In this document: in pieces, positions 1 to 64,000 of the stretch | Position numbering within the stretch: position 1 is the first letter of the stretch | How the letters are laid out: every line of letters starts with the position of its first letter | Assembly (NCBI RefSeq): GCF_002024165.1 | Contig: NZ_MWQN01000002.1 | Span: 372,001 to 436,000 of the forward strand | Reading direction: 5' to 3' | Length of the DNA: 64,000 bases | Origin: Embleya scabrispora | Lineage (GTDB): Bacteria; Actinomycetota; Actinomycetes; Streptomycetales; Streptomycetaceae | Notes under the pieces: generated by a model | What the model saw: only the letters and a program-made list of their open reading frames with translations | Told to the model about the DNA's origin: nothing | Database searches by the model: none | Translations under genes and position numbers: made by a program

Positions 1-9
1 GAAGGCGTC

Positions 10-1800
10 GTGAAGGCCGCCCGGGCGGCGGACGAGGTCGGCAGCGTGCGCGCTCGATCCGTCGTCTCCGGTGGGGTCCGGCTCGCGGTGTACGAACAGG
101 GGCCGGTGGACGGCCCGTTGGTACTGCTGGTGCACGGTTACCCGGACACCCACCACGTCTGGGACGACGTCGCCGCCGATCTGGCGCACGACCACCGGGT
201 GGTGCGCTACGACGTGCGCGGCGCGGGGGCGTCGGGGGCGCCCGGGAGTCGATACGGCTATCGGCTGGAGCAGTTGGCCGCCGACCTGTTCGCCGTGCTG
301 GACGCGGTGAGCCCGGATCGGCCGGCGCACCTGCTCGCCCACGACTGGGGTTCGATCCAGGCCTGGGAGGCGGTCACCGACCGGGCCGGGCCGCGCCGGA
401 TCGCCTCGTACACCTCGATCTCGGGGCCGTGCCTGGACCACGTCGGACACTGGGCCAGACGCCGACTGGCCCGACCCACGCCACGGCATCTGCGCCAACT
501 CGCGGCCCAGTCGGCGCGTTCGTGGTACATCGCGGCGTTCCACCTGCCGATGCTCGCACCTGCGGCCTGGCGGTCGGGGCTCGCGGCGCGTTGGGGCGGG
601 CTGTTGGCCCGGGCCGAGGGGGTGCGGCCGCGCGCGGGTCACCCGCAGGCCACGCTCGCCGACGACGCGGTGCGCGGCATCGCGCTGTACCGGGCCAACA
701 TGCTGCCCCGGATGCTGCTTCCGGGGCGGCGCGAGACGACCGTGCCGGTGCAGCTGATCACGCTCGCCGAAGATTCGTACGTCGGCGCTGCGTTGTCCGA
801 GGACCTGGACCGCTGGGTGCCCCGATTGTGGCGGCGCACGATCGCGGCCGCCCACTGGTCGGCCCTCCTGGAGAAAGGCCCGACCGTGGCCCGGATGACC
901 CGCGAATTCGCCGCACACGTCGACCACGGCACCACGACGCCCGACCTCGACGCGGCCCGGCGTCACGAACGGCCGCCGGGGAAGGACCCGTTCGCGGGCC
1001 GGCTCGCCCTGATCACCGGCGCGGGCGGTGGAATCGGCCGAGCCACCGCAGTCGCGTTCGCCGAACAGGGCGCCGACGTCGTGGTGTGCGACATCGACTC
1101 CGCCGGAGCCGAACGCACCGCCGAACTGGCCCGTCTGTACGGGCGTTCGGCGCACGTGTATCGCGTCGACGTGTCCGACGGCGCGGCCGTGGACGCCTTC
1201 GCGGCAAAGGTCGCGGCGGCACACGGCGTCCCGGACATCGTGGTCAACAACGCGGGCGTCGGCCACTACGGCACGTTCCTGGCCACCACCGACGCCGAGT
1301 GGAAGCGGGTGCTGGACGTCAACCTGTGGGGCGTCGTCCACGGCTGCCGGGCCTTCGGCACGCTGCTGGCCGAACGGGGCGAGGGCGGACACATCGTCAA
1401 CATCGCCTCGGCGGCGGCGTACACCCCTTCCAAGATGCTGGCGGCCTACGCGACCACCAAGGCGGCGGTGGCCATGCTGTCGGACTGCCTACGCGCCGAA
1501 CTCGCCGGATCCGGCGTGCGGGTGACCACGATCCACCCGGGCATCGTCAACACCGGAATCACCCGCAGCACCACCTTCTCCGGAATGAACACCGCCGACC
1601 AGGCCGCACACCGAGAACGAGCGTCCAGACTCTACGCCCGCCGCGACTACCCGCCGGAAAAGGTGGCGGACCGCATCGTAGGAGCCATCCGTCACCGCCA
1701 AGCCGTAGCCCCGATAACCCCGGAAGCCCGAGTCGCGTGGTGGCTGAGCCGCCTGTCCCCCACAACGATGCGACTACTGGCCCGCGCAGGCATCGCCTGA
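10..1800 (+). CDS. Alpha/beta hydrolase-SDR fusion oxidoreductase
   Basis: A two-domain protein of 596 residues. Residues about 20-300 are an alpha/beta hydrolase of the epoxide hydrolase/haloalkane dehalogenase type: an HGYPDTH oxyanion loop near 42-48 and an HDWGS nucleophile elbow with Asp112 instead of Ser. Residues about 325-570 are a classical short-chain dehydrogenase: TGAGGGIG near 336, NNAGV, and a YATTK catalytic pair (Tyr480, Lys484). A hydrolase giving a diol or alcohol followed by an oxidoreductase suggests consecutive steps on one xenobiotic or lipid substrate (inference). The start is a GTG at the window edge and the frame is open to base 1, so the true start may lie upstream. 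The same fusion layout is known in actinobacteria, but the substrate is unknown. Confidence 0.85.
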   Translation: MKAARAADEVGSVRARSVVSGGVRLAVYEQGPVDGPLVLLVHGYPDTHHVWDDVAADLAHDHRVVRYDVRGAGASGAPGSRYGYRLEQLAADLFAVLDAVSPDRPAHLLAHDWGSIQAWEAVTDRAGPRRIASYTSISGPCLDHVGHWARRRLARPTPRHLRQLAAQSARSWYIAAFHLPMLAPAAWRSGLAARWGGLLARAEGVRPRAGHPQATLADDAVRGIALYRANMLPRMLLPGRRETTVPVQLITLAEDSYVGAALSEDLDRWVPRLWRRTIAAAHWSALLEKGPTVARMTREFAAHVDHGTTTPDLDAARRHERPPGKDPFAGRLALITGAGGGIGRATAVAFAEQGADVVVCDIDSAGAERTAELARLYGRSAHVYRVDVSDGAAVDAFAAKVAAAHGVPDIVVNNAGVGHYGTFLATTDAEWKRVLDVNLWGVVHGCRAFGTLLAERGEGGHIVNIASAAAYTPSKMLAAYATTKAAVAMLSDCLRAELAGSGVRVTTIHPGIVNTGITRSTTFSGMNTADQAAHRERASRLYARRDYPPEKVADRIVGAIRHRQAVAPITPEARVAWWLSRLSPTTMRLLARAGIA

Positions 1801-1862
1801 CCAATCCCCGAGCATCCGGCGGCGGCCCACCCGTGAGGGCCCTGGCGGACCGACCCCACCGC

Positions 1863-1885
1863 CCCGCCCCGCGACGCGGGGCGGG
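1863..1885. terminator. GC-rich hairpin between convergent genes
   Basis: Perfect 11-bp palindrome around a single A (CCCGCCCCGCG / CGCGGGGCGGG). It lies between the convergent hydrolase-SDR gene and the MFS gene and probably ends transcription from both sides. There is no T-tract, as is usual in this GC range. Confidence 0.6.
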
Positions 1886-1911
1886 TCTGGGCCGGCGGCC
1901 GGGGGCTTTGG

Positions 1912-3105
1912 TCAGATGTGTTCGGTGGGCTTGGGGACTCGCTGGGGGTCGGGTTCGTGGTGACGGTGGCGGGTTGTTGCCGCCACTGTCAGGGCCAGGA
2001 GTGTCAGGGCTGCGCTGGTTGCGAGGGGGGCTCGGTAGCCGAGGTCGGCGTTGATGGTCAGGCCGCCGAGCCAGGGGCCCAGGGTGCCGCCGATGTTGAA
2101 GGCGGAGGTGGCCAGGGCGCCGGATAGGCCGGAGGTGTCCTGGGAGAGGCGAAGTACGCGGGCGATCAAGGCCGTTCCGGTTGCGAAGGCGAGCATGCCC
2201 TGGATCGCGACCAGGGTGATTGCCGCCCACGGGGTGCCCGCCGTGTACGCGAACAGGGCCCAGCCGACGGCCGAGGCCACCATCCCCCACCCGATCACCC
2301 GGGTCGGATGCCGGTCGACGATCCGGCCCGCGATGGTGACGCCGACGAACGAGCCGACTCCGAACAGGGCGAGGGCGATCGGGACCCAGCCGTCGCCCAG
2401 GCCGGTGACCTCGGTGATCACCGGCTCGAAGTAGGAGAACGCGCAGAAGGTGGCGCCCTGGACGAGGGCCATCACCGACAGCGTCAGCAGCAGCGGCCGG
2501 GTGAGCAGGGCACGAAGTTCCCGACGGGTGTCGGCCGACGGGGCCGGCTGCGCCGGTGGCGCGTGGTCGGGGATGGTTCGGGCGATGGCGAGTACGGCCG
2601 GCAGCGACACCAGGGCCACCGCCCAGAACGCCGCGCGCCAGCCCCACCGGTCACCCAGGAGCGCGCCGGCCGGTACGCCGACCACGCAGGCGACGGTGAC
2701 GCCGCCGACCACCACCGAGGTGGCGCGGGCCCGCTGTTCGGGTCGGACCAGGTCGATCGCGGTCACCAGGGCGACCGCCCAGAAGCCGGCGTTGGCCAGT
2801 GCGCCGACTACGCGGGTGGCCAGCAGGACCGGGTAGTTCGGGGTGAGCGCGCCCACCACGTGCGCGGCGATGAACAGGCACAGGAAGAACAGCAGTGCGC
2901 GGCGGCGTGGTTGCCGGCGACCGACCAGCGCCATCGCGGGCGCGCCCACCACCATCCCGACGGCGAATGCCGAGGTCAGCAGTCCGGCGGTGGGAATGGA
3001 CACGTGCAGATCGTCGGCGATGCCCGAGAGCAGGCCGGAGAGCATGAACTCCGAGGTGCCCTGGGCAAAAACCGCGAGCCCGAGCACATATACGGCGAAT
3101 GGCAT
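1912..3105 (-). CDS. Cmx/CmrA-type chloramphenicol efflux MFS transporter
   Basis: A 397-residue, 12-TM major facilitator of drug:H+ antiporter type. The N-terminus (MPFAVYVLGLAVFAQGTSEF, then MLSGL) is the characteristic opening of the Cmx/CmrA/CmlR chloramphenicol exporters of actinomycetes. An LLTSAFAVGMVVGAP segment precedes the arginine-rich loop between TM2 and TM3 (GRRQPRRRA), the usual MFS motif A position. A Pro/Ala-rich cytoplasmic loop separates the two six-helix halves. The gene stands alone, with no adjacent regulator. Chloramphenicol export is inferred from family resemblance. Related pumps also move other phenicols or endogenous compounds. Confidence 0.85.
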   Translation of the reverse strand: MPFAVYVLGLAVFAQGTSEFMLSGLLSGIADDLHVSIPTAGLLTSAFAVGMVVGAPAMALVGRRQPRRRALLFFLCLFIAAHVVGALTPNYPVLLATRVVGALANAGFWAVALVTAIDLVRPEQRARATSVVVGGVTVACVVGVPAGALLGDRWGWRAAFWAVALVSLPAVLAIARTIPDHAPPAQPAPSADTRRELRALLTRPLLLTLSVMALVQGATFCAFSYFEPVITEVTGLGDGWVPIALALFGVGSFVGVTIAGRIVDRHPTRVIGWGMVASAVGWALFAYTAGTPWAAITLVAIQGMLAFATGTALIARVLRLSQDTSGLSGALATSAFNIGGTLGPWLGGLTINADLGYRAPLATSAALTLLALTVAATTRHRHHEPDPQRVPKPTEHI

Positions 3106-3418
3106 GACGAAACCCCATGGACGTCCGATGGATTAACTCACGGCTCGACACCGGCGACTCCGGTGGCGGCCATGTCCGAGGACGCCCGCGGCCATTGCGG
3201 CCACGCGGCTTCAGCTCAGCGACAGGGGATCGGCCACCGGCTCACCGGCGGCCGTCGTCTGTCCGACTCGGGGTTGCACACGGGAGCGAAGCTACCAGTT
3301 CCGAGCACGGCGCCTCCACCGGGATTTCGCGCCACGCTCCGAGTGGCGTGTCCCGAAGAGAAGAATGGGCCGCTGTTCTCGGCCTCGATCGTGCAGGGAG
3401 CGGGTGCCGGTACCGGCG
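3106..3418. other. Intergenic region, no gene seen
   Basis: About 310 bases upstream of the efflux gene, reaching to the truncated 5' edge of the carbamoyltransferase remnant. I see no coding pattern, clear palindrome or RNA gene. It should contain the efflux gene promoter. Confidence 0.4.
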
Positions 3419-4026
3419 GGGCGCGATATCGCGTTGATCCTTCTCAAGCCCTCGTGCCGTACCCGGGTCTCGTTCGTCGTCGCGGCGACGCGGTCCGGTG
3501 CGCATCCGGAGACCTACCCGTCACATACGTCGGCGACGGCCGCAACAACGTGGCCCGGACCCTGGCCGTCGCCGCCGTCGAGCTCGGGCTCGACCTGCGT
3601 GTCCTGGCCCCGGAGCCGCTGCATCCGGATCCCGCGTCGATCGCCGAACTGCTCGCCGGGGCCGGGTCGTCGCGGGCCGCGATCACCGTCACCGCGGCGC
3701 CGGCGGAGGCGCCGGCCGGCTCGGCCGCGATGTTGGGCGACGTATGGGTGTCCATGGGCGAGGAGGAGACCGACCGTCGTATCGAGCTGCTGCGCGACCT
3801 GAAGGTCACACCCGAGCTGATGGCCCGCACCGGCCGCGCCGACACCGTCCACCTGCGCTGCCTGCCCGCCTTCCACGACCTGGAGACCGAGACCGCGCGG
3901 GCCCGTCCCGACCTCCGCGAGATGGCGGACGAGGTCTTCGAGGGCCCGCGCGGTCGGGTGTTCGACCAGTCGGAAAACCGCATGCACACCGCCAAGGCCC
4001 TGATGCAACTCACCATCGCGGGCTGA
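3419..4026 (+). pseudogene. Ornithine carbamoyltransferase remnant with internal deletion and frameshift
   Basis: Two pieces of an ornithine carbamoyltransferase lie in different frames. At 3419-3505 the frame reads GRDIALILLKPSCRTRVSF, which carries the carbamoyl-phosphate SxRTR motif (here SCRTR) and stops matching right after GAH. From about 3508 another frame gives PVTYVGDGRNN, the DVWVSMGE segment, the ornithine/catalytic HLRCLPAFHD motif and the C-terminal FDQSENRMHTAKALM to the stop. About 90-100 residues between the two pieces are missing, as is the N-terminus before the first piece. The remaining C-terminal domain is well preserved, so decay looks recent. It cannot make an active enzyme. 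A functional argF elsewhere in the genome is expected. Confidence 0.85.
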
Positions 4027-4160
4027 ACGGTCGCGCACGCCCCAAGGAGTCCACCCCGATCGAACCGGCCCGACCGGGCCAACCGGCCCGGCCGTTCCCA
4101 CCGACCACGCGGGCCCCACGAATCGCGCGGTCGTGCCCGACGACGGCGCCCACGAACACC

Positions 4161-4190
4161 GGGCCCCGGCGGGTGGCACCGCCGGGGCCC
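4161..4190. terminator. Strong hairpin downstream of the dioxygenase gene
   Basis: Perfect 12-bp stem (GGGCCCCGGCGG / CCGCCGGGGCCC) with a 6-base loop, 31 bases beyond the stop of the leftward dioxygenase gene and downstream of the rightward carbamoyltransferase remnant. It probably acts in both directions. Confidence 0.7.
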
Positions 4191-4221
4191 GTGATCGACT
4201 CGCCTCCCCCGGCGATGTCGA

Positions 4222-5073
4222 TCAGATCCGCTGCCACAGAGCCGGCACGTTCGGCGGCTCCCATCCCGAAATTGCCGTATGCCCCTGGAGGCAGCGGTAG
4301 TTCTGGCCGCCATAGGACACCGTGGCACCGGCGGCGTAGTTGGTGCCCGCCCGCCAGGTACCGCCGGGCGGGTTGGTCGGCGGCTCGCTCGTGGGCGGCT
4401 GGCTGGTCGGCGGCTGGCTCGTCGGCGGGACTCCGGCGATGTTGAGGACGAAGTCGAAGGTCGCCTCCTTGCCGGGGTTGCCGTTGCGTACGTTCATCAA
4501 CAGCCGCGCGTCGAAGATCGTGTCGGTGTTGTTGCGCGGCTCACCCGGGAAGTAGGTCTGCGTGGTCAGGATCCCGCGGTTGGGCGCCTGGACCTTCATG
4601 TGCAGGTGCCGAGTGCGGCCCGGGTACAGGCCCGGTACCACCGTGGTCAGCTTGTACGCACCCTGCGCGTTGGTGAACTGGTGGCCGCGGAAGGTGTATC
4701 CGACGTTGTCGTACTCGCCGTTGGTGTCCGCCTGCCAGAAGTCCAGCAGCACGTTGGCCAGTGGCTGACACGCGCGGTTGAACACGTAGCCGGACACCAC
4801 CAGTGGCGTTCCGGCTCCGGTGAGCACCGACCGCTCCGGGGAGTTGGGCTTGAAGTACGGCCCTTCAGTCTGGTCGATGGTGGGCGCGTCGCCGTCGTGG
4901 CAGAACGGCGTCGGGGCCAACGGGCCGCCGCTGCTGCGCTGCGCCCGGGCCAGCGCGGGCACGCCGCCGATCAGCAGCGGCAGCGGAGCGGCGATCAGCG
5001 CCGCCTTGAGCAGATTCTTGCGGGTGATGCCGCGCCCGGCGGGCTCGTCCTGATCGGTGATCTCGGGGTCCAT
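4222..5073 (-). CDS. Exported intradiol ring-cleavage dioxygenase with chitin-binding module
   Basis: A 283-residue protein. An N-terminal export signal (RKNLLKAALIAAPLPLL, about 18-35; one Arg-Lys pair, Tat-like but not a clean RR) is followed by an intradiol dioxygenase domain (about 60-212) with the non-haem Fe(III) ligands Tyr121, Tyr150, His156 and His158 in LYPGRTRHLHMKV. A linker of PPTSQ/PPTSE repeats (216-236) joins a C-terminal CBM5/12 module (TWRAGTNYAAGATVSY ... CLQGH ... WEPPNVPALW). Such enzymes cleave catechols between the two hydroxyls. Export plus a chitin/cellulose-binding tail suggests action on aromatic material held on polymer surfaces (inference). The start at 5073 has GAGGAGG just upstream. 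The gene sits 73 bases after an AraC regulator and next to the chitin locus. Confidence 0.88.
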   Translation of the reverse strand: MDPEITDQDEPAGRGITRKNLLKAALIAAPLPLLIGGVPALARAQRSSGGPLAPTPFCHDGDAPTIDQTEGPYFKPNSPERSVLTGAGTPLVVSGYVFNRACQPLANVLLDFWQADTNGEYDNVGYTFRGHQFTNAQGAYKLTTVVPGLYPGRTRHLHMKVQAPNRGILTTQTYFPGEPRNNTDTIFDARLLMNVRNGNPGKEATFDFVLNIAGVPPTSQPPTSQPPTSEPPTNPPGGTWRAGTNYAAGATVSYGGQNYRCLQGHTAISGWEPPNVPALWQRI

Positions 5074-5146
5074 GGCGACCTCCTCGGCGAGGGGACGGGC
5101 GGGCAGCGTCGACGAATCGATCCGCCCGCTCGCGATTGGTCTGAAC

Positions 5147-6109
5147 CTATGCTCGCCGGTCGCGGGCGTCGATGGACAAAGCACGGCTCTCGTGGTGCTT
5201 CGCGTTGATCTCGCGGCGATACTCCCCCGGGGTGCTCCCGGTCTCGCGACGAAAGAACCGGCAGAAGTACGCGGGGTCCGCGAAACCCACCCTGTCCGCG
5301 ACCTGACGCACTGTCAGGTCACTGCCGGCGAGCAGCCGTTTGGCCTCCACCACCTGCGCCTGGCGAATGATCCGGCCGGGGGTGCGCCCGGTGGCGGTCT
5401 TCACCGCGTGGTTGAGATGGCCCACCGAGACGCCGAGGCGGTCGGCGTAGGCACCGACCGTACGCTCGACCGGATCCGGATCCGGCGGGCCGTCCAGGAG
5501 CCGGGCGAAGCGCTGGGCGAGCGCCGCGGTCGGCCCCGGATCGGGTTGTCCCGGATCCGAACGCCTCGCGTCCTGCCGGGAGTCGGGGCCGTCCCACACC
5601 GCCAGTCGGGCCGCACGCAGGATCAGCACATGCAGATACGCCTGGAGCACCGGGATGAATCCCACACCCTGTTCGGCGTATTCGCGACGCAACTCGGCCA
5701 CCACGCCCAGTAGTCCGGGTGCCGCCTCCGGCGTGGGCCGCAGCCGCGCACAACCGGACAGGTCGCGGACGGTGTCCCGGTCCTCGGGGTGCGCGAACAG
5801 GAAGTCGTCGTTGAACAGCACGACCCAGCCCGTGAGATCCTGCATGCGATGCCAGAAGTGCACCTGGCCGGGGGCGATGAAGAACAACTGCGGCGGAGAC
5901 ACCGACCGGGGCACCAGATCCAATACGTGGGTACCGCGCCCGCCGGTGACGATGGCGATCTCGTAGAAGGTGTGCCGGTGTGGGAAATCGGCCCGGGACA
6001 GCGGGCCGATGCTGTCGAACGAGCCGACGGCGAACGGCAGGACGCTCGGCGCGGGCACCTCGAGGCGGTGCAGCGGAACCGCCGGGCGGAGCTGGGTGGA
6101 CGCGGTCAT
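5147..6109 (-). CDS. AraC family transcriptional regulator
   Basis: A 320-residue regulator. The N-terminal half is an AraC cupin sensor (HRHTFYEIAIVTGGRGTHVLD near 46-66), and the C-terminal ~100 residues are a double helix-turn-helix (LGVSVGHLNHAVKTATG and VRQVADRVGFADPAYFCRFFRRETGSTPGEYR). It lies directly upstream of, and on the same strand as, the intradiol dioxygenase gene, so it is the obvious candidate activator of that gene, with an aromatic or polymer-derived effector (inference from position). Confidence 0.88.
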   Translation of the reverse strand: MTASTQLRPAVPLHRLEVPAPSVLPFAVGSFDSIGPLSRADFPHRHTFYEIAIVTGGRGTHVLDLVPRSVSPPQLFFIAPGQVHFWHRMQDLTGWVVLFNDDFLFAHPEDRDTVRDLSGCARLRPTPEAAPGLLGVVAELRREYAEQGVGFIPVLQAYLHVLILRAARLAVWDGPDSRQDARRSDPGQPDPGPTAALAQRFARLLDGPPDPDPVERTVGAYADRLGVSVGHLNHAVKTATGRTPGRIIRQAQVVEAKRLLAGSDLTVRQVADRVGFADPAYFCRFFRRETGSTPGEYRREINAKHHESRALSIDARDRRA

Positions 6110-6221
6110 CGGCGCCTCCCGGCGCCGGTGCGGCGGGTTGGTCGCGGGTGGGTGTTGCGTGCCATGTCGGCCCCCTGGCGGTTCTCGGACGATGCGGCCG
6201 GCGCTCGATCAGCGGTTCAGG

Positions 6222-6630
6222 TTAGGCCGTTCCGCGCCGACTGCCGGGCGGATCGCGCGGCAACGGCACGAACTGGCAAACCAAACCGTGTGCCACCTGC
6301 CGCAACGGCCGGCCGACGGGGTTCGCACCCCGCCCGACCGGCGCCGCCGCCGAGTTCGCTCGGCCCGCCCGCACCCGCACCCGGGCGAGCGGGAAGTACA
6401 CCGCGCCGGAGACCACGATCGGCAGGAACCGACCCGGGTCGGCGCCGATCGTCCGGGCGCTCACCCATCCGTCGATCAGCGGTGAATGGACGGTCGGCAG
6501 ACCGGGTGACCGTCCCGCACACCATGGCCACGATGCAGCTCACGTTCACCCCGCCGGTACCCCAGTAGCGGTTGCCGGGGGCGGTGGTGTGGATCGCGGT
6601 GTGGTCGTAGCGCCGGCGCCGCGACATGTC
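6222..6630 (-). pseudogene. C-terminal remnant of an NCS1-type nucleobase permease
   Basis: On the minus strand one frame reads SRRRRYDHTAIHTTAPGNRY followed by WGTGGVNVSCIVAMVCGTV, matching the end of NCS1 cytosine/purine/allantoin permeases (YD..A.y....g.Y.y.gGvN..aivA...G). A one-base shift then continues as LPTVHSPLIDGWVSARTIGA, DPGRFLPIVVSGAVYF. All transmembrane segments before this are gone. The rest of the space between the AraC gene and the first GH18 gene (6110-6221 and 6631-6919) shows no gene. Family assignment rests on short motifs and is moderate. Confidence 0.55.
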
Positions 6631-6919
6631 GAGCCGGCGAAGCAGGCGACGCGGCGCGGCCGGCGGGCCCGGCAAGGCGCTGAGCCGTCCCCGCCGGCTC
6701 GGGCGCACCGGACGGCGCGGGCGGCAGGCGGGGCCGGGCGGCGCCGGCAGCACTGTCGGCAGGCGCGGCGGGGGATTCGCGTCCGGCATGGGGCAACCGG
6801 GCGCCGGCTCGCGGTGGGGTCGCGAGCCGGCGTCCGGGCTTCGGGGGGCGATCGCGGCGGTGTCGGGGTGGTCCCGTGCGTCCGGCGGGAGGCACGGGAC
6901 CGGTCCCGGCACCATGGCC

Positions 6920-9049
6920 TCAGCTGATCGCGAAGTCGTCGCCGTAGACCGAGCCCTGCCCGTACCAGCCGTGCAGGTAGACCGTCACGCTGCCGGACGC
7001 GCCGACCGTGAACGGCACGGTCAGCTTGGCCCACGTGGTCCCGGGCGAGGACCAGGTGCTGGCCGTCGCGCCCCCGCTCACGCCCAGGTAGGCGTAGTTG
7101 CCGCGAACCCAAGCGGTGAGGGTGTGGGTCGAGTTGGGGGCGAGTTGCAGGGTCTGCCGGCATTCCCCGGTCTGTGCCGCGCCGGCCGCCACCTCCAGGG
7201 CGTGCGTGCCGCCGTGCGTGGGCGTGGCGACCACCGCTCCGCCGGGCTGGCAGGTCCACGGAGCCAGCGAGCCGCTTTCCAGGTCGGCGTTGAGCAGGCC
7301 GCCGGAGGAGCCGTTGACGGTGAGTGTGTACACCGTGCTGTGCGTGGCCGACGGGCTGGTGCCGGTGACGGTGATCGGATAGGTGCCGGGGGAAAGGGCC
7401 GCGGTGGTGGAGATGTTCAGCGTCGCGGATCCGCCCGTGGTGACCGAGGTCGGGGTGACCGTGGCGGTGAGGCCGTTGCCGGTGCCGGACACGGTCAGTG
7501 CGATGGTTTCGGCCGCGCCGGCGGCGATCCCGGTGGTGAGTGTCGACGAGGTACCGCCGCCCTGCGTGACACTGCCCGACGCGGGACCGGCGGACAGCGT
7601 GAAGTCGTTGGTGACCGGCCCGGAGGTGATCTTCAGCGAGTAGGTCGCGCTGTGCGTGGCGGAGGCGCCGACCCCGGTGACGGTGAGCGGGTAGGTGCCG
7701 GGGGTCGCCGTCGCGGAGGCGCTGACGTTCAGCGTCGCGGATCCGCCCGCGGTGACCGTACCGGGCGTGATGGACGCGCTCACCCCGCTGGGGGCGCCGG
7801 TCACGGTGAGCGCGACGTTCTGCGCGCTGCCCTGGGTGACGGCGGTGCTGATCGTCGACGAGGTGGTACCGCCGAGCGCGACCGAGCCGGTGGTCGGATT
7901 CAGGGTGAGCGCGAAGTCGTTGGTGACCGGTCCGCCGCCGGTGAACGGCGCGAAGGTGTGGGTGAACTGCCATTGCTCCTGCGGGATTCCGGAGCAGTTG
8001 TCCTGCGCCGTGCCCCCCGGGCACGAGCCGTTGTCGCGCTGGAGGGCCCACATCGACAGGGTGCTGATGCCCTGCGTCTTGGCCCAGTCGACGACGGTGA
8101 CCGCGTCGGCGGTGGTGAACGTCTCGGCGGGGCCGAAGTCGTCCACGCCGGGCATCACGGTGACGCCGACCATGGCCCACAGTTCGGCCTGGGTCTTGTT
8201 CGGGTACAGCTGGGCGAGTTGGTTCTTCAGGCCGGTCGCGGCGCTCTTCGCGTCGTTGGCCATCTGGTGCGGCTGGTTGTCGTAGTAGTCGAACGTCATG
8301 ATGTTGACGACGTCGACCTTCGTGCCGTTGCTCACCGCGTTGCGCAGCACCGCGAGGCCGCTGTCGGCCAGGCCCGAGGTCGTGGTCGGCAGGGTGTACT
8401 GGACCTGCAGCGAGCGGTTGTTGCTCGCCGCCCACGCCTGGACCTGCTTGAGCGCCTTGTTGCGGCGGTCGATGCCGGCCGTGTTGGTCAGCGAGTTGTC
8501 CTCGATGTCGAGGCAGATGCGGCTGATGTCGTAGGTGGAGATCACGTTCTCCATCGCCGTCGCGATGGAGTTGACGTTGGTGCAGCTGTCGGCGATCTCG
8601 GTGCCGGTGTTGTCCGCGGTGTAGCCGCCGAACGACGGGATCACGTCGCCGCCGGCCGCGCGGATCCTGGCGATGTCCGCGCCGAACGTGGACTGGGCGA
8701 TGGGCATTCCGGTGTCGCCGTTCCAGTACGGCGTACACGAGCCCTTGCTCGGGGTCTGGATGAAGGCCATGGTCAGGTACTTCGCGCCGGACTGGGCGGC
8801 CAGCGTCGCCGGGTTCTCCCCCGTCCACGCCTCGAAGTACGGCGCGAACACGCGGGTGGGCAGCGGTGTGGCGGCCTGTGCGTTTGCCTGTCCGGCCGTG
8901 GCGGGCGCCGCCGCGGTCGCCTGTGCGGTGGTCGACGTGGTTTCCGCGGCGGCATTCGCGGCGCCGCCCGAGGTCAGCACGAGGCCCAGCGACGCGGCGG
9001 CGGTGGCCACCACGGTCGCCAGGGTGCGGAGCGGACTTGGTCGTCGCAT
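6920..9049 (-). CDS. Secreted GH18 chitinase-like protein with two Ig-like repeats and a C-terminal carbohydrate-binding domain
   Basis: A 709-residue secreted protein. Signal peptide 1-34 (RRPSPLRTLATVVATAAAS, cut near ANAAA), Ala/Thr linker, GH18-type barrel about 65-390, two Ig-like repeats of about 90 residues each starting GPVTNDF, and a C-terminal beta-sandwich of CBM4/9-like type (NADLESGSLAPWTCQPGG to the end). The catalytic signature DxxDxDxE is degenerate: SRICLDIE keeps Asp181 and the proton donor Glu183, but has Cys179 and Ser176 where Asp is usual. Barrel residues such as IMTFDYYD and the MWALQRDNGSCPGG ending are conserved. The start at 9049 has GGGAG upstream and is preferred over an upstream in-frame codon. 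Chitin hydrolysis is likely given the neighbouring LPMO, but activity should be verified because of the motif changes. Confidence 0.88.
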   Translation of the reverse strand: MRRPSPLRTLATVVATAAASLGLVLTSGGAANAAAETTSTTAQATAAAPATAGQANAQAATPLPTRVFAPYFEAWTGENPATLAAQSGAKYLTMAFIQTPSKGSCTPYWNGDTGMPIAQSTFGADIARIRAAGGDVIPSFGGYTADNTGTEIADSCTNVNSIATAMENVISTYDISRICLDIEDNSLTNTAGIDRRNKALKQVQAWAASNNRSLQVQYTLPTTTSGLADSGLAVLRNAVSNGTKVDVVNIMTFDYYDNQPHQMANDAKSAATGLKNQLAQLYPNKTQAELWAMVGVTVMPGVDDFGPAETFTTADAVTVVDWAKTQGISTLSMWALQRDNGSCPGGTAQDNCSGIPQEQWQFTHTFAPFTGGGPVTNDFALTLNPTTGSVALGGTTSSTISTAVTQGSAQNVALTVTGAPSGVSASITPGTVTAGGSATLNVSASATATPGTYPLTVTGVGASATHSATYSLKITSGPVTNDFTLSAGPASGSVTQGGGTSSTLTTGIAAGAAETIALTVSGTGNGLTATVTPTSVTTGGSATLNISTTAALSPGTYPITVTGTSPSATHSTVYTLTVNGSSGGLLNADLESGSLAPWTCQPGGAVVATPTHGGTHALEVAAGAAQTGECRQTLQLAPNSTHTLTAWVRGNYAYLGVSGGATASTWSSPGTTWAKLTVPFTVGASGSVTVYLHGWYGQGSVYGDDFAIS

Positions 9050-9468
9050 GGGTACTCCCGCTTTCTGAGGACGAGAAAGGGACGTGCGGAGCACTGCGGG
9101 GCGGGACGGTGGGTGCGGGGTCGGCGCGGAGGGGTGGAGCCGCGGGGGGACTGATCGGTCGAGGCGGGTGGTCGGTCGGGCGTCGCGCGGTCGGGACGGG
9201 TCGGCCCGCTCGGGACGGGCCGCGCGCTCGGGGCGTTACGGGCCGGCGCGGAAGGGACGGCCGCGCCGGCGGATCGGGGGGAGGGTCGGGTGGTGCGGAG
9301 GGGCCGGCCCCGGGACCGGGCCGGTGCGAGGAGGGGTGCCGGCCCCCGGGGGACGTGGGGGGCGGCGCGGTTTGGCCCACCTCCGGCCCGGCGGCGGTCG
9401 TCGGGTTGGTCGGGCCCGACGACTTCGTCCGGACCGGAGGTGGCATCTGTGGGGCGCCGGGCGCGCGT
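9050..9468. other. Intergenic region between GH18 and LPMO genes
   Basis: About 420 G-rich bases with no supported gene. It holds imperfect direct copies of TCGGGACGGG near 9192-9222 and a 7-bp hairpin at 9304-9324 (CCGGCCC / GGGCCGG) that could end the leftward LPMO transcript. No copy of the dre-like operator is visible here, unlike the region upstream of the LPMO. Confidence 0.4.
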
Positions 9469-10365
9469 TCAGCGCCGAGCGCGGGCCTCCCGGCGCCGGT
9501 TGGTCAGCACGACGGCGCCGCCGGCGACGATGATCAACGCACCCGCGCCGGCCGCGCCGACCGTGGCCGGGTGCGGCACGCCCGTCGGACCTCGGTCCGG
9601 CACGGCGGCGGCGACCGGGGCCTCGTGGATGCGCCCGGCGGGTTCGATGTACGGCGCGCCGGTCTCGTGTGCGAGCGGCGCGGTCGCCGCCGTCACCCGC
9701 TCGGCGGCGGCCGGTGCGGCGGCGGCGCCGAAGACCACGTCGGAGCAGGAGTAGAACGCCTCGGGGCTGTCGGAGCGTTGGTAGATCACGTAGACCAAGT
9801 GGCGCCCGGACTTGTTTTGCGGCATCCGGCCGTTCATCACGAACGAGCCGTTGTCCAGGGGCGGATCGGTCTGGGTCAAGAACGGCGTGGCCTCCAGGTC
9901 GGACCAACGCAGCGGCACGGTGGGGTCGTAGCCGTCGCGGGTCACGAAGAACTGGAACGTGCCGCGGTGCGGCGAGGTGGCCCGGAACAGGAAGTTGAAG
10001 GTGCTGCCGGGGGAGACCGCGGTCGCGGGCCAGTCGGCGCGTGCCTGGTCGAATCCCTTGTACTTGTCCCGTCCGGCGCTGCACAGCTTGCCGTCGGGGA
10101 TCAGCTGGTGGTGCCGACCGGCGACGTCCGCGAGGTTGACCTCGTTCCAGTCGTACACCGGCTGTGTGCCGCCGATCGCCACCGCGGCCTTGCACGCGGC
10201 GGACGTCGGGTTCTCCGGGTTCTCGGCGCGACACGTGCCGGTACGGCTGAGCGGGTTGCTGAGCGTGCCGTGCGCCTGTGCGGTTCCGGTGGCCAGCGCG
10301 GCGATCGTCAAGGGTGCCAGGCAGCAGGCCGCGGCGAATGCCGCGACCCTGCGGGGAGACTTCAT
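9469..10365 (-). CDS. AA10 lytic polysaccharide monooxygenase, membrane-anchored
   Basis: A 298-residue copper enzyme that oxidatively cleaves crystalline chitin or cellulose. The signal peptide ends at AQA, exposing His32 as the N-terminal copper ligand (AHGTLSNPLSRTGTC). The second histidine-brace ligand is His133 in RATSPHRGTFQFF. The AA10 (CBM33) core spans about 32-225. A low-complexity linker leads to a C-terminal hydrophobic segment (AGALIIVAGGAVVL) and the basic tail NRRREARARR, so the enzyme is probably held at the cell surface. Many AA10 proteins are freely secreted, so this anchor is notable. The start at 10365 has GGAGGG 5 bases upstream. A dre-like operator lies 219 bases upstream. 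Confidence 0.92.
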   Translation of the reverse strand: MKSPRRVAAFAAACCLAPLTIAALATGTAQAHGTLSNPLSRTGTCRAENPENPTSAACKAAVAIGGTQPVYDWNEVNLADVAGRHHQLIPDGKLCSAGRDKYKGFDQARADWPATAVSPGSTFNFLFRATSPHRGTFQFFVTRDGYDPTVPLRWSDLEATPFLTQTDPPLDNGSFVMNGRMPQNKSGRHLVYVIYQRSDSPEAFYSCSDVVFGAAAAPAAAERVTAATAPLAHETGAPYIEPAGRIHEAPVAAAVPDRGPTGVPHPATVGAAGAGALIIVAGGAVVLTNRRREARARR

Positions 10366-10583
10366 GAAGCCCTCCGGGTAAGGGAGTTGCCGTTTGCGGG
10401 GGACGCACGAAGACCGCATGGACGTCATACGGGAGCCCTCGAACGCGGGTGGGACGGTCGGCGCGGTTGGAACCTGTCGGCACTGGTGGGACGGTCGGCG
10501 CGGGTGGGACGGGGATCCGAGGTGGCCGCGACGGATCCCGGTATTCCGGCGTACGGGTGCCGCCGCCTGCGGTCCGACGGGAC

Positions 10584-10595
10584 AGGTATAGACCA
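10584..10595. promoter_or_regulatory. DasR-type dre-like operator (LPMO side)
   Basis: AGGTATAGACCA is close to the TGGTCTAGACCA core of dre sites bound by DasR, the GlcNAc-phosphate-responsive GntR repressor of streptomycete chitin genes. It lies upstream of the LPMO start. Confidence 0.6.
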
Positions 10596-10879
10596 ATGAC
10601 TGCGGCGCTACACAGATTCGTCGTGCTCGTCCGGTCGCGCAAGAGCGCGGAGCGGGTCTTTCCGATTCGATCGTGCCGATCAGGGTTCATTACTCCCCAA
10701 CCGAGGCGTTGCAAAAGCCCGCGAAAAGTCGGGATGGCCTGCGCGACCTTGTTTCTGACGCTGCGTCAGATGTGTCGTCATTGTGCCGAGGAAAAATTTT
10801 CCGCGATCCGCGGCGGCCTTGCCAATACTTGCCGGGCCCGCCGAAAAAGTGCCCGAGACCCTATGGACGAGACCCGGGT

Positions 10880-10891
10880 TGGTATAGACCA
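10880..10891. promoter_or_regulatory. DasR-type dre-like operator (GH18 side)
   Basis: TGGTATAGACCA differs from the TGGTCTAGACCA dre core at one position. It lies 152 bases upstream of the second GH18 start. Repression by DasR and relief by chitin-derived GlcNAc is the expected control. Confidence 0.7.
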
Positions 10892-11042
10892 TTGCACCAG
10901 ACACATCTCGAAGCGCAGTACGATCCGGCACACCGCCCGGCCGCGAGCGGTGGAGTGCGCCAACCGGCGGCGCACGCACGGCGGATCGCGTACCGTCCTC
11001 GTCCCCCGACTCGTGTCCCAGACGTGTCCAGGAGCCGGCTCG

Positions 11043-12752
11043 ATGAACCCTGAGTTCCCCGCCCCGTCCCCCTCCCCGCGCCGCGACCTTCGGGCCGGCG
11101 CCCCTCGGCCCGGCAACTCCCTTTCTCCCGGAGCACGTTCCACAGGCACCGGACCGGCCGGGCGGCGGCTGCGCGCACTCGCCCGCGCCGTCGCCGTCAC
11201 CGTTCTCGCCCCCATCGCGTTGGTGGTCCTGCCCGCCGGCGCCGCGCACGCCGCCTCCCCCGAGGCGACCTTCGCCAAGGCGTCCGACTGGGGCTCCGGC
11301 TTCACCGGGCAGTACACCGTCCGCAACCAGGGCACCGCCACGCTCACCGGTTGGAAGGTCGAGTTCGACCTGCCCGCCGGCACCACGGTCGGCTCCTACT
11401 GGGACGCGCTGCAGAGCGGTTCCGGCAGCGGCGGCCACTACGTGTTCACCAACCGCGAGTACAACGGCACCCTCGCGCCGGGCGCCTCGACCACGTTCGG
11501 CTTCCTCGGCGCCGGGCCCGGAGCTCCCGCCGGCTGCAAGCTCAACGGCAACCCGTGCACCGGACCGGCCACGCCGGACACCACCCCGCCGAGCACCCCG
11601 ACGAACCTGCGGGTGTCCGCGGCCGGTTCCACGTCACTGACCCTGGCCTGGACCGCGTCCACCGACAACGACCGAGTCGCCGGCTACGACGTGTACGTCG
11701 ACGGCGTCGCCCGCGCCGGCACCGCCGATCCCGGCACGACGCTGACCGGGCTGACCCCGGACACCGCGTACCGGATCAAGGTCCGGGCGAAGGACGCGTC
11801 GGGCAACGTGTCCCCGTTCACCCCCGAGCTGAGCGCCACCACCACGACGGGCGGCGGCAATCCGCCCGCGGGCTCCGTGCGCAGCGTCCCGTACATCGAC
11901 ATCACCGCACCCACCCCCACCCTGACCGACGTGGCGGCGGCCACCGGCCAGAAGCTGTTCACACTCGCGTTCGTCCTGGGCAGCAACAGTGGCTGCGACC
12001 CCAAGTGGGGCGGCACGATCGCCCTCGACGAGCCGCGCATCGTCAATCAGATCGCGGCGCTTCGGGCCCAGGGCGGTGACATCGTGGTCGCCTTCGGCGG
12101 CGCGGCCGGCCCCTACCTGGAGGCGTCCTGCGGCAGCGCCGACGCGCTCGCCGCCGCGTACACCAAGGTGATCGACACGCTCGGCGCCAAGCACCTCGAC
12201 ATCGACATCGAGGCGTCCATCCCGCTCGACACGATGAACAAGGCGCTGGCGAAGGTGCAGCGGGATCGGCCGGCCACCACGGTGAGCTTCACGCTGATGG
12301 TCCAGGGCGACGACTACGGGCTGACCCCGGCACTGGGCGTGGACCTGCTGAAGAACGCGCGGGACAACGGGGTTCGGGTCGACATCGTCAACCCGATGGC
12401 GATGGAGTTCGGCACGTCGCGCCCGGTGTGGGGCGACGCGGTGATCGCCGCCGCGGAATCGACGCTGCGTCAGATGAAGGAGATCTGGCCCGCCAAGTCC
12501 GACGCCGAACTGCGGGGCATGCTCGCGGTCACCCCGATGATCGGCCGCAACTTCAACGGCAAGATCTTCGTGCAGTCGGACGCGACCAAGCTGGTCTCCT
12601 GGGCCAACACCAACCACATCGCCCGACTGGCGTTCTGGTCGGTGGGTCGCGACAACGGCTCCTGCCCGGGCGGCGGGGTCTCCGCGACGTGCAGCAGCAT
12701 CAGCCAGTCGCCCTACGAATTCACCAACCTCTTCAAGGGCTTCACCGGCTGA
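11043..12752 (+). CDS. Secreted GH18 chitinase with CBM2-like and FN3 modules
   Basis: A 569-residue secreted enzyme. A long Arg/Pro-rich n-region and signal peptide (cut near AAHAA, about residue 75) precede a CBM2-type cellulose/chitin-binding module (FAKASDWGSGFTGQYTVRN ... GWKVEFDLPAG), a fibronectin type III module (about 185-275, PPSTPTNLRVSAAGSTSLTL) and a GH18 barrel to the C-terminus. The active-site strand reads KHLDIDIE: Asp386, Asp388 and Glu390 are present, and the first Asp of DxxDxDxE is replaced by Lys383. The barrel ends FWSVGRDNGSCPGG, much like the first GH18 protein of this locus. The start at 11043 follows AGGAG by 8 bases. A dre-like site upstream links it to chitin control. 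Confidence 0.9.
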   Translation: MNPEFPAPSPSPRRDLRAGAPRPGNSLSPGARSTGTGPAGRRLRALARAVAVTVLAPIALVVLPAGAAHAASPEATFAKASDWGSGFTGQYTVRNQGTATLTGWKVEFDLPAGTTVGSYWDALQSGSGSGGHYVFTNREYNGTLAPGASTTFGFLGAGPGAPAGCKLNGNPCTGPATPDTTPPSTPTNLRVSAAGSTSLTLAWTASTDNDRVAGYDVYVDGVARAGTADPGTTLTGLTPDTAYRIKVRAKDASGNVSPFTPELSATTTTGGGNPPAGSVRSVPYIDITAPTPTLTDVAAATGQKLFTLAFVLGSNSGCDPKWGGTIALDEPRIVNQIAALRAQGGDIVVAFGGAAGPYLEASCGSADALAAAYTKVIDTLGAKHLDIDIEASIPLDTMNKALAKVQRDRPATTVSFTLMVQGDDYGLTPALGVDLLKNARDNGVRVDIVNPMAMEFGTSRPVWGDAVIAAAESTLRQMKEIWPAKSDAELRGMLAVTPMIGRNFNGKIFVQSDATKLVSWANTNHIARLAFWSVGRDNGSCPGGGVSATCSSISQSPYEFTNLFKGFTG

Positions 12753-12837
12753 ACCCCGTAGGGATCCGTCCGGATCCCATCCGAGGAAGAACCCGTGCCA
12801 GGCATCGATCGACCCCCTTTCGGTCGATGCCTCCCGA

Positions 12838-12868
12838 GCCCGGCGGCGACCACGCGACGCCGCCGGGC
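12838..12868. terminator. Bidirectional hairpin terminator
   Basis: Perfect 11-bp stem (GCCCGGCGGCG / CGCCGCCGGGC) with a 9-base loop, between the stops of the convergent GH18 and hydrolase genes. A weaker hairpin (GGCATCGA ... TCGATGCC) lies just before it near 12801-12831. Confidence 0.75.
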
Positions 12869-12917
12869 CCTCCTCGTTCACGGATCGCGGGTCGCGGGTC
12901 GACCGCCGGGTCGCCGG

Positions 12918-14117
12918 TCAGGGGTTGTTGAACCGGACCTCCGGGTTCCCCGGCGTCGGGCGGTCGAGCAGCGGTCGCGGCAGGTGCCGCAGGTGCCGGT
13001 CGACGAAGGCACCGAGGTAGGCACGGGTCAGGTCCAGCCCCCGCGCCCCCGGCAGGGTGGTCGCCGATCCGCCGCCGGGCAGGCCGAGTCGGTCCAGGAG
13101 GACCGGGAAGTCGCTGAAGCTGAAGTGGGTGGCGTTCGCCACGGTCAACCACCGCTTCCAGCCGTCCAGTCGGGTCCACGCCCGGTCCCAGCTCGGGTCG
13201 TCGCCGCCCGGCCGATGGATCTCGTCGTCGGTGCCGAAGAGCAGGAACGGCCGGTTGCCCAGGCCGGTTTCGGGCACGGCGGAGTGGAAGGCGCCGTCCA
13301 TGTTCGCCCCCGCCCGAATCCGGGTGTCGCCGGCCATCGCCGCCGCCGCGCCCGCGCCGCCGATCGAATGGCCGGCCGCGCCGATCCGGTGCCGGTCGAT
13401 GAGGTCGGCGTACCGCCAGGCCGGGTCGGCCCCCGTGAGGCGATCCACCACGAACGACATGTCCCGCCCCCGACCGGAGGTGGCCGCGACCAGGTCCTCC
13501 TCGCTGCGCACCTTCGTACAGGCCACGCAGGTAAGCATCCGGCCGCCGGGGAACGCGGTACCCACCGACTCGTACGCGTGGTCGATCGCGGCCACCACGT
13601 AACCCCGACTCGCCAGATCCTCGGCGAGGCCGGTGAGGGTGAACACGGAATAGCCGAATCCCGGGGAGAGCACCACCAGCGGATACCGGCCGGGCGCGGG
13701 ACGGGCGTCGGCCCGCACGTCGGTGGCGGTCGTGCTCAACACCTCCGCGGGGAACACGTCCCCCATCCCGATGTCGGCCAACATCAGCCGCGCCTCGTCG
13801 ACCGTGGCGTACCGCGCGGGTGTGCCGGTCCCGCGGCGGGCGGGGTAGTACATCCCGACCATCAGTTCACGCGCGCCCGCCTCGGGCACCCACGGATCGG
13901 TCCGACTCGAGTCGACGAGGTGCAGGGATTGCCGGCCGACCCCGTAGGGCCCGGTCGGGTGCGGCAACGAGATGCGCGCTCCGCCCGGCACGGGATCGGC
14001 GGCGAGCACGGTCCGCGCGGGCGGGGGCGAGGCGGCGGCGGGCAGGGCCGACGCGATCGGCAACACCAGCGCGAGCGCCGGTGGCAGCAGTTTGCGAATC
14101 AGTGAGAATGCGGGCAT
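12918..14117 (-). CDS. Secreted alpha/beta hydrolase, PAF-acetylhydrolase-like
   Basis: A 399-residue exported hydrolase. The signal peptide (LIRKLLPPALALVLPIASAL, cut near AAA) precedes an alpha/beta hydrolase domain related to platelet-activating factor acetylhydrolase isoform II and dienelactone-hydrolase-like esterases. It has the oxyanion segment YPLVVLSPGFGYSVFTLTGL, the Ser elbow GHSIGGAG, a late acid in LFGTDDEIH, and the catalytic His in NATHFSFSDFP. Conserved MVGMYYPA and IDHAYES segments support the family. The start at 14117 was chosen because the signal peptide begins there. The GGGGT upstream is only a modest ribosome site. Substrate unknown; a lipid or polyester ester is plausible. 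Confidence 0.85.
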   Translation of the reverse strand: MPAFSLIRKLLPPALALVLPIASALPAAASPPPARTVLAADPVPGGARISLPHPTGPYGVGRQSLHLVDSSRTDPWVPEAGARELMVGMYYPARRGTGTPARYATVDEARLMLADIGMGDVFPAEVLSTTATDVRADARPAPGRYPLVVLSPGFGYSVFTLTGLAEDLASRGYVVAAIDHAYESVGTAFPGGRMLTCVACTKVRSEEDLVAATSGRGRDMSFVVDRLTGADPAWRYADLIDRHRIGAAGHSIGGAGAAAAMAGDTRIRAGANMDGAFHSAVPETGLGNRPFLLFGTDDEIHRPGGDDPSWDRAWTRLDGWKRWLTVANATHFSFSDFPVLLDRLGLPGGGSATTLPGARGLDLTRAYLGAFVDRHLRHLPRPLLDRPTPGNPEVRFNNP

Positions 14118-14390
14118 ACCCCGAAGACTGGACGCTGCTCCGCCGCGGCGCATCACCCGTCGGTCGCAGTCGGTGACCGCGCTCGCCTCCATCCTGCGGC
14201 GCACCGGTCCCCCGCGCGGTCGGATCGGCCGATCGGACCACTTGCGGGTGGTTCGGCGGAGTGCTTCGGCGTGGCGCGGGAGCAGGGTGCCGGTGTCGCG
14301 GGGGGCGCCGGCGGATAGTGGAACGCAGGCGATCCCCCGGGCATCCGGTCACGTCCGCGACCGATGCCGCCCCATCTGGGAGAAGGCTCC

Positions 14391-14876
14391 GTGTCCGACA
14401 CGCAGTTCAGCTACGTCATCTACATCCGCGCCACCCCCGAGGCGTTGTGGCGCGCACTCACCGAACGGACCGAGATCGAGCGCTGGTTCGACGGCTCCGG
14501 GCCGGAGTCGGACTGGGCCGTCGGCTCGACCGTGCGCTGGTCGATGTCACCCCGGATGGCCCCGCGAGACGCCGGTCAGGTCGTCCTCGCGGCCGAGCCG
14601 CCACGTCGGCTGGCGTACACCTGGCACAACTACGAGCCCGAGATCGCCGAGATGTTCGGGTGGAGTGCGGAGCAGTTGGCCGAGCGTCGGTTGGAGCCGG
14701 TGTCCAAGGTCGCGTTCGATCTGGTGCCGGTCGGCGAGGCGGTCGCGCTGCGCGTCCTGCACGACGGGTTCGCGCCCGGGTCGGAGATGTTGGCGAGCAT
14801 TCGTGAGGGGTGGCCGATGATCCTGTCCAACCTCAAGACGGTGTTGGAGACCGACGAACCGCTGCGGTGGGCATAG
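14391..14876 (+). CDS. SRPBCC/AHSA1-like domain protein
   Basis: A 161-residue protein with the START-like fold of the Aha1/CalC family: YVIYIRATPEALWRALTE at the N-terminus, IERWF, a central PPRRLAYTWHNYEPE strand, and a C-terminal helix GWPMILSNLKTVLET. Such proteins hold hydrophobic ligands or sequester reactive compounds. Streptomycete copies often sit next to ArsR regulators, and one lies about 1 kb away. The GTG start at 14391 has GGAGAAGG upstream. No residue indicates a specific ligand. Confidence 0.85.
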   Translation: MSDTQFSYVIYIRATPEALWRALTERTEIERWFDGSGPESDWAVGSTVRWSMSPRMAPRDAGQVVLAAEPPRRLAYTWHNYEPEIAEMFGWSAEQLAERRLEPVSKVAFDLVPVGEAVALRVLHDGFAPGSEMLASIREGWPMILSNLKTVLETDEPLRWA

Positions 14877-14897
14877 CGCGGGCCCGCGTTCCGGGGC

Positions 14898-15617
14898 TCA
14901 GGGCGCCGGGCGGCGGGCGTCCGGGGCGGTGAGGAAGGACCGGACCACCTCGGTGAACGCGTGCGGCTCGACGGCGTGCACCAGGTGGCCGACCGGGATG
15001 GTGACGACGCGCACGTCGGGGAGGCGGCGGCTCCATTCGGCGATGCGCTCCTGCGGGATGTGGCTGCCCGATCCGCCGCCGACGACGAGGGTGGGGGCGG
15101 TGATCAGGCCGAGGCGGTCCCACCAGACGGGGTCGGGGCTGTCGATCTGCTTGCGGATGGCGATCACCATGTCCCAGTCGAAGCCGAGTTCGCCCTCCGG
15201 CCGCACCGGCGCGACCGCCTCGCGCGGGACCGGTACGGAGACGTCCTCCAGGACCAATCGCCTTACTCGGTGCGGGTGTTCCTGGGCGAAGAGGTAGGCC
15301 ACGATGCCGCCCATCGAATGCCCGATCAGGTCCACCCGGGCCAGGTCCAGCGCATCCAGGAGGCCGAGGAGATCGTCCCGCATGAGTTCGAGCGAGTAGC
15401 TGCCGGGCCAGTCGCTGCGCCCGTGTCCGCGCAGTTCCACGACGTACACCCGCCAGGTGTCGGCCAGCCGGCGCGCTATGCGATCCCAGTCCCCGGCGTC
15501 CTCCCCGAGCGCGTGCAACAACACGACCGGCGGAGCGGAGGGATCCCCCCAGTGCTCGTGGACCAGCCGCACCCCGTCGACCTCGACCACGCCGACCACA
15601 CCACTCGATTCACCCAT
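14898..15617 (-). CDS. Alpha/beta hydrolase
   Basis: A 239-residue cytoplasmic alpha/beta hydrolase with a full triad pattern: VVLLHALGEDAGDWD (oxyanion loop), GHSMGG (Ser elbow near residue 98), the acid in the strand before the end, and the catalytic His in PVGHLVHAVEP. WRVYVVELRGHGRSDWPG is typical of the esterase/lactonase/peroxidase-like group. It is convergent with the SRPBCC gene and upstream of repetitive DNA. No cofactor or substrate can be assigned. Confidence 0.85.
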   Translation of the reverse strand: MGESSGVVGVVEVDGVRLVHEHWGDPSAPPVVLLHALGEDAGDWDRIARRLADTWRVYVVELRGHGRSDWPGSYSLELMRDDLLGLLDALDLARVDLIGHSMGGIVAYLFAQEHPHRVRRLVLEDVSVPVPREAVAPVRPEGELGFDWDMVIAIRKQIDSPDPVWWDRLGLITAPTLVVGGGSGSHIPQERIAEWSRRLPDVRVVTIPVGHLVHAVEPHAFTEVVRSFLTAPDARRPAP

Positions 15618-15639
15618 ATTCGGACCATACCGAGGACCC

Positions 15640-15943
15640 ACACGCCAACGGAACAGGGCGCGAGTCACGGGGCCCAACACAAAGCGGAAGGGCGCGCAGC
15701 GCAGAGGCGAGCGCGAAGCGGGCGGGCGCGGGGCGCGGGAGCGAATGCGGAGCGGGTGGGCGCACCGGCGCGGAGGCGTGACGGAACAGGGCGCGGGACG
15801 CGGGGCCGGGCACGAAGTGGGCGGGCGTGGGGCATCAAGGCGACGGAGCGGGCGGGCGAACCGGCGGCGTGGTGCGGGCGTGTGGGCTCGGGTGGGGCGG
15901 TGTCGAGGGGCCGGGGGCGCGGAGGCCGCGGCTCGGCCGTGAA
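15640..15943. repeat. Degenerate purine-rich repeat tract
   Basis: The gap between the alpha/beta hydrolase and the ArsR-like gene is built of variants of gcGGAACAGGGCGCG and gcGGGCGGGCGc units. Near-copies start at about 15648 and 15782 (CGGAACAGGGCGCG followed by a related stretch in each). The repetition runs into the 3' end of the ArsR-like gene, where GGCGCGGGGTCCTCGG and GCGGAGCCGGCGGGCG recur. No gene is supported here. Slippage expansion is a likely origin. Confidence 0.55.
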
Positions 15944-16354
15944 TCAGGGCCGGGGGCGTGGCTCGGCGGAGCCGGCAGGCGCGGGGTCCTCGGCCGCGGA
16001 GCCGGCGGGCGCGGGGTCCTCGGGCGCGGAGCCGGCGGGCGTGCGGCCTTCGAGGTGCAGGAGGTTGGTCAAAAGGCCCGGGAAGCGGGCGTCGAACTCT
16101 TCCGCGCGCAGACGCAGCGTCATGCCCGTGCCGGTGTTGCGCTGGACGATCAGGCCGGCTTCCCGAAGCACCTTCCAGTGATACGAGCGGGTGGACTTCG
16201 AGCCGGGTACGGACAGCGCCGTGCACGGCAGTTCGCGATCCGGGTCGGCGGCCAGTGTGACCACCACGCCGCGCCGGTGGTCGTCGGACAACGCGGCGAA
16301 GACCGCGCTCAGCGCCACCTCGTCGAGTGACGGGTGGGGCATCTGAACAGGCAT
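15944..16354 (-). CDS. ArsR/HTH_20-type winged-helix regulator
   Basis: A 136-residue DNA-binding protein. LDEVALSAVFAALSDDHRRG opens an ArsR-like winged helix, with recognition helix STRSYHWKVLREAGLI and a wing RNTGTGMTLRL. There are no metal-binding cysteines of the classical ArsR/SmtB kind. The last ~35 residues are a repetitive tail (PAGSAPEDPAPAGSAAEDP and variants), matching direct DNA repeats that continue beyond the gene. The start at 16354 has GAGGAG about 11 bases upstream. It is divergent from a beta-hydroxyacid dehydrogenase gene, which it probably controls. Confidence 0.82.
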   Translation of the reverse strand: MPVQMPHPSLDEVALSAVFAALSDDHRRGVVVTLAADPDRELPCTALSVPGSKSTRSYHWKVLREAGLIVQRNTGTGMTLRLRAEEFDARFPGLLTNLLHLEGRTPAGSAPEDPAPAGSAAEDPAPAGSAEPRPRP

Positions 16355-16423
16355 CCCGAATCCCACTCCTCGATCCGATCCCGGTTGCCGGCGTGTGCCG
16401 TCGGTGTCTACGGTACCTGGGTA

Positions 16424-16435
16424 CGAAGATTTTCG
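16424..16435. promoter_or_regulatory. Candidate operator between divergent ArsR-like and dehydrogenase genes
   Basis: CGAAGATTTTCG carries 4-bp inverted arms in a short AT-richer segment of the 105-base divergent promoter, 25 bases before the dehydrogenase start. Assigned from position and symmetry only. Confidence 0.35.
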
Positions 16436-16459
16436 AACCACCCCATGCGGAGTGCACTC

Positions 16460-17338
16460 ATGACGAACACCCGTCCGACCGTCGCCGTACTGGGCACCGG
16501 CATCATCGGTGCCGCCCTCGCCCGCAACCTCGCGCGCGCCGGCTTCGCCGTCCGGGCCTGGAATCGCAGTCCGGAGAAGGCGGCGGCGCTGGTGGCCGAC
16601 GGGGTGATCGCGGCCGAGACCCCGGCCGACGCGGTCACCGGCGCCGACTTCGTGCTCACCGCGCTCAACGACGGCCCGCGTGTGCTCGACGCGATGCGCG
16701 CGGCGGTCCCGGGGCTGCGCAAGGGCACGACGTGGGTGCAGGTCAGCACGGTCGGCGTGGATGCGTTCGACGAGCTGGCCGAATTCGCCCGCGCCCGGGG
16801 CCTGTTCCTGGTGGACGCCCCGGTCCAGGGCACCCGGGGACCGGCCGAGCAGGGGAAGCTGGTGATCCTCGCGGCGGGCGAGCCGGGGATTCGGGACCGG
16901 GTGCAGCCGCTGTTCGACACGATCGGGCAGCGCACCATGTGGGTGGGCGAGGACGGCACCTCGGGCGCCGCGAGCCGGCTCAAGCTCGTCCTGAACACCT
17001 GGGTCCTGGCGCTGACCCACGGCGTGGGCGAGACGCTGGCCCTGGCCAAGGGCCTGGACGTGGACCCGAAGCTGGTCTTCGACGCGATCACCGGCGGTCC
17101 GCTGGACAACGCGTACTTCCACCTGAAGGGCGCCGCCATCCTCGCCGACGAGTACACCCCGTCCTTCACCGTGGACAACGCGGAGAAGGACGCCCGGCTG
17201 GTCGTGCAGGCCGCGAAGCGCGCGGGCGTCCGCGTGGACGTCGTCGCGGCCGGCGCCGAACGCCTGCACCGCGCCTCCGAACAGGGCCACGGCGACAAGG
17301 ACATGGCCGCCACGTATCTCGCCTCCTTCGAGGACTGA
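16460..17338 (+). CDS. NAD(P)-dependent beta-hydroxyacid dehydrogenase (3-hydroxyisobutyrate dehydrogenase-like)
   Basis: A 292-residue member of the 6-phosphogluconate/3-hydroxyisobutyrate dehydrogenase family. The N-terminal Rossmann motif is VAVLGTGIIGAALARNLARA, with WNRSPEKA after beta2 suggesting NADPH preference. The substrate segment FLVDAPVQGTRGPAEQGKLV occupies the place of DAPVSGG. The catalytic Lys region (SRLKLVLNTW, Lys near 174) and the all-alpha C-terminal domain are present. The start at 16460 has GGAG 7 bases upstream and is preferred over an in-frame ATG at 16445. Substrate uncertain: 3-hydroxyisobutyrate, tartronate semialdehyde and imines (imine reductases share the fold) are all possible. 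Confidence 0.85.
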   Translation: MTNTRPTVAVLGTGIIGAALARNLARAGFAVRAWNRSPEKAAALVADGVIAAETPADAVTGADFVLTALNDGPRVLDAMRAAVPGLRKGTTWVQVSTVGVDAFDELAEFARARGLFLVDAPVQGTRGPAEQGKLVILAAGEPGIRDRVQPLFDTIGQRTMWVGEDGTSGAASRLKLVLNTWVLALTHGVGETLALAKGLDVDPKLVFDAITGGPLDNAYFHLKGAAILADEYTPSFTVDNAEKDARLVVQAAKRAGVRVDVVAAGAERLHRASEQGHGDKDMAATYLASFED

Positions 17339-17371
17339 CGGCCGCGCCGGGTGCCGCCGCGCCCACCGGGT

Positions 17372-17872
17372 TCAGGCTCGGGGGGTGCGGTCGGCGTCCG
17401 CCAGGCGGCGGGTGACGGTCGGGACGACCACGGCCGCGGCCACCAGGTGGGCGCCGCACAACACGAGCTTGGTCGGGATCACGGTGTCGCCGGCCAGGAT
17501 CGGGCTGATCATGGACAGCGCGGTCAGGGCGACGGTGGTGCGCAGGTACGTCCGCGCCGGACGGGCCGCCCGGCGCGCGATCAGCACGGCGAGCAGCGTG
17601 CCGACGCTCATGGCCACCGCCACGCCCATGGCGAACATCCCCACGGTGATCGGCTCCGCCGTCGCCGCGCCGACGTTCCCGGCCCGCATCGGCGTACCGA
17701 GCCCGCGCGCGACCAGCCCGTACACCTCGGTGGCGACCGCCGCGACCGCCCCTGCGGCCACACTGACCAGCCACACCGGCCGGGTCGAGACGAAGGTCGA
17801 GGCAGAGGTCGAGGCCGGGATCGGGGTCGAACGGTCGTGGGCGGCGGGGCTGGTGACGGTCTGGGCGGTCAT
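17372..17872 (-). CDS. DUF6069-type four-helix membrane protein
   Basis: A 166-residue membrane protein with a Ser/Thr-rich cytoplasmic N-terminus and four hydrophobic segments (about 32-52, 73-97, 106-127, 132-152). It matches the DUF6069 family of small actinobacterial membrane proteins, which have no assigned role. The start at 17872 is supported by GAGGAG upstream. It stands alone and converges with the dehydrogenase gene. No functional residue recognised. Confidence 0.7.
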   Translation of the reverse strand: MTAQTVTSPAAHDRSTPIPASTSASTFVSTRPVWLVSVAAGAVAAVATEVYGLVARGLGTPMRAGNVGAATAEPITVGMFAMGVAVAMSVGTLLAVLIARRAARPARTYLRTTVALTALSMISPILAGDTVIPTKLVLCGAHLVAAAVVVPTVTRRLADADRTPRA

Positions 17873-18018
17873 GGCGATCTCCTCGGGCGGTCGTTGCGTT
17901 GTCGTCACCGGGAAGTCGGAGCCGAACCCGGGCTCTCGACACCCCGCGCACAAACTTTTCCGCGCGATTTCAAGGCGACCCGAACCCCGGTCCCCGGTAC
18001 GGGCGTAGGGTCGGTGGC

Positions 18019-18525
18019 ATGGGTGGGCTCGTGGGATTCGCGATGGTCGCCGGCAGCCTTGCCGCCGCGGTGGGCGTGTGTCTGTGGCTCGCCGCCCGCG
18101 TGCGCCGCAGGGGCACCGGCGGCGCGGCCATTCGCGCCGCCATGTCCGCCTATGACGAAGCCCTGCACGGAACCGCGAACGACGCCTACGTGGAGATCCA
18201 GGTCCAGGCGCAGCGCAAGGTGCCGGTGCGGGCGCCCGACGACCCCTGGCGCTCGGCCCGATTCGACCCCGCCGGGCGGGACGACGACCGCACGGCGCCG
18301 CCGGCCCGAGCCCGCGCACGCCGCGCGGCGGTGCGCGGTCGGCTTCGGCGGTTGTGGTCGCGGCGCGCTTCCGCGGATCGGGACCCGGGCGGGGCGCCGC
18401 GACGGGTGGCCGCCGAGGCGACGGGCCCGCGCGTCGGTCGCCGGTTCGCCGCACGATCCCCGCACACCCGCCGGTTCGTCCTGCGTACGCCGACCGTCGG
18501 GCCCGTGCCGATCCCGGTCGGGTAG
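18019..18525 (+). CDS. Small single-pass membrane protein, basic C-terminal tail
   Basis: A 168-residue protein with one N-terminal membrane helix (GLVGFAMVAGSLAAAVGVCL, about 3-24), a conserved-looking segment (AYDEALHGTANDAYVEIQVQ), then a long Arg/Ala/Pro-rich tail with many basic residues. Proteins beginning this way are common in streptomycetes but have no known role. The tail could contact nucleic acid or be disordered. It is followed by a terminator hairpin and then by the promoter region of the sugar ABC operon. Confidence 0.65.
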   Translation: MGGLVGFAMVAGSLAAAVGVCLWLAARVRRRGTGGAAIRAAMSAYDEALHGTANDAYVEIQVQAQRKVPVRAPDDPWRSARFDPAGRDDDRTAPPARARARRAAVRGRLRRLWSRRASADRDPGGAPRRVAAEATGPRVGRRFAARSPHTRRFVLRTPTVGPVPIPVG

Positions 18526-18548
18526 TTCGTCGCGGCCCCTTTCGGCGT

Positions 18549-18577
18549 GACGGCGTCGTCCTTCGCACGACGCCGTC
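18549..18577. terminator. Hairpin terminator after the small membrane protein gene
   Basis: Perfect 11-bp stem (GACGGCGTCGT / ACGACGCCGTC) with loop CCTTCGC, 24 bases beyond the stop. Confidence 0.75.
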
Positions 18578-18820
18578 CCCGCCCGCTCCCCCTGCGCCGG
18601 GCACTTCGGCATCTGCCGCCACCGCTCGGGGCACGGTAGTCCCGGCCCGACCGGGCGATCCCCGCGGCCCCGACTCCACCGACCAACCGGTCCTGCCGGC
18701 CCCGGGTCCGCCCCACACCACATCGCCGCGCCCGCACGGCCTCGCCGCCGACGCCGCGAAAAGTTGCCTCACCCGGCCGAATGCCCAGGCCCGGGCCCAC
18801 GAACGCGCCCGTTGCCGCCC

Positions 18821-18841
18821 TAAGTTGTGGCTCGGAACTTA
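18821..18841. promoter_or_regulatory. Candidate ROK repressor operator
   Basis: TAAGTT-N9-AACTTA, perfect 6-bp arms, about 190 bases upstream of the binding-protein gene. ROK repressors of the XylR/NagC type bind AT-rich inverted repeats of this kind, and a ROK gene ends the operon. A second symmetric element, GTTGT-CGCCC-ACAAC, lies at 18888-18902. Confidence 0.55.
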
Positions 18842-19029
18842 ATTTCCTCCCATGTGAGGTCTGGCGAACACCCCGTGTGGCTATTACGTTGTCGCCCACA
18901 ACATTTACGGCGCGGTCGCCGCATACTGTCGACCGCTCACCCCTGCGCACAGCTCCGCACGCCGCACCACTCCGTGACGCCATCACGTCCCCCGCCGGCC
19001 CCACCGGCGTGTGCCCGAAGGGATCCACC

Positions 19030-20160
19030 ATGCGCAAGAGGTTCCTCGTGTCCGTCTCCGCCTGTGTGCTGGTCGCCGCCGGCACCCTGTCCGCCTGCTC
19101 GGACACCTCCGGTTCCGGATCCGGGTCCACCGGTGCCACCGGCGCGTCCGGTCCCGCCGGCGGCAACGGCAAGAAGGCGAAGATCGGCGTGATCCTCCCG
19201 GACAGCAAGACCTCGGGTCGCTGGGAGACCAACGACCGCAAGTACCTGACCGAGGCGTTCAAGGCCGCCGGCGTCGACTACGACATCCAGAACGCCCAGG
19301 GTGACAAGTCCCAGTTCCAGACCCTCGCCGACCAGATGATCACCAACGGCGCCACCGTTCTGATCATCGTCAACCTGGACAGTGGCACCGGAAAGGCCGT
19401 ACTGGACAAGGCGAAGTCGCAGGGTGTGGCGACCATCGACTACGACCGGCTGACCCTGGGCGGCAGCGCCCAGTACTACGTCAGCTTCGACAACGTGAAG
19501 GTCGGCACGCTGATGGGCCAGGGCATCGAGAAGTGCCTGTCCGCCGCCGGCGCGCAAAAGCCCACCATCGCGATGCTCAACGGCTCGGCCACGGACAACA
19601 ACGCGACGCTGCTCAAGCAGGGCTACGACGGGGTGCTCAAGCCGAAGTTCGACTCCGGCGAGTACGTGAAGGGCCCGGACCAGGCCGTCCCGGACTGGAA
19701 CAACACCGAGGGCGCCAACATGTTCGAGCAGATGCTCACCCAGTCGCCGAACATCTCCGGCGTGGTGGCCGCGAACGACGGCCTGGGCAACGCGGCGATC
19801 TCGATCCTGAAGAAGCAGAAGCTCAACGGTCGGGTTCCGGTCACCGGTCAGGACGCGGAGACCACCGCGCTGCAGAACATCCTGGTCGGCGACCAGTGCA
19901 TGACCGTCTACAAGGCGATCAAGAAGGAGGCCGACGCGGTCTCCGGTCTGGCCGTGGCGCTGGCCAAGGGCCAAAAGCCCAGCGTGCCCGCCACCGTGCG
20001 CGACCCCGAGGGCAAGCGCGACGTGCCGTCCGTACTCCTGGAGCCGCTGGCGATCTACAAGGAGAACGTCAAGGACGTCGTCGCCGACGGCTACGTCACC
20101 AAGGACACCCTGTGCACCGGCGCCTACGCCGCCAAGTGCACCGAGTTCGGCGTCAACTGA
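19030..20160 (+). CDS. xylF: Sugar ABC transporter substrate-binding lipoprotein (XylF-like)
   Basis: A 376-residue lipoprotein of the periplasmic-binding-protein I family. The lipobox is LSAC (Cys23), followed by a Gly/Ser linker. KIGVILPDSKTSGRWETNDR and the later GVVAANDGLGNAAISILKK and VTGQDAETTALQNIL segments are the ligand-hinge motifs of XylF-like xylose/ribose receptors. It delivers a pentose or related sugar to the ATPase/permease pair encoded next. It is the first gene of an operon ending in a ROK regulator. A stable hairpin follows its stop and may keep this transcript more abundant than the rest. Substrate inferred as xylose-like. Confidence 0.88.
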   Translation: MRKRFLVSVSACVLVAAGTLSACSDTSGSGSGSTGATGASGPAGGNGKKAKIGVILPDSKTSGRWETNDRKYLTEAFKAAGVDYDIQNAQGDKSQFQTLADQMITNGATVLIIVNLDSGTGKAVLDKAKSQGVATIDYDRLTLGGSAQYYVSFDNVKVGTLMGQGIEKCLSAAGAQKPTIAMLNGSATDNNATLLKQGYDGVLKPKFDSGEYVKGPDQAVPDWNNTEGANMFEQMLTQSPNISGVVAANDGLGNAAISILKKQKLNGRVPVTGQDAETTALQNILVGDQCMTVYKAIKKEADAVSGLAVALAKGQKPSVPATVRDPEGKRDVPSVLLEPLAIYKENVKDVVADGYVTKDTLCTGAYAAKCTEFGVN

Positions 20161-20182
20161 CCGTACGGGCCCCGCGATCGCG

Positions 20183-20214
20183 CCGGAACCGACACCCACG
20201 AGGGTCGGTTCCGG
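20183..20214 (+). promoter_or_regulatory. Intra-operon hairpin after the binding-protein gene
   Basis: Perfect 11-bp stem (CCGGAACCGAC / GTCGGTTCCGG) with a 10-base loop, between the binding-protein and ATPase genes. Such hairpins commonly protect the upstream message or attenuate the downstream one, giving excess receptor over membrane components. Confidence 0.7.
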
Positions 20215-20259
20215 TCGGCGCGTCCCACCCCTGCCGCCCCCAAGCGAGGAGCCCGCATC

Positions 20260-21069
20260 GTGGCCCTGTCCCCCACCCCCGCCCCGCCGCCCGCGGCCAA
20301 TCCCGTGCTCGAACTGCGCGGCGTCAACAAGAGCTTCGGCGCCGTCCACGTACTGCGCGACGTCGACCTGTCCGTGTACGAGGGCCAGGTGACCGCGCTC
20401 GTCGGCGACAACGGCGCGGGCAAGTCGACCCTGGTCAAGTGCATCGGCGGGATCCACACCGCCGACTCCGGCGAATACTTCTTCGACGGTGCGCCGGTCA
20501 CCGTGCACAGCCCGCGCGACGCGTCCGACCTGGGCGTCGAGATCGTCTACCAGGACCTCGCCCTGTGCGACAACCTCGACATCGTGCAGAACATGTTCCT
20601 CGGTCGGGAACGCCGGCGCGGCTGGGTGCTCGACGAGGACAGCATGGAGCAGATCGCCGAGGAGACCCTGGCGGGCCTGTCCGTACGCACCGTCTCCTCG
20701 ATCCGCCAGCGCGTCTCCAGCCTCTCCGGCGGCCAGCGCCAGACCGTGGCCATCGCCAAGGCGGTGCTGTGGAACAGCAAGGTCGTGGTGCTGGACGAAC
20801 CCACCGCCGCGCTGGGCGTGTCGCAGACCGCGCAGGTGCTCGAACTGGTCCGCCGGCTCGCCGACAACGGCCTGGCCGTCGTACTCATCTCGCACAACAT
20901 GAACGACGTGTTCGCGGTCGCCGACCGGATCGCGGTGCTCTACCTGGGCCGTACCGCCGCCCAGGTCAACGCGGGTGAGATCACCCATTCCCAGATCGTC
21001 GAACTCATCACGTCGGGACAGACCGAGGCATTCGGTCCCGGTGCCGGTCGAAACGGAGTGAACCGATGA
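20260..21069 (+). CDS. xylG: Sugar ABC transporter ATP-binding protein (XylG-like)
   Basis: A 269-residue ATPase with a single ABC domain: Walker A GDNGAGKST (near 50), Q-loop YQDLALCDNLDIVQN, signature LSGGQRQTVAIAKA, Walker B VVVLDEPTAALG, and switch His in ISHNMND. Classical XylG/RbsA proteins are about 500 residues with two ABC domains, so this one-domain form must act as a homodimer. That form is common in actinobacterial pentose transporters. The GTG start at 20260 has GCGAGGAG upstream. Its stop overlaps the permease start by four bases. Confidence 0.9.
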   Translation: MALSPTPAPPPAANPVLELRGVNKSFGAVHVLRDVDLSVYEGQVTALVGDNGAGKSTLVKCIGGIHTADSGEYFFDGAPVTVHSPRDASDLGVEIVYQDLALCDNLDIVQNMFLGRERRRGWVLDEDSMEQIAEETLAGLSVRTVSSIRQRVSSLSGGQRQTVAIAKAVLWNSKVVVLDEPTAALGVSQTAQVLELVRRLADNGLAVVLISHNMNDVFAVADRIAVLYLGRTAAQVNAGEITHSQIVELITSGQTEAFGPGAGRNGVNR

Positions 21070-22331
21070 CGAGCAGCGCCCTGCCTCTCGCCGACGGCGG
21101 CAGCGGAACCGGTGCCCCCGAATCGCCGGTGGTCGCACACATCAAGGACTACCTCGCCCGGCTGCGCGGCGGCGACACCGGCGCGATGCCCGCGGTGCTC
21201 GGCCTGGTCGTGCTGTGCACGGTCTTCGCCATCATGCGCCCCAAGTTCCTCAGCGCGGGCAACTTCGCCAACCTGTTCACCCAGGGCGCCGCGGTCACCG
21301 TGATCGCGATGGGGCTGATCTTCGTCCTGGTCCTGGGTGAGATCGACCTGTCCGCGGGCTTCGCCAGCGGGGTGTGCGCGGCGGTGCTCGCCGTGCTGCT
21401 CACCGAACACGACTGGCCCTGGTATGCCGCCGTACTCGCCGCGCTGGTCGTGGGCATGGTGATCGGCCTGGTCCTGGGTGTGCTGGTGGCCAAGGTCGGC
21501 ATCCCCTCCTTCGTGGTCACCCTCGGCGCGTTCCTGGCCTTCCAGGGCGTGTCGCTGCTGCTGGTCAAGGGCGGCACCAACGTGCCGGTGCGCGACTCGA
21601 CCATTCTGGCCATCTCCAACCGCAACCTCGCCCCGATCGTCGGCTGGCTGCTGGCCGCCGCCGCGGTCGCCGGATACGGGGTCGTGCACGTGCGCCGCAA
21701 CCGCAGCCGGGCGCGCCGCGGGCTGAGCGCCGAGCCGATCGCGATCACCGGCCTGCGGATCGGCATGCTCGCCGTGCTGGTCGGCCTCGCCGTGTACGTC
21801 CTCAACCAGGAGCGCAGCCGCAACACGGTGATCTCCTCGCTGCGGGGCGTGCCGATCGTGGTACCGGTGCTGGTGATCCTGCTCCTGGTCGGCACGTTCG
21901 TGCTGCGCCGCACCCCGTACGGGCTGAGCCTGTACGCGGTGGGCGGCAACCGCGAGGCGGCCCGGCGGGCCGGGATCAACGTGGACCGGGTGCGCATCTC
22001 GGCGTTCGTGATCTGCTCCACGATGGCCGCGATCGGCGGCATCGTCGCCGCCTCGCGGGCCAACTCGGTCGACTCCAACACCGGCGGCAGCAACGTGCTG
22101 TTGTACGCCGTGGGCGCCGCGGTGATCGGCGGCACCAGCCTGTTCGGCGGCAAGGGGCGGGTGTTGGACGCGGTGCTCGGCGGCGCGGTGGTCGCGGTGA
22201 TCGACAACGGCATGGGGCTCATGGGGTACAGCGCCGGCGTCAAGTACGTTGTGACCGGCGTCGTGCTGCTCCTCGCCGCCGGGGTCGACGCCCTGTCGCG
22301 GCGGCGGGCCGAAGCCGCCGGGCTGCGGTGA
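21066..22331 (+). CDS. xylH: Sugar ABC transporter permease (XylH-like)
   Basis: A 421-residue inner-membrane permease of the BPD_transp_2 (ribose/xylose) family with about 10-12 membrane segments. IFVLVLGEIDLSAGFASGV and the EAA-like cytoplasmic loop YAVGGNREAARRAGINVDR are characteristic, as are AVIGGTSLFGGKGRVLDAVLG and DNGMGLM. A longer central loop rich in Arg (HVRRNRSRARRG) is typical of XylH relative to RbsC. The start overlaps the ATPase stop (ATGA), indicating translational coupling. Forms the channel for the sugar delivered by the upstream lipoprotein. Confidence 0.9.
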   Translation: MTSSALPLADGGSGTGAPESPVVAHIKDYLARLRGGDTGAMPAVLGLVVLCTVFAIMRPKFLSAGNFANLFTQGAAVTVIAMGLIFVLVLGEIDLSAGFASGVCAAVLAVLLTEHDWPWYAAVLAALVVGMVIGLVLGVLVAKVGIPSFVVTLGAFLAFQGVSLLLVKGGTNVPVRDSTILAISNRNLAPIVGWLLAAAAVAGYGVVHVRRNRSRARRGLSAEPIAITGLRIGMLAVLVGLAVYVLNQERSRNTVISSLRGVPIVVPVLVILLLVGTFVLRRTPYGLSLYAVGGNREAARRAGINVDRVRISAFVICSTMAAIGGIVAASRANSVDSNTGGSNVLLYAVGAAVIGGTSLFGGKGRVLDAVLGGAVVAVIDNGMGLMGYSAGVKYVVTGVVLLLAAGVDALSRRRAEAAGLR

Positions 22332-22387
22332 CGCCGCCCTCCCCCTCGATCGACGCCACGGATGAGAAAGGCAGGGTCCGCAGCCCG

Positions 22388-23572
22388 ATGCGCGCAGCGC
22401 CCACCCAGGAGGACATCCGCAGGCAGAACCTGGGGGCGCTGCTGCGCCATGTGCACGTGCTCGGCCCCACCTCCCGGGCCCGGCTGACCGCCGGCATGGG
22501 CCTGAACCGCAGCACGATCGGCGCGCTGACCACGGAACTCGCGGCTGCCGGGCTGATCGTCGAGGAGGCGCCGCGCGACACCTCCGGCGGCGGGCGGGGC
22601 CGGCCCTCGCTCGTGGTCCGGGCCCAGTCGCAGCGGGTGTACGTGTACGCCTTCACGATCGGCGTGGACCGGTTGGTCGCGGCCCGGGTCGGGCTCGGCG
22701 GGGTGGTCCTGGACCGCCGCGAACTCCAGCGCCCGGGCAGCGGGTTCTCGCCGAAGGAGGTGGCCGAGGCGCTCGGCGGGTTCGTCGCGCAGATGCGACT
22801 GAGCGCGCCGCACGACGGGGCGTGCGTGGGCGCGGGGGTGGCGGTGTGCGCGATGGTGCGCGGCTCGGACGGCACGATTCCCGAGGGGCCCACCCAGGAC
22901 TGGCGCAACGAGCCGCTGGGGGAGCGGCTTTCGGCGGCGATCGGGTCGGTGGTCATGGTCGGCAACGACGCCGACCTGGGGGTGGTGGCCGAGCACACCC
23001 GGGGCGCGGCGGTGGGCTGCGACGACGTGATCTACCTGCACGGCGACGTGTGCATCGGCGGCGGCATCCTGTCCGCCGGGCGGCCGGTGGCCGGCGGCGA
23101 CGGGTACGCGGGCGAGGTCGGGCACATGGTGGTCAATCCGGACGGCCGGCCGTGTCGGTGCGGGGCGCGCGGGTGCTGGGAGGCCGAGATCGGCGAGTTC
23201 GCGCTCACCCGGGGCACCGCGAAGCACGCGATCGGCGGTCTGGCGGAGGCGGCGGCGCGCGGCGACCACGACGCGGAGGAGGGGATGCGCCGGGTCGGCG
23301 ACTGGCTCGGCCTGGGCGTGGCCAACCTGGTCAACATCCTCAACCCGCAGATGGTGGTGTTCGGCGGCACGCTGCGCGAGGTGTACCTGGCCACCGCCGC
23401 GCAGGTGCGCAGTCGGCTCAACCGCACCAGCCTGTCGGTCACCCGCGAACACCTCAAACTGCGCACGGCGGCCCTCGGCGACGACGCCCCGCTGTACGGC
23501 GCCGCCGAACTGGCCTTCGCCCGCCTGCTGGACAACCCCCTGGAATCGGGGCTGGCGCCGGCGGCGGGGTAG
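22388..23572 (+). CDS. ROK family transcriptional repressor (XylR-like)
   Basis: A 394-residue regulator: N-terminal winged helix (GPTSRARLTAGMGLNRSTIGA), then a ROK sugar-kinase-like fold with VVMVGNDADLGVVAEH and the zinc-binding motif GHMVVNPDGRPCRCGARGCWE (His-x9-CxCGxxGCxE type). It is the fourth gene of the operon and the probable repressor, released by the transported sugar. The ATG at 22388 is preferred because the conserved sequence begins there. A GTG at 22328, overlapping the permease stop, is also possible and would add 20 residues. Candidate operators lie at 18821-18902. Confidence 0.85.
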   Translation: MRAAPTQEDIRRQNLGALLRHVHVLGPTSRARLTAGMGLNRSTIGALTTELAAAGLIVEEAPRDTSGGGRGRPSLVVRAQSQRVYVYAFTIGVDRLVAARVGLGGVVLDRRELQRPGSGFSPKEVAEALGGFVAQMRLSAPHDGACVGAGVAVCAMVRGSDGTIPEGPTQDWRNEPLGERLSAAIGSVVMVGNDADLGVVAEHTRGAAVGCDDVIYLHGDVCIGGGILSAGRPVAGGDGYAGEVGHMVVNPDGRPCRCGARGCWEAEIGEFALTRGTAKHAIGGLAEAAARGDHDAEEGMRRVGDWLGLGVANLVNILNPQMVVFGGTLREVYLATAAQVRSRLNRTSLSVTREHLKLRTAALGDDAPLYGAAELAFARLLDNPLESGLAPAAG

Positions 23573-23899
23573 GGGGCCCGGCGGCGGGATACGGGGTGAG
23601 GCGTCGGCGGCGCGCGCCCACGATCGGGTGGACTCGGCGCGCCGAATCCGCCGTCCGGGTGACCGTTCGGGGCGCCCGGCGTGGCGCGCCCTGTTTCATG
23701 GTCCCCGTGCGGGCCGCCGAGTCCGGAGGATGCATCGCGCCCGAGCATCCCCCGAACCCGGCGGCCGGCGCCCCGAAGCCCTCGACGCCCCACCGGCGTT
23801 CGGCGCCGGCGCCGCCCCCGCCCCGGGGCGGGTTTGCCGCGTACGATCCCGGGCAGCGGGCGACGGAGCGGCGATCCACGAGCAGCACCGGGAGTCGGC
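23573..23899. other. Intergenic region, no gene seen
   Basis: About 330 very GC-rich bases between the ROK gene and the SDR gene. I see no coding pattern beyond chance open frames and no clear operator. Short GGCGCGCC-like palindromes occur near 23637 and 23683. Confidence 0.4.
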
Positions 23900-24817
23900 A
23901 TGGCCACGAGCACCCTCCGCGACCGGGTCGCACTGGTCGCCGGAGCCACCCGAGGCGCCGGCCGCGGCGTCGCGGTCGAACTCGGCGCGGCCGGCGCGAC
24001 CGTGTACGTCACCGGCCGCAGCACCCGCGGGCAACGCTCCGAGTACGACCGCCCGGAGACCATCGAGGACACCGCCGATCTGGTCACCGCCGCCGGCGGC
24101 CACGGTATCGCGGTGCCCACCGACCACCTGGAACCGGCGCAGGTCCGGGCGCTGATCGAGCGGATCGACGCCGAGCGGGGTCGCCTCGACGTGCTGGTCA
24201 ACGACATCTGGGGCGGCGAGAAGTTGTTCGCCTGGGACACCCCGCTCTGGGAACACGACCTGGACGACGGGCTGCGCATCCTGCGCCTGGCCGTGGACAC
24301 GCACGCGATCACCAGCCATTGCGCCCTGCCGCTGCTGCTGCGCACGCCCGGCGGCCTGGTGGTGGAGATGACCGACGGCACCAACGCGTACAACCGCGAC
24401 AACTACCGGGTGTCCTTCTTCTACGACCTGGCCAAGTCGGCGGTGTTGCGGATGGCCTTCGCGCTCGGCCACGAACTCGGCCCGCGCGGCGCCACCGCCG
24501 TCGCCCTCACCCCGGGATGGCTGCGCTCGGAGATGATGCTCGACGCGTACAAGGTGACCGAGGCGAACTGGCGCGACGCCCTGAAGGTGCAGCCGCACTT
24601 CGGCATCTCCGAGTCCCCGGCGTACGTGGGCCGAGCCGTGGCGGCGCTGGCCGCCGACCCCGACGTGGCCCGCTGGAACGGGCAGTCCCTCTCCAGCGGG
24701 CAACTCGCCGGCGTGTACGGCTTCACCGACACGGACGGCAGCCGCCCCGACGCCTGGCGCTATCTGGTCGAGGTCCAGGACCGCGACCTGCCCGCCGACC
24801 AGACCGGTTACCGCTGA
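23900..24817 (+). CDS. Short-chain dehydrogenase, DHRS1-like
   Basis: A 305-residue SDR. The cofactor motif VALVAGATRGAGRGVAVELG is followed by RSTRG, suggesting NADPH. The usual NNAG is replaced by VNDIWGGE, which is typical of the DHRS1-like branch. The catalytic pair is in FFYDLAKSAV (Tyr-x3-Lys). The extended C-terminus (SLSSGQLAGVYGFTDTDGS) is also characteristic of that branch. The start at 23900 follows GGGAG. It stands alone downstream of the sugar operon and upstream of a decayed dehydrogenase. Substrate unknown. Confidence 0.85.
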   Translation: MATSTLRDRVALVAGATRGAGRGVAVELGAAGATVYVTGRSTRGQRSEYDRPETIEDTADLVTAAGGHGIAVPTDHLEPAQVRALIERIDAERGRLDVLVNDIWGGEKLFAWDTPLWEHDLDDGLRILRLAVDTHAITSHCALPLLLRTPGGLVVEMTDGTNAYNRDNYRVSFFYDLAKSAVLRMAFALGHELGPRGATAVALTPGWLRSEMMLDAYKVTEANWRDALKVQPHFGISESPAYVGRAVAALAADPDVARWNGQSLSSGQLAGVYGFTDTDGSRPDAWRYLVEVQDRDLPADQTGYR

Positions 24818-24854
24818 TCCCCCACCCGACTCGACCCACCGTGCGCACCCGGGC

Positions 24855-25145
24855 TCAGCCCATGGTGAGCACCGCCTCGCCCCGAACCCGACGGCCGAGC
24901 AACATCGCGGTGGCCTCGCCGACGCTGCTCCAATCCGGCTGCCAGTCCACGAGGGCGTGCGGTCGCCCGTCCGCGACCAGGCACACCACGTGGGCCGGCG
25001 AGATGACGCAACAACCCGGTCAACAGCGCCCGCCGACGTTGTTCACCACCACGTCCAGCGTGGCGTCAAGGTCGCCGGGGCCGGCGAGCACCCGCTCCGC
25101 GCCGGACTCCGCCAACCCCTCGCCCCGCTCGGGACCGCCGAGTGA
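24855..25145 (-). pseudogene. Remnant of a zinc-binding/quinone-type (MDR) dehydrogenase
   Basis: Three minus-strand frames read in succession give the C-terminal half of a medium-chain dehydrogenase: GGPERGEGLAESGAERVLAG with DLDATLDVVVNNVGG (Rossmann part), then after a frameshift LLTGLLRHLAGPRG, then after another VVCLVADGRPHALVDWQPDW and SSVGEATAMLLGRRVRGEAV before a TGA at 24855. A weak further trace (AVGVGQLGF) may reach about 25260. The N-terminal catalytic domain is absent. The remnant borders the DUF262/DUF3696 island, consistent with disruption on insertion and later decay (inference). Confidence 0.7.
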
Positions 25146-25270
25146 CCACGCCCGACCACACCTTGATTTACGACGACAGCACGCACGAAAACCACTCCCA
25201 CGATCGGGTCCACCTACCGTCGAACCCCAACTGCCCCACCCCGACGGCATTCCGTCCCGCCGGGTGGTAA

Positions 25271-26230
25271 TCAGGTGTCCAGGTGCTCGTCGAAGACGCC
25301 CACGAGGATGCGACCCCCGTACTCGGGAATCGGAAGGGAAAAATGCACACGGTCGACGTTCCACAATCGCTTGCCGTGCCATTCACAGCGGTGAAGCACA
25401 CCTTGGTACTCGACGTTTCGTTGCTCCCATGCTCTCGCGTTCTTCTTCGTCTGCGGACTCTCCGGTGAAATGTCGAAGCCGCGTGCCGCAAACTCGGCGA
25501 TGACGCGGCTCTGGTCACCCTTGTGTCGCTCCAGCGCGTCGCCGAAGTGGTCGTTCAGGAGGCCGAGTAGTTCCACCAACCAGGGCAGGATCTCGGCGTA
25601 GTCGCCCTTGAAGCGACGGAAGTCGAGTGCGTCGGCGAAGATCAGGTCTGCGAACGCGCTGCCTGCCAAGTGAAGGAACGCATCCGGTGGCACGCACTCC
25701 CGTACGAGGATTCCCCGTCGAAATCCGGTCAACTCGTCGACATCGGTCAGAACGTGGAGGTCCACTGACTCGTGCCTGTGGACCACAGTGATCCATCCCG
25801 ATGGCCAGAACCCGGTCGACAGGACCAAACACGACATCGCGCGCCCGGCAACGGCCTGCGCAAGGGCGTGCGCCATGCCCCACGAGGGTTCACGTTCGAC
25901 GCCTGCCACGACGACAGGTTGGGGAATCTCGTCGTCCCGAGGCTCGATCGTGCGGCACTTGTCCACCAATGTGGCCAGCCGCACCCGGGCATCCCGGGAC
26001 ACTATTCCATCGGATGCGTACCGAAGCGTCGCGAGGGTAATCGAACCCCAGCACGGCACGTCGTACGCCAGGTCCATGATGGCCACCTGCCGTCCGTCCG
26101 CCAGTTCTTCCAATAAATCGGCGAACGTGTCCACACAACGCACCAACTGGACGTCGGTCAGGCCGCGGCAATCCAGGCCGGCCTCGTCGACCACTACACG
26201 ATAGGAGTCATCGCCGGCGTCGGCGCGCAT
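25271..26230 (-). CDS. Unknown third protein of the DUF262/DUF3696 unit
   Basis: A 319-residue soluble protein with no family I can name. The N-terminal part (FADLLEELADGRQVAIMDLA, then LRYASDG) and middle part are of mixed alpha/beta composition. Near the C-terminus, CEWHGKRLWNVDRVHFSLPI and ILVGVFDEHLDT form a Trp-His-x-Lys ... Arg-Val-His-Phe ... Gly ... His-Leu pattern that recalls compact RelE-like or nucleic-acid-acting modules, but this is only a resemblance. No signal peptide or membrane segment. Its start lies 23 bases inside the ATPase gene, so the two are co-translated. Codon use is much less GC-biased than in neighbours outside the unit. Possible effector or adaptor of the system. 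Confidence 0.7.
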   Translation of the reverse strand: MRADAGDDSYRVVVDEAGLDCRGLTDVQLVRCVDTFADLLEELADGRQVAIMDLAYDVPCWGSITLATLRYASDGIVSRDARVRLATLVDKCRTIEPRDDEIPQPVVVAGVEREPSWGMAHALAQAVAGRAMSCLVLSTGFWPSGWITVVHRHESVDLHVLTDVDELTGFRRGILVRECVPPDAFLHLAGSAFADLIFADALDFRRFKGDYAEILPWLVELLGLLNDHFGDALERHKGDQSRVIAEFAARGFDISPESPQTKKNARAWEQRNVEYQGVLHRCEWHGKRLWNVDRVHFSLPIPEYGGRILVGVFDEHLDT

Positions 26231-27326
26231 TGGCCAGCCTTCCCAGATCACTCTCGATTTGGTCGAAGAATCCCGTTGGCCAGTGGTCCAGTTCGCCCTT
26301 GTCGTTGATCCGGATAGGCGTGGTCCCCTCTGTATCGAAGTAGTGCACCACCATGTCCTCGGCGCGGAGCGAGCGGTCCTCCGCAACGGCGAGCCTCGCG
26401 CCGTTCACCATGTGATCGCTGTGGGTCTCCACCACGACTTGCACGCCGCTTCCCGCGATGCGGGCCAGAAGTCGGCCCAGTTTGGATTGCCCGGCAGGGT
26501 GCAGGTGCGCCTCGGGATTCTCCACCAGCAGCATGTCTCCAGGTCGGGTCAACAGACCGGCGACAATCACCGGAAGCGCGTACGAGATCCCGAATCCGGT
26601 GTTGACCGGGCGGATTTCCGCCCCGTAAGGACCGACTTCCTGAAATCGGATCGTACTTGCCATGATGCCCGCCGCCCATTGCGCGGTGATGCGAATGGGG
26701 CGAATAATCTCGGACGCCCAAGCCTCCGCCTGCAAACGCGGAAAGGCACTGCCCGCACGAGGATGCCGAAGTTCCTCTCGCACGGTGAGTCTCGTGCTCA
26801 CCTGCCTCATCTCACGCAACGCGAGAACCTGGGCCGTGAACTCTCCCTGGGTGCCGACGCCGATGACATCGGGTTCGAGAGCGGAGACGGTCAACACGTC
26901 ACGAGGGCCCAGCCGTTCGGCGGCAAGATAGGTGAACCCCCCGGCGTCGTTGCCGACGCTCGGAACCGGACCCTCGGGACACGACTTCACCGTCAAGTAC
27001 AGGGCTTGTTCTTCATCCGGTACGCCGAAAAGGTAGTCCCAACGGCCGGGCTCGGTTGCCGAGCTCTCCAGCCGAATGGCGATTTCCGGATTCGGAGCGG
27101 CCGGATGCAGCAGCTCATGAGCCTCCCCCAACGCAAGCCCGTCGGTCCCGTTCAATTGCACGCTGCGCTTTCCCGGCGTACCGGACGCTTGCCGGGCCAG
27201 CAGCAGGGATTGCAGGACGGTGCTCTTACCACCACCGTTCACGCCGGTCAGCACGGTCAGCGGTCGCAGGACGAAGGATGCCTGTTCGAAACACTTGAAG
27301 TGCGAGATCGCCAGGGACTCGATCAC
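26208..27326 (-). CDS. AAA family ATPase with DUF3696 C-terminus
   Basis: A 372-residue RecF/OLD-like ATPase. Walker A is TGVNGGGKST (27-36), followed by the long insert usual for this class. Walker B and the ABC-like D-loop are LLVENPEAHLHPAGQSKLG, and the switch is VETHSDHMVNGARL. The C-terminus INDKGELDHWPTGFFDQI is the DUF3696 signature. There is no TOPRIM domain, so it is not a complete OLD nuclease. The GTG start overlaps the stop of the DUF262 gene by four bases (GTGA), and its own stop overlaps the next gene. Such SMC-like ATPases often act as sensors or motors in anti-phage systems. That role here is inference from family and gene pairing. Confidence 0.88.
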   Translation of the reverse strand: MIESLAISHFKCFEQASFVLRPLTVLTGVNGGGKSTVLQSLLLARQASGTPGKRSVQLNGTDGLALGEAHELLHPAAPNPEIAIRLESSATEPGRWDYLFGVPDEEQALYLTVKSCPEGPVPSVGNDAGGFTYLAAERLGPRDVLTVSALEPDVIGVGTQGEFTAQVLALREMRQVSTRLTVREELRHPRAGSAFPRLQAEAWASEIIRPIRITAQWAAGIMASTIRFQEVGPYGAEIRPVNTGFGISYALPVIVAGLLTRPGDMLLVENPEAHLHPAGQSKLGRLLARIAGSGVQVVVETHSDHMVNGARLAVAEDRSLRAEDMVVHYFDTEGTTPIRINDKGELDHWPTGFFDQIESDLGRLANARRRRR

Positions 27327-28483
27327 AACCCCGCCCGCAGGTCCACGGCGGCCGCCTCGAACCGATACCCCACCCGGCGCCGGTCCGCCGTGGAGGACGT
27401 GATGGCGTCGAGGTAGGTGACGTCCTCTGTCATCCGCGCGCGAGCCGCATCGACGATGTACTGCCGGCGTCTACGAAGGTCATCCGCTTTGTAGTCGGCA
27501 ACAGCAATGGACCAGGTCTCGAAGAGAGCCCTATTGATGGGATTACGGCCATCGACACCGAGCGGCCACTTCCGAAAGGTGTATTGGCCAAACAGCAGGT
27601 ACGCGTTTCGCATCGCCGTTTCGAAGGCACTCTCGAGTTGATCGACCCGCGCGTCCGAAACATCGTCTGGATTATCGAGCATCCGAGTGGCGGTCATCAG
27701 AAAGGTCTCCATCACGGGATGCCTTGCATAGGAGTCCAGGCCACACAACCAAAAGGCCGCGAAACGCAAAGCCATCTCGCGGTCGTTCATCCTGATATGA
27801 TCGGTGAGTCCGTTGGTGGCTGCAGCAAATGCGTCCGTGTGCGTCATTCGCTTCAGAATCTCACGGCTGCGCGGCTTGCTCATGCAATGCCGGATCTCCT
27901 GTGCATTGAGCGGGGTTCCACCGGTGTTGATCCGCTTGAAGATGTCATACATGACATCGGGCGGCGTGGTCGGATCGATCACATTGACGACCAACTGCGT
28001 GTTGTGCATCCGGCGTTGCCATTGCACCGCCAGATCGGAGAATCGGAGGCCTTCCACCGCCGACAGGTACTCGACACCCTTGAGTAGGAAGCCGGCGTCG
28101 CCGCCGCGTACAAAGTCGTGCAACGTGGAGAGTCGTTGAAGTCCGTCAACGACGTGAAAGGCGCCATCGGAATCCTCGGCGAAGTAGAAGGCCGGCAGGG
28201 GAATCTGCAGCAGGACCGACTCCACAAGGAGTGATTTCTGACGGGCACGCCAGACCTGACCTCGCTGGAAGTCCGGTGCAAGCTCCAACGATCCCTCGTC
28301 GATCTGATCCAGGATGTTCCGCAGCGAGAACTGGCTCGTGTTGACGCGGATCTGCTCCGGATTCCACGGCCGCTCGATCTTGGAGCCGTCGGCATCGGAG
28401 GTCTCGACTTCCACATCCAACGGCTGACCCTCGAAGACGTCCTCCACCACGAGCGGCGCCGTCTGCTTTTCCTCCGAATTCAT
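27323..28483 (-). CDS. DUF262 (GmrSD-N/ParB-like) protein
   Basis: A 386-residue protein with the DUF262 fold shared with the GmrS part of GmrSD and with SspE. It has PDFQRGQVWRARQKSLLVES, LLQIPLPAFYF, the signature VVDGLQRLSTLHDF (Asp113, Gly114, Gln116, Arg117) and FKRINTGGTPLNAQEIRHCM near 190. The DUF1524 HNH nuclease domain that follows in GmrSD and SspE is absent. The DGQR-type motif hydrolyses NTPs or acts as a nuclease in characterised relatives. It is first in a three-gene overlapping operon with a DUF3696 ATPase and an unknown protein. Lower GC than the chromosome suggests acquisition. ATG start at 28483. Confidence 0.88.
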   Translation of the reverse strand: MNSEEKQTAPLVVEDVFEGQPLDVEVETSDADGSKIERPWNPEQIRVNTSQFSLRNILDQIDEGSLELAPDFQRGQVWRARQKSLLVESVLLQIPLPAFYFAEDSDGAFHVVDGLQRLSTLHDFVRGGDAGFLLKGVEYLSAVEGLRFSDLAVQWQRRMHNTQLVVNVIDPTTPPDVMYDIFKRINTGGTPLNAQEIRHCMSKPRSREILKRMTHTDAFAAATNGLTDHIRMNDREMALRFAAFWLCGLDSYARHPVMETFLMTATRMLDNPDDVSDARVDQLESAFETAMRNAYLLFGQYTFRKWPLGVDGRNPINRALFETWSIAVADYKADDLRRRRQYIVDAARARMTEDVTYLDAITSSTADRRRVGYRFEAAAVDLRAGL

Positions 28484-28582
28484 GGCGGCATCCTACGGGC
28501 GCAGTGCCCTCCAAGGGTCGATCCCGTCGTACCCGCGCACTGGTGGTCGTCGCGCGCGGGAGCAGGGCAGGGCCGAGCTGAG

Positions 28583-28861
28583 TCAGCCGCCGAGGACGGC
28601 AGGGACAGGGCGCGGTGTGGGTGGTGCGAGTGGGGGCGAGGGCGTTGCGGATCCCGTTGAGGTGCGAGGCGCGCCGATGCAGTTCAGCGCGACGACGCAG
28701 TAGCCGTTGCTCTTCGCCGGCGGCGACAGTGCCTGCCGGCTGTCCGACATGTTGCCGGGCGTGCCGTGTAGCAGGATCACCGGACGCGGGTGTGCGGCAC
28801 TCGGTCGACAGTCGAAGGCACGTGGGTGCGTCGTCCACCGTGTGGCGTAGCTGGGGGCGGG
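28583..28861 (-). pseudogene. N-terminal fragment of a secreted esterase/lipase
   Basis: The minus strand reads SYATRWTTHPRAFDCRPSAA, then HPRPVILLHGTPGNMSDSRQ and ALSPPAKSNGYCVVALN. This is the N-terminal core of streptomycete esterase/lipase family proteins (ND.SC.PSAAHPRPVVLVHGT.GNMSDNW). The frame then degrades into low complexity and stops before the GHSQGG serine elbow. The signal peptide is also missing. It borders the DUF262 gene on its upstream side, mirroring the dehydrogenase remnant on the other side. Stretches 28484-28582 and 28862-28971 show no gene. Confidence 0.7.
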
Positions 28862-28971
28862 GTGGATCGGGAAGGGTTTCGAGGGGCGTCGGCCCCCGGT
28901 GATCGACCGATGACCGATCCGGTTCGGGTGACCCCGCGCGGTGCCCGCCGACGCAGGACGGTGGCCGGCCG

Positions 28972-30096
28972 ATGAGCGAAGCGGTGGTCGAGGTGGAGCG
29001 CGGGCGGGCGTTGCGGCGGTTGATCCCGCTGCTTCCGGCGCTGCTCTACTTCACCATCGTGGCCGTCGACTTCGGCACTCCGGACGAGTTCCGGACGGAC
29101 ACGATGTTGTGCCTGGTGCCGATGACCGCGTCCGCGCTGGTCCCGGTGCGCCCGACGGTGGTGTACGCGATCCTGGCCGCGGTGACGTTCCTGGTCCTGG
29201 ACCCGTGGCTGGCGCCGGCGGGCTACGAACACGACTGGGCCGGGTTCGTGGTGGTCGTGCTCGGCGGGGCGATCGCCGCAACGACGGTGTGGCTCCGGAC
29301 CCGATTGCAGGAGCGGGTCTCGCGCCTGGGCAACGTGGTCGAACACGTCCAGCGCGCGCTGTTGCCGCCGGTGCCGCCGGTGGTGGGCGGGATCCGGGTC
29401 GAGCGCAGCTACCTGGCCGCCGAGCGGGACGCGGAGGTCGGCGGCGACGTCTACGACGTGGTGGACACGCCGTATGGCACGCGCGCGTTCATCGCCGACG
29501 TGCAGGGCAAGGGGCTGACCGCGGTGGGCGCGAGCGCGGCGCTGGTCGGCACGTTCGACGAGGCGGCCCACGCCGAGCCGGAACTGTGGCGGGTCGGGCG
29601 GCGCATGGGCGCCGGGCTGGAGCGCTTCGGCCGCAACCAGGTACTGCTGGGCGAGCCGGACACGGACTGGTTCGCCACCGCGCTGATCGTCGGGTTCGAC
29701 GGGGACGGCCGGGTCGAGCCGACCAACCACGGGCACGAGGCGCCGGCGGTGATCGGCCCGTCCGGGGTGCGCTGGTTGCAGGTGCCGCCGGAGTTGCCGC
29801 TGGGCCTGGCCGGACTGGCGCCGGCCGAGGAACGGGCGCCGACGTACCGGTTCCGGATGACCCCCGACGAGTCGTTGCTGCTGTACACCGACGGCACCAC
29901 CGAGGCGCGGGACGCCGCCGGCCGGTTCTTCCCGCTGCGCGAGTGGGTCGCCCGGAACGCGGACCCGAACCGGTCCGCGGCCGAGTTGTTGGCCGGTCTG
30001 CAACAGGCGCTGCTCGCACACGTGGGCGGGCGGCTCACCGACGACGCGGCGCTGATGGTGCTGCGCCCGGTGGCGGCGGAGGCGGTGGGCCCGTAG
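28972..30096 (+). CDS. Membrane PP2C/SpoIIE-type serine phosphatase
   Basis: A 374-residue protein: three or four N-terminal membrane segments (about 20-35, 45-60, 64-80, 88-105), a short coiled linker (RTRLQERVSRLGNVVEHVQRA), and a cytoplasmic PP2C/SpoIIE phosphatase domain. Metal ligands are in VGGDVYDVV and the final DDAALMVL, with YTDGTTEARD preceding. Streptomycete members dephosphorylate anti-sigma-factor antagonists or related signalling proteins, with the membrane part as sensor. No PAS, GAF or kinase domain is attached. It stands alone, so the partner cannot be identified from this window. Confidence 0.88.
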   Translation: MSEAVVEVERGRALRRLIPLLPALLYFTIVAVDFGTPDEFRTDTMLCLVPMTASALVPVRPTVVYAILAAVTFLVLDPWLAPAGYEHDWAGFVVVVLGGAIAATTVWLRTRLQERVSRLGNVVEHVQRALLPPVPPVVGGIRVERSYLAAERDAEVGGDVYDVVDTPYGTRAFIADVQGKGLTAVGASAALVGTFDEAAHAEPELWRVGRRMGAGLERFGRNQVLLGEPDTDWFATALIVGFDGDGRVEPTNHGHEAPAVIGPSGVRWLQVPPELPLGLAGLAPAEERAPTYRFRMTPDESLLLYTDGTTEARDAAGRFFPLREWVARNADPNRSAAELLAGLQQALLAHVGGRLTDDAALMVLRPVAAEAVGP

Positions 30097-30376
30097 GGTA
30101 ACGGCCCCTCGGACGCCGACCCGGCCCGGGATCGCCACGAAGAGCGGAATGGCCGGCCACGGGCCGCCCGGGGGGTGCGGGCAGCCGATCGCGCACCACC
30201 TTGTTCGCGTCGGGATCGGTGATCGTGTCGCTGCCGGTGGCCTCTCCGAGAGAAAACGCTGCGGTCGGTTGGGCACCGGGACTACCGTCGGCACAGCGAC
30301 ACGAACGCACAACACGACCGGTGCGAGTCGGCGCACGTCCGACGCTCGGGACCGGGGATGCGACGGGGGCGGGGTC

Positions 30377-31642
30377 GTGCGGAATCGTACGTGTGGGTGG
30401 GCGCGCGTCCTGGTGGTGCTCGCGCTGCTGGGCGCGGGGACCACGGAGTGCGCGCGCGGACCGGGTGGGCGGCCGGTGATCGAGGTGGACGCGCCGACGG
30501 CCCTGGTGGATCGGGCGGTGCACATCCGGATCGGCGGGCTGTCGGCCAGGGAGAGGGTCGGCGTCGATCTTCGTGCGGTGGACGTCGAGGGAGAGCCGTG
30601 GCGCGGCCACGCCACGTTTCGAGCGGACTCCCACGGGGTGCTCGACCTGGACACGGCGACACCCCTTTCGGGTACCTACCGGAAGCCGGACGGCATGGGG
30701 TTGTTCTGGTCGATGAACCCGAGGTCGGGTGATCCGGAACAGGCGTACTTCCGCCCGCCATACCGCGGGAAGAGCGACTTCGACCTCACCCTCACGGCCG
30801 CGGCCAACGGCCGCCGCCCCGTCTCCCGGACGCTGACCAGGAAGTGGACGGAAGCCGGCGTGAGTGCCAGGGATCTCACCCTCGCCGCCGACGGGGTGGT
30901 GGGCACGCTCTTCCTGCCCGCACCCGGTACCCACCGACGCCCGGCCGTGGTCGTCTTCGGCGGTTCGGAAGGAGGGCCCGGTCCGGCAACCGACGGCGCA
31001 CTGTTCGCCGCACACGGCTACCCGGCCCTGGCGCTCGGCTACTTCCATGCCCCGGGCCTGCCCGACAAGCTGGCGAACATTCCGCTGGAGTATTTCCGTG
31101 CCGCCGTGCGCATCCTGGCCGGCCAACCGGGCGTCGATCCCGATCGCATTCTGGCCCAGGGATACTCGCGCGGCAGCGAGGCCGCCCTGCTGCTCGCCGA
31201 GCACTACCCCGATGTCGTGCACGGCGCGATCGTGTATGCCCCGTCCGACATGGTCAACGACGGGTTCCCGGACTACAGGCAGCCCGCCTGGACCAAGGAC
31301 GGCAAGGCCGTCGTCGGGGGACATATCCACCTCGACCACGTCGCCGGCCCGGTCCTGGCCATCGCCGGCGCCGACGATCGACTGTGGCCGTCGGCGAACG
31401 CGGCCCGGTCGATCGTCGAGGACCTCGATGCCCGCGGGAACCCCCACCCGCACCGGGCCCTGATCTTCCCCGGTGCCGGGCACGGCGTCGGCACCTTTCC
31501 CTATCTCGCCGCCGGCACCCGGTTTGCCCACCCGTTGACGAACGAGGTGCTCGACGATGGCGGCTCCCGGGCCGCCAACGCCGCCGCCCGAGAGCAGGGT
31601 TGGCCGCAGGTCCTCGCCCTGCTCGCGTCCCTGACCCGCTGA
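30377..31642 (+). CDS. Exported acyl-CoA thioester hydrolase/BAAT-like protein
   Basis: A 421-residue protein matching the bile-acid-CoA:amino acid N-acyltransferase/acyl-CoA thioesterase family. The N-terminal beta domain (VIEVDAPTALVDRAVHIRIG) is followed by an alpha/beta hydrolase domain with PAVVVFGGSEGG, the nucleophile elbow YSRGSEAALLLAE, acid AGADDRLW and catalytic His in FPGAGHGVGTFPY. The start is preceded by GGGGGCGGGG, and the N-terminus has a hydrophobic segment ending LGAGTTECA, so it is probably a lipoprotein or secreted. Substrate likely an acyl thioester or peptide/beta-lactam-like amide, by analogy. Confidence 0.82.
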   Translation: MRNRTCGWARVLVVLALLGAGTTECARGPGGRPVIEVDAPTALVDRAVHIRIGGLSARERVGVDLRAVDVEGEPWRGHATFRADSHGVLDLDTATPLSGTYRKPDGMGLFWSMNPRSGDPEQAYFRPPYRGKSDFDLTLTAAANGRRPVSRTLTRKWTEAGVSARDLTLAADGVVGTLFLPAPGTHRRPAVVVFGGSEGGPGPATDGALFAAHGYPALALGYFHAPGLPDKLANIPLEYFRAAVRILAGQPGVDPDRILAQGYSRGSEAALLLAEHYPDVVHGAIVYAPSDMVNDGFPDYRQPAWTKDGKAVVGGHIHLDHVAGPVLAIAGADDRLWPSANAARSIVEDLDARGNPHPHRALIFPGAGHGVGTFPYLAAGTRFAHPLTNEVLDDGGSRAANAAAREQGWPQVLALLASLTR

Positions 31643-31672
31643 GCGGGGATGCACCGGGGGACGACCGACCGC

Positions 31673-32689
31673 TCAGCGGATACGCAGCACCAACTTGCCC
31701 GTGTTCGCCCCGGTGAACAGGCGCAGCAGGGTCTCCGGGAAGGCCGTGACGTCGCCCTCGACCACGTCCTCGCGTGCGCGGAGTCGGCCGTCCGCGAGCC
31801 ACCCGGCCAGCTCCGCCGTCGCCTCCGGGTAGCGGTCGGCGTAGTCGAAGACCACCATGCCGGTCATCGACGCCCGGTTGACCAGCAGGGAGAGGTAGTT
31901 GCTCGGGCCCGGAGCGGGTTCGGTGTTGTTGTACTGGGAGATCGCGCCGCACACGATCACCCGCGCGCCCCGGGCCAGCCGGGTCAGCGCGGCGTCCAGG
32001 ATCGTGCCGCCGACGTTGTCGAAGAACACGTCCACGCCGTCGGGGCAGTGCTTGCGCAGCGCGGCGGGTACGTCGTCGTTCTTGTAGTCGACGGCCGCGT
32101 CGAAGCCGAACTCCTCGGTCAGCGTGCGGCACTTGTCCGGTCCGCCGGCGATGCCCACCGCACGGCAGCCCTCGAGCTTGGCGAGCTGGCCGACCACGCT
32201 GCCCACCGCGCCGGCCGCGCCGGACACCAGCACGGTCTGTCCCGGCTGCGGGCGGCCGATGTCGAACAGGCCGAAGTAGGCGGTCAGTCCGGTGGCGCCC
32301 AGCACGCCCAGGTGGGTCTCGGGCGGGGCGATGCCCAGGTCCACCCGGCGCACCCCCTCGCCGTCGGTTTCCGCGTACTCCTGCACGCCGAACCGGCCGA
32401 ACACGTGGTCGCCGACCGCGAAGTCCGGATGCCGCGAGGCGAGCACGCGGCCGATCGCGCCGGCGCGCATCACCTCGCCGATCCGCACCGGCGGGATGTA
32501 CGAGCGCACGTCGTTCATCCAGCCGCGCATCGCCGGGTCGAGCGAGATGTGCGAGACCTCGACCAGGAGGCGCCCGTCGGCCGGCTCGGACACCGGTTCG
32601 GCGGTCAGCTCCCAGTCGGTGGGCGCGGGCAGGCCGGACGGGCGCGCGGCCAGCCTGATCTGACGGTTCGTGGCGGCGGGCGTGGTCAT
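31673..32689 (-). CDS. NADP-dependent oxidoreductase, CurA/LTB4-dehydrogenase-like
   Basis: A 338-residue zinc-free medium-chain reductase. HISLDPAMRGWMND and RSYIPPVRIGEVMRAGAIG are hallmark N-terminal motifs of the LTB4-dehydrogenase/CurA/YncB group. The Rossmann motif is VLVSGAAGAVGSVVGQLAK, with GGPDKC for the NADP phosphate, and NVGGTILDA follows. The family reduces the double bond of alpha,beta-unsaturated ketones. It is third in an operon after fabG-like and maoC-like genes (69-70 base gaps), which suggests a joint acyl or ketone modification pathway. A palindromic operator lies upstream of the operon. Confidence 0.9.
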   Translation of the reverse strand: MTTPAATNRQIRLAARPSGLPAPTDWELTAEPVSEPADGRLLVEVSHISLDPAMRGWMNDVRSYIPPVRIGEVMRAGAIGRVLASRHPDFAVGDHVFGRFGVQEYAETDGEGVRRVDLGIAPPETHLGVLGATGLTAYFGLFDIGRPQPGQTVLVSGAAGAVGSVVGQLAKLEGCRAVGIAGGPDKCRTLTEEFGFDAAVDYKNDDVPAALRKHCPDGVDVFFDNVGGTILDAALTRLARGARVIVCGAISQYNNTEPAPGPSNYLSLLVNRASMTGMVVFDYADRYPEATAELAGWLADGRLRAREDVVEGDVTAFPETLLRLFTGANTGKLVLRIR

Positions 32690-32758
32690 ACGGGACGCAA
32701 CTCCTTCGTCGTGGACGTGCCGGACGGGTGGACGAACGGGCGGGTGGACGCCGGACGG

Positions 32759-33211
32759 TCAGGGCACGACCAGGGAGAGCGTGTCCGCGACGCACGCCGG
32801 CTTCGCGACGCCCTCGATCTCGATGGTGTGCCGCACCGTCAGCCGCACGCCCTGTGCGGTCCGTACCGCGTCCACCAGGACGGCGTGGTCGCGGATCCGC
32901 GCGCCGACCGGCACCGGCGCCGGGAAACGCACCTTGTCCGAGCCGTAGTTGACGCCCATCCGCACCCCGCGCACGGTGAACAGGTCGGCGGCCAGGACGG
33001 GGATCAGCGACAGGGTGAGATAGCCGTGCGCGATGGTGGTGCCGAACGGGCCGTCCTTGGCCCGCTCGGGGTCGACGTGGATCCACTGGTGGTCGCCGGT
33101 CGCGTCGGCGAAGGCGTCGACGCGTTCCTGGTCGACGGTCAACCAGTCGCCGGTGCCCAGTGGTTCGCCCTTGGCCGCGAACACCTCGTCGACGTTCTCG
33201 AACACACGCAT
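32759..33211 (-). CDS. MaoC-like (R)-specific enoyl-CoA hydratase
   Basis: A 150-residue hot-dog-fold hydratase. The catalytic hydratase-2 motif is seen as FADATGDHQWIHVDPERAKD (Asp-His dyad) followed by FGTTIAHGYLTLSLIP. It would hydrate 2-enoyl thioesters to (R)-3-hydroxyacyl thioesters, fitting the fabG-like gene directly upstream, which would interconvert 3-hydroxy and 3-keto forms. Length is normal for stand-alone MaoC proteins. ATG start at 33211 follows AAGGAGCATCC. Confidence 0.92.
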   Translation of the reverse strand: MRVFENVDEVFAAKGEPLGTGDWLTVDQERVDAFADATGDHQWIHVDPERAKDGPFGTTIAHGYLTLSLIPVLAADLFTVRGVRMGVNYGSDKVRFPAPVPVGARIRDHAVLVDAVRTAQGVRLTVRHTIEIEGVAKPACVADTLSLVVP

Positions 33212-33281
33212 GGTGGATGCTCCTTCGGGATGGACCCGGGCCGGGGGTGGCCGGCCCGGGCGTCTCGGGGTTCGAGCGCGG

Positions 33282-34061
33282 TCAGCAGAGCGGCCCGCCG
33301 GCGACGTAGATCACCTGGCCGGAGACGAATCCCGCGTCCTCGCCGGTCAGGAACGCGATGGTGTTGGCGACGTCCTCGGGGCGGCCGACTCGGCGGACCG
33401 GGATCTGCTGGGCCGCGGCGTCCTGGAACGCCTCGAACTCCATGCCGACGCGGGCCGCGGTGGCCGCGGTCATGTCGGTGACGATGAAGCCCGGCGCCAC
33501 CGCGTTGGCGGTCACCCCGAACTTGCCCAGCTCGAAGGCGAGGGTCTTGGTGAAGCCCTGGAGTCCGGCCTTGGCCGCCGAGTAGTTGGCCTGCCCCCGG
33601 TTGCCCAGCGCGGACGAACTGGAGAGGTTGACGATCCGGCCCCAGCCGGCGGCGGTCATGTGCGCCTGGACCGCGCGGCTCATCAGGAACGCGCCGCGCA
33701 GGTGCACGTCGATGACCGTGTCCCAGTCGCCGTCGGACATCTTGAACAGCAGGTTGTCCCGGATCACACCGGCGTTGTTGACCAGCACGGTCGGCGCGCC
33801 GAGGGTGTCGGCCACGCGCGCGACGGCGGCGTCCACCTGGTCCCCGGCGGTGACGTCGGCGCCGACCGCGAGGGCCGTGCCGCCGGCCTCGACGATCGCG
33901 GCGACGGTGTCGGCGCAGGCGGCCTCGTCCAGGTCGAGCACGGCCACGGCCCTGCCCTCGGCGGCGAGTCGGCGGGCGGTGGCCGCGCCGATGCCGCGCG
34001 CGGCGCCGGTGACGATGGCCACGCGCGAGGTGGTCGCGGTCGCGGGGGTGTTCTCGGTCAT
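33282..34061 (-). CDS. fabG: 3-oxoacyl-ACP/CoA reductase, FabG-like SDR
   Basis: A 259-residue classical SDR with VAIVTGAARGIGAATARRLA (cofactor), LDLDEA after beta2, NNAGVIRDNLLFKMSDGDWD, the catalytic set Ser in LSSSSALGNRGQANYSAAKAG with Tyr-x3-Lys, and the FabG-like tail ASFVSGQVI-type sequence (GFVSGQVIYVAGG). It reduces 3-ketoacyl thioesters. It is first in the fabG-maoC-reductase operon, with a perfect 16-bp palindrome 165 bases upstream. A paralogue rather than the housekeeping fatty-acid gene, given the context. Confidence 0.9.
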   Translation of the reverse strand: MTENTPATATTSRVAIVTGAARGIGAATARRLAAEGRAVAVLDLDEAACADTVAAIVEAGGTALAVGADVTAGDQVDAAVARVADTLGAPTVLVNNAGVIRDNLLFKMSDGDWDTVIDVHLRGAFLMSRAVQAHMTAAGWGRIVNLSSSSALGNRGQANYSAAKAGLQGFTKTLAFELGKFGVTANAVAPGFIVTDMTAATAARVGMEFEAFQDAAAQQIPVRRVGRPEDVANTIAFLTGEDAGFVSGQVIYVAGGPLC

Positions 34062-34225
34062 GGGTGCGGGGTCCTCCGGGTCGTCGCCGGCACGGGGCGG
34101 CCGGCGAATACGGCGCTTCCGACCGCCTCGGGAGCGACCCGCGCCCGTCCGGCCGAAGGCGCCGACCGGGCGTTGCTCACGGGTCCCGGAGCGGGGAGTA
34201 GCGGGATTCTGCTGTGCGGTAACGG

Positions 34226-34241
34226 TACCGACCGGTCGGTA
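34226..34241. promoter_or_regulatory. Perfect 16-bp palindromic operator, TetR type
   Basis: TACCGACCGGTCGGTA, upstream of the fabG-maoC-reductase operon. Its preceding bases (ACGGTACCGA) match the operators of the TetR gene at 41790-42350, so that regulator or a close relative may bind here. Confidence 0.7.
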
Positions 34242-34331
34242 TCAAGGCTAGAGCGCGCCACGAACTCGTTCGGGTCGAACAGGCGCCGGGGGCGCGAACG
34301 TAAGGAGGCGCGGGCCGGGGGCCGGCGGGTG

Positions 34332-35399
34332 TCAACCGTGTCGCAGCGCCGCGAGTTCTCGGCCGAAGGCGACGACCACGCGGCCGCCCGGGGCCACGGT
34401 CAAGGCATCGACCGGGAGGGGGAACAGGAGGCGCGGGCCGATCGGGGTGTGGGTGGTCAGGTCCCACACCTGTACGGTGCCGCGCACCTTGGTCGGGGTA
34501 GTCGCGGCGGTCGCGGCGGTCTCCGTGGTCGCGCCGGTGGAGCCGCCGGCAACCACGATCGGGCGGCCGGCCAGTACGCCGGTCGCGACGGCGGAGACTT
34601 CGGCGGCCAGCGGTGCGCCGATCGGCTCGCGGGTGGCCAAGTCCCAGACCCGCACCGCCTGTCGGCTGCCGGTGACCGCGATCGGGCGGCCCTGGACGAC
34701 GGCGGTGGCCACGTCCGTCACCGCGCAGGAGTGTCCGGTCAGCGGTGGGCCGAACTCGGCGCCGGTGGCCAGGTCGATCACCCGTACCGCGTGGTCCGCG
34801 TCGCCGTCCCGGACCGGCTCGGGGCCCACGATCGCCACCGGACACCCGTCCAGTTCGGCCGTCGCCACCGCCCCCACCGATCCGGTCAGCGGTTCGGCGA
34901 CCGGCAGGCCCGTGGCCGGATCCCACACCCGTACGCCGGCCGAATCCCCGGTGACCGCGACGGGGCGGCCGGCCACGGTGGCCCGCGCGGCGCCCACCCA
35001 CGCGGTCCGGCCGACCAGGGGCCGGCACAACTGGCGGCCGCCGTCCAGGTCGAACACCCGTACCGTGGCGCCCCAACCGGCCGTCCCGGCGACCACCACC
35101 GGCCGGCCGCCGACCAGCGCGGTCGTCACCGCGGCCACCCGTCCGTCGTGCCCCGCCAGGGGTTCGCCGAGGGATCGTTCGGGGACCAGGTCGCAGATCC
35201 AGACCCCCTCGGGCTCGCCGTCCGCCCGGCCGGTCGGCCGCGCGGGCGGGTCGGTTGCCGTCCAGGGGCCCGTCACCCAGTCCGGCCGCCAGCGCGAAGG
35301 CGGTTCGCGGTCGGCCGGGTCGGCGGGAGGGGAGGTCGCCGACGTGTCGTCGTCGATCGTCGCGAGCCAAGAGATCTCGCCCTGCGCAACGTTGGACAT
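34332..35399 (-). CDS. WD40-like beta-propeller protein
   Basis: A 355-residue cytoplasmic protein made of about six to seven propeller repeats of the form VxVWDLATxxPIGxPL...(AV)xxVATAxxxGRPxxVxG: for example RVWDPATGLPVAEPLTG, RVIDLATGAEFGPPLTGHSC, RVWDLATREPIGAPL and QVWDLTTHTPIGPRLLF. This repeat, with GRPVAVTG between blades, is typical of streptomycete WD40 proteins that often sit beside kinases or NACHT/trypsin proteins. Here no such domain is attached. The ATG at 35399 (MSNVAQ) is chosen. A GTG 36 bases upstream is possible. Probably a protein-interaction scaffold. Confidence 0.8.
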   Translation of the reverse strand: MSNVAQGEISWLATIDDDTSATSPPADPADREPPSRWRPDWVTGPWTATDPPARPTGRADGEPEGVWICDLVPERSLGEPLAGHDGRVAAVTTALVGGRPVVVAGTAGWGATVRVFDLDGGRQLCRPLVGRTAWVGAARATVAGRPVAVTGDSAGVRVWDPATGLPVAEPLTGSVGAVATAELDGCPVAIVGPEPVRDGDADHAVRVIDLATGAEFGPPLTGHSCAVTDVATAVVQGRPIAVTGSRQAVRVWDLATREPIGAPLAAEVSAVATGVLAGRPIVVAGGSTGATTETAATAATTPTKVRGTVQVWDLTTHTPIGPRLLFPLPVDALTVAPGGRVVVAFGRELAALRHG

Positions 35400-35507
35400 A
35401 TCACCATTGTGCCCGCCGGTGCCCGCCACGTGCACGGTCTCCGGCGCGATGCGCCGGCCGAAAACCGGCGCCGCCGGCGGGGCGTGACGGCGACCGAACG
35501 GCGGCGC

Positions 35508-36488
35508 TCAGGCCCGGACCGTCAACACCACCTTGCCGTCCGTCGCGCGCGATTCCAGGGCGGCGTGCGCGGCCGCGGCCTCGGCCAACGGGAACGCGGT
35601 GATGGCCGGCACCATCGTGCCGTCGGCGGCGGCGCGCAGGGCTCGGGCGGTCAATTCCGGCCAACCGCCGGCGGGGACCATGTTCGGGCCGATCGCCCAG
35701 GTCGCGGTCAGTTGCCGCTCGATCAGGTCGCGCGTGGTGATCTCGGTCGGCTCGCCCGCGGCCCAGCCGTGGAGGAGGAACCGGCCGCCGGGGCCCAGGA
35801 GTTCGAGGGCCTGCCGGCCGAGCACGCCGCCGACGCCGTCCAGCACGACGGTGGGTTCGCGGCCGTCCGACCCGGCCCGCACCCGCTCGGGCCAGTCCGC
35901 GTCGCGGTAGTCCACCGCGATGTGGGCGCCCAGCGCACGCACCTTGACCACCTTCGCCGGTCCGCCCGCGACCCCCACCACGCGTGCCCCGGCGGCCCGC
36001 GCGGCCCGGACGAACAGGCTGCCCAGGCCGCCCGCGGCGGACATCACCAGAACCACGTCCCGGGCGTCGATCCGGGCCACCCCGAGCACACCCTGTGCGG
36101 TGGTGCCGGTGGTGATCGCCGCGACCGCCTCGGCGGCCCCCAGGCGGTCGGGGATCGCATGCACGGCGGCCAGGTCGGCGACCGCCCGCTCGGCGTACCC
36201 GCCGCCGTCGCCGAGTCGCGCCACGACCCGACGGCCCAGCCACTGCGCGGCCACCCCCGGCCCGACCGCCCCGACCACGCCGGCCACCTCGCCGCCGGGG
36301 GTGGTCGGCAACGCCGGCGGCCGGTGCGGGCCGATCGCCTCCCCGCGCCGAAGCCTGGTCTCGATCAGATGCACACCGGCGACCTCGACGTCGACGCGCA
36401 CCTGTCCCGCACCGGGCCGAGGGTCCGGAACCTCTTCGAACCGCAGGTTCTCGGCCGGGCCGAACGTGTGCAGCCGGATCGCGCGCAT
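35508..36488 (-). CDS. Zinc-free quinone oxidoreductase (MDR family)
   Basis: A 326-residue medium-chain reductase of the quinone oxidoreductase/QOR type. The GroES-like domain starts MRAIRLHTFGPAENLRFEEV. The Rossmann segment is VVLVMSAAGGLGSLFVRAAR, with ARVVGVAGGPAK and VLDGVGG. No zinc-binding cysteines are present. It would reduce quinones or enones with NADPH. It stands alone, upstream of the WD40 gene on the same strand but with a 108-base gap, and shares no evident regulator. Confidence 0.88.
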   Translation of the reverse strand: MRAIRLHTFGPAENLRFEEVPDPRPGAGQVRVDVEVAGVHLIETRLRRGEAIGPHRPPALPTTPGGEVAGVVGAVGPGVAAQWLGRRVVARLGDGGGYAERAVADLAAVHAIPDRLGAAEAVAAITTGTTAQGVLGVARIDARDVVLVMSAAGGLGSLFVRAARAAGARVVGVAGGPAKVVKVRALGAHIAVDYRDADWPERVRAGSDGREPTVVLDGVGGVLGRQALELLGPGGRFLLHGWAAGEPTEITTRDLIERQLTATWAIGPNMVPAGGWPELTARALRAAADGTMVPAITAFPLAEAAAAHAALESRATDGKVVLTVRA

Positions 36489-36672
36489 GGGGGACTCCCG
36501 AGTTCGAAGTGGGCGCCCGCGATCCGAAGGACCGGCGGGCGCCGCGTACCGGAGCCACTATGAAAGGTGAAGCCGACTTGAGGTCAACCCGAGCCGGCGA
36601 GCGCAACCGGCCGTCGCCGACCGGCGTGGACGGTGTGCGCGGCGGCTGCCGCCGTCAGGGGATGATCTTCAT

Positions 36673-37395
36673 ATGGATCAGATCATCTTGATGTCCGACC
36701 CGCTCGTGGCGGCCGTCCCCGTCCGCGATCGTGGCGAGCCGCTGGTGGACGTGCGTGCGGACGGCTCGTTGCCGGTGGACCCGCGCCAGGCGGAGTGGGC
36801 CGCCGCGTACACCTTCCTGCGCGTCGGCGTGCTCGATCGGCTGATCAAGGCGCAGGCGGCGCTGCCCGACGGGCTGCGCCTGCTGTTCGTCGAGGGATAC
36901 CGGCCACCGGCGCTGCAACGCCGATACTTCGAGGAGTACGCCGACGAGCTGCGCGCCGCGCACCCCGACTGGGACGCCGACCGCGTCCACGTCGCGGCCA
37001 GCCGCTACGTCTCCCCGCCCGAGATCGCCCCGCACAGCGCCGGCGCCGCGGTCGACCTGACCCTCGTCGACCCGACCGGCCGCGAACTCGACCTCGGCAC
37101 GCCGATGAACGCGAGCCCCGAGGAAAGCGCCGGCGCCTGCTACACCGCCGCCGAGAACATCACCCCGCAGGCCCGCGCCAATCGCGCCATCCTGAGCACC
37201 GCCCTGACCGAGGCCGGCTTGGTCAACTACCCGACCGAGTGGTGGCACTGGTCCTACGGCGACCGCTACTGGGCCCTGCTCACCCACGCCGACGCCGCCC
37301 TCTACGGCCCCGCGAACTACCCTGACCCACCCCCACCGAGCCGGCACCCGTCGACCGACGGTCCAGGCGAGCCGGACGCTCGGGCAGCCCGGTGA
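36673..37395 (+). CDS. D-alanyl-D-alanine dipeptidase-like M15 peptidase (VanX-like)
   Basis: A 240-residue zinc peptidase of family M15D. The metal and catalytic residues fit: RPPALQRRYF (Arg77), zinc ligands His121 and Asp128 in APHSAGAAVDLTLVD, and Glu189/His192 in EWWHWSYGDRYWA. VanX in glycopeptide resistance hydrolyses D-Ala-D-Ala. Here there is no vanH or vanA neighbour and no two-component system, so a role in peptidoglycan dipeptide turnover is as likely. No signal peptide, consistent with a cytoplasmic VanX-type enzyme. ATG at 36673 chosen for its AGGGG. A second ATG is at 36691. Confidence 0.88.
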   Translation: MDQIILMSDPLVAAVPVRDRGEPLVDVRADGSLPVDPRQAEWAAAYTFLRVGVLDRLIKAQAALPDGLRLLFVEGYRPPALQRRYFEEYADELRAAHPDWDADRVHVAASRYVSPPEIAPHSAGAAVDLTLVDPTGRELDLGTPMNASPEESAGACYTAAENITPQARANRAILSTALTEAGLVNYPTEWWHWSYGDRYWALLTHADAALYGPANYPDPPPPSRHPSTDGPGEPDARAAR

Positions 37396-37591
37396 TCGAC
37401 ATCGCGGATCGGATCTTCGTACGTCGGCCGGCCGGCGATCCCCGGTAGCAATCGGGGCAAGAGTGCGCGCTTCGGGCATGGGAACGGACATTCGGGTGTA
37501 CGCGACACGTCATCTGTTCTTCGCCCCTTGGTTCCCCCCGGACTGATGAACTCGGCATCGTCGGCAACGCGTCGACCTCGAAGGAGGAAAA

Positions 37592-38962
37592 ATGCCGGAT
37601 CTGCGTTTGTCCCGTCGTCATCTCGCGTGGGGGGCAGCCGCCGTGTTGGCCGCCGGCGTCGCCGTACCCGGCGCGGCGTCGGCGTTCGGTCAGGCGGATC
37701 GAGCCCGGCACGCGATCAAGGACGGTCAGGCCAGGAACGTCATCATGCTGCTCGGTGACGGGATGGGCGACTCCGAGATCACCCTGGCCCGGAACTACTC
37801 GGTCGGCGCGGCCGGTCGACTGAACATGGACGGGTTCCCGCTCACCGGCGCGTACACCACGTACGCCGTGGACAAGAACAAGCGCCCGGACTACGTCACC
37901 GACTCGGCCGCGAGCGGCACCGGGTGGGCGACCGGGCAGAAGACGGTCAACGGCCGCATCTCCAAGACCCCGGACACCGACAAGGCGCTGCCCACGATCC
38001 TGGAACTGGCCAGGAAGAACGGCTACGCCACGGGCAGCGTCACCACGGCCGAGCTGACCGATGCCACTCCGGCGGTCCTCCAGGCGCACGCCACGGACCG
38101 CAGCTGCCAGGGCCCGGCGGACATGGCCAAGTGCCCGACCGACACGATCGCCGCGGGCGGCCCCGGCTCGATCGCCGAGCAGAGCGTCGCGGGCGGGTTC
38201 GACGTGCTGCTCGGCGGCGGCAAGGCCCGCTTCGACCAGACCATCACGCAGGGCCCGTTCGCGGGCAAGACCGTGCTCCAACAGGCGCGGGAGTCGGGCT
38301 ACCAGGTCGCCACCGACGCCGACTCGCTCGAGGCCGCGCGGGCCGGCAAGCCGGTACTCGGCCTGTTCGCGCCGGTCAACGTCCCGGTCGAGTGGACCGG
38401 CAAGGCCGCCGCGGTGGGCGGTACCGAGCCGCAGCGCTGCATCACCTCGAACCCGAACCGCCCGGCCGGCACGCCGACCCTGGTGCAGCAGACCGCCAAG
38501 GCGATCGAGCTGCTGGAGGCCAAGCAGTCCGGGCGCGGCCACGACCGCGGCAAGGGCTTCTTCCTCCAGGTCGAGGGCGCCTCGATCGACAAGCAGGACC
38601 ACGCCGCCGACCCGTGCGGTCAGATCGGTGAGACCGTCGCGTTCGACCAGGCGGTCAAGCTCGCCCGCGCGTACGCGGCCAAGCACCCCGACACGCTCGT
38701 GGTGACCACCGCGGACCACGCGCACACCAGCCAGATCGTGCCGCTGGACGCCACCCCTCCGGGTCTGTCCTCGACGCTGGTCACCAACGAGGGCGTGCAG
38801 CTCAAGGTCAACTACTCGACCAACACCCCCGGCAAGTCGCAGGAGCACACCGGCACCGAGGTGCGCATCGCGGCCCAGGGCCCGCAGGCGTTCCGCGTGC
38901 TCGGCGTGACCGACCAGACGGAACTGTTCAACACGTTCCGAGCGGCACTGCGACTGCGCTGA
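37592..38962 (+). CDS. phoA: Tat-exported alkaline phosphatase
   Basis: A 456-residue exported phosphomonoesterase. The Tat signal is LSRRHLAWGAAAVLAAG. Catalytic features are NVIMLLGDGMGDSE (metal ligand Asp56) and the phosphorylated Ser105 in VTDSAASGTGWATG. Late metal ligands are in VEGASIDKQDHAADP, TADHAHTSQIV and the C-terminal EHTGTEVRI. It releases phosphate from organic esters outside the cell. The ribosome site AAGGAGGAAAA is unusually strong. PhoP control would be expected, but I could not find a convincing pair of 11-base Pho-box repeats upstream. Confidence 0.93.
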   Translation: MPDLRLSRRHLAWGAAAVLAAGVAVPGAASAFGQADRARHAIKDGQARNVIMLLGDGMGDSEITLARNYSVGAAGRLNMDGFPLTGAYTTYAVDKNKRPDYVTDSAASGTGWATGQKTVNGRISKTPDTDKALPTILELARKNGYATGSVTTAELTDATPAVLQAHATDRSCQGPADMAKCPTDTIAAGGPGSIAEQSVAGGFDVLLGGGKARFDQTITQGPFAGKTVLQQARESGYQVATDADSLEAARAGKPVLGLFAPVNVPVEWTGKAAAVGGTEPQRCITSNPNRPAGTPTLVQQTAKAIELLEAKQSGRGHDRGKGFFLQVEGASIDKQDHAADPCGQIGETVAFDQAVKLARAYAAKHPDTLVVTTADHAHTSQIVPLDATPPGLSSTLVTNEGVQLKVNYSTNTPGKSQEHTGTEVRIAAQGPQAFRVLGVTDQTELFNTFRAALRLR

Positions 38963-39018
38963 CGCACGCGGCACCACCGTCGGGGAACACACGCCGTACG
39001 GCGGCCCCGGCCGCAAGA

Positions 39019-39054
39019 CCGCGGCCCGCAGGCCCTCCCGCCCGCGGGCCGCGG
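39019..39054 (+). terminator. Hairpin terminator after alkaline phosphatase
   Basis: 11-bp perfect stem (left arm 39019-39029, right arm 39044-39054, core GCGGCCCGC / GCGGGCCGC), about 57 bases beyond the stop. Confidence 0.65.
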
Positions 39055-39083
39055 CACGCTCGGCGCCCGATAGCGTTGGGCGC

Positions 39084-39518
39084 ATGGTCGACATCGGCAG
39101 GCTGACCCCGGCGGATCGCGCGGACTGGCAGGTCCTGTTCGAGGGGTACAACACCTTCTACGAACGCACCCTCGCCCCCGAGCTGTTCGACCGCGCCTGG
39201 ACCGCGTTCCAGGCGGACACCCGAATGCACGCCCTGGGCGCCAAGGTGGACGGAAAGCTCGTCGGCATCACACACTTCCTGGTGCACGCGAGCACCACCG
39301 CACCCGACGTCTGCTACCTCCAGGACCTGTTCACCGCACCCGAGGCCCGCGGCAGGGGCGTGGCCCGCGCGCTGATCGCCGCAGTGACCGAATGGGCCCG
39401 CGACCACGAGTGTTCCCGGGTGTACTGGTCCACCCACCAGGACAACACCACCGCCCGCCGGCTCTACGACAAGGTGGCCCTCAACCGCGGCTTCATCCTC
39501 TATCAGATCAGCCTCTGA
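39084..39518 (+). CDS. GNAT N-acetyltransferase
   Basis: A 144-residue acyl-CoA-dependent transferase. The acetyl-CoA pyrophosphate loop is EARGRGVARALIAAV (Q/RxxGxG/A type), preceded by CYLQDLFTAP and followed by VYWSTHQDNTTARRLYDKVA. It resembles the group that includes diamine and amino-acid acetyltransferases. It stands alone after a terminator. The acceptor substrate cannot be told from sequence. Confidence 0.87.
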   Translation: MVDIGRLTPADRADWQVLFEGYNTFYERTLAPELFDRAWTAFQADTRMHALGAKVDGKLVGITHFLVHASTTAPDVCYLQDLFTAPEARGRGVARALIAAVTEWARDHECSRVYWSTHQDNTTARRLYDKVALNRGFILYQISL

Positions 39519-39552
39519 CCGCGACCTCCCGGCTCGGGGCGGGCACGGCGGA

Positions 39553-40314
39553 TCAGTCGCCGGGCTGCGTCAGTTGCGCGGCCAGGACTTCGGGGGCTCG
39601 GGCCAGCGACGGGCCGTACCAGGTGAGGTATCGGCCGTCGACCAGTGCGACCGGCAGGCCGGGGAACGCCTCCGGGCCGTCCTCGGCGGTGAAACGGTAG
39701 GGCTCGTCGGGGAGTACCACCAAGTCCGGCTCGGCGGCGCGGAGTTCGTCGACGGTGACCTTCGGCCAGCGTTCGGCGTGCTCGGCGAACACGTTCGTCA
39801 GGCCGAACCGGGCCAGCACGTCGGCGGCGAAGGTGTCCCGGCCGGCGACCATCCACGGTCGCCGCCACACCGGGACGATCGCCCGACGCGGCGGGGCCGC
39901 CGGCAGTCCCGCCCACGCGGCCCGGCAGGCCGCGAGCCAGGGCGGCGCCGGCAGTCGGCAGCCGTGCACGAGCATGCGCTCCAGCGCGGTGAAGGCCTCG
40001 TCCAGGCCGCGAACCCGGGTGACCCACACGGCGATTCCGGCCGCCCGCAGCGCGGCCAGATCGGCCGGGCGGTTCTCCTCCTCGTTGGCCAGGACCAGAT
40101 CCGGGGCAAGGGCGCGGATGGCGTCCAGGTCCGGGTTCTTGGTGCCCCGGATCCGGACCACGTCCAGCTCGGCGGGATGCGTGCACCAGTCGGTGGCGCC
40201 GACCAGCAGGCCGGGCGCGCTCACCGCGACCGCCTCGGTGAGCGAGGGCACCAGCGAAACCACGCGCCGCACCTCGTCGGGTACCGGCACGGGCAGATCG
40301 AGATCGTCACGCAT
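39553..40314 (-). CDS. BtuF-like helical-backbone metal receptor protein, no signal peptide
   Basis: A 253-residue periplasmic-binding-protein-III fold: RRVVSLVPSLTEAVAVSAPGLLVGATDWC with HPAE, then RIRGTKNPDLDAIRALAPDLVLANEEEN, as in cobalamin/ferric-siderophore receptors of BtuF type. There is no signal peptide or lipobox, and no transporter genes are adjacent, so it is not an ordinary ABC receptor. Cytoplasmic copies of this family are widespread in actinobacteria with no settled role. Cobalamin or chelate binding is an inference. Confidence 0.82.
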   Translation of the reverse strand: MRDDLDLPVPVPDEVRRVVSLVPSLTEAVAVSAPGLLVGATDWCTHPAELDVVRIRGTKNPDLDAIRALAPDLVLANEEENRPADLAALRAAGIAVWVTRVRGLDEAFTALERMLVHGCRLPAPPWLAACRAAWAGLPAAPPRRAIVPVWRRPWMVAGRDTFAADVLARFGLTNVFAEHAERWPKVTVDELRAAEPDLVVLPDEPYRFTAEDGPEAFPGLPVALVDGRYLTWYGPSLARAPEVLAAQLTQPGD

Positions 40315-40371
40315 GCCCCGACCCTATGGGGGTGACGAGTCGGTTCGGGAGCATCGTTCTAGGGTGGCGGC

Positions 40372-41052
40372 ATGATCACCAGCACCGAGAACACCGTCGC
40401 CCGGAGCGGACCCGGCCTGTTCGACGCGTTGAGCGCCGACGCGATATCCGACGTCGCGGGCCTGCGCGAGCTGTACGAACATCCCGGCGCGGTCGCCGCC
40501 GCCAAGGAGATGGACCGGCTCACCGAGAAGACCCGCGCACTGGTCGGCTGCGCGTCGTTGGTCTTCGTCGCCAGTACCGACGCCGCCGGCCGCTGTGATG
40601 TCACCCCGCGCGGCGGCCCGGCCGGTTTCGTCACCGTGCTCGACGACCGCACCCTGGTCATCCCCGACGCCACCGGCAACAAGCGCCTCGACACGCTGCA
40701 CAACGTGGTGACGACCGGCCGGGTCGGCCTGCTGTTCGTGATTCCCGGGCGCACCACCACACTTCGCGCCAACGGCCGCGCGTGCGTGTCCGCGCGGCCG
40801 GAGTTGCTGGCACAGCTCACGCCGGTGGGCAAGCCGCCGGTCAGCGCGCTCGTGGTCGAGGTGGACGAGGTGTACCCGCACTGCCCCAAGGCGCTGCTGC
40901 GCAGTTCGGCCTGGAAGCCGGACGGCTGGCTGCCGGCCGACGCCCAGCCGAGTTCGGCCGAGGTGACCCTTGCCCAGCTGCGCATGCCCGGGTTGACCAT
41001 CGAGGCCGTCCGGCAGGCGGAGGAGGACTCGTTGAAGTACCGGTACGAGTAG
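40372..41052 (+). CDS. PPOX-class FMN-dependent flavoprotein (pyridoxamine 5'-phosphate oxidase-like)
   Basis: A 226-residue split-barrel flavoprotein of the MSMEG_1061-like family: [23 protein letters not shown], then [19 protein letters not shown] and [20 protein letters not shown] bind FMN, with a C-terminal conserved region [17 protein letters not shown]. Family members are probable oxidoreductases of uncertain substrate. Length is normal. It is followed 74 bases later by an acetyltransferase gene on the same strand, with which it may be co-transcribed. Confidence 0.85.
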
Positions 41053-41126
41053 CCTGCGGCGACGCCCGGGGTACCGAATCCCGTCCAGCCGGCCCGTCGG
41101 CCGGCCGATCCACCCTTGGAGTACGC

Positions 41127-41768
41127 GTGGATGCCCAGACGCCCGCCGATCCCACCGTGCTGCACCCGATGCCGGGGCAGCCGCGCGTGGTCCTGCTCAA
41201 GCCGCTGGTGACCTCGCCGCTGATCGAGGTCGGGGACTTCTCCTACTACGACGACCCGGACGATCCCACCGCGTTCGAGACCCGCAACGTGCTCTACCAC
41301 TACGGGCCGGAGCGGCTGGTGATCGGGAAGTTCTGCGCGCTGGGCGAGGGCGTGCGGTTCGTGATGAACGGGGCCAACCACCGGATGGACGGACCCTCGA
41401 CCTTCCCGTTCCCGATCATGGGCGGGTCCTGGGCGCAGCACTTCGACCTGATCTCCGGCCTGCCGGGACGGGGCGACACGGTGGTCGGCCACGACGTCTG
41501 GTTCGGCTACCGGGCCATGGTGATGCCCGGCGTCCGGATCGGAAACGGCGCGATCGTCGCCTCCGGTGCCGTGGTGGTGGACGACGTCCCGGACTACACG
41601 ATCGTCGGCGGCAATCCGGCGAAGCCGATCCGTACCCGGTTCGGCCCGGAGGACATCGCGCGCCTGCTCGAACTGGCGTGGTGGGACTGGCCGATCGAAC
41701 ACATCACCCGGCATGTCCGGACCATCGCGTCCGGCACGGTCGCCGAGTTGGCGGCGGTCGCGCCGTAG
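41127..41768 (+). CDS. Vat-like xenobiotic O-acetyltransferase (left-handed beta-helix)
   Basis: A 213-residue hexapeptide acyltransferase of the Vat/CatB (xenobiotic acetyltransferase) family. [31 protein letters not shown], and the catalytic His85 in [12 protein letters not shown] match Vat streptogramin A acetyltransferases closely. The hexapeptide coil includes [50 protein letters not shown], and the tail [10 protein letters not shown] is also typical. Whether it inactivates streptogramins or acetylates an endogenous compound is not decided. GTG start with GGAG 6 bases upstream. Confidence 0.87.
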
Positions 41769-41789
41769 CCGAACGCTCGACCTCCGCCC

Positions 41790-42350
41790 CTATCCGGCCC
41801 CGGCCCCGTCGGCCGCCAGCAGCGCCTGGGCGATCCGACGGGCCCGGACCGCCGGCGCGGGGGTGCGCTCCCGCAGCGCGGTGACGATCGCACCGTCGAC
41901 GAGCAGCGCGAACTCCCGGGCCAACACGGCCGGTTCCGAGACCTGCGCGGCGGCCAGGAGCTGTTCCAGGTAGGCGACCACCCGCTCCTTGTGGTCGGCC
42001 GCGACGCGGTGCGCCGGACCGTCCGGGTCGGCGGACTCCACCATCGTGTTGATGAACGCGCACCCCCGGAAGTCGTTCCGCGCGAACCGCTCGGCGAGCG
42101 CGTCGAAGACGGCCGGGGGGCCGCCGCCCAGCGCCTCGACCCGCTCCGCCAGCCAGGCCCGCCAGCGCCGGTCGCGAGCTTCCAGGACGGCGACGACGAG
42201 GTCGTCCTTGCCGGGGAAGTGCCGATACAACGAGGCCCGGCCGACGCCGGATTCGGCCAGGATGCGTTCGATGCCGACGGCCCGGATCCCCTCGGCGTAG
42301 AAGAGTTCCTCGGCGGTGGCGAGCAGGCGGTCTCGGGCTTTGACGGGCAC
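41790..42350 (-). CDS. TetR/AcrR family regulator
   Basis: A 186-residue repressor with an N-terminal helix-turn-helix (RLLATAEELFYAEGIRAVGIERILAESGVGRASLYRHFPGKDDL) and a ligand-binding C-terminal domain of the TetR_C_33-like kind (FRGCAFINTMVESADPDGP). It is divergent from a carboxymuconolactone-decarboxylase-like gene, and two related palindromes lie between them, so it most likely represses both. The sequence CAFINTMVE is typical of regulators paired with AhpD-like genes. GTG start. Confidence 0.88.
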   Translation of the reverse strand: MPVKARDRLLATAEELFYAEGIRAVGIERILAESGVGRASLYRHFPGKDDLVVAVLEARDRRWRAWLAERVEALGGGPPAVFDALAERFARNDFRGCAFINTMVESADPDGPAHRVAADHKERVVAYLEQLLAAAQVSEPAVLAREFALLVDGAIVTALRERTPAPAVRARRIAQALLAADGAGAG

Positions 42351-42379
42351 CTTCGGATCCTAACCCCTCTTGACCGTAA

Positions 42380-42426
42380 ACGGTACCGATCAGTACCGTC
42401 TGCAAAACGGCACCGATCGGTACCGT
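42380..42426. promoter_or_regulatory. Two tandem TetR operators
   Basis: ACGGTACCGATCAGTACCGT (42380-42399) and ACGGCACCGATCGGTACCGT (42407-42426), near-perfect 20-bp palindromes 27 bases apart, in the gap between the divergent TetR and carboxymuconolactone-decarboxylase-like genes. Confidence 0.82.
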
Positions 42427-42465
42427 TTTCGACGGGACATCGCAAAGAGAGCCACGGGGGTCCGC

Positions 42466-43035
42466 ATGTCGTCCACACCCGCGCCCACGCCCACATCCAC
42501 GCCCACATCCACACCCGCGCCTACGTCGCCCGGGGCGACCGACGCGCATACGGATCTACTGGCACGGGTCGAGAAGCAACTCGGCCGCGTGCCGAATCTG
42601 TACGCGGCGCTCGCGAGCGGTCCGGCCGCGCTGGAGGGCTACCTCGCGATGCGCGACCGGCTCACCCGAGGTGTCCTGCGGGCGCGCCTTCGGGAGCAGT
42701 TGGCGCTGCTGATCGCGCAGGAGAACGAGTGCACCTACTGCGTCAGCGCGCACTCCTACCGGGGCGCCCTGATGGGCCTGACCGAGGACGAACTGCGGGA
42801 GACCCGGGACGCGCGCGACGCGGACCCGCACGCCGACGCCGTGCTGACCTTGGCCCGGCGAATCGTCCGCACCCGGGGCCGGGTCGGCGAGGAGCACCGG
42901 TCCACGGCCCGCGCGGCCGGGGTCACCGAGGCCGAAGAGGCCGAGATCGTCGCGCACATCGCGCTCAACACGCTGTCCAACTACTACAACCACCTGGCTC
43001 GGCCCGAGCTGGACTTCCCGGAGGTGACCGCGTGA
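42466..43035 (+). CDS. Carboxymuconolactone decarboxylase/AhpD-like protein
   Basis: A 189-residue protein with the AhpD-like fold and active-site motif NECTYCVSAHSYRG (CxxC plus downstream His), the peroxidase-type variant of the family rather than the lactone decarboxylase. The N-terminus is a low-complexity run of Pro-Thr-Ser repeats matching DNA repeats of CCACATCCACGCC type. LRARLREQLALLIAQ and EIVAHIALNTLSNYYNHLA complete the fold. Divergent from its probable TetR repressor and overlapping the next small gene. Likely an antioxidant or alkylhydroperoxidase-type enzyme. Confidence 0.86.
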   Translation: MSSTPAPTPTSTPTSTPAPTSPGATDAHTDLLARVEKQLGRVPNLYAALASGPAALEGYLAMRDRLTRGVLRARLREQLALLIAQENECTYCVSAHSYRGALMGLTEDELRETRDARDADPHADAVLTLARRIVRTRGRVGEEHRSTARAAGVTEAEEAEIVAHIALNTLSNYYNHLARPELDFPEVTA

Positions 43036-43244
43036 CCCGCACCTGGCACGCCGCGTCCGTCGAACTCGTCGACGGCTACTCGGTACGAGGCGCCGACGGC
43101 GTACCCACCGCCTCCGTCCCGATCGCGCGCGTCGCGATCGAGGGCGGCTTCGCCCACCTCGACATCCCCGGCACCGGTCTCGTCCAGGTCGTCTCCGCAC
43201 CGGCGGTACGGCTGATCACCTACCGGGAGGAGCCGGAGAGCTGA
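43032..43244 (+). CDS. Small protein co-translated with the AhpD-like gene
   Basis: A 70-residue protein of unknown family, beta-rich in appearance (WHAASVELVDGYSVRGADG, SVPIARVAIEGGFAHLDIPG). The GTG start overlaps the upstream stop (GTGA), so it is translated with the AhpD-like protein. No membrane segment, cysteine pair or known motif. The tight coupling suggests a shared role, but none is assignable. A strong hairpin follows immediately. Confidence 0.65.
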   Translation: MTRTWHAASVELVDGYSVRGADGVPTASVPIARVAIEGGFAHLDIPGTGLVQVVSAPAVRLITYREEPES

Positions 43245-43250
43245 GCACGC

Positions 43251-43289
43251 GGCGCGGCCGGCGACGTCGACATCGTCGCCGGCCGCGCC
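43251..43289. terminator. Strong hairpin terminator
   Basis: Perfect 15-bp stem (left arm 43251-43265, GGCGCGGCCGGCGAC; right arm 43275-43289) with a 9-base loop, 6 bases after the small gene. Confidence 0.85.
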
Positions 43290-43402
43290 GGCGGAGGCAC
43301 GCGCGGGAGAAGGCGGTACGGATGTGCGGATGCACCGATGAGTTTTCCCGGCCCGCACGGTCCACCCTCCGAGGACTCGAACCGCATCCAGAGGAGCACC
43401 CC

Positions 43403-43996
43403 ATGACCGTGGATCTGCACTCGCCGGCCGCGACCGTCGCCCGTCTCGCGGCGGACCTGCCGGACGACCGGCTGGACGATCCGACCCCGTGTGCGAACTA
43501 CGCGGTTCGGGATCTGCTCTCCCATCTGGTCGGCCTGACCATCGCGTTCCGCGGCGCGGGCCGCAAGGATCTGGGCCCGACCACCGCCACCGCCCCGCCC
43601 GCGAAGATGCCCGACCTCGATCCGGACTGGCGCACGATCCTGCCGCGCGAGCTGGACGAACTCGTGGCCGTCTGGCGGCGGCCGGACGCGTGGGAGGGAA
43701 TGACCCAGGCCGGCGGGGTGACCCTGCCCGCCGAGGTCATGGGACTCGTCGCACACAACGAACTCCTGCTGCACGGGTGGGACCTGGCCCGCGCGCTGGG
43801 CCGTGAGTACACCGTGGACACGGCGAACCTGGAGGCCTCGTTGGTCTTCCTCACCCCGGCCCAGGCGGCGGCCGACCCCGATCTCCCCGACCCGGACGCC
43901 ATCTTCGCGCCCCCGGTGGCGGTTCCCGCGGACGCGCCGCTGCTCGACCGGGTGGTCGCCATGGCCGGCCGCAGCCCGTCGTGGCAGCCGGCGTAG
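43403..43996 (+). CDS. TIGR03086-type metal-binding DinB/MDMPI-like protein
   Basis: A 197-residue four-helix protein of the mycothiol-dependent maleylpyruvate isomerase N-terminal/DinB superfamily. DLPDDRLDDPTPCANYAVRDLLSHLVG contains the first metal-binding His, and AHNELLLHGWDLARALG the later HxxxH-type pair. Members are mycothiol-dependent enzymes or metal-binding proteins of unknown substrate, common in actinobacteria. GAGGAG lies 6 bases before the ATG. Stands alone. Confidence 0.85.
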   Translation: MTVDLHSPAATVARLAADLPDDRLDDPTPCANYAVRDLLSHLVGLTIAFRGAGRKDLGPTTATAPPAKMPDLDPDWRTILPRELDELVAVWRRPDAWEGMTQAGGVTLPAEVMGLVAHNELLLHGWDLARALGREYTVDTANLEASLVFLTPAQAAADPDLPDPDAIFAPPVAVPADAPLLDRVVAMAGRSPSWQPA

Positions 43997-44060
43997 GCGC
44001 GCCGCACGCCGGGGACGCGCCGCAGGCCACGGCCGCGCCGCAGCCGGACCACCGGTGCGC

Positions 44061-44924
44061 TCAGCAACCGCTCGCCGCCGCGTCCGCCACCCGCTCGCGC
44101 GCCTCGGCCAGGTCCGCCTCGGTCGGCGCGTCGTCCTGGGTCAGCCGCAGGCGCCAGTAGCCCGCGAACTCGACCGCCCCCCTGGCCAGCCCGCGCTCGT
44201 CGACCAGGTGCCGGCGCAGCGCCCGGACCGTCCCCGCCTCACCCGCCAACCAGGCCCGGGTCGACCCCTCCGGCAACCGGGCGGCCCGTAGCGCCGCCGG
44301 CAGCAGATCACCGTGCCCGGCCGGCACCGCGCCGCGATGCAGCCAGTGCGTGGTGAGCCGGGCCCGGGAGAAGAAACGTTGCTCCTCGGCCGCGTCCACC
44401 ACCTCCGCGTACACGATCGCGTGCGTGGCCTCGGGCAACGCCGCCAGGATCGAGCCGATGGCGGGCAGCGCGGTCTCGTCGCCGACCAGCAGATACGTGT
44501 CGGCGGTGCCGAGCGGCCGGGCGTAGGCCGCCGAAGGGCCGTAGCGGGCGAGGACGTCGCCGGGGCACGCCGTCTCGGCCCAGCGGGTCGCCGGCCCGGC
44601 GTCCGGGTGCAGCACGAAGTCGACGTCGATCGCGGCGCGTTCGGGGTGGTGGGCGCGGACCGTGTAGCTGCGCATCCAGGGGCGTTCGGCCTCGGGGATG
44701 GCCAGGAACGCCCCGTACCACCGCCCGAGGTCGTCCGGATCCTCCTGCGGCAGCAGCGGCGCGTGTTGTCCGGGGCGTGGGAAGCACAGTTTGAGCTGTT
44801 GATCGGGCCAGGTCGCGAAGTCGTCGCCCAGCCCCTCACCGGTGAAGCTCACGCGCGTCATGCGCGGGGTGATCCGGGTGACCTCGGTGACGTGGAGAAG
44901 AGAAACGAGCGGTGATCCGCCCAT
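44061..44924 (-). CDS. Siderophore-interacting protein (SIP/ViuB family flavin reductase)
   Basis: A 287-residue FAD- and NAD(P)H-dependent ferric-siderophore reductase. The FAD-binding segment is MRSYTVRAHHPERAAIDVDFVLH, the cofactor-stabilising YLLVGDETALPAIGSILAAL is the NAD(P)H part, and AGEAGTVRALRRHLVDERG plus FAGYWRLRLTQDD are typical SIP motifs. It reduces imported Fe(III)-siderophore to release iron in the cytoplasm. ATG at 44924 is chosen for its GGGGG. A further ATG at 44939 lacks a ribosome site. An iron-box-like sequence lies about 50 bases upstream. No siderophore transport genes are adjacent. Confidence 0.9.
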   Translation of the reverse strand: MGGSPLVSLLHVTEVTRITPRMTRVSFTGEGLGDDFATWPDQQLKLCFPRPGQHAPLLPQEDPDDLGRWYGAFLAIPEAERPWMRSYTVRAHHPERAAIDVDFVLHPDAGPATRWAETACPGDVLARYGPSAAYARPLGTADTYLLVGDETALPAIGSILAALPEATHAIVYAEVVDAAEEQRFFSRARLTTHWLHRGAVPAGHGDLLPAALRAARLPEGSTRAWLAGEAGTVRALRRHLVDERGLARGAVEFAGYWRLRLTQDDAPTEADLAEARERVADAAASGC

Positions 44925-44973
44925 GGCGCAAACCCCCATGAATGCGTCGATTGACGACGGTTGGGTGAACCGA

Positions 44974-44990
44974 CTTGGGTAGGTTTAGCA
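44974..44990. promoter_or_regulatory. Possible iron box (DmdR/IdeR-like)
   Basis: TTGGGTAGGTTTAGCAA in an AT-rich promoter before the siderophore-interacting protein gene partly resembles the TTAGGTTAGGCTAACCTAA iron box. Mismatches are several, so this is tentative. Confidence 0.35.
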
Positions 44991-45243
44991 AAAAATCTCG
45001 CAACTTTGTCAAGGCGGTTCCGCGGAAAGATTCGACACCGGGGGATCGGCGCCGGGTGATCGACATCGGCGACCGACGCGGGAGCTCGCACACCCGCGCG
45101 CCCGCAAGGGGTCGAAGGCCGGGCGATACGGTGCCGGGAGAGATCGTCGGGGTGTACGGACGCCGGTGAGCCGCGAACGGGGCGGGTTGCCGGGAGGTCG
45201 CCGCCGATCGGCTCTTTCACGGACCCGAAGGGAACGACGCACC

Positions 45244-46320
45244 ATGACGCCGCACGCGCAGCCCCCGCAGCCCTCGCCCGAGGACACCGTGCTGGTCGAC
45301 CGGATCGGACCGGCGGGCCGGCTCGGTCGGATCACCCTGAACCGGCCGCGCGCGATCAACGCGCTGGACCACCCGATGGTGCGCCGGATCACCGCCGCGC
45401 TCGACGAGTGGGCGCGGGACGACTCCGTCGCGGCCGTACTGATCACCGGCGCCGGCGAGCGCGGGCTGTGTGCGGGCGGGGACATCCGGGCGATCCGCGC
45501 GGACGCGCTCGAGGGCGGCCACGCGGCGCGCGAGTTCTGGCGCGACGAATACCTGCTCAACGCGCGGATAGCGGCGTATCCGAAGCCCTACGTCGCGATC
45601 ATGGACGGTGTGGTGATGGGCGGCGGCGTCGGCGTCTCGGCACACGGCGACGTACGCATCGTCACCGAACGCTCGACGGTGGCCATGCCGGAGACGGGGA
45701 TCGGCTTCGTGCCGGACGTCGGCGGCACCTACCTTCTCTCCCGCGCCCCCGGCGAACTCGGCACCCATCTGGCGCTCACCGCCGGCGCGATCGGCGCCGC
45801 CGACGCCATCTCGTGCGGGCTGGCCGACCACTTCGTACCCTCGGACCGGCTGCCCGCCCTGCTCGACGCGCTGGCCGCCGGCGACCCGGCCGAGGTGGCG
45901 GCCCGCCACGCCGAACCCGCACCCGCCGGCGTGCTGGCCGAGCGGCGCGCCTGGATCGACGCGTGCTACGCGGCGGACGCGGTCGAGGAGATCCTGGACC
46001 GGCTGCTCGACAGCGGCGAACCGGCGGCCAAGGAGGCGGCCGAGGTGATCGCGGCCAAGTCGCCGACGGCGCTGAAGGTGACGCTGGCGGCGCTGCGCCG
46101 GGCGCGGCGGGCCGCGTCGCTCGGGGCGGTGCTGGACCAGGAGTACCGGGTCTCGTGCGCGGCGGTGACCACGCCCGATCTGGTCGAGGGTGTACGGGCG
46201 CAGGTGGTGGACAAGGACCGCCGGCCGCGCTGGTCGCCGGCGACGCTCGCGGAGGTCGGGGCGGCCGACGTGGAGGCGTTCTTCGCGCCGCTCGGGGAGC
46301 GGGAGTTGGGACTGGGCTGA
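45244..46320 (+). CDS. 3-hydroxyisobutyryl-CoA hydrolase (enoyl-CoA hydratase fold)
   Basis: A 358-residue crotonase-fold enzyme. GRITLNRPRAINALDHPMVR, GAGERGLCAGGDIRAI (oxyanion hole), PKPYVAIMDGVVMGGGVGVSAHG and PETGIGFVPDVGGTYLLSR are diagnostic of 3-hydroxyisobutyryl-CoA hydrolases, which are longer than enoyl-CoA hydratases and carry the extra C-terminal region seen here. It would free 3-hydroxyisobutyrate in valine breakdown. A 3-hydroxyisobutyrate-dehydrogenase-like gene lies 28 kb away in the window, not linked. Start at 45244 after GAAGGGAACG. Confidence 0.9.
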   Translation: MTPHAQPPQPSPEDTVLVDRIGPAGRLGRITLNRPRAINALDHPMVRRITAALDEWARDDSVAAVLITGAGERGLCAGGDIRAIRADALEGGHAAREFWRDEYLLNARIAAYPKPYVAIMDGVVMGGGVGVSAHGDVRIVTERSTVAMPETGIGFVPDVGGTYLLSRAPGELGTHLALTAGAIGAADAISCGLADHFVPSDRLPALLDALAAGDPAEVAARHAEPAPAGVLAERRAWIDACYAADAVEEILDRLLDSGEPAAKEAAEVIAAKSPTALKVTLAALRRARRAASLGAVLDQEYRVSCAAVTTPDLVEGVRAQVVDKDRRPRWSPATLAEVGAADVEAFFAPLGERELGLG

Positions 46321-46358
46321 GCAACGCCGGGCGGCGGGCCCGGCCGCGCTCCCCGCGC

Positions 46359-47732
46359 TCAGTGGTGGAAGCCGGGCGCCGCGCCGTCGGTGGGCATCGG
46401 GCCGGAGAGGCGCTCCAGGAAGTCGGTCGCGGCGCGGATGTCGTCGAGCAGGTCCCTGGCCAGGTCCATGCCGAGCCCGTCGCGGACCACGATCCGCTGC
46501 ACGGTCGTGTCGGCCAGATTGTCCGGCATCGGGTAGGCGGGCACCTGCCAGCCCTTCATGCGCAGTCGGTCGGACAGGTCGTACAGGTTCCAGTTGTCGG
46601 TGTGGCCGGGCTTCAGCCGCCACGCGAACACCGGGATGTCGGAGCCGTCGTTCCACAACTCGAACGCGTCCATCGCCCCGATCGAGTCGGCGAGGTGCCG
46701 GGCCACGTCCTGGGACGACTTCTGCACGGCCCGGTAGCCGCTGCGGCCCAGGCGCAGGAATTGGTAGTACTGGAGCAGCACCTGGGCGCCGGGGCGGGAG
46801 AAGTTCAGCGCGAGGCTGGGGGTCTCGCCGCCGAGGTAGCTGACCTTGAAGATCAGGTCCTCCGGAAGCAGGTCGGCGGTGCGCCACACCACCCAGCCCA
46901 GGCCCGGGTAGACCAGGCCGTACTTGTGTCCCGACGTGTTGATCGAGTGCACCCGCTCCAGCCGGAAGTCCCATTCCAGGTCGCTCTGCAGGAACGGCGC
47001 GACCATCGCGCCCGAGGCGCCGTCGACGTGGATCGGCACGTCGAGGCCGGTGTCGCGCTGGATTCGGTCCAGGGCCTCCGCGATCCGCTTCACCGGCTCG
47101 TAGGCCCCCGTGTAGGTGACGCCGAGGATGGCCACCACGCCGATCGTGTTCTCGTCCACGTAGGCGGCCAGGTCGTGGCCGTCGAGGGTGCGGTGCTCCT
47201 CGCTGATCGGGACGAAGCGCGGGGTCACGTCCCAGTAGTTGCAGAACTTCTCCCAGACCACCTGGACCGCCGAGCTCATCACCAGGTTCGGCCGGTCGGT
47301 GGGCTTGCCCGCCGCCCGGCGGGCGTGTTGCCAGCGGCGTTTGAGCGCGAGGCCGGCCAGCATGCACGCCTCGGAGGAGCCGACGGTGGAGGTGCCGATG
47401 GTGTGCGTCGGGTCGGGGGCGTTCCAGAGGCCGGCGAGGATCTTCCAGCAGCGGTCCTCGATGATCGCGGTGTGCGGGTACTCGTCCTTGTCGACCATGT
47501 TCTTGTCGAAGGACTCGGTGTACAGCCGGGCGGCGTACTCGTCCATCCAGGTGCCGACGAAGGTGGCGAGGTTCTGGCGGGCGTTGCCGTCGAGCATCAC
47601 CTCGTCGTGCACGATCCGGTACGCGGTCTCCGGCAACATCTCGCCGATCGGCATCCGGTAGCGCTCCACGGCGACCGCCTCCCCGGGGCGGGCGAAGATC
47701 GGATTGACCGCGACGACGTGCTCCTGCGACAT
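46359..47732 (-). CDS. gadB: Glutamate decarboxylase
   Basis: A 457-residue PLP enzyme of group II decarboxylases, converting glutamate to GABA and CO2. DEYPHTAIIEDRCWKILAGLWNAP, GTSTVGSSEACMLAGLALKRRW, the PLP-associated HVDGASGAMVAPFL and the Schiff-base lysine in SINTSGHKYGLVYPG are all present, and length is normal for GadB. The C-terminal AAPGFHH retains the HH pair used for pH gating in enterobacterial GadB. No glutamate/GABA antiporter gene is adjacent, so an acid-resistance role is uncertain. Start at 47732 (MSQEH) with GAAGGG upstream. Confidence 0.93.
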   Translation of the reverse strand: MSQEHVVAVNPIFARPGEAVAVERYRMPIGEMLPETAYRIVHDEVMLDGNARQNLATFVGTWMDEYAARLYTESFDKNMVDKDEYPHTAIIEDRCWKILAGLWNAPDPTHTIGTSTVGSSEACMLAGLALKRRWQHARRAAGKPTDRPNLVMSSAVQVVWEKFCNYWDVTPRFVPISEEHRTLDGHDLAAYVDENTIGVVAILGVTYTGAYEPVKRIAEALDRIQRDTGLDVPIHVDGASGAMVAPFLQSDLEWDFRLERVHSINTSGHKYGLVYPGLGWVVWRTADLLPEDLIFKVSYLGGETPSLALNFSRPGAQVLLQYYQFLRLGRSGYRAVQKSSQDVARHLADSIGAMDAFELWNDGSDIPVFAWRLKPGHTDNWNLYDLSDRLRMKGWQVPAYPMPDNLADTTVQRIVVRDGLGMDLARDLLDDIRAATDFLERLSGPMPTDGAAPGFHH

Positions 47733-48055
47733 GAACGGCCCTTCGTGGCGAGGTGCGGACTCGCTTCCACGCTCGGCGGGCGGGGGTCCGGCCACAAGCG
47801 GGGCGGCCCGAAAGGGTGGGCGGGGCCTCGGGGGGTGGGCCCTGGGGAGACGGGGCTTAGGGCTCGGGCTCGGGGGACGGGTGCCCGGGCCGTTCCGGGG
47901 CGGCGTGCGGGTATCCCTAGGCAGCCTTAGACCTCTCCGGGGGCCTACTCGGGGCGTAGGGATGGGGCATCCGCCCGATGTCCCGGGGCTGCCTGGGCCG
48001 CGAAGCTGTTACCACGAACCGGGGAGGCCGGGTCGGGGGAAAGCGGGAGACGGTC
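47733..48055. other. Intergenic region, no gene seen
   Basis: About 320 G-rich bases between gadB and a small divergent gene. Promoters for both must lie here. I see runs of GGGGCxx but no confident operator or small gene. Confidence 0.4.
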
Positions 48056-48265
48056 ATGATCGAGTACGAGATGTTCAAGGCGCGCGAGCGGGAGATCCTG
48101 GCGGACGCGGAGCTCGCGGCGCTGCGGCGGACGGCATGGCGGCAGCGGCGGGCCGAGGCCAGGGTGCGCCGGGCCGAGCGGGCGGGAGCGGTGGCGCTCA
48201 CCACGCTCGCGGTCCTCGAACCGGCCCACGACATGCACCGTGGGCTGCACCTGTTGGCGCGGTGA
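48056..48265 (+). CDS. Small highly charged helical protein
   Basis: A 69-residue protein predicted to be mostly one long charged helix: FKAREREILADAELAALRRT, then RQRRAEARVRRAERAG, then a hydrophobic ALTTLAVLEP. ATG preceded by GCGGGAGACGGTC. Similar short Arg/Glu-rich proteins are common in streptomycetes with no known role. No partner gene is evident. Confidence 0.55.
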   Translation: MIEYEMFKAREREILADAELAALRRTAWRQRRAEARVRRAERAGAVALTTLAVLEPAHDMHRGLHLLAR

Positions 48266-48400
48266 ATCATGCTTCCGATGCATGGCGCTCGTCCGCCGGG
48301 CACAGGGGACTCGGCGGGCAGCACGGCATCGGGGACACGGGAGCCGGCGGGGCGGCGCGCGGGGGTCGCCGTTGTCGCGGCGACGGCCCCGCCCCGGCGG

Positions 48401-49156
48401 CTAGGACGCGGGTTCGGGAGCCTTGGGGTCGCGTCGGGTGACCACGATGTGCGCGGTGGGCGGGGCCGGAGGCCGCTCGGGGGTCTCCGGGCGGGGACCG
48501 GCCGTGCGGTCCGGGCCGAATTCCAGGGCGACCACGTGTTCGCGCAGGGCGCGGTCGAGCAGTACGACGGAGGCCGCCTCGGGGACGACCGCGGCGCCCT
48601 GTACGGACAGCGCCAGCAGCAGCCGGGTCAGGCCGCGCCGATGCCGGTCGAAGACCCGGCCGGGCACCCAGCGTCCGCGCTTCTCCTGTCCGGCCAGCGC
48701 GTCGGCGGCGTCCACCGCGAGCAGGACCAGGTGCAGTTCGCGGCGTTGCCGATCGGCGGACCTGGCCAACCACCGGCGCATCCACGATCGGCTGCCGCAG
48801 TCGTGCACGAGGACCGGCCTCCCGCTCCGCACGTGTGCGCGCAGCCGCCTGACGTGTTGCAGCCGCACCCACGGGCGGTACACCGCGTACGGCAACCAGG
48901 GGGGCATCCGATCCTGATACTCGACGTGCGCCGTACGCGGGTCGACCACGACCGCCGATCCGGACCAGCGGTTCAGCAGCGTGCTCTTGCCGCTCCCCGG
49001 CAGCCCGGAGACCACCACGACGGCGCCGGCGGGATATCCCAGGACGGCGGGCCCGTGCGCGCGCCCCCGCAGATCGACGAGCCCGCGCGGTCGCATCAGT
49101 CCACCGGATCCCCCGGCCGGCTCCTCCCCCGCACCCACCCGGTCCGCCCCCTGCAT
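48401..49156 (-). CDS. AAA family P-loop ATPase/kinase-like protein
   Basis: About 250 residues. The P-loop VVVVSGLPGSGKSTLLNRWS is followed by a kinase-like layout: VDPRTAHVEYQDRMP, a strand with VLVHDCGSRSWMRRWLARSA, and RRELHLVLLAVDAADALAGQEKRG. It resembles the zeta-toxin/chloramphenicol-phosphotransferase-like or nucleotide kinase group of small AAA_33 proteins. The C-terminus is Pro-rich and probably disordered. The start is uncertain: 49201, 49156 and 49096 are in frame and the conserved part begins near 49096. The substrate cannot be named. Confidence 0.75.
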   Translation of the reverse strand: MQGADRVGAGEEPAGGSGGLMRPRGLVDLRGRAHGPAVLGYPAGAVVVVSGLPGSGKSTLLNRWSGSAVVVDPRTAHVEYQDRMPPWLPYAVYRPWVRLQHVRRLRAHVRSGRPVLVHDCGSRSWMRRWLARSADRQRRELHLVLLAVDAADALAGQEKRGRWVPGRVFDRHRRGLTRLLLALSVQGAAVVPEAASVVLLDRALREHVVALEFGPDRTAGPRPETPERPPAPPTAHIVVTRRDPKAPEPAS

Positions 49157-49381
49157 CTCGCCCACCGCCACTTCCCCCGCCCGTGCCGCACCCGACGACA
49201 TCCGCCTCCGCCGCGCCCCTCGACGCTTCGGCACAACTCCCCGGCGCGACAGGACCCGCGGTCGGGCGCGACACCAGCGGACATCCTCACAGGTCGCGCC
49301 GCTCGCCGCCCGCTCGGGCCCGCCCACGACTCGACGAGGAGATCGGCACCGCGGCCGGGCCGGTCGACTCCCCGTGGACGC

Positions 49382-50041
49382 CTACCGGTCCCTGACGATC
49401 AGGCCCAGGACCTGGGCGAGCGCCGGGGCCAGGTCGAAGAGCTGGGCGCTGTCCACGGTCGCGCCGCGCAGTGCGTCGATGCCGGACGCGAAGCCGAGCG
49501 CACTCGCCTCGCGCAGATCGACCCTGGTCAGCACCGCGTTGTCGAGGCGGACCCGCTCCAGGGTCGAGCCGGGGAAGCGCAGGTCGGTCAGCGTCGCGCC
49601 GGCGAAGTCCACGTCGCGCAGCAGGCAGTCCACGAAGGAGACCTCGCGCAGCTTGGCCCCGCGCAGGTTGACCGAGTCGAACTTGCAGTTGTGGAAGACC
49701 ACTCGGCGCATCCCCGCACCGAAGACCTCGAGACCGGCCAGGACACACGCGGTGAACTCGGCGTCCATCCACGTCGTTTCCGCGAGGTCGGTGCCGACGA
49801 TGCGGGCGGCGTGCAGCCACACGTCGTCGAATCGGGCACGGCGATAACGACCGCCGTCGAAGCTCACCGAGGAGAAGGCCGACGAGGTGAACGCGGTACC
49901 GCCGCCCTCCACGTCGACGAACACGCCACCGTCGAAGTGTGCGAACTCGTGGTCGCCTTCCCGGTCGAGTTCGCCGTCGAACGCCACGAGCCGGTGGGCG
50001 TATGGCAGTTGGTCGAGGTCACGAGGGGCACGGGCGCGCAT
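49382..50041 (-). CDS. Pentapeptide-repeat protein
   Basis: A 219-residue right-handed quadrilateral beta-helix of A(D/N)LxX repeats: for example SFDGGRYRRARFDDVWLHAA, VVFHNCKFDSVNLRGAKLRE, VSFVDCLLRDVDFAGATLTD, RVRLDNAVLTRVDLREA. Some family members mimic DNA and protect gyrase (Qnr/MfpA), but many have no known target. This one lacks the long loops of Qnr. GGAGG lies before the ATG. A Crp-like site is 216 bases upstream. Confidence 0.87.
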   Translation of the reverse strand: MRARAPRDLDQLPYAHRLVAFDGELDREGDHEFAHFDGGVFVDVEGGGTAFTSSAFSSVSFDGGRYRRARFDDVWLHAARIVGTDLAETTWMDAEFTACVLAGLEVFGAGMRRVVFHNCKFDSVNLRGAKLREVSFVDCLLRDVDFAGATLTDLRFPGSTLERVRLDNAVLTRVDLREASALGFASGIDALRGATVDSAQLFDLAPALAQVLGLIVRDR

Positions 50042-50502
50042 CAGGCATCCTCCACGAACGCATCATCGGGACCGGGTCCCGCGGCTTGCCCGCCCACGAC
50101 CGTCGCCGATCGGGGCGCGGCGGGGCGGGGGTCCATGCCTATCGCGCGACGCCGGGATCCACCGAATCGACACGGTCGTGGGCGCGGCGCACGGCGGTAT
50201 CCGCGACTCCGAGCCGGGCCATCGCCGAATATGACGATATCGTCCCAAAAAGTTTGAGTGATGCAGGTCACATCCCGTCGCATGGAGCCGTGCCACGCGC
50301 TCTCCCGGTCGGCGCTCGGACACCAACTCCTTTGTCTACAAGGCCTGTTCTCGGCGAGTGTCGGCGTCCGGCGGCGGGGGCGACCGGCCCGCGCCGGGTT
50401 CCGTGAGAACGATCGTGCGGCGGACGGGGGCTTACACCATCTCGATCCCGCACGTGCCGAGCGTCGGCGCGGGCGTGTTCGTCGGAGTGTCAGGATTGGG
50501 GG
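50042..50502. other. Divergent promoter region with Crp-like site
   Basis: About 460 bases without a gene between a leftward pentapeptide-repeat gene and a rightward methyltransferase gene. The middle (50225-50345) is distinctly AT-richer and carries the Crp-like palindrome at 50257-50272. No small gene is supported. Confidence 0.5.
50257..50272. promoter_or_regulatory. Crp-type operator
   Basis: AGTGATGCAGGTCACA contains GTGATGCAGGTCAC, an exact fit to the streptomycete Crp motif GTG-N6-GNCAC and a near-perfect fit to TGTGA-N6-TCACA. It is about equidistant from the two divergent genes. Confidence 0.65.
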
Positions 50503-51306
50503 ATGGGTGAAGCCGGCGGGGATCAGGGTTATCTGTTGGACAACCGGCAGGCCGAGGCCGGGGTTCGGTTTCGCGCGCTCGCGGAGTTGTTCGACCCGGT
50601 GACGTTTCGGCACGTGGATCGGCTCGGGATCGGGGCCGGCATGCGGTGTTGGGAGGTGGGCGCCGGCGGGGCCTCGGTGCCGGTGGGGCTGGCCGAGCGG
50701 GTCGGGCCGACGGGGGCGGTGGTCGCCACCGACATCGACGTGTCCTGGACGCGGGACGTCGCCGGCGGTGTGATCGAGGTGTTCACGCACGACGTCGCGG
50801 TCGATCCGCCGCCGACCGGTGGCTTCGACCTGGTGCACGCCCGGCTGGTCCTGATCCACGTCGCCGACCGCGCCGAGGCGCTGCGCCGGATGGTCGAGGC
50901 GCTGCGGCCCGGCGGCGTTCTGCTCGTCGAGGACGCCGACCCGATGTTGCAACCACTGGCGTGCCCGGACGAGTCGGGCCCGGAGCAGCGGCTCGCCAAC
51001 CGACTCCGGTCCGACGTCCGCACCCTGATGGCGGCGCGCGGCGCCGACCTGGCCTATGGCCGGACCCTGCCCCGCCTGCTGCGCGCGGCGGGGCTGGACG
51101 ACGTACGGGCCGACGCGTACTTCCCGATCACCTCGCCGGCGTGTGCCGTACTGGAGGCGGCCACGGTGCGGCAGGTCCGCCATCACCTGGTCGAACAGGG
51201 TCTGGCGGACGACGAGGAGATCGACCGCCACCTGGCCACCATCGCCGCCGGCCGGCTCGACCTGGCCCTGGCGCCGATGATCTCGGCGTGGGGTCGCCGC
51301 CGATAG
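50503..51306 (+). CDS. SAM-dependent class I methyltransferase
   Basis: A 267-residue methyltransferase. YLLDNRQAEAGVRFRALAEL precedes the SAM motif I CWEVGAGGASVPVGLAERVG, with VVATDIDVSW (motif II acidic), FDLVHARLVLIHVADR (motif IV) and ALRPGGVLLVEDAD (motif post-II). It resembles the streptomycete methyltransferases that modify small hydrophobic metabolites. Substrate unknown. Stands alone, divergent from the pentapeptide-repeat gene with a Crp-like site between. Confidence 0.88.
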   Translation: MGEAGGDQGYLLDNRQAEAGVRFRALAELFDPVTFRHVDRLGIGAGMRCWEVGAGGASVPVGLAERVGPTGAVVATDIDVSWTRDVAGGVIEVFTHDVAVDPPPTGGFDLVHARLVLIHVADRAEALRRMVEALRPGGVLLVEDADPMLQPLACPDESGPEQRLANRLRSDVRTLMAARGADLAYGRTLPRLLRAAGLDDVRADAYFPITSPACAVLEAATVRQVRHHLVEQGLADDEEIDRHLATIAAGRLDLALAPMISAWGRRR

Positions 51307-51389
51307 GCCGACCCCGTGCGGTGCGCGTGGGCGTTGTCGTACCGTGGCGTCGTACCGATGAGTATCCTATGGAAACCAAGGAGGCGGGC

Positions 51390-51938
51390 ATGGCCGCGGA
51401 CGGCGGTGTGGTGGCGGTGTCGCGGAGCGGCGGACACACGTTTCGCAAAGGGAATGTCGAGGCCATCCGCCTCCTCGCGGGCCTCGGCGTGGAGGGCGAC
51501 GCCCACCTCGGCGTCACCGTGCAGCACCGATCCCGGGTGGCGGCCGACCCCACGCAGCCCAATCTGCGCCAGGTACACCTGATCCACGCCGAGTTGCACC
51601 GGGAACTGGCCGCCGCCGGATTTCGCGTCGCTCCCGGGGAGTTGGGAGAGAACGTGACCACGCGCGGGATCGACCTGCTCGGCCTGCCCACCGGCACGCT
51701 GCTGCACCTGGGCCCCGAGGCGGTGGTCGAGGTGACCGGACTGCGCAACCCGTGTCCGCAGATCAACACCTTCCGTGCGGGCCTGCTCAAGGAGGTCGTC
51801 GGTCGGGACGAGGCGGGCAACGTGGTGCGCAAGGCGGGCATCATGGGCGTGGTCCGCACCGGCGGCGAGATCCGACCCGGCGACCGCGTCCGGGTCGAGT
51901 TGCCCGCGCCGCCGCACCGTCCCCTCGAACGGGTCTGA
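51390..51938 (+). CDS. MOSC domain protein
   Basis: A 182-residue protein with a MOSC (molybdenum cofactor sulfurase C-terminal) domain: LGVEGDAHLGVTVQHRSRV, PGELGENVTTRGIDLLGLPTG, and the conserved Cys in GLRNPCPQINTF. MOSC proteins carry or transfer sulfur on the molybdenum cofactor. It faces a molybdenum-dependent nitrate reductase gene 25 bases away, which suggests a cofactor connection. ATG at 51390 chosen for the perfect AAGGAGG. An in-frame ATG at 51369 lacks one. Confidence 0.88.
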   Translation: MAADGGVVAVSRSGGHTFRKGNVEAIRLLAGLGVEGDAHLGVTVQHRSRVAADPTQPNLRQVHLIHAELHRELAAAGFRVAPGELGENVTTRGIDLLGLPTGTLLHLGPEAVVEVTGLRNPCPQINTFRAGLLKEVVGRDEAGNVVRKAGIMGVVRTGGEIRPGDRVRVELPAPPHRPLERV

Positions 51939-51963
51939 GCCCGGCGACGCCACCACCCACCGC

Positions 51964-54900
51964 TCAGTACACGTCCCGCACGTAGCGCCGCTCCCCGACC
52001 ATCTGCCGTACGTACGCGTCCGCTTCGTCCTCGGACCGCCCTCCGTGGGCGATCACGATCTCGCGCAGTGCCCGGTCGACGTCCTTGGCCATCCGCCCCG
52101 CGTCGCCGCAGACGTAGACGTGTGCGCCGCGCGACAACCAGTCCCACATGCGCGGGCCGTGTTCGCGCATCCGGTCCTGGACGTAGATCTTGGCCCGCTG
52201 GTCGCGGGAGAACGCCAGGTCGAGCCGATCCAGCAGCCCGACGCGGCGGAACTCGGCGAGTTCGTCCCGGTAGTAGAAGTCGGTGGCCCGCCGCTGCTCG
52301 CCGAAGAACAGCCAGTTCGGCCCGGTGTGACCACGCGCCTGCCGATCGGCCAGGAAGCCCGGGAACGGCGCGACGCCCGTACCGGGACCGATCATCACGG
52401 CGGGCGCGGTCGGATCCGTCGGCGGCCGGAAGTGCGGGGAGCGGCGCACGAATACCGGCACCGGCCCGTCTGCGCCCAGCGTCGCGAGATGCCCGGAGCA
52501 CACCCCCTGCCGCTCGGCACCGGCCTCGTTGCGATAGCGCACCACGGACACGGTGATCCGCACCTCGCCGGGGTGCGCGAGCGGGCTGGAGGAGATCGAG
52601 TACAGCCGCGGCTCCAGCCGCTTGAGCACGCCGGCCCACTCGACCGGATCCGCGCGCACCCCGAACTCGCCGATCACGTCCACCGCCTGGCGGCCCCAGC
52701 TCCACCGCGCGAGTTCGTCCCGGTGGCCGGCCCGCAGCAGCCGCTCCAGGTCCCGGTCGTGGGTGCGCTCCGCGACGAACCGGAGCAGTTCGGGGGTGAT
52801 CCGGGCGATCTCGAACCGGCTCCGCAGCGCCTCGCCGAGCGGGAGTTCGCCCAGGTCCGGCACGGGGATCGGGGTCGCCGGGTCCAGGCCGGTGGCGGCC
52901 AGCCATTCGGCCACCGCCTCCGGGCGGTTGACCGGCCATACCCCGAGCGCGTCCCCGGGCTCGTAGTCCAGGTCGCCGTGTGCGCCGCCGCGCGTATCGA
53001 AGGTGAACTGCCGTACCTCCTTGGCGGATCCGGGCAGGCCGAGCAGTCGATCGCCGATCAGCAGGGCGGGGAAGGGGGTCGCCTTCGTATAGCCCACGGC
53101 GGCCGGCGGCGACGGTGCCCCGGCCACCGGGCCGGGCAGGCGGGTCGCGGCAACGGCCGTCGTCGTTGCGGTCTTTGCCGTCATCGCGGTTGTCGCGGTC
53201 GTCGTGCTCGCGTCCGATGTCGGCCTCGTGCCGAGCGCGGCCAGTACCCCGTCCAGCCAGCTCGCGGCGGTTCGGTCGTAGTCGGGTTCGCAGTCGGCGC
53301 GTGGCGCGATCCGGGTGCCGCCGAGTTCGGCCAGCCGCTCGTCCAGGCGTCGGCCGTGGCCGCAGAAGTCGGCGTAGCCCGAGTCGCCCAGGGCCAATAC
53401 GGCGTAGCGCAGCCCGTTCACCTCCGGCCGCCCGGCTCCGGTCAGCGCCGCCCAGAACCCGGCCCCGTTGTCGGGCGCCTCGCCGTCGCCGAAGGTGCTG
53501 GTGATCAGGAGCACGGGTATCCCGCTGGGCAGCGTGTCCGGGCTGTGCTCGGTCATCTCGCGCACGACCGGTCGCCGCCCGGCCTCGGCCAGGCGGCCGG
53601 CGATCGAGCCGGCCAGCTCGGCGGCGTTGCCGGTCTGCGAGGCCCACAGCACCAACACGTCGCCATCGTCCGGGATTTCGACCACCGGATCGGCGACCAC
53701 GACTGATCCGGCCATCGCGGCGGGCGTCTCGATGGTTCGGGAGAACAGGCCCGCCAGGAGCCCGTTGACCCACGGCACCCGGGCCGGGGCGATCGGGGCC
53801 CGGTCGGGCAGCACCGGGACGCCGGGTGCCCGGGTCGTCGCGGATCCGGCCGCGCCCGCGAGGAACCCCGCCAGGTAGCGCCGCTCCTCGTCCGTGTACA
53901 CCGGCGGCGCGAGGTCGCCGAGGCCGAGCAGCGTGGCCGCGGCGCGGATGTCGGGGTCGGTCGGGGCCGACGGCGGTGCGTCGGTGGCCGGGTCGGGTCC
54001 CGACGCCGGGGTCGAGGGCGCGGGCGGGTCGGGGCGGACCGGGCCCGCCACCTTGGTCAACGCCACCGCGCAGGACTTGAATTCGGGTTGGAAGGAGATC
54101 GGGTCGACCGCGTCGTTCGTGACCGCGTTGATCCCGAGGAACGCGCCGAACCGGTCGTTCCAGTGGAAGGGCACGAAGCAGTTGCCCGGTCGGACCCGGT
54201 CGGTCGGCCGGGCGGGCAACACCACGCGCCCGCGTCGGGAGGACACTTCGACCGCGTCGCCCGCCTCGATGCCCAACTCCAGCGCGTCCTCGGGATGGAT
54301 CTCCACGAACGGCGCCGGATCGAGGCGGTTGAGCGCGTCGATTTTCCCGGTCTTGGTCATGGTGTGCCACTGGTGCTGCACGCGGCCGGTGTTGAGCACC
54401 ATCGGGTAGCCCCGGTCGGGTAGTTCGGCGGGCGGCAGATGCGGCCGGGCGAAGAACACCGCCCGCCCGCTCGCGGTCGGGAAGCGCGGTCGGCGGCGGG
54501 TGTGCGCCGCGTCGTCCGGTTCCCCGGCATCCGCCGGCAGGTATCGAATCGGGTTGCGGTCCGGCCCGTCCGGGGCCGAACTCGGCCACTGCACCGGTGT
54601 CTCGCGCAGCCGCTCGTGGCTCACCCCGCTCAGGTCGTAGCCGGTACTCGGGTTCGGGGCCCGCCGGAGTTCGTCGAACACCTCCTCGGCACTGGCGTAG
54701 TCGAAGGCGTCGGCGAAGCCCATCTCGCTCGCGACGCGGGCGATGATCAGCCAGTCGGGCAGTGCCTCGCCGACCGGGTCGACGGCCTGCCGGGACAGCG
54801 TGAGGTTGCGTTCGGAGTTGACCATGACGCCCTCGGTCTCGGCCCACATCGCGGCGGGCAGCACCACATCGGCGTACGCGTTGGTCTCGGTGTCGGCGAA

Positions 54901-56238
54901 CACGTCCTGGGCGACCACGAACTCGGCCGCCCGCAGGCCCGCGATCACCGCCTCCCGGTTGGCCACCGAGGCGACCGGGTTGGTGCAGATGATCCAGCAC
55001 GCCTTGACCTCGCCCGAGGCCATCCGGGCGAACAGGTCCACCGTGCCGCCGCCCGCCTCCGCCCGCAGCGTCCCGGCGGGCACCTCCCACAACCGCTCGA
55101 CGAACTCCCGGTCCTCGGCCACCAGCACCGAGCGCTGGCCGGGCAACCCGGGCCCCATGTAGCCCATTTCCCGACCGCCCATCGCGTTGGGCTGTCCGGT
55201 CAGCGAGAACGGCCCGCTGCCCGGTCGGCAGATCGCGCCGGTGGCGAGATGCAGGTTGATCAGCGCGTTGGTGTTCCAGGTGCCGTGGGTGCTCTGGTTG
55301 AGCCCCATCGTCCAGCAGCTGGTCCACTCCCCCGCCGCGCCGATCCACCGCGCGGCCCGCCTGATGTCCTGCTCGGCCAGGCCGGTCAGCTCGGCGACCC
55401 GGTCCGGCGGGTAGTCCCGCAGGAACTCCGGCATCGTGTCCCAGCCCTCGGTGCACTCGGCGATGAACGCGGAATCGGTGTCGCCGTTCTCCACGAGCAG
55501 GTGCAACAGGCCGTTCAGCAGCGCCAGATCGGTGCCGGGACGGATCCGAAGGAACAGGTCGGCCTTGGCGGCGGTGGCGGTGCGGCGCGGGTCGACCACG
55601 ATCAGCTTGGCGCCCGCCCGGACCCGGTCCATCATGCGCAGGAACAGGATCGGGTGGCAGTCGGCCATGTTGGCGCCGATCACGAGGAAGACGTCGGCGT
55701 GTTCGAAGTCCTGGTACGAGCCGGGCGGCCCGTCCGCGCCGAGCGAGAGTTTGTAGCCGCTTGCGGCACTGGCCATGCACAACCGCGAGTTCGACTCGAT
55801 CCGGTTGGTGCCGACGAAGCCCTTGGCCAGCTTGGTGACCAGATACTGGGCCTCCAGGGTGAGTTGGCCGGAGACGTAGAAGGACAGCGCGTCCGGGCCG
55901 TGCGCGTCCAGGATCTCGCGCAACCGCCGGGCGGTCGTGCCGATCGCCGCGTCCACTCCGGTCGGCGTCGGCGCCGCGTCGCGCTCGGCGCGGACCAGTG
56001 CGGTGGTCAACCGGCCCGGGGCGGCGAGCAGTTCGGCGCTGGTGGCACCCTTCGTACACAGCCGGCCCCGGTTCGTCGGGTGCGCCCGGTCGCCGCGTGC
56101 CTTGAGCACGGTGCGTCGGCCGGTCGCGGAGTCGACGGCGATGTCGAGGAGCATGCCGCAGCCGACCCCGCAGTACGAGCAGACGGTCCGTACGGTGTCG
56201 TCGGCCGCCTTCGGCTCCGATCCCGACACGGGCGACAC
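51964..56238 (-). CDS. nasA: Assimilatory nitrate reductase fused to CysJ-like flavoprotein
   Basis: A 1424-residue bifunctional protein. Residues 1-~720 are a molybdopterin-bis-MGD oxidoreductase with an N-terminal [4Fe-4S] motif ([10 protein letters not shown]: Cys20, Cys23, Cys27, then GRLCTKG), as in NasA/NarB. A Pro-rich linker with a BFD-like segment (~770-830) leads to a flavodoxin domain ([20 protein letters not shown], about 860-1000) and a CysJ-type FAD/NADPH reductase ([57 protein letters not shown]). So electrons pass from NAD(P)H through FAD and FMN to the Mo centre in one chain, replacing separate NasC-type partners. GTG start. No nitrite reductase gene is in view. Confidence 0.93.
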
Positions 56239-56698
56239 CCCTTTCCCGGTATTGTCTGCGACTTTCGATACATGGCGATTCGCTCGGTTTCGCGCCCGCG
56301 CACACCGACCGCGCGGCGCGGGTGCGGTCGGTGCGGGCGAGCCCCGTGTCCGGGACGCTAAAGAGCGGCGGTTTCGTGAACGTCACACGCCCCCGCGTCC
56401 GGGGTTACGTCGACCGCACAGCCGCCCGGGTGCCACAGTGAGGCGGGCCCTGGTCGAGGCGCGGCAGGCCGCCGGGCCTTCGAGGCGACGCGGTTTCGTC
56501 GCCCTGGGAAGCATTTTGACTACCTAGCGCATCGATCACTCGTGGTCAATTCACGAGTTCTCGTGACAATACGGCGCACTCGGTCGCCCGCGAGGATGGC
56601 GCGGAAACGACGGTGCCGAGTGGGACGGTCGAGGCGAGGACGCCGATCGGGTCGGTCATCGCGAACGTGCCGACGTGGTCGGCGGTGGGGACGGTGGC
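56239..56698. other. Divergent promoter region of nitrate reductase and RiPP genes
   Basis: About 460 bases with no supported gene. The stretch 56510-56575 is AT-richer and holds an inverted repeat ACTCGTG-N7-CACGAGT at 56538-56558 followed by a partial third copy (TCTCGTGA). It probably contains promoters for both directions. Confidence 0.5.
56538..56558. promoter_or_regulatory. Inverted-repeat operator candidate before the RiPP genes
   Basis: ACTCGTG-GTCAATT-CACGAGT, perfect 7-bp arms, 160 bases upstream of the elimination-domain gene. A related half-site CTCGTGA follows. Cognate regulator not identified. Confidence 0.5.
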
Positions 56699-57715
56699 AT
56701 GGGCTCGGCCGAGATGGGGCACGATCGGGGACCGGCCGGTGAGGTGTGTGTCGGTGCCCGGTCGGTGCCGCTGGGCGTGCTCCTGGACGACTGCCTCCGG
56801 GACGTCCGGAAGGCCGGCGCGGATCCGGCCGACGGCGAATACGCGGCGGCCCGCCGGGCGTTCCTGGCCGCCGGGCTGGCCGCGCTCGATCGGGCCGCCG
56901 ACCGTCGGGTGCGGCGGACCAGGTGGATCCAGGTCGGAGTGACCCCCGTGGCCGACGCCGAGGGCCGACTGTACGGGCAGTTGGCGGAATCGGCCCGCGA
57001 GCTGCTGGCCGGCGGCGTCGCCACGGACTTCTTCTATCTGCACAAACCGCCGGGGGTCAGGATCAGATTCGCCGTGCACGGCGACGCGGCGACGGCCGAG
57101 CGACTGCGCGAGATCGTGTCCGCGCGGGCCGACGACTGGCTGCGCGAGCATGTGGTGCGGCATCGGGAACCGGGCGGATACGAGCCGGAGGCGCACCTGT
57201 TCGGCGGTGAGGTCTCGATGCGCAGCGTGCACCGCCTGTTCACCGCCGACTCGCTGGCCTGGCTGCGCTTCCTGGCCGACGACGCCCGCGCGTTGCCCGC
57301 GTGGGCCTACTCGCTGATCCTGCTCCGCGACGTGCTCGACGGCGTCGGGGTGGCGGGTTGGGAGGACCGGGACGTGTGGGACCGGGTGCGGCGCGGCACC
57401 GGGCGCGGCCTGCCGGCGGACGTACCGGACGCGTGGCGGGAGACGGCGGTCCGGATCCGGGCGCACTGGCGCGCGATCGGGGCACTGCGCGACGCGCTGC
57501 CGGAACCGCTGCGCGCGGCGGCCGTACGGCATCGAGTCGAGGTCGCGGCCGAGGCGGAGCGGTGGACGCGCGGCTACTTCGCCACGGAGGAGGCCGAGGT
57601 GGGACCGAGACAGGCACTCGCGTACTACACGGTGTTCCACTGGAATCGCGGCCGACTGGCGCTGCCGACCCAGTGCCTGCTCGCGGACGCGCTCGCCGGA
57701 CGGACCCGCTCGTGA
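56699..57715 (+). CDS. LanB C-terminal elimination-domain protein (SpaB_C, thiopeptide-type)
   Basis: A 338-residue protein of the lantibiotic dehydratase C-terminal (glutamate elimination) family, here stand-alone as in thiopeptide and split class I systems. Diagnostic parts are RTRWIQVGVTPVADAEGRLY, DFFYLHKPPGVRIRFAVHGD, YEPEAHLFGGEVSMRSVHRLF and the terminal YYTVFHWNRGRLALP. It removes glutamate from glutamylated Ser/Thr to give dehydroamino acids, working with a separate glutamylation subunit, encoded on the other strand at 58879-61142. The stop overlaps the LanC start (GTGA). Start uncertain: 56675, 56699 and 56714 are in frame. Confidence 0.9.
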   Translation: MGSAEMGHDRGPAGEVCVGARSVPLGVLLDDCLRDVRKAGADPADGEYAAARRAFLAAGLAALDRAADRRVRRTRWIQVGVTPVADAEGRLYGQLAESARELLAGGVATDFFYLHKPPGVRIRFAVHGDAATAERLREIVSARADDWLREHVVRHREPGGYEPEAHLFGGEVSMRSVHRLFTADSLAWLRFLADDARALPAWAYSLILLRDVLDGVGVAGWEDRDVWDRVRRGTGRGLPADVPDAWRETAVRIRAHWRAIGALRDALPEPLRAAAVRHRVEVAAEAERWTRGYFATEEAEVGPRQALAYYTVFHWNRGRLALPTQCLLADALAGRTRS

Positions 57716-58989
57716 CGCCGGGGCCCGAGGCCGCCACCCGCACCCCCGCCAGCACCCGGGGCGCCGACACGTCCGCCGACGCCGCCGTACGCGCCCTCGC
57801 GCGCTCCTTCCTGGCGACCTACGCGCGCCGCGGACGCGGTGGCGGGCCGTGGGCCGAGCCGGGGCCGGTGGTGCTCGCCGTACTGCTCGCCCGCACCGGC
57901 GACGCCGAGGACACCCTCGTCGCCCGCGCGGCGGTGCGCCGCTGGGCCCCGGACGCGCTCGCTCGCCGGGTGGGGCATTCGGGCCTGCACGACGGCGGGT
58001 TGGCCGGGATGGTGGTCGGGCTGCGCCTGGGGGCGACTCTGCATCCGCCGCTGGCCTCGGTCGCCGAACGGGTCCGGGTACGCCTCGCCGCCCGCTGCGC
58101 GCGCGACCCGTGGCGGCGGACCGGAGTCGGCTTCGCCGACTACGACCTGGTCAGCGGACCGGCGGGGATACTCCTCGGGCTCGGCGCGGGCGGCGCGGAC
58201 GTCGGCGTCCCGGGCGGCTCGGGGGCCGGGGTCGGCGCGCTCGTCGCGCACCTGGCCGGCCTGTGCGCCGAGCCGGGGCTGCGCCGGCTGCGGATCGCCG
58301 AGTTCTCCGGGCAGCCCTGGCCCGCGCGCTTCCTGGGCCGGGTCAATCTGGGCTTGGCACACGGCGCGCCGGGGGTACTGCTCGCGTTGACCGCGGCGGC
58401 GCGGGCGGCCGGGGATCGTGCGGACGAGATCCTGGAGCCGCTGGCCGCGGCGGCGGGGTGGGTCGCCGGGGCGGCCGTTCCGGACCCGAACGGGAATGCG
58501 ATGTGGGGTCCGGTCGCGGGCGGGCCCGGCGCGGCCGGTGGGGCCGGCGGGGCCGAACGCGCCGCCGGTCATCGCGAGGGCTGGTGCTATGGGACTCCGG
58601 GGGTGTCGTGGGCGCTGTGGGAGGCCGCACAGGTACTCGGCGACGCGGAGGTGCGGCGCCGCGCGGAGGATGGGTTCCGCTCGTCGGCGCGCCGATTCCC
58701 CCTGGAGCGCCGCCTGTTCGACGGTGGCGTGGCCGACCGCCTCGGCGTGTGCCACGGCGCGGCGGGCGTACTCGCCATCGCCGACGCCTTCGCCCGCCAC
58801 GCGGGCCTGCCGGAGGCGATCACCCTGCGCACCCGCCTGACCGGCGAGATCCGCGCCGAACTCCTGTCCTTCCCCCGCCTATTCGCCCCGGCCGACACCA
58901 CCCTCCTCGGGCTCGCCGGCACCCTGGCCGTCCTGCTCACGCCGACCTCGGGCGACCGGGGCTGGCTGCGGTGCCTGGGGCTGCGGTAA
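57712..58989 (+). CDS. lanC: LanC-like lanthionine cyclase
   Basis: A 425-residue alpha/alpha-barrel protein of the LanC family, which adds cysteine thiols to dehydroamino acids to form (methyl)lanthionine rings. The zinc ligands are visible: Cys292 in REGWCYGTPG and Cys347-His348 in GVCHGAAGVLAI. GLAHGAPGVLLALTAAAR supplies the first barrel motif. GTG start overlapping the elimination-domain stop, so the two are co-translated. The 3' end overlaps the opposing LanB gene by 111 bases, tail to tail. Only two Cys lie in the candidate core peptide. Confidence 0.9.
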   Translation: MTPGPEAATRTPASTRGADTSADAAVRALARSFLATYARRGRGGGPWAEPGPVVLAVLLARTGDAEDTLVARAAVRRWAPDALARRVGHSGLHDGGLAGMVVGLRLGATLHPPLASVAERVRVRLAARCARDPWRRTGVGFADYDLVSGPAGILLGLGAGGADVGVPGGSGAGVGALVAHLAGLCAEPGLRRLRIAEFSGQPWPARFLGRVNLGLAHGAPGVLLALTAAARAAGDRADEILEPLAAAAGWVAGAAVPDPNGNAMWGPVAGGPGAAGGAGGAERAAGHREGWCYGTPGVSWALWEAAQVLGDAEVRRRAEDGFRSSARRFPLERRLFDGGVADRLGVCHGAAGVLAIADAFARHAGLPEAITLRTRLTGEIRAELLSFPRLFAPADTTLLGLAGTLAVLLTPTSGDRGWLRCLGLR

Positions 58990-60528
58990 CGCCCGATGGG
59001 ATGCGGGTCGGCGTGGTGGGGGTTCGGACCGGTGTCGGGGGTGGATCCAGTCGACGGCGAGTTCGGCGGCGTAGTGCCGGCCCGCCTGGTCGACGATCGG
59101 CCATTCCTCGGGTGGGCCCGGGGTTTCGGTCAGTTCCAGGCAAGGGGTGTCGGCGGGGAGACGGTCCAGGAGGGTGCGCAGGACCAGGGGGCTGTCGGTG
59201 CGGACGAGCAGTTCCGGCGCGCCGAGGGCGATGCGTACGTAGACCAGGTCCGGGACGCCGAGTTCGTCCAGCGTGCGGCGCCAGGCCAGGTAGCGTTCGG
59301 CGGCGCTCCCGACAACGAACGGGCCGGCCTCGATCCGCCACCGCTTCGGCGCGGTCACCGTGCCGTCGGCGCAGGTCACCCTCGGGTACACGACGGCGCA
59401 GGTGTCGTCGGCGAGCCGCACCCGGGCCGGCACCGGCTCATGACGCCTGGTCAGATCCCACCCCTGCGCCCCCGCCAGGGCCAGCAGCAGCCGGCCGCGC
59501 GGGTCGCCGCGCCCGATCACCGCGCAGGAGCCGTACACGGGTACCCGCCACGCCGCCTCCCCCGCCCGCCCCAACCACGGCCGCAGCCCGCCGTCCACGG
59601 TCACCGTCAATCCCGCCGGCCCCTCGCCGCCCAGGTCCCGGGGATCGGCGACCTCGTCCGTCAGCGGTGGATGCAGCGCCGCGTCGGGATTGGCCGCGTC
59701 CCGCCCGACCACCTCGATCGCCTCGACACCGTCGGGCAACGCGCGCCGCAACCACGCGGCGGCACTGGGCGGCGGGTCGGGGTGGGCCGGGCCCGAGCCC
59801 TCGGCGGCCTCCGCGAGCAGTGCGTGGTGCAGGCCGGCGAACGGCATCAGATGGGGCAGCCCACCGCCGAGCCAGACCGCGCCGGCGACGGTCGGCCGCA
59901 CCAACACGCTGCCCCACGGCCCGGGACCGCGAGCGCGCCCCGCCGTCGACGGCGCACCGTCGGCCAACCGCCCCAGTAGCCGCACCCGTTCCCGCTCGGC
60001 CGTCCCGTCGCGGCCGTGCCGGGCGAGCAGCAGCCCGATCGCCCGTCGAGTGCCCTCGCGCAGTTCGTCGCACCAGTACACCCGCCAAGGCAACCGCACG
60101 GAGAACACCAGCAGATCACCTTCGGGCCGCCCGGGTACACCGGCCCACTCCCACATCCGATGAATCTCCGCCTCCGCCGCCGCCACCGACTCCGCGACCT
60201 CCATGGCCGACGCCGAGTGGTAGCGCGCCCCGAGTCGGTCACAGGCGGACCGCAACCGGCGCAGCCCGCTCTCCCACACCGCCGCGTCCGCCGCGTTCAA
60301 CGACCGACCCGCCACCTCCAGGGCCGTCCACGCGCACGCGGCCCGCAACGGCAACGCGGGCGCCGGTCGCCCCGCGTAGCCGGGCCCGTCCCCGAGCCGA
60401 TCGAGCACCCTCCCGAACGGCACCACGGAAGGGCACACCCGAAGCACCCCCGCCGCACCCTCCACCACCAGCCCCGGGCCCGCCCGCCCGGGCCCGCCGC
60501 CCTCCGGCGTCACCCGCACCGATGCCAC
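58879..60528 (-). CDS. lanB: LanB glutamylation subunit, second part (after frameshift)
   Basis: About 550 residues matching the middle and C-terminal part of the lantibiotic dehydratase N-terminal (tRNA-Glu-dependent glutamylation) domain: VRVTPEGGGPGRAGPGLVVE, the long central part WEWAGVPGRPEGDLLVFSVR, and PKRWRIEAGPFVVGSAAERYLAWRR. The first ~230 residues are encoded by the preceding frame (60510-61142). The join would be PTPAGAWAG/VASVRV and needs one extra base. The GTG at 60528 is the first in this frame but is not a convincing true start. The C-terminal ~60 residues (Pro/Arg/Gln/Gly-rich) are antisense to lanC and probably result from a lost stop. Confidence 0.75.
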   Translation of the reverse strand: MASVRVTPEGGGPGRAGPGLVVEGAAGVLRVCPSVVPFGRVLDRLGDGPGYAGRPAPALPLRAACAWTALEVAGRSLNAADAAVWESGLRRLRSACDRLGARYHSASAMEVAESVAAAEAEIHRMWEWAGVPGRPEGDLLVFSVRLPWRVYWCDELREGTRRAIGLLLARHGRDGTAERERVRLLGRLADGAPSTAGRARGPGPWGSVLVRPTVAGAVWLGGGLPHLMPFAGLHHALLAEAAEGSGPAHPDPPPSAAAWLRRALPDGVEAIEVVGRDAANPDAALHPPLTDEVADPRDLGGEGPAGLTVTVDGGLRPWLGRAGEAAWRVPVYGSCAVIGRGDPRGRLLLALAGAQGWDLTRRHEPVPARVRLADDTCAVVYPRVTCADGTVTAPKRWRIEAGPFVVGSAAERYLAWRRTLDELGVPDLVYVRIALGAPELLVRTDSPLVLRTLLDRLPADTPCLELTETPGPPEEWPIVDQAGRHYAAELAVDWIHPRHRSEPPPRRPASHRALPQPQAPQPAPVARGRREQDGQGAGEPEEGGVGRGE

Positions 60529-61142
60529 CCCGCCCACGCGCCCGCCGGAGTCGGCCGGCCGGCCGCGCGCAGGAGGTAGCGCAGGACCGTGTCCTCGGTA
60601 CGGCGGCGGCGCTTGTCGGCGGGGGCGGACTCCGGCGCGCCGGCCCAGTGACGGGCGACCTCCCGATGGGCGAGGACCAGGGCCCTGGCGAAGCGGGGTT
60701 CGTGGGTGAGCCGCCACAGAGCGTGCCGTTGGCGGGCCAGTTCGGCGGCGTACTCGGCCTCGAACGCCGCGCGCGACCGCGCCAGTTCGGTGCGATCGGC
60801 GGCATCGGCCGCCAGGAGCCCAGTCAGTTCGGGATCCCCGATCACGGGCAGCGCACCCCAGGGGGCGTCGCCGCGACCCACGGCCCGGCGCACTGCCAGG
60901 AGGCGGTGGCGCGCGGCGGGGTCGGCCACGTGCGGAACGGCCGCGTGCAGGCGGGCGAGCAGCGTGGGTCGGCGGGCCGCCAGTGCGGCGACGCGGGAGA
61001 CGATCCCGGCGGCGCGTACGGTCAACCCGGGCGCGGCGAACGTGTCCAGTGTCTCCACCGGCCACGCCGCCGCGCGCAGCAGCGCCGTGGGGGCCACCTC
61101 GACCGGCCACTCGGGCCCGTCGTCATCGGCCGGAGCCGTCAC
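60510..61142 (-). CDS. lanB: LanB glutamylation subunit, first part
   Basis: About 210 residues with the typical N-terminal LanB sequence: WPVETLDTFAAPGLTVRAAG, ALWRLTHEPRFARALVLAHR and KRRRRTEDTVLRYLLRAAGRPTPAGAWAG, where normally TP.G.fAGV continues in frame. Instead TGA at 60510 ends it while the continuation is in the next frame. The GTG start at 61142 follows GGGGG by 6 bases, 75 bases after the precursor gene. Together the two parts make a full-length split-type glutamylation subunit of about 760 residues. Frameshift real, programmed or a sequencing error cannot be told here. Confidence 0.72.
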   Translation of the reverse strand: MTAPADDDGPEWPVEVAPTALLRAAAWPVETLDTFAAPGLTVRAAGIVSRVAALAARRPTLLARLHAAVPHVADPAARHRLLAVRRAVGRGDAPWGALPVIGDPELTGLLAADAADRTELARSRAAFEAEYAAELARQRHALWRLTHEPRFARALVLAHREVARHWAGAPESAPADKRRRRTEDTVLRYLLRAAGRPTPAGAWAGWHRCG

Positions 61143-61216
61143 CCGTGCCCCCGGATAGGCGTCGAGCCGGGCGTCACCGGCAGGCCGGTGACGCCCGGGA
61201 TGCGGTGTCTCTTCCG

Positions 61217-61495
61217 CTACCAGCAACACATGATGGTCGACGGCGGGTCCGCCGCCTCGGCCATCTCGCCGACGTCGATCTTCGGCATCTCGCCCTCGTA
61301 CCGGACGAACCCGTTCGAGCCGCCCAACGGGCTCGCCTCCGCGGCGGCCAACGTGGCCTCCGCGTAGACCAGTTCCTCACCCGTGACCCGGCACGCCTCC
61401 AGGAGTTCGTCCCGGAGGAAGTACACCGCTCCTTCCTTGCCACGCAGTAGCGTTCCCCGGGTGTGTGCGGTCGGCTGGTCCAACTCTTCGGACAT
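61217..61495 (-). CDS. Candidate lanthipeptide precursor peptide
   Basis: A 92-residue peptide in the position of a RiPP precursor, between a tailoring oxygenase and the LanB gene. The N-terminal 80 residues form an acidic, helix-prone leader (GAVYFLRDELLEACRVTGEE, then LVYAEATLAAAEASPLGGSN and EMPKIDVGEMAEAA). KIDVGEM may play the role of the FxLD-type recognition motif. The C-terminus AADPPSTIMCCW has Ser86 and Thr87 for dehydration, Cys90 and Cys91 for ring closure, and a terminal Trp92. Start at 61495 with AGGGAAG upstream. No known lanthipeptide family has this ending, to my knowledge. Core boundary is inferred. Confidence 0.75.
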   Translation of the reverse strand: MSEELDQPTAHTRGTLLRGKEGAVYFLRDELLEACRVTGEELVYAEATLAAAEASPLGGSNGFVRYEGEMPKIDVGEMAEAADPPSTIMCCW

Positions 61496-61577
61496 GTGTG
61501 CCACTTCCCTTCCCTGTTCGACGACCCGGCCCTGATGCGCGGGTCCACCGATGTGCGTCGGCGCGATCGCGCCGAGG

Positions 61578-62486
61578 TCAGCGCAGCTTGAGCTGCTTGA
61601 AGTGCCGTTTGCGCCCACCCGGTACCGGCCGGATCCGGCTGCGGCCGTGGAAGAAGGCCCAGTTGTCGAAGATCACCACCGTGCCGGCGGTCCAGTGCAC
61701 GCCGAACATGGCGGCCGGGTCGTACATCGCGTCCAGCAGGTCCTGGATCGCGCCGCGCACCGTCTCGGATCCGACCGCCTCCGCCGACCCGGTGTAGCGC
61801 CAGCGCAGCACCTCGGCGCCGAAGTCGCGGAAGCAGAACACCGGCAGCCCGTCGCGCCGGGAGAACATCGGCGGCCCGGTCGGGAAGTCGTGGCAGTTCG
61901 TGGCCGCCAGCACGTCCAGTTCGAGCGCGGACAATTTCGCCTTCACCGCCGCCATGGGTACGAACACCGTCTGCCCGCCGCGGTCGCGTTCGGGTGGCTC
62001 GACGCACATCAGGGCGATCAGGCGGGGCTGCTTGGACAGCGGATGCACGGCGATCTCGGTGTGCAGGTTCAGGTGGTTCGCGGCGATCAGCGCCAGGTCG
62101 TAGCGGGTGGTCCCGGGTTGGTCGTGGCGCAGGTTGAGCACGGCGCGCCGCTCCACGTAGGGCCGCAGTTCGGCGTTGATCTCGGTCTCCATCACGGCGC
62201 CGAGCGCCGCGCCGAGGGCGAGGAATTCGGTGGTGCTCGGGCAACGGTCGAAGTCGAGCCGGACGATGCCGCGGCGGGCCAGCGCGGTGCGCACCAGCGG
62301 TACGGTGCGCGCGATCGTGTCGGCGACCATCCGCAGCCGGGGCAGTCCGTCCGGTTCCGGCAACCAGCGCGCGCCGTCGAGCAGGATCTCGCGGTGCGCG
62401 ACGTGCGGGTGACAGGGCTGTTCGACGAACGAACCGGTGAGCGTCGCGGGCCGGTCGTCGAGGCGAGGTACGAGGGCGGCGGGCAT
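61578..62486 (-). CDS. TauD/asparagine-oxygenase-like Fe(II)/2-oxoglutarate dioxygenase
   Basis: A 302-residue dioxygenase. The 2-His-1-carboxylate facial triad is His142-x-Glu144 in LNLHTEIAVHP with distal His280 in FDNWAFFHGRSRI, and Arg284 is placed to bind 2-oxoglutarate. HxE rather than HxD is the pattern of the CAS/AsnO/VioC hydroxylases of amino acids in peptides and antibiotics. Between the MBL-fold gene and the precursor gene (55 and 82 base gaps) it is the likely tailoring hydroxylase, acting on the precursor or on a free amino acid. GGAGG before the ATG. Confidence 0.88.
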   Translation of the reverse strand: MPAALVPRLDDRPATLTGSFVEQPCHPHVAHREILLDGARWLPEPDGLPRLRMVADTIARTVPLVRTALARRGIVRLDFDRCPSTTEFLALGAALGAVMETEINAELRPYVERRAVLNLRHDQPGTTRYDLALIAANHLNLHTEIAVHPLSKQPRLIALMCVEPPERDRGGQTVFVPMAAVKAKLSALELDVLAATNCHDFPTGPPMFSRRDGLPVFCFRDFGAEVLRWRYTGSAEAVGSETVRGAIQDLLDAMYDPAAMFGVHWTAGTVVIFDNWAFFHGRSRIRPVPGGRKRHFKQLKLR

Positions 62487-62541
62487 GGTGTCCTCCCGAA
62501 TCGGGGCGGCGGGGGCGAAGTCGGGGTCGGCGGCGGGCGGA

Positions 62542-63993
62542 TCAGTCCCGGGACAGCGGCGCGGCGCCCGCGACGATCGGTTCCCGGGCGTCGTACGGCC
62601 AGCGGTGACCGGCCCGCCGGATCGGCACCGGGGCCCCCGCCACCTCGTGGACCGCGTCGCCCGGCCGCAGCAGCAGTACGTCGACGGCGGAGCCGAGCAG
62701 GCCGCCCGGCATCTCCGTGCGCCGCCGGGCCGCGGTCGCGACACGTTCGGGACAGGGGTCGAACCCGTGGGCCTCGCCGCCGGTTTCGTCCAGTCGGGGA
62801 CCGAGTCCCGCCCGCCAGTACCACGGCGCGCCGCCGTCGGCGTACGGCACGAGCAGCCGGGCGCCCCAGCGTTCGGCGATGTCGACCGCCTCGTCCGGGG
62901 TGGTCATCAGCCGTTGTCGGCAGTTCCACTGGTCGGGCGGCACGAACGCCAGGTAGCGCGCGACCGAGGTGAACAGCAGCTGCACCGGGTACATCAGCCA
63001 GCCCCGGTATCCGCAGAACACCGCGTCGACCGGGCCGAGTCGGGTGCGCGCCTGGGCGGCGACCTCGCGCACCTCCCCCTGCGCGTCGCGCCCGGAGTCG
63101 GCCAGGAAGGCCGCGGATCCGGTCGGGGTGCGGACCAGGTAGGTGTTGCCGTGATTGCGGATGCCCGGGTGCAACACCGGTCCGTCGGTGGGCTGTTCGC
63201 CGTGGAAGGGCAGTGCGTGCACCTCGATGTCGCCGATCGTGGTGCGCTGCCACCAGTCGAGTTCGACGACGTGCTCGAAGCCGAGTTCCCGGATCCGGCG
63301 GGCGAGGTCGACGGTCAGTACGGTCTCCCGCTCCACGCGCGGTACCACCACGCGGGTGTCGGGCGGCAGCCGCAACAGGGAGGCGGGCGCGAAGTGGTCG
63401 GGGTGGGAGTGGGTGATCAGGACCGCGTCGACGCGGCCGAGGTCGGCGGGCCGCAGCGGCTGGTAGTCGGGCGGATGGGCGCGGTCGTGCGCGAAGAACA
63501 GCGGATCGACCACGACGGCGCTGCGCCGCGAACGCACCACGACCGTGTTGTGCCCGACGAACTCCAGCTCGCCGCAGGCGGGTTCGGCCTGCGGATCGGC
63601 CACGGCCGGCAGCACGAACCCCTCGTCGCGCAGCACGTCCAGGAACGTGGCGGCGCGCGGATCACCGCCCGCGACCACGCTCGACCCGGCCGCCGTCTCC
63701 TCGACCGGCGCGCTCAGCGCGGCGATCAGCGTGTGCACCCACGGCCAGTCGTGGTCGCCGAACTCGAACCGACGGGCCCGACCGTCCGCGGCGGCGCTGA
63801 CGGTGAGCCCGCGCGGGCGGGCCCGGGCCGGGTCGGGGAAGAGCAGGTCGGCCCGCAACTCCCAGGCCGGGCCGATCGTTCGGCCCGGACGCGCGGTCCG
63901 CCGGAAGGCGGGCTCGGCGACCGCGCGCCGGAGCAGTTCGGGGCCCATCCGGACCAGGTCGTCGAATCCGTGCCGCCGTACGTGCCGCAGCAC
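62542..63993 (-). CDS. MBL-fold metallo-hydrolase with ~150-residue N-terminal extension
   Basis: At least 483 residues. The metallo-beta-lactamase fold starts near 140 with ELEFVGHNTVVVRSRRSAVV. The metal motif LITHSHPDHF gives His195, His197, Asp199 and His200. ALPFHGEQPTDG and NHGNTYLVRTPTGSAAFLADSG follow as in UlaG/CMP-NeuAc-hydroxylase-like members. The N-terminal ~140 residues are of no family I recognise. It is first in the leftward RiPP unit. Its GTG start lies 7 bases from the window end and the frame remains open, so the gene may be longer. It may act as a peptidase, lactonase or thioester hydrolase in maturation, unassigned. Confidence 0.82.
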   Translation of the reverse strand: MLRHVRRHGFDDLVRMGPELLRRAVAEPAFRRTARPGRTIGPAWELRADLLFPDPARARPRGLTVSAAADGRARRFEFGDHDWPWVHTLIAALSAPVEETAAGSSVVAGGDPRAATFLDVLRDEGFVLPAVADPQAEPACGELEFVGHNTVVVRSRRSAVVVDPLFFAHDRAHPPDYQPLRPADLGRVDAVLITHSHPDHFAPASLLRLPPDTRVVVPRVERETVLTVDLARRIRELGFEHVVELDWWQRTTIGDIEVHALPFHGEQPTDGPVLHPGIRNHGNTYLVRTPTGSAAFLADSGRDAQGEVREVAAQARTRLGPVDAVFCGYRGWLMYPVQLLFTSVARYLAFVPPDQWNCRQRLMTTPDEAVDIAERWGARLLVPYADGGAPWYWRAGLGPRLDETGGEAHGFDPCPERVATAARRRTEMPGGLLGSAVDVLLLRPGDAVHEVAGAPVPIRRAGHRWPYDAREPIVAGAAPLSRD

Positions 63994-64000
63994 CGGCGCG

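Follow-up and report, generated by a model that had tools for sequence, protein, structure and literature searches.

At the right end of the 64,000-nucleotide stretch of Embleya scabrispora DNA analysed here (the window), a small group of genes raises the question whether a split LanB and a LanC act together on a ribosomal peptide, and whether two further enzymes encoded beside them oxidise that peptide.

Layout and bounds of the locus

The cluster is compact, extending from 56675 to 64113, with its right end just beyond the last base of the window. The stand-alone elimination protein (E) and LanC are encoded on the plus strand, and the MBL-fold protein, the TauD-type oxygenase, a 92-residue candidate precursor and a small LanB on the minus strand (Table 1). 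All six genes stand in the place and on the strand given by the initial annotation, as evident from the ORF list and the Pfam and NCBIfam profile matches. Its further suggestion that the cluster may extend to the right was rejected, since the DNA right of the MBL gene, like that on the other flank, occurs in a congener (G001) without the cluster. In this congener the segment from LanC to the MBL gene has been lost, while E is kept and a 53-base piece aligns with LanC at the deletion point, which indicates that its ancestor carried the cluster.

Table 1. Features of the locus (positions in the whole stretch)
Feature	Position	Strand	Evidence and remarks
E, stand-alone LanB elimination protein (glutamyl lyase)	56675..57715	+	PF14028 1.8e-17, TIGR03891 1.4e-26; 346 aa, start codon uncertain
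LanC cyclase	57712..58989	+	PF05147 1.8e-14 over part of the profile; 425 aa
Small LanB, remainder, in the other frame	58879..60534	-	open frame, phase-GC frame change, homology to G510; overlaps the end of LanC
Small LanB (glutamylation domain), N-terminal part	60510..61229	-	PF04738 1.2e-7; stop due to frameshift
Candidate precursor peptide, 92 aa, ends STIMCCW	61217..61495	-	ORF, phase GC, upstream purine-rich stretch
C-terminal STIMCCW codons, proposed core region	61220..61240	-	read from the sequence
TauD-type Fe(II)/2OG oxygenase	61578..62486	-	PF02668 1.4e-20; 302 aa from ATG 62486; HTE...H motif
CmlA-like MBL-fold protein	62542..64113 (62542..64000 in window)	-	PF12706; best PDB matches CmlA and 8a90; 523 aa

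The two profile matches of E are those of the stand-alone glutamyl lyase expected of a split-LanB class I system. A weak alignment to MibB (E 0.014) places Lys at the position of the NisB Tyr (K124, Lys in all seven aligned rows) and, at the following catalytic position, L175 in place of an Arg. In SptBb, the lyase behind the d-allo-L-methyllanthionine of SapT, Lys and Leu likewise replace the NisB Tyr and Arg (PMC9011353). Because these two residues of E match SptBb, the ring configuration may be that of d-allo-L-methyllanthionine. The dN/dS of E, 0.53, exceeds the values of two flanking genes (0.20 and 0.33), which suggests that E is under relaxed constraint. LanC retains the motifs WCYG (291), CHG (347) and LAHG (215), which we take to be the Zn ligands and the catalytic His; His and Zn ligands are also mentioned in PMC9011353.

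The spt locus of Streptomyces shares with the present one a two-protein LanB, a LanC and the Lys/Leu type of lyase, but its description mentions neither an MBL protein nor a dioxygenase, and its precursor carries S-G-V/I/L/F-x-C repeats as against T-x-M-C here (PMC9011353). Streptomyces sp. NBC_00158 (43% identity) and ADI95-16 have a stand-alone E of the same family, whereas their LanB is full-length; PMC7268733 likewise describes class I clusters in which an additional elimination protein accompanies a full LanB. Within the stretches shown (30 kb for NBC_00158), E has no annotated MBL neighbour in NBC_00158 or S. hirsutus. The E family is represented by three records in the plasmid collection. 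A YcaO cyclodehydratase and a pyridine synthase, the marks of thiopeptides, were absent from the cluster genes scanned with Pfam and NCBIfam, and the strong-phase ORFs of 53-92 kb showed neither a protease nor a transporter.

Candidate precursor and interrupted LanB

The codon-phase GC over 61150-61450 (0.52, 0.66 and 0.90) resembles that of coding frames of this DNA, and hence the 92-residue ORF is more than a chance ORF. A purine-rich stretch precedes its ATG, its last bases overlap with the LanB start codon GTG, and it lies between TauD and LanB on the same strand, all of which support its initial designation as the precursor. The C-terminal STIMCCW offers Ser/Thr and Cys in the proposed core. 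No family match was obtained in Pfam, NCBIfam or PHROGs, and no relative in the plasmid collection; among 61 genomes the ORF was found only in the window's own. The motif T-x-M-C, picked after the fact, is present in all four precursor candidates of LanB-type clusters, from three lineages; in more distant clusters it recurs inside the peptide, whereas the CCW end does not.

The small LanB had been described as the glutamylation subunit, and its weak PF04738 match and its strand agree with this; it is, however, not one open frame. A shift occurs near 60519-60534, the second part lying in the frame of the ORF 58879-61110, which stays open for about 550 codons beyond the shift. The PF04738 score rises from 30.7 bits for the first part (cut-off 28) to 40.2 bits when both parts are read through with X, while the second part alone has no Pfam match and the N-terminal part none among solved structures. 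The small LanB of G510 is homologous on both sides of the break and runs across it without interruption; used as a query, it gave no match in the plasmid collection. An RxxxRxTP-type motif is common to five LanB rows, but reads RTQP in G510. Unless it reflects a sequencing error, the frameshift may have cost this strain the ability to form the product.

Two putative iron oxygenases

The HxE-type Fe(II)/2OG dioxygenase of the initial annotation is confirmed by the PF02668 match and the HTE...H motif. Its nearest solved sequence is PseP (8k3h, 3.5e-33), on which no paper was recognised in the literature searched. Relatives occur in two of the 61 genomes, the window's own and, in part, G003, and none was confirmed in the genome-contig collection. 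Two records of the plasmid collection (Nonomuraea and Rhodococcus) adjoin PLP and AMP-binding genes, not LanB; TauD alone is therefore no marker of the cluster.

The MBL gene extends 113 bases beyond the window, and its in-window part matches PF12706 at 2.4e-16. The label of MBL-fold hydrolase probably does not fit, as the closest PDB sequences are the diiron oxygenases CmlA (1.1e-19) and 8a90 (6.4e-18), followed by NAPE-PLD (1.5e-9); a query with six rows gave 4.5e-23, 7.5e-22 and 9.6e-11, respectively. The relationship to CmlA extends over the MBL domain. Six aligned metal-ligand positions are invariant in all six MBL rows, and so is the Glu that aligns to position 379 of the CmlA chain. CmlA presumably has one further ligand, which is left unaccounted for because no His after D339 is invariant across the rows. 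A two-row structure model reached a pLDDT of only 48; the dN/dS of the MBL gene against G003 is 0.24. The sequence relationships favour a CmlA-type diiron oxygenase, most likely a hydroxylase, over a hydrolase. CmlA (chloramphenicol) and FrsH (FR900359) are likewise MBL-fold proteins of about 530 aa with these aligned ligand positions, and they lead the PDB sequence matches, but their substrates are amino acids on an NRPS carrier (PMC7794379); here the MBL gene stands beside LanB, and the strong-phase ORFs of 53-92 kb include no recognised NRPS gene.

The MBL relatives adjoin LanB or LanM in five of the seven genomes opened, two of these five being near relatives; one further genome could not be judged. 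In B. arboris the relative stands in an NRPS setting. The family occurs in 2 of 392 Streptomyces genomes, a rarity that may account for the absence of any description of it in the literature searched. Its only record in the genome-contig collection is G003, the only near relative, whose sequence ends inside TauD. G003 yielded only the MBL gene and the beginning of TauD, with no precursor and an E of at best 34%. A full homologue of the exact cluster was found neither in the 61 genomes nor in the plasmid collection.

Proposed pathway and competing readings

We give about an even chance to a class I lanthipeptide of the split-LanB kind that two iron oxygenases, one TauD-type and one CmlA-type, modify further. 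The small LanB would put glutamate onto Ser/Thr of the precursor and E would remove it to yield Dha/Dhb, whereupon LanC would form a thioether with a Cys that lies within or close to the C-terminal STIMCCW; the TauD-type Fe/2OG enzyme and the diiron MBL enzyme would oxidise the peptide. The order of these steps, the substrate of each oxygenase, the cleavage site and the product are what we infer from the gene set. The lanthipeptide reading of the initial annotation is supported for the split LanB, the LanC and the Ser/Thr/Cys peptide, with the qualifications that LanB is frameshifted and that the MBL protein is more probably an oxygenase. As to novelty, no described lanthipeptide family with the same gene set turned up in the literature searched; split-LanB lanthipeptides as such are known, SapT being one and pinensin reportedly another.

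A serious competitor, though short of an even chance, is that the locus is a decaying remnant in this strain, with LanB dead, E drifting and no product formed, which would be compatible with the preferred reading for the ancestral cluster. The frameshift, the deletion in the congener, the dN/dS of E and the parts absent from the G003 assembly are consistent with decay; the long open frame past the shift and the intactness of the other five genes argue against it, and the frameshift could be a sequencing error. An ordinary metal-hydrolase role for the MBL protein (e.g. a leader peptidase, an esterase or a resistance function), with the peptide oxidised by TauD only, is unlikely: Pfam and NCBIfam do group the protein with metal-dependent hydrolases, NAPE-PLD and UPF0173 hydrolases also match it, and an invariant seventh ligand is missing from the rows, but CmlA and 8a90 surpass every hydrolase by at least 10 orders of magnitude with a longer match, and the Glu is kept.

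Rather improbable is the reading in which the precursor is something other than the 92-residue ORF, or the oxygenases serve a separate pathway merely adjoining the LanB cluster. The failure to find the ORF in the other genomes and the plasmid collection, and the neighbours of the plasmid-borne TauD relatives, would fit it, but the codon-phase signal, the overlap with LanB, the same-strand position and T-x-M-C in candidates of other clusters speak for a precursor, and the MBL gene recurs with LanB. Least probable is a system like the pearlins (Tgl, Amm, Bha), in which the small LanB would be a PEARL that extends the C-terminus of a scaffold by an amino acid taken from aminoacyl-tRNA, with the oxygenases acting there and a small product being cut off; TglB Asp542 and Arg803 are given as PEARL marker residues (PMC10979984). 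The pearlins share a small LanB without elimination domain and a scaffold-like precursor, and the long conserved-looking N-terminal part, the C-terminal Trp and the missing transporter agree with them. However, the locus has a separate glutamyl lyase and a LanC with metal motifs, unneeded by pearlin chemistry as described, and T-x-M-C is internal in related precursor candidates.

Beyond the split-LanB reading preferred for this locus, it is tentatively proposed, as a possibility that we regard as doubtful, that the CmlA-related MBL family is a general RiPP tailoring enzyme, occurring in two phyla together with LanB, LanM and YcaO/TfuA and in most cases alongside another iron oxygenase; in its LanB branch, a shared T-x-M-C core would become an oxidised small thioether ring, which may be of the d-allo-L-methyllanthionine type. 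To our knowledge, the characterised diiron MBL-fold hydroxylases all act in non-ribosomal pathways. If the proposal is true, an oxygen-activating enzyme family so far filed under 'MBL fold hydrolase' would join ribosomal peptide tailoring, and with a diiron MBL enzyme acting on a genetically encoded peptide, hydroxylation would become directly testable.

Gene content and limits of the cluster

All six cluster genes proposed in the initial annotation are real and were confirmed at the locus (G000:C2:372001-436000 of a 10.96 Mb genome).

Genes of the split-LanB cluster, with positions in the window
Feature	Position	Strand	Remarks
Stand-alone glutamyl lyase (E)	56675-57715	+	cluster gene
LanC	57712-58989	+	cluster gene
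Small LanB	58879-61229, in two frames	-	last in transcription order
Candidate precursor	61217-61495	-	92 aa; third in transcription order
Fe(II)/2OG oxygenase (TauD)	61578-62486	-	second in transcription order
MBL-fold protein (MBL)	62542-64113	-	523 aa; reaches 113 bases beyond the window's right edge; first in transcription order

The candidate precursor displays the phase GC of a coding frame (0.52, 0.66 and 0.90 over 61150-61450), has a purine-rich stretch upstream of its ATG, overlaps the GTG start of LanB with its 3' end, and terminates in KIDVGEMAEAADPPSTIMCCW. Neither a protease nor a transporter could be recognised in the ORFs with coding-like phase GC between 53 and 92 kb. From its reading, a 1424-aa ORF at 51964-56238 (minus strand) resembles a nitrate reductase in which a molybdopterin oxidoreductase and a flavoprotein reductase are joined. 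LanC-like matches lie at eight places in the genome, which therefore holds several lanthipeptide-type loci.

The small LanB is split by a frameshift near 60519-60534; its N-terminal part (60510-61229) runs into a stop, and the remainder is open in another frame as far as 58879. Phase GC switches frame at the same position. The small LanB of the Streptomyces genome G510 is unbroken across this point and homologous on either side, with 46% identity over 102 residues (1e-14) and 23% over 326 residues (2e-5). A sequencing error is a possible explanation of the frameshift.

The limits of the cluster were examined in related genomes. In the congener G001, the flanks match the window on both sides at 91-94% (84% for one outer 481-base piece), and E is retained with 90% amino-acid identity, while the equivalent of window 57741-64189 is missing. 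A 53-base piece located where the block is missing aligns with the beginning of LanC (1.9e-6); since equally strong chance matches occur elsewhere in the same search, its weight lies in its position. The LanC-to-MBL block has thus probably been lost in G001, and the cluster ends at MBL. The earlier suggestion that it may continue rightwards was not borne out, as the G001 flanks join without the block. The dN/dS between the window and G001 is 0.53 for E, and 0.20 and 0.33 for two flanking genes.

The congener G003 carries MBL (77% in alignment; dN/dS 0.24 against the window) and the start of TauD, within which its 8,929-base contig stops. In this 1650-contig assembly no precursor was found, E was matched at best at 34%, and DNA gave only short matches; either an assembly gap or genuine absence would account for the missing parts. 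Searches of the comparison genome G002 for E, MBL, TauD and the precursor found none of them.

Predicted oxygenases and glutamyl lyase

Pfam assigns MBL to the beta-lactamase fold. When a profile of three relatives was compared with all PDB sequences, CmlA (4jo0, 1.1e-19) and 8a90 (6.4e-18) ranked highest, with NAPE-PLD at 1.5e-9; a six-row profile gave 4.5e-23 for 8a90, 7.5e-22 for CmlA and 9.6e-11 for NAPE-PLD. The entry 8a90, titled 'Non-heme diiron monooxygenase', is presumably FrsH. Residues H235, H237, D239, H240, E306 and D339 of MBL are invariant in all six aligned proteins (five genomes) and align with H307, H309, D311, H312, E379 and D405 of the CmlA chain, numbers which, less two, we take to be those of the CmlA ligands. 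No invariant His follows D339 in these six rows, which leaves one CmlA ligand without an evident counterpart. Both FrsH and CmlA are described in PMC7794379 as catalysing beta-hydroxylation of carrier-bound amino acids.

TauD retains HTE and the distal His, in agreement with its earlier designation as an HxE-type Fe(II)/2OG dioxygenase. Its closest solved relative is PseP (8k3h, 3.5e-33), on which no paper was recognised in the literature searched.

K124 of E is invariant in 7/7 rows and aligns with a Tyr of MibB, and L175 of the window protein lies opposite the Arg of MibB ERYGG, both in a weak alignment (E 0.014). In SptBb, as PMC9011353 reports, Lys replaces Tyr and Leu replaces Arg, and the product contains d-allo-L-MeLan. 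The Leu mark is not common to all E proteins, because the second position is Gln in the Streptomyces sp. ADI95-16 plasmid and in its near relative G477, and Lys in G510.

Distribution of MBL relatives and candidate precursors

Relatives of MBL are rare. The window protein retrieved 3 of 72,556 plasmid records and the G510 copy five, with weaker matches also in Gloeocapsa and Nostoc. In overlapping genome samples, with few candidates scored per genome, MBL was detected in 2/121 Streptomycetaceae genomes (both of the window's genus), 2/392 Streptomyces genomes, 2/386 relatives of G510 (both previously found), and as the window's own copy only among 178 genomes of the class and 396 of the phylum.

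Seven genomes were opened: the window, G003, the ADI95-16 plasmid, G477, G510, and those of Pseudanabaena galeata (plasmid) and Burkholderia arboris. LanB or LanM adjoins MBL in five, of which ADI95-16 and G477 are near relatives; of the other two, the G003 contig is too short to judge and B. arboris presents an apparent NRPS setting. Pfam or homology backs a second iron oxygenase beside MBL in four of the seven (the window, G003, G510 and Pseudanabaena), whereas in ADI95-16, G477 and B. arboris it rests on weak matches or ORF reading.

The ADI95-16 cluster holds MBL, LanC, stand-alone E, a full LanB and GrrM, and that of G477, with genes named by homology, is its near relative. Their neighbour-oxygenase candidates gave weak matches to WelO5 (0.17) and MicC (0.012), and the ADI95-16 candidate gave no useful PDB match. 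The WelO5 match is that of the ADI95-16 gene preceding MBL (L025 13904-14932), which is extended at the N-terminus by a charged stretch and contains a putative HxD...H motif. The G510 locus (L065, G510:C1:562000-581900, about 2442-15627) comprises small LanB, stand-alone E, YcaO, TfuA, JmjC_2, Cupin_8, DUF6445, two CmlA-like MBL genes and, by reading, a luciferase-like gene; compared with the cluster in the window, it seems the more unusual. One MBL (10933-12747) bears a C-terminal extension weakly matching TIGR04500 (0.0027; putative peptide maturation system protein). On Pseudanabaena pPg_03 (L066, 2412-17261), LanM, a CmlA-like MBL, two 2OG-FeII oxygenases and JmjC_2 occur together; this MBL is also closest to CmlA (5.6e-10). 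On B. arboris pla_2 (L067, 11626-13972), a CmlA-like MBL precedes a gene that reads as cupin-like, in an apparent NRPS cluster.

T-x-M-C occurs in all four LanB-type clusters with a candidate precursor: STIMCCW in the window, RYTTMCTTF in ADI95-16, RYTTMCGTF in G477 and GTAMCWHGG in the 120-aa G510 candidate. As ADI95-16 and G477 are closely related (dN/dS 0.37 between their candidates), these represent three lineages. Shuffled peptides contain the motif at 0.8, 0.9, 0.6 and 0.3%, respectively. When ORFs of 60-130 aa were called mechanically in five stretches, 2 of the 491 carried it, including the G510 candidate; read from their first start codons, those of the window and ADI95-16 exceed this band. 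The shared motif is suggestive only, because it was chosen post hoc, after the window peptide was known, the G510 candidate was picked by eye, and MAFFT does not align the window's T-x-M-C with the others. The Nif11-type Pseudanabaena precursor has a terminal Trp and lacks both T-x-M-C and Cys.

Proposed pathway and standing of the cluster

Most likely, LanB would glutamylate the precursor, E would carry out the subsequent elimination, LanC would cyclise the product, and TauD and MBL would oxidise it. Split-LanB lanthipeptides such as SapT and pinensin are already known, according to PMC9011353 and PMC7268733; the latter also records full LanB accompanied by additional elimination proteins, and notes that some lanthipeptide clusters contain alpha-ketoglutarate oxygenases and YcaO. 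In text searches, the word beta-lactamase was absent from PMC9011353, PMC7268733, PMC10979984 and PMC10676384, and metallo-beta-lactamase from PMC7470986, despite one count at literature-search level. No description of this gene combination was recognised in the literature searched, which was mostly at listing level and included little subscription literature. The window cluster is a real, rare and new variant of the split-LanB class I lanthipeptide clusters, equipped with a CmlA-like oxygenase, and it is possibly decaying in the window strain.
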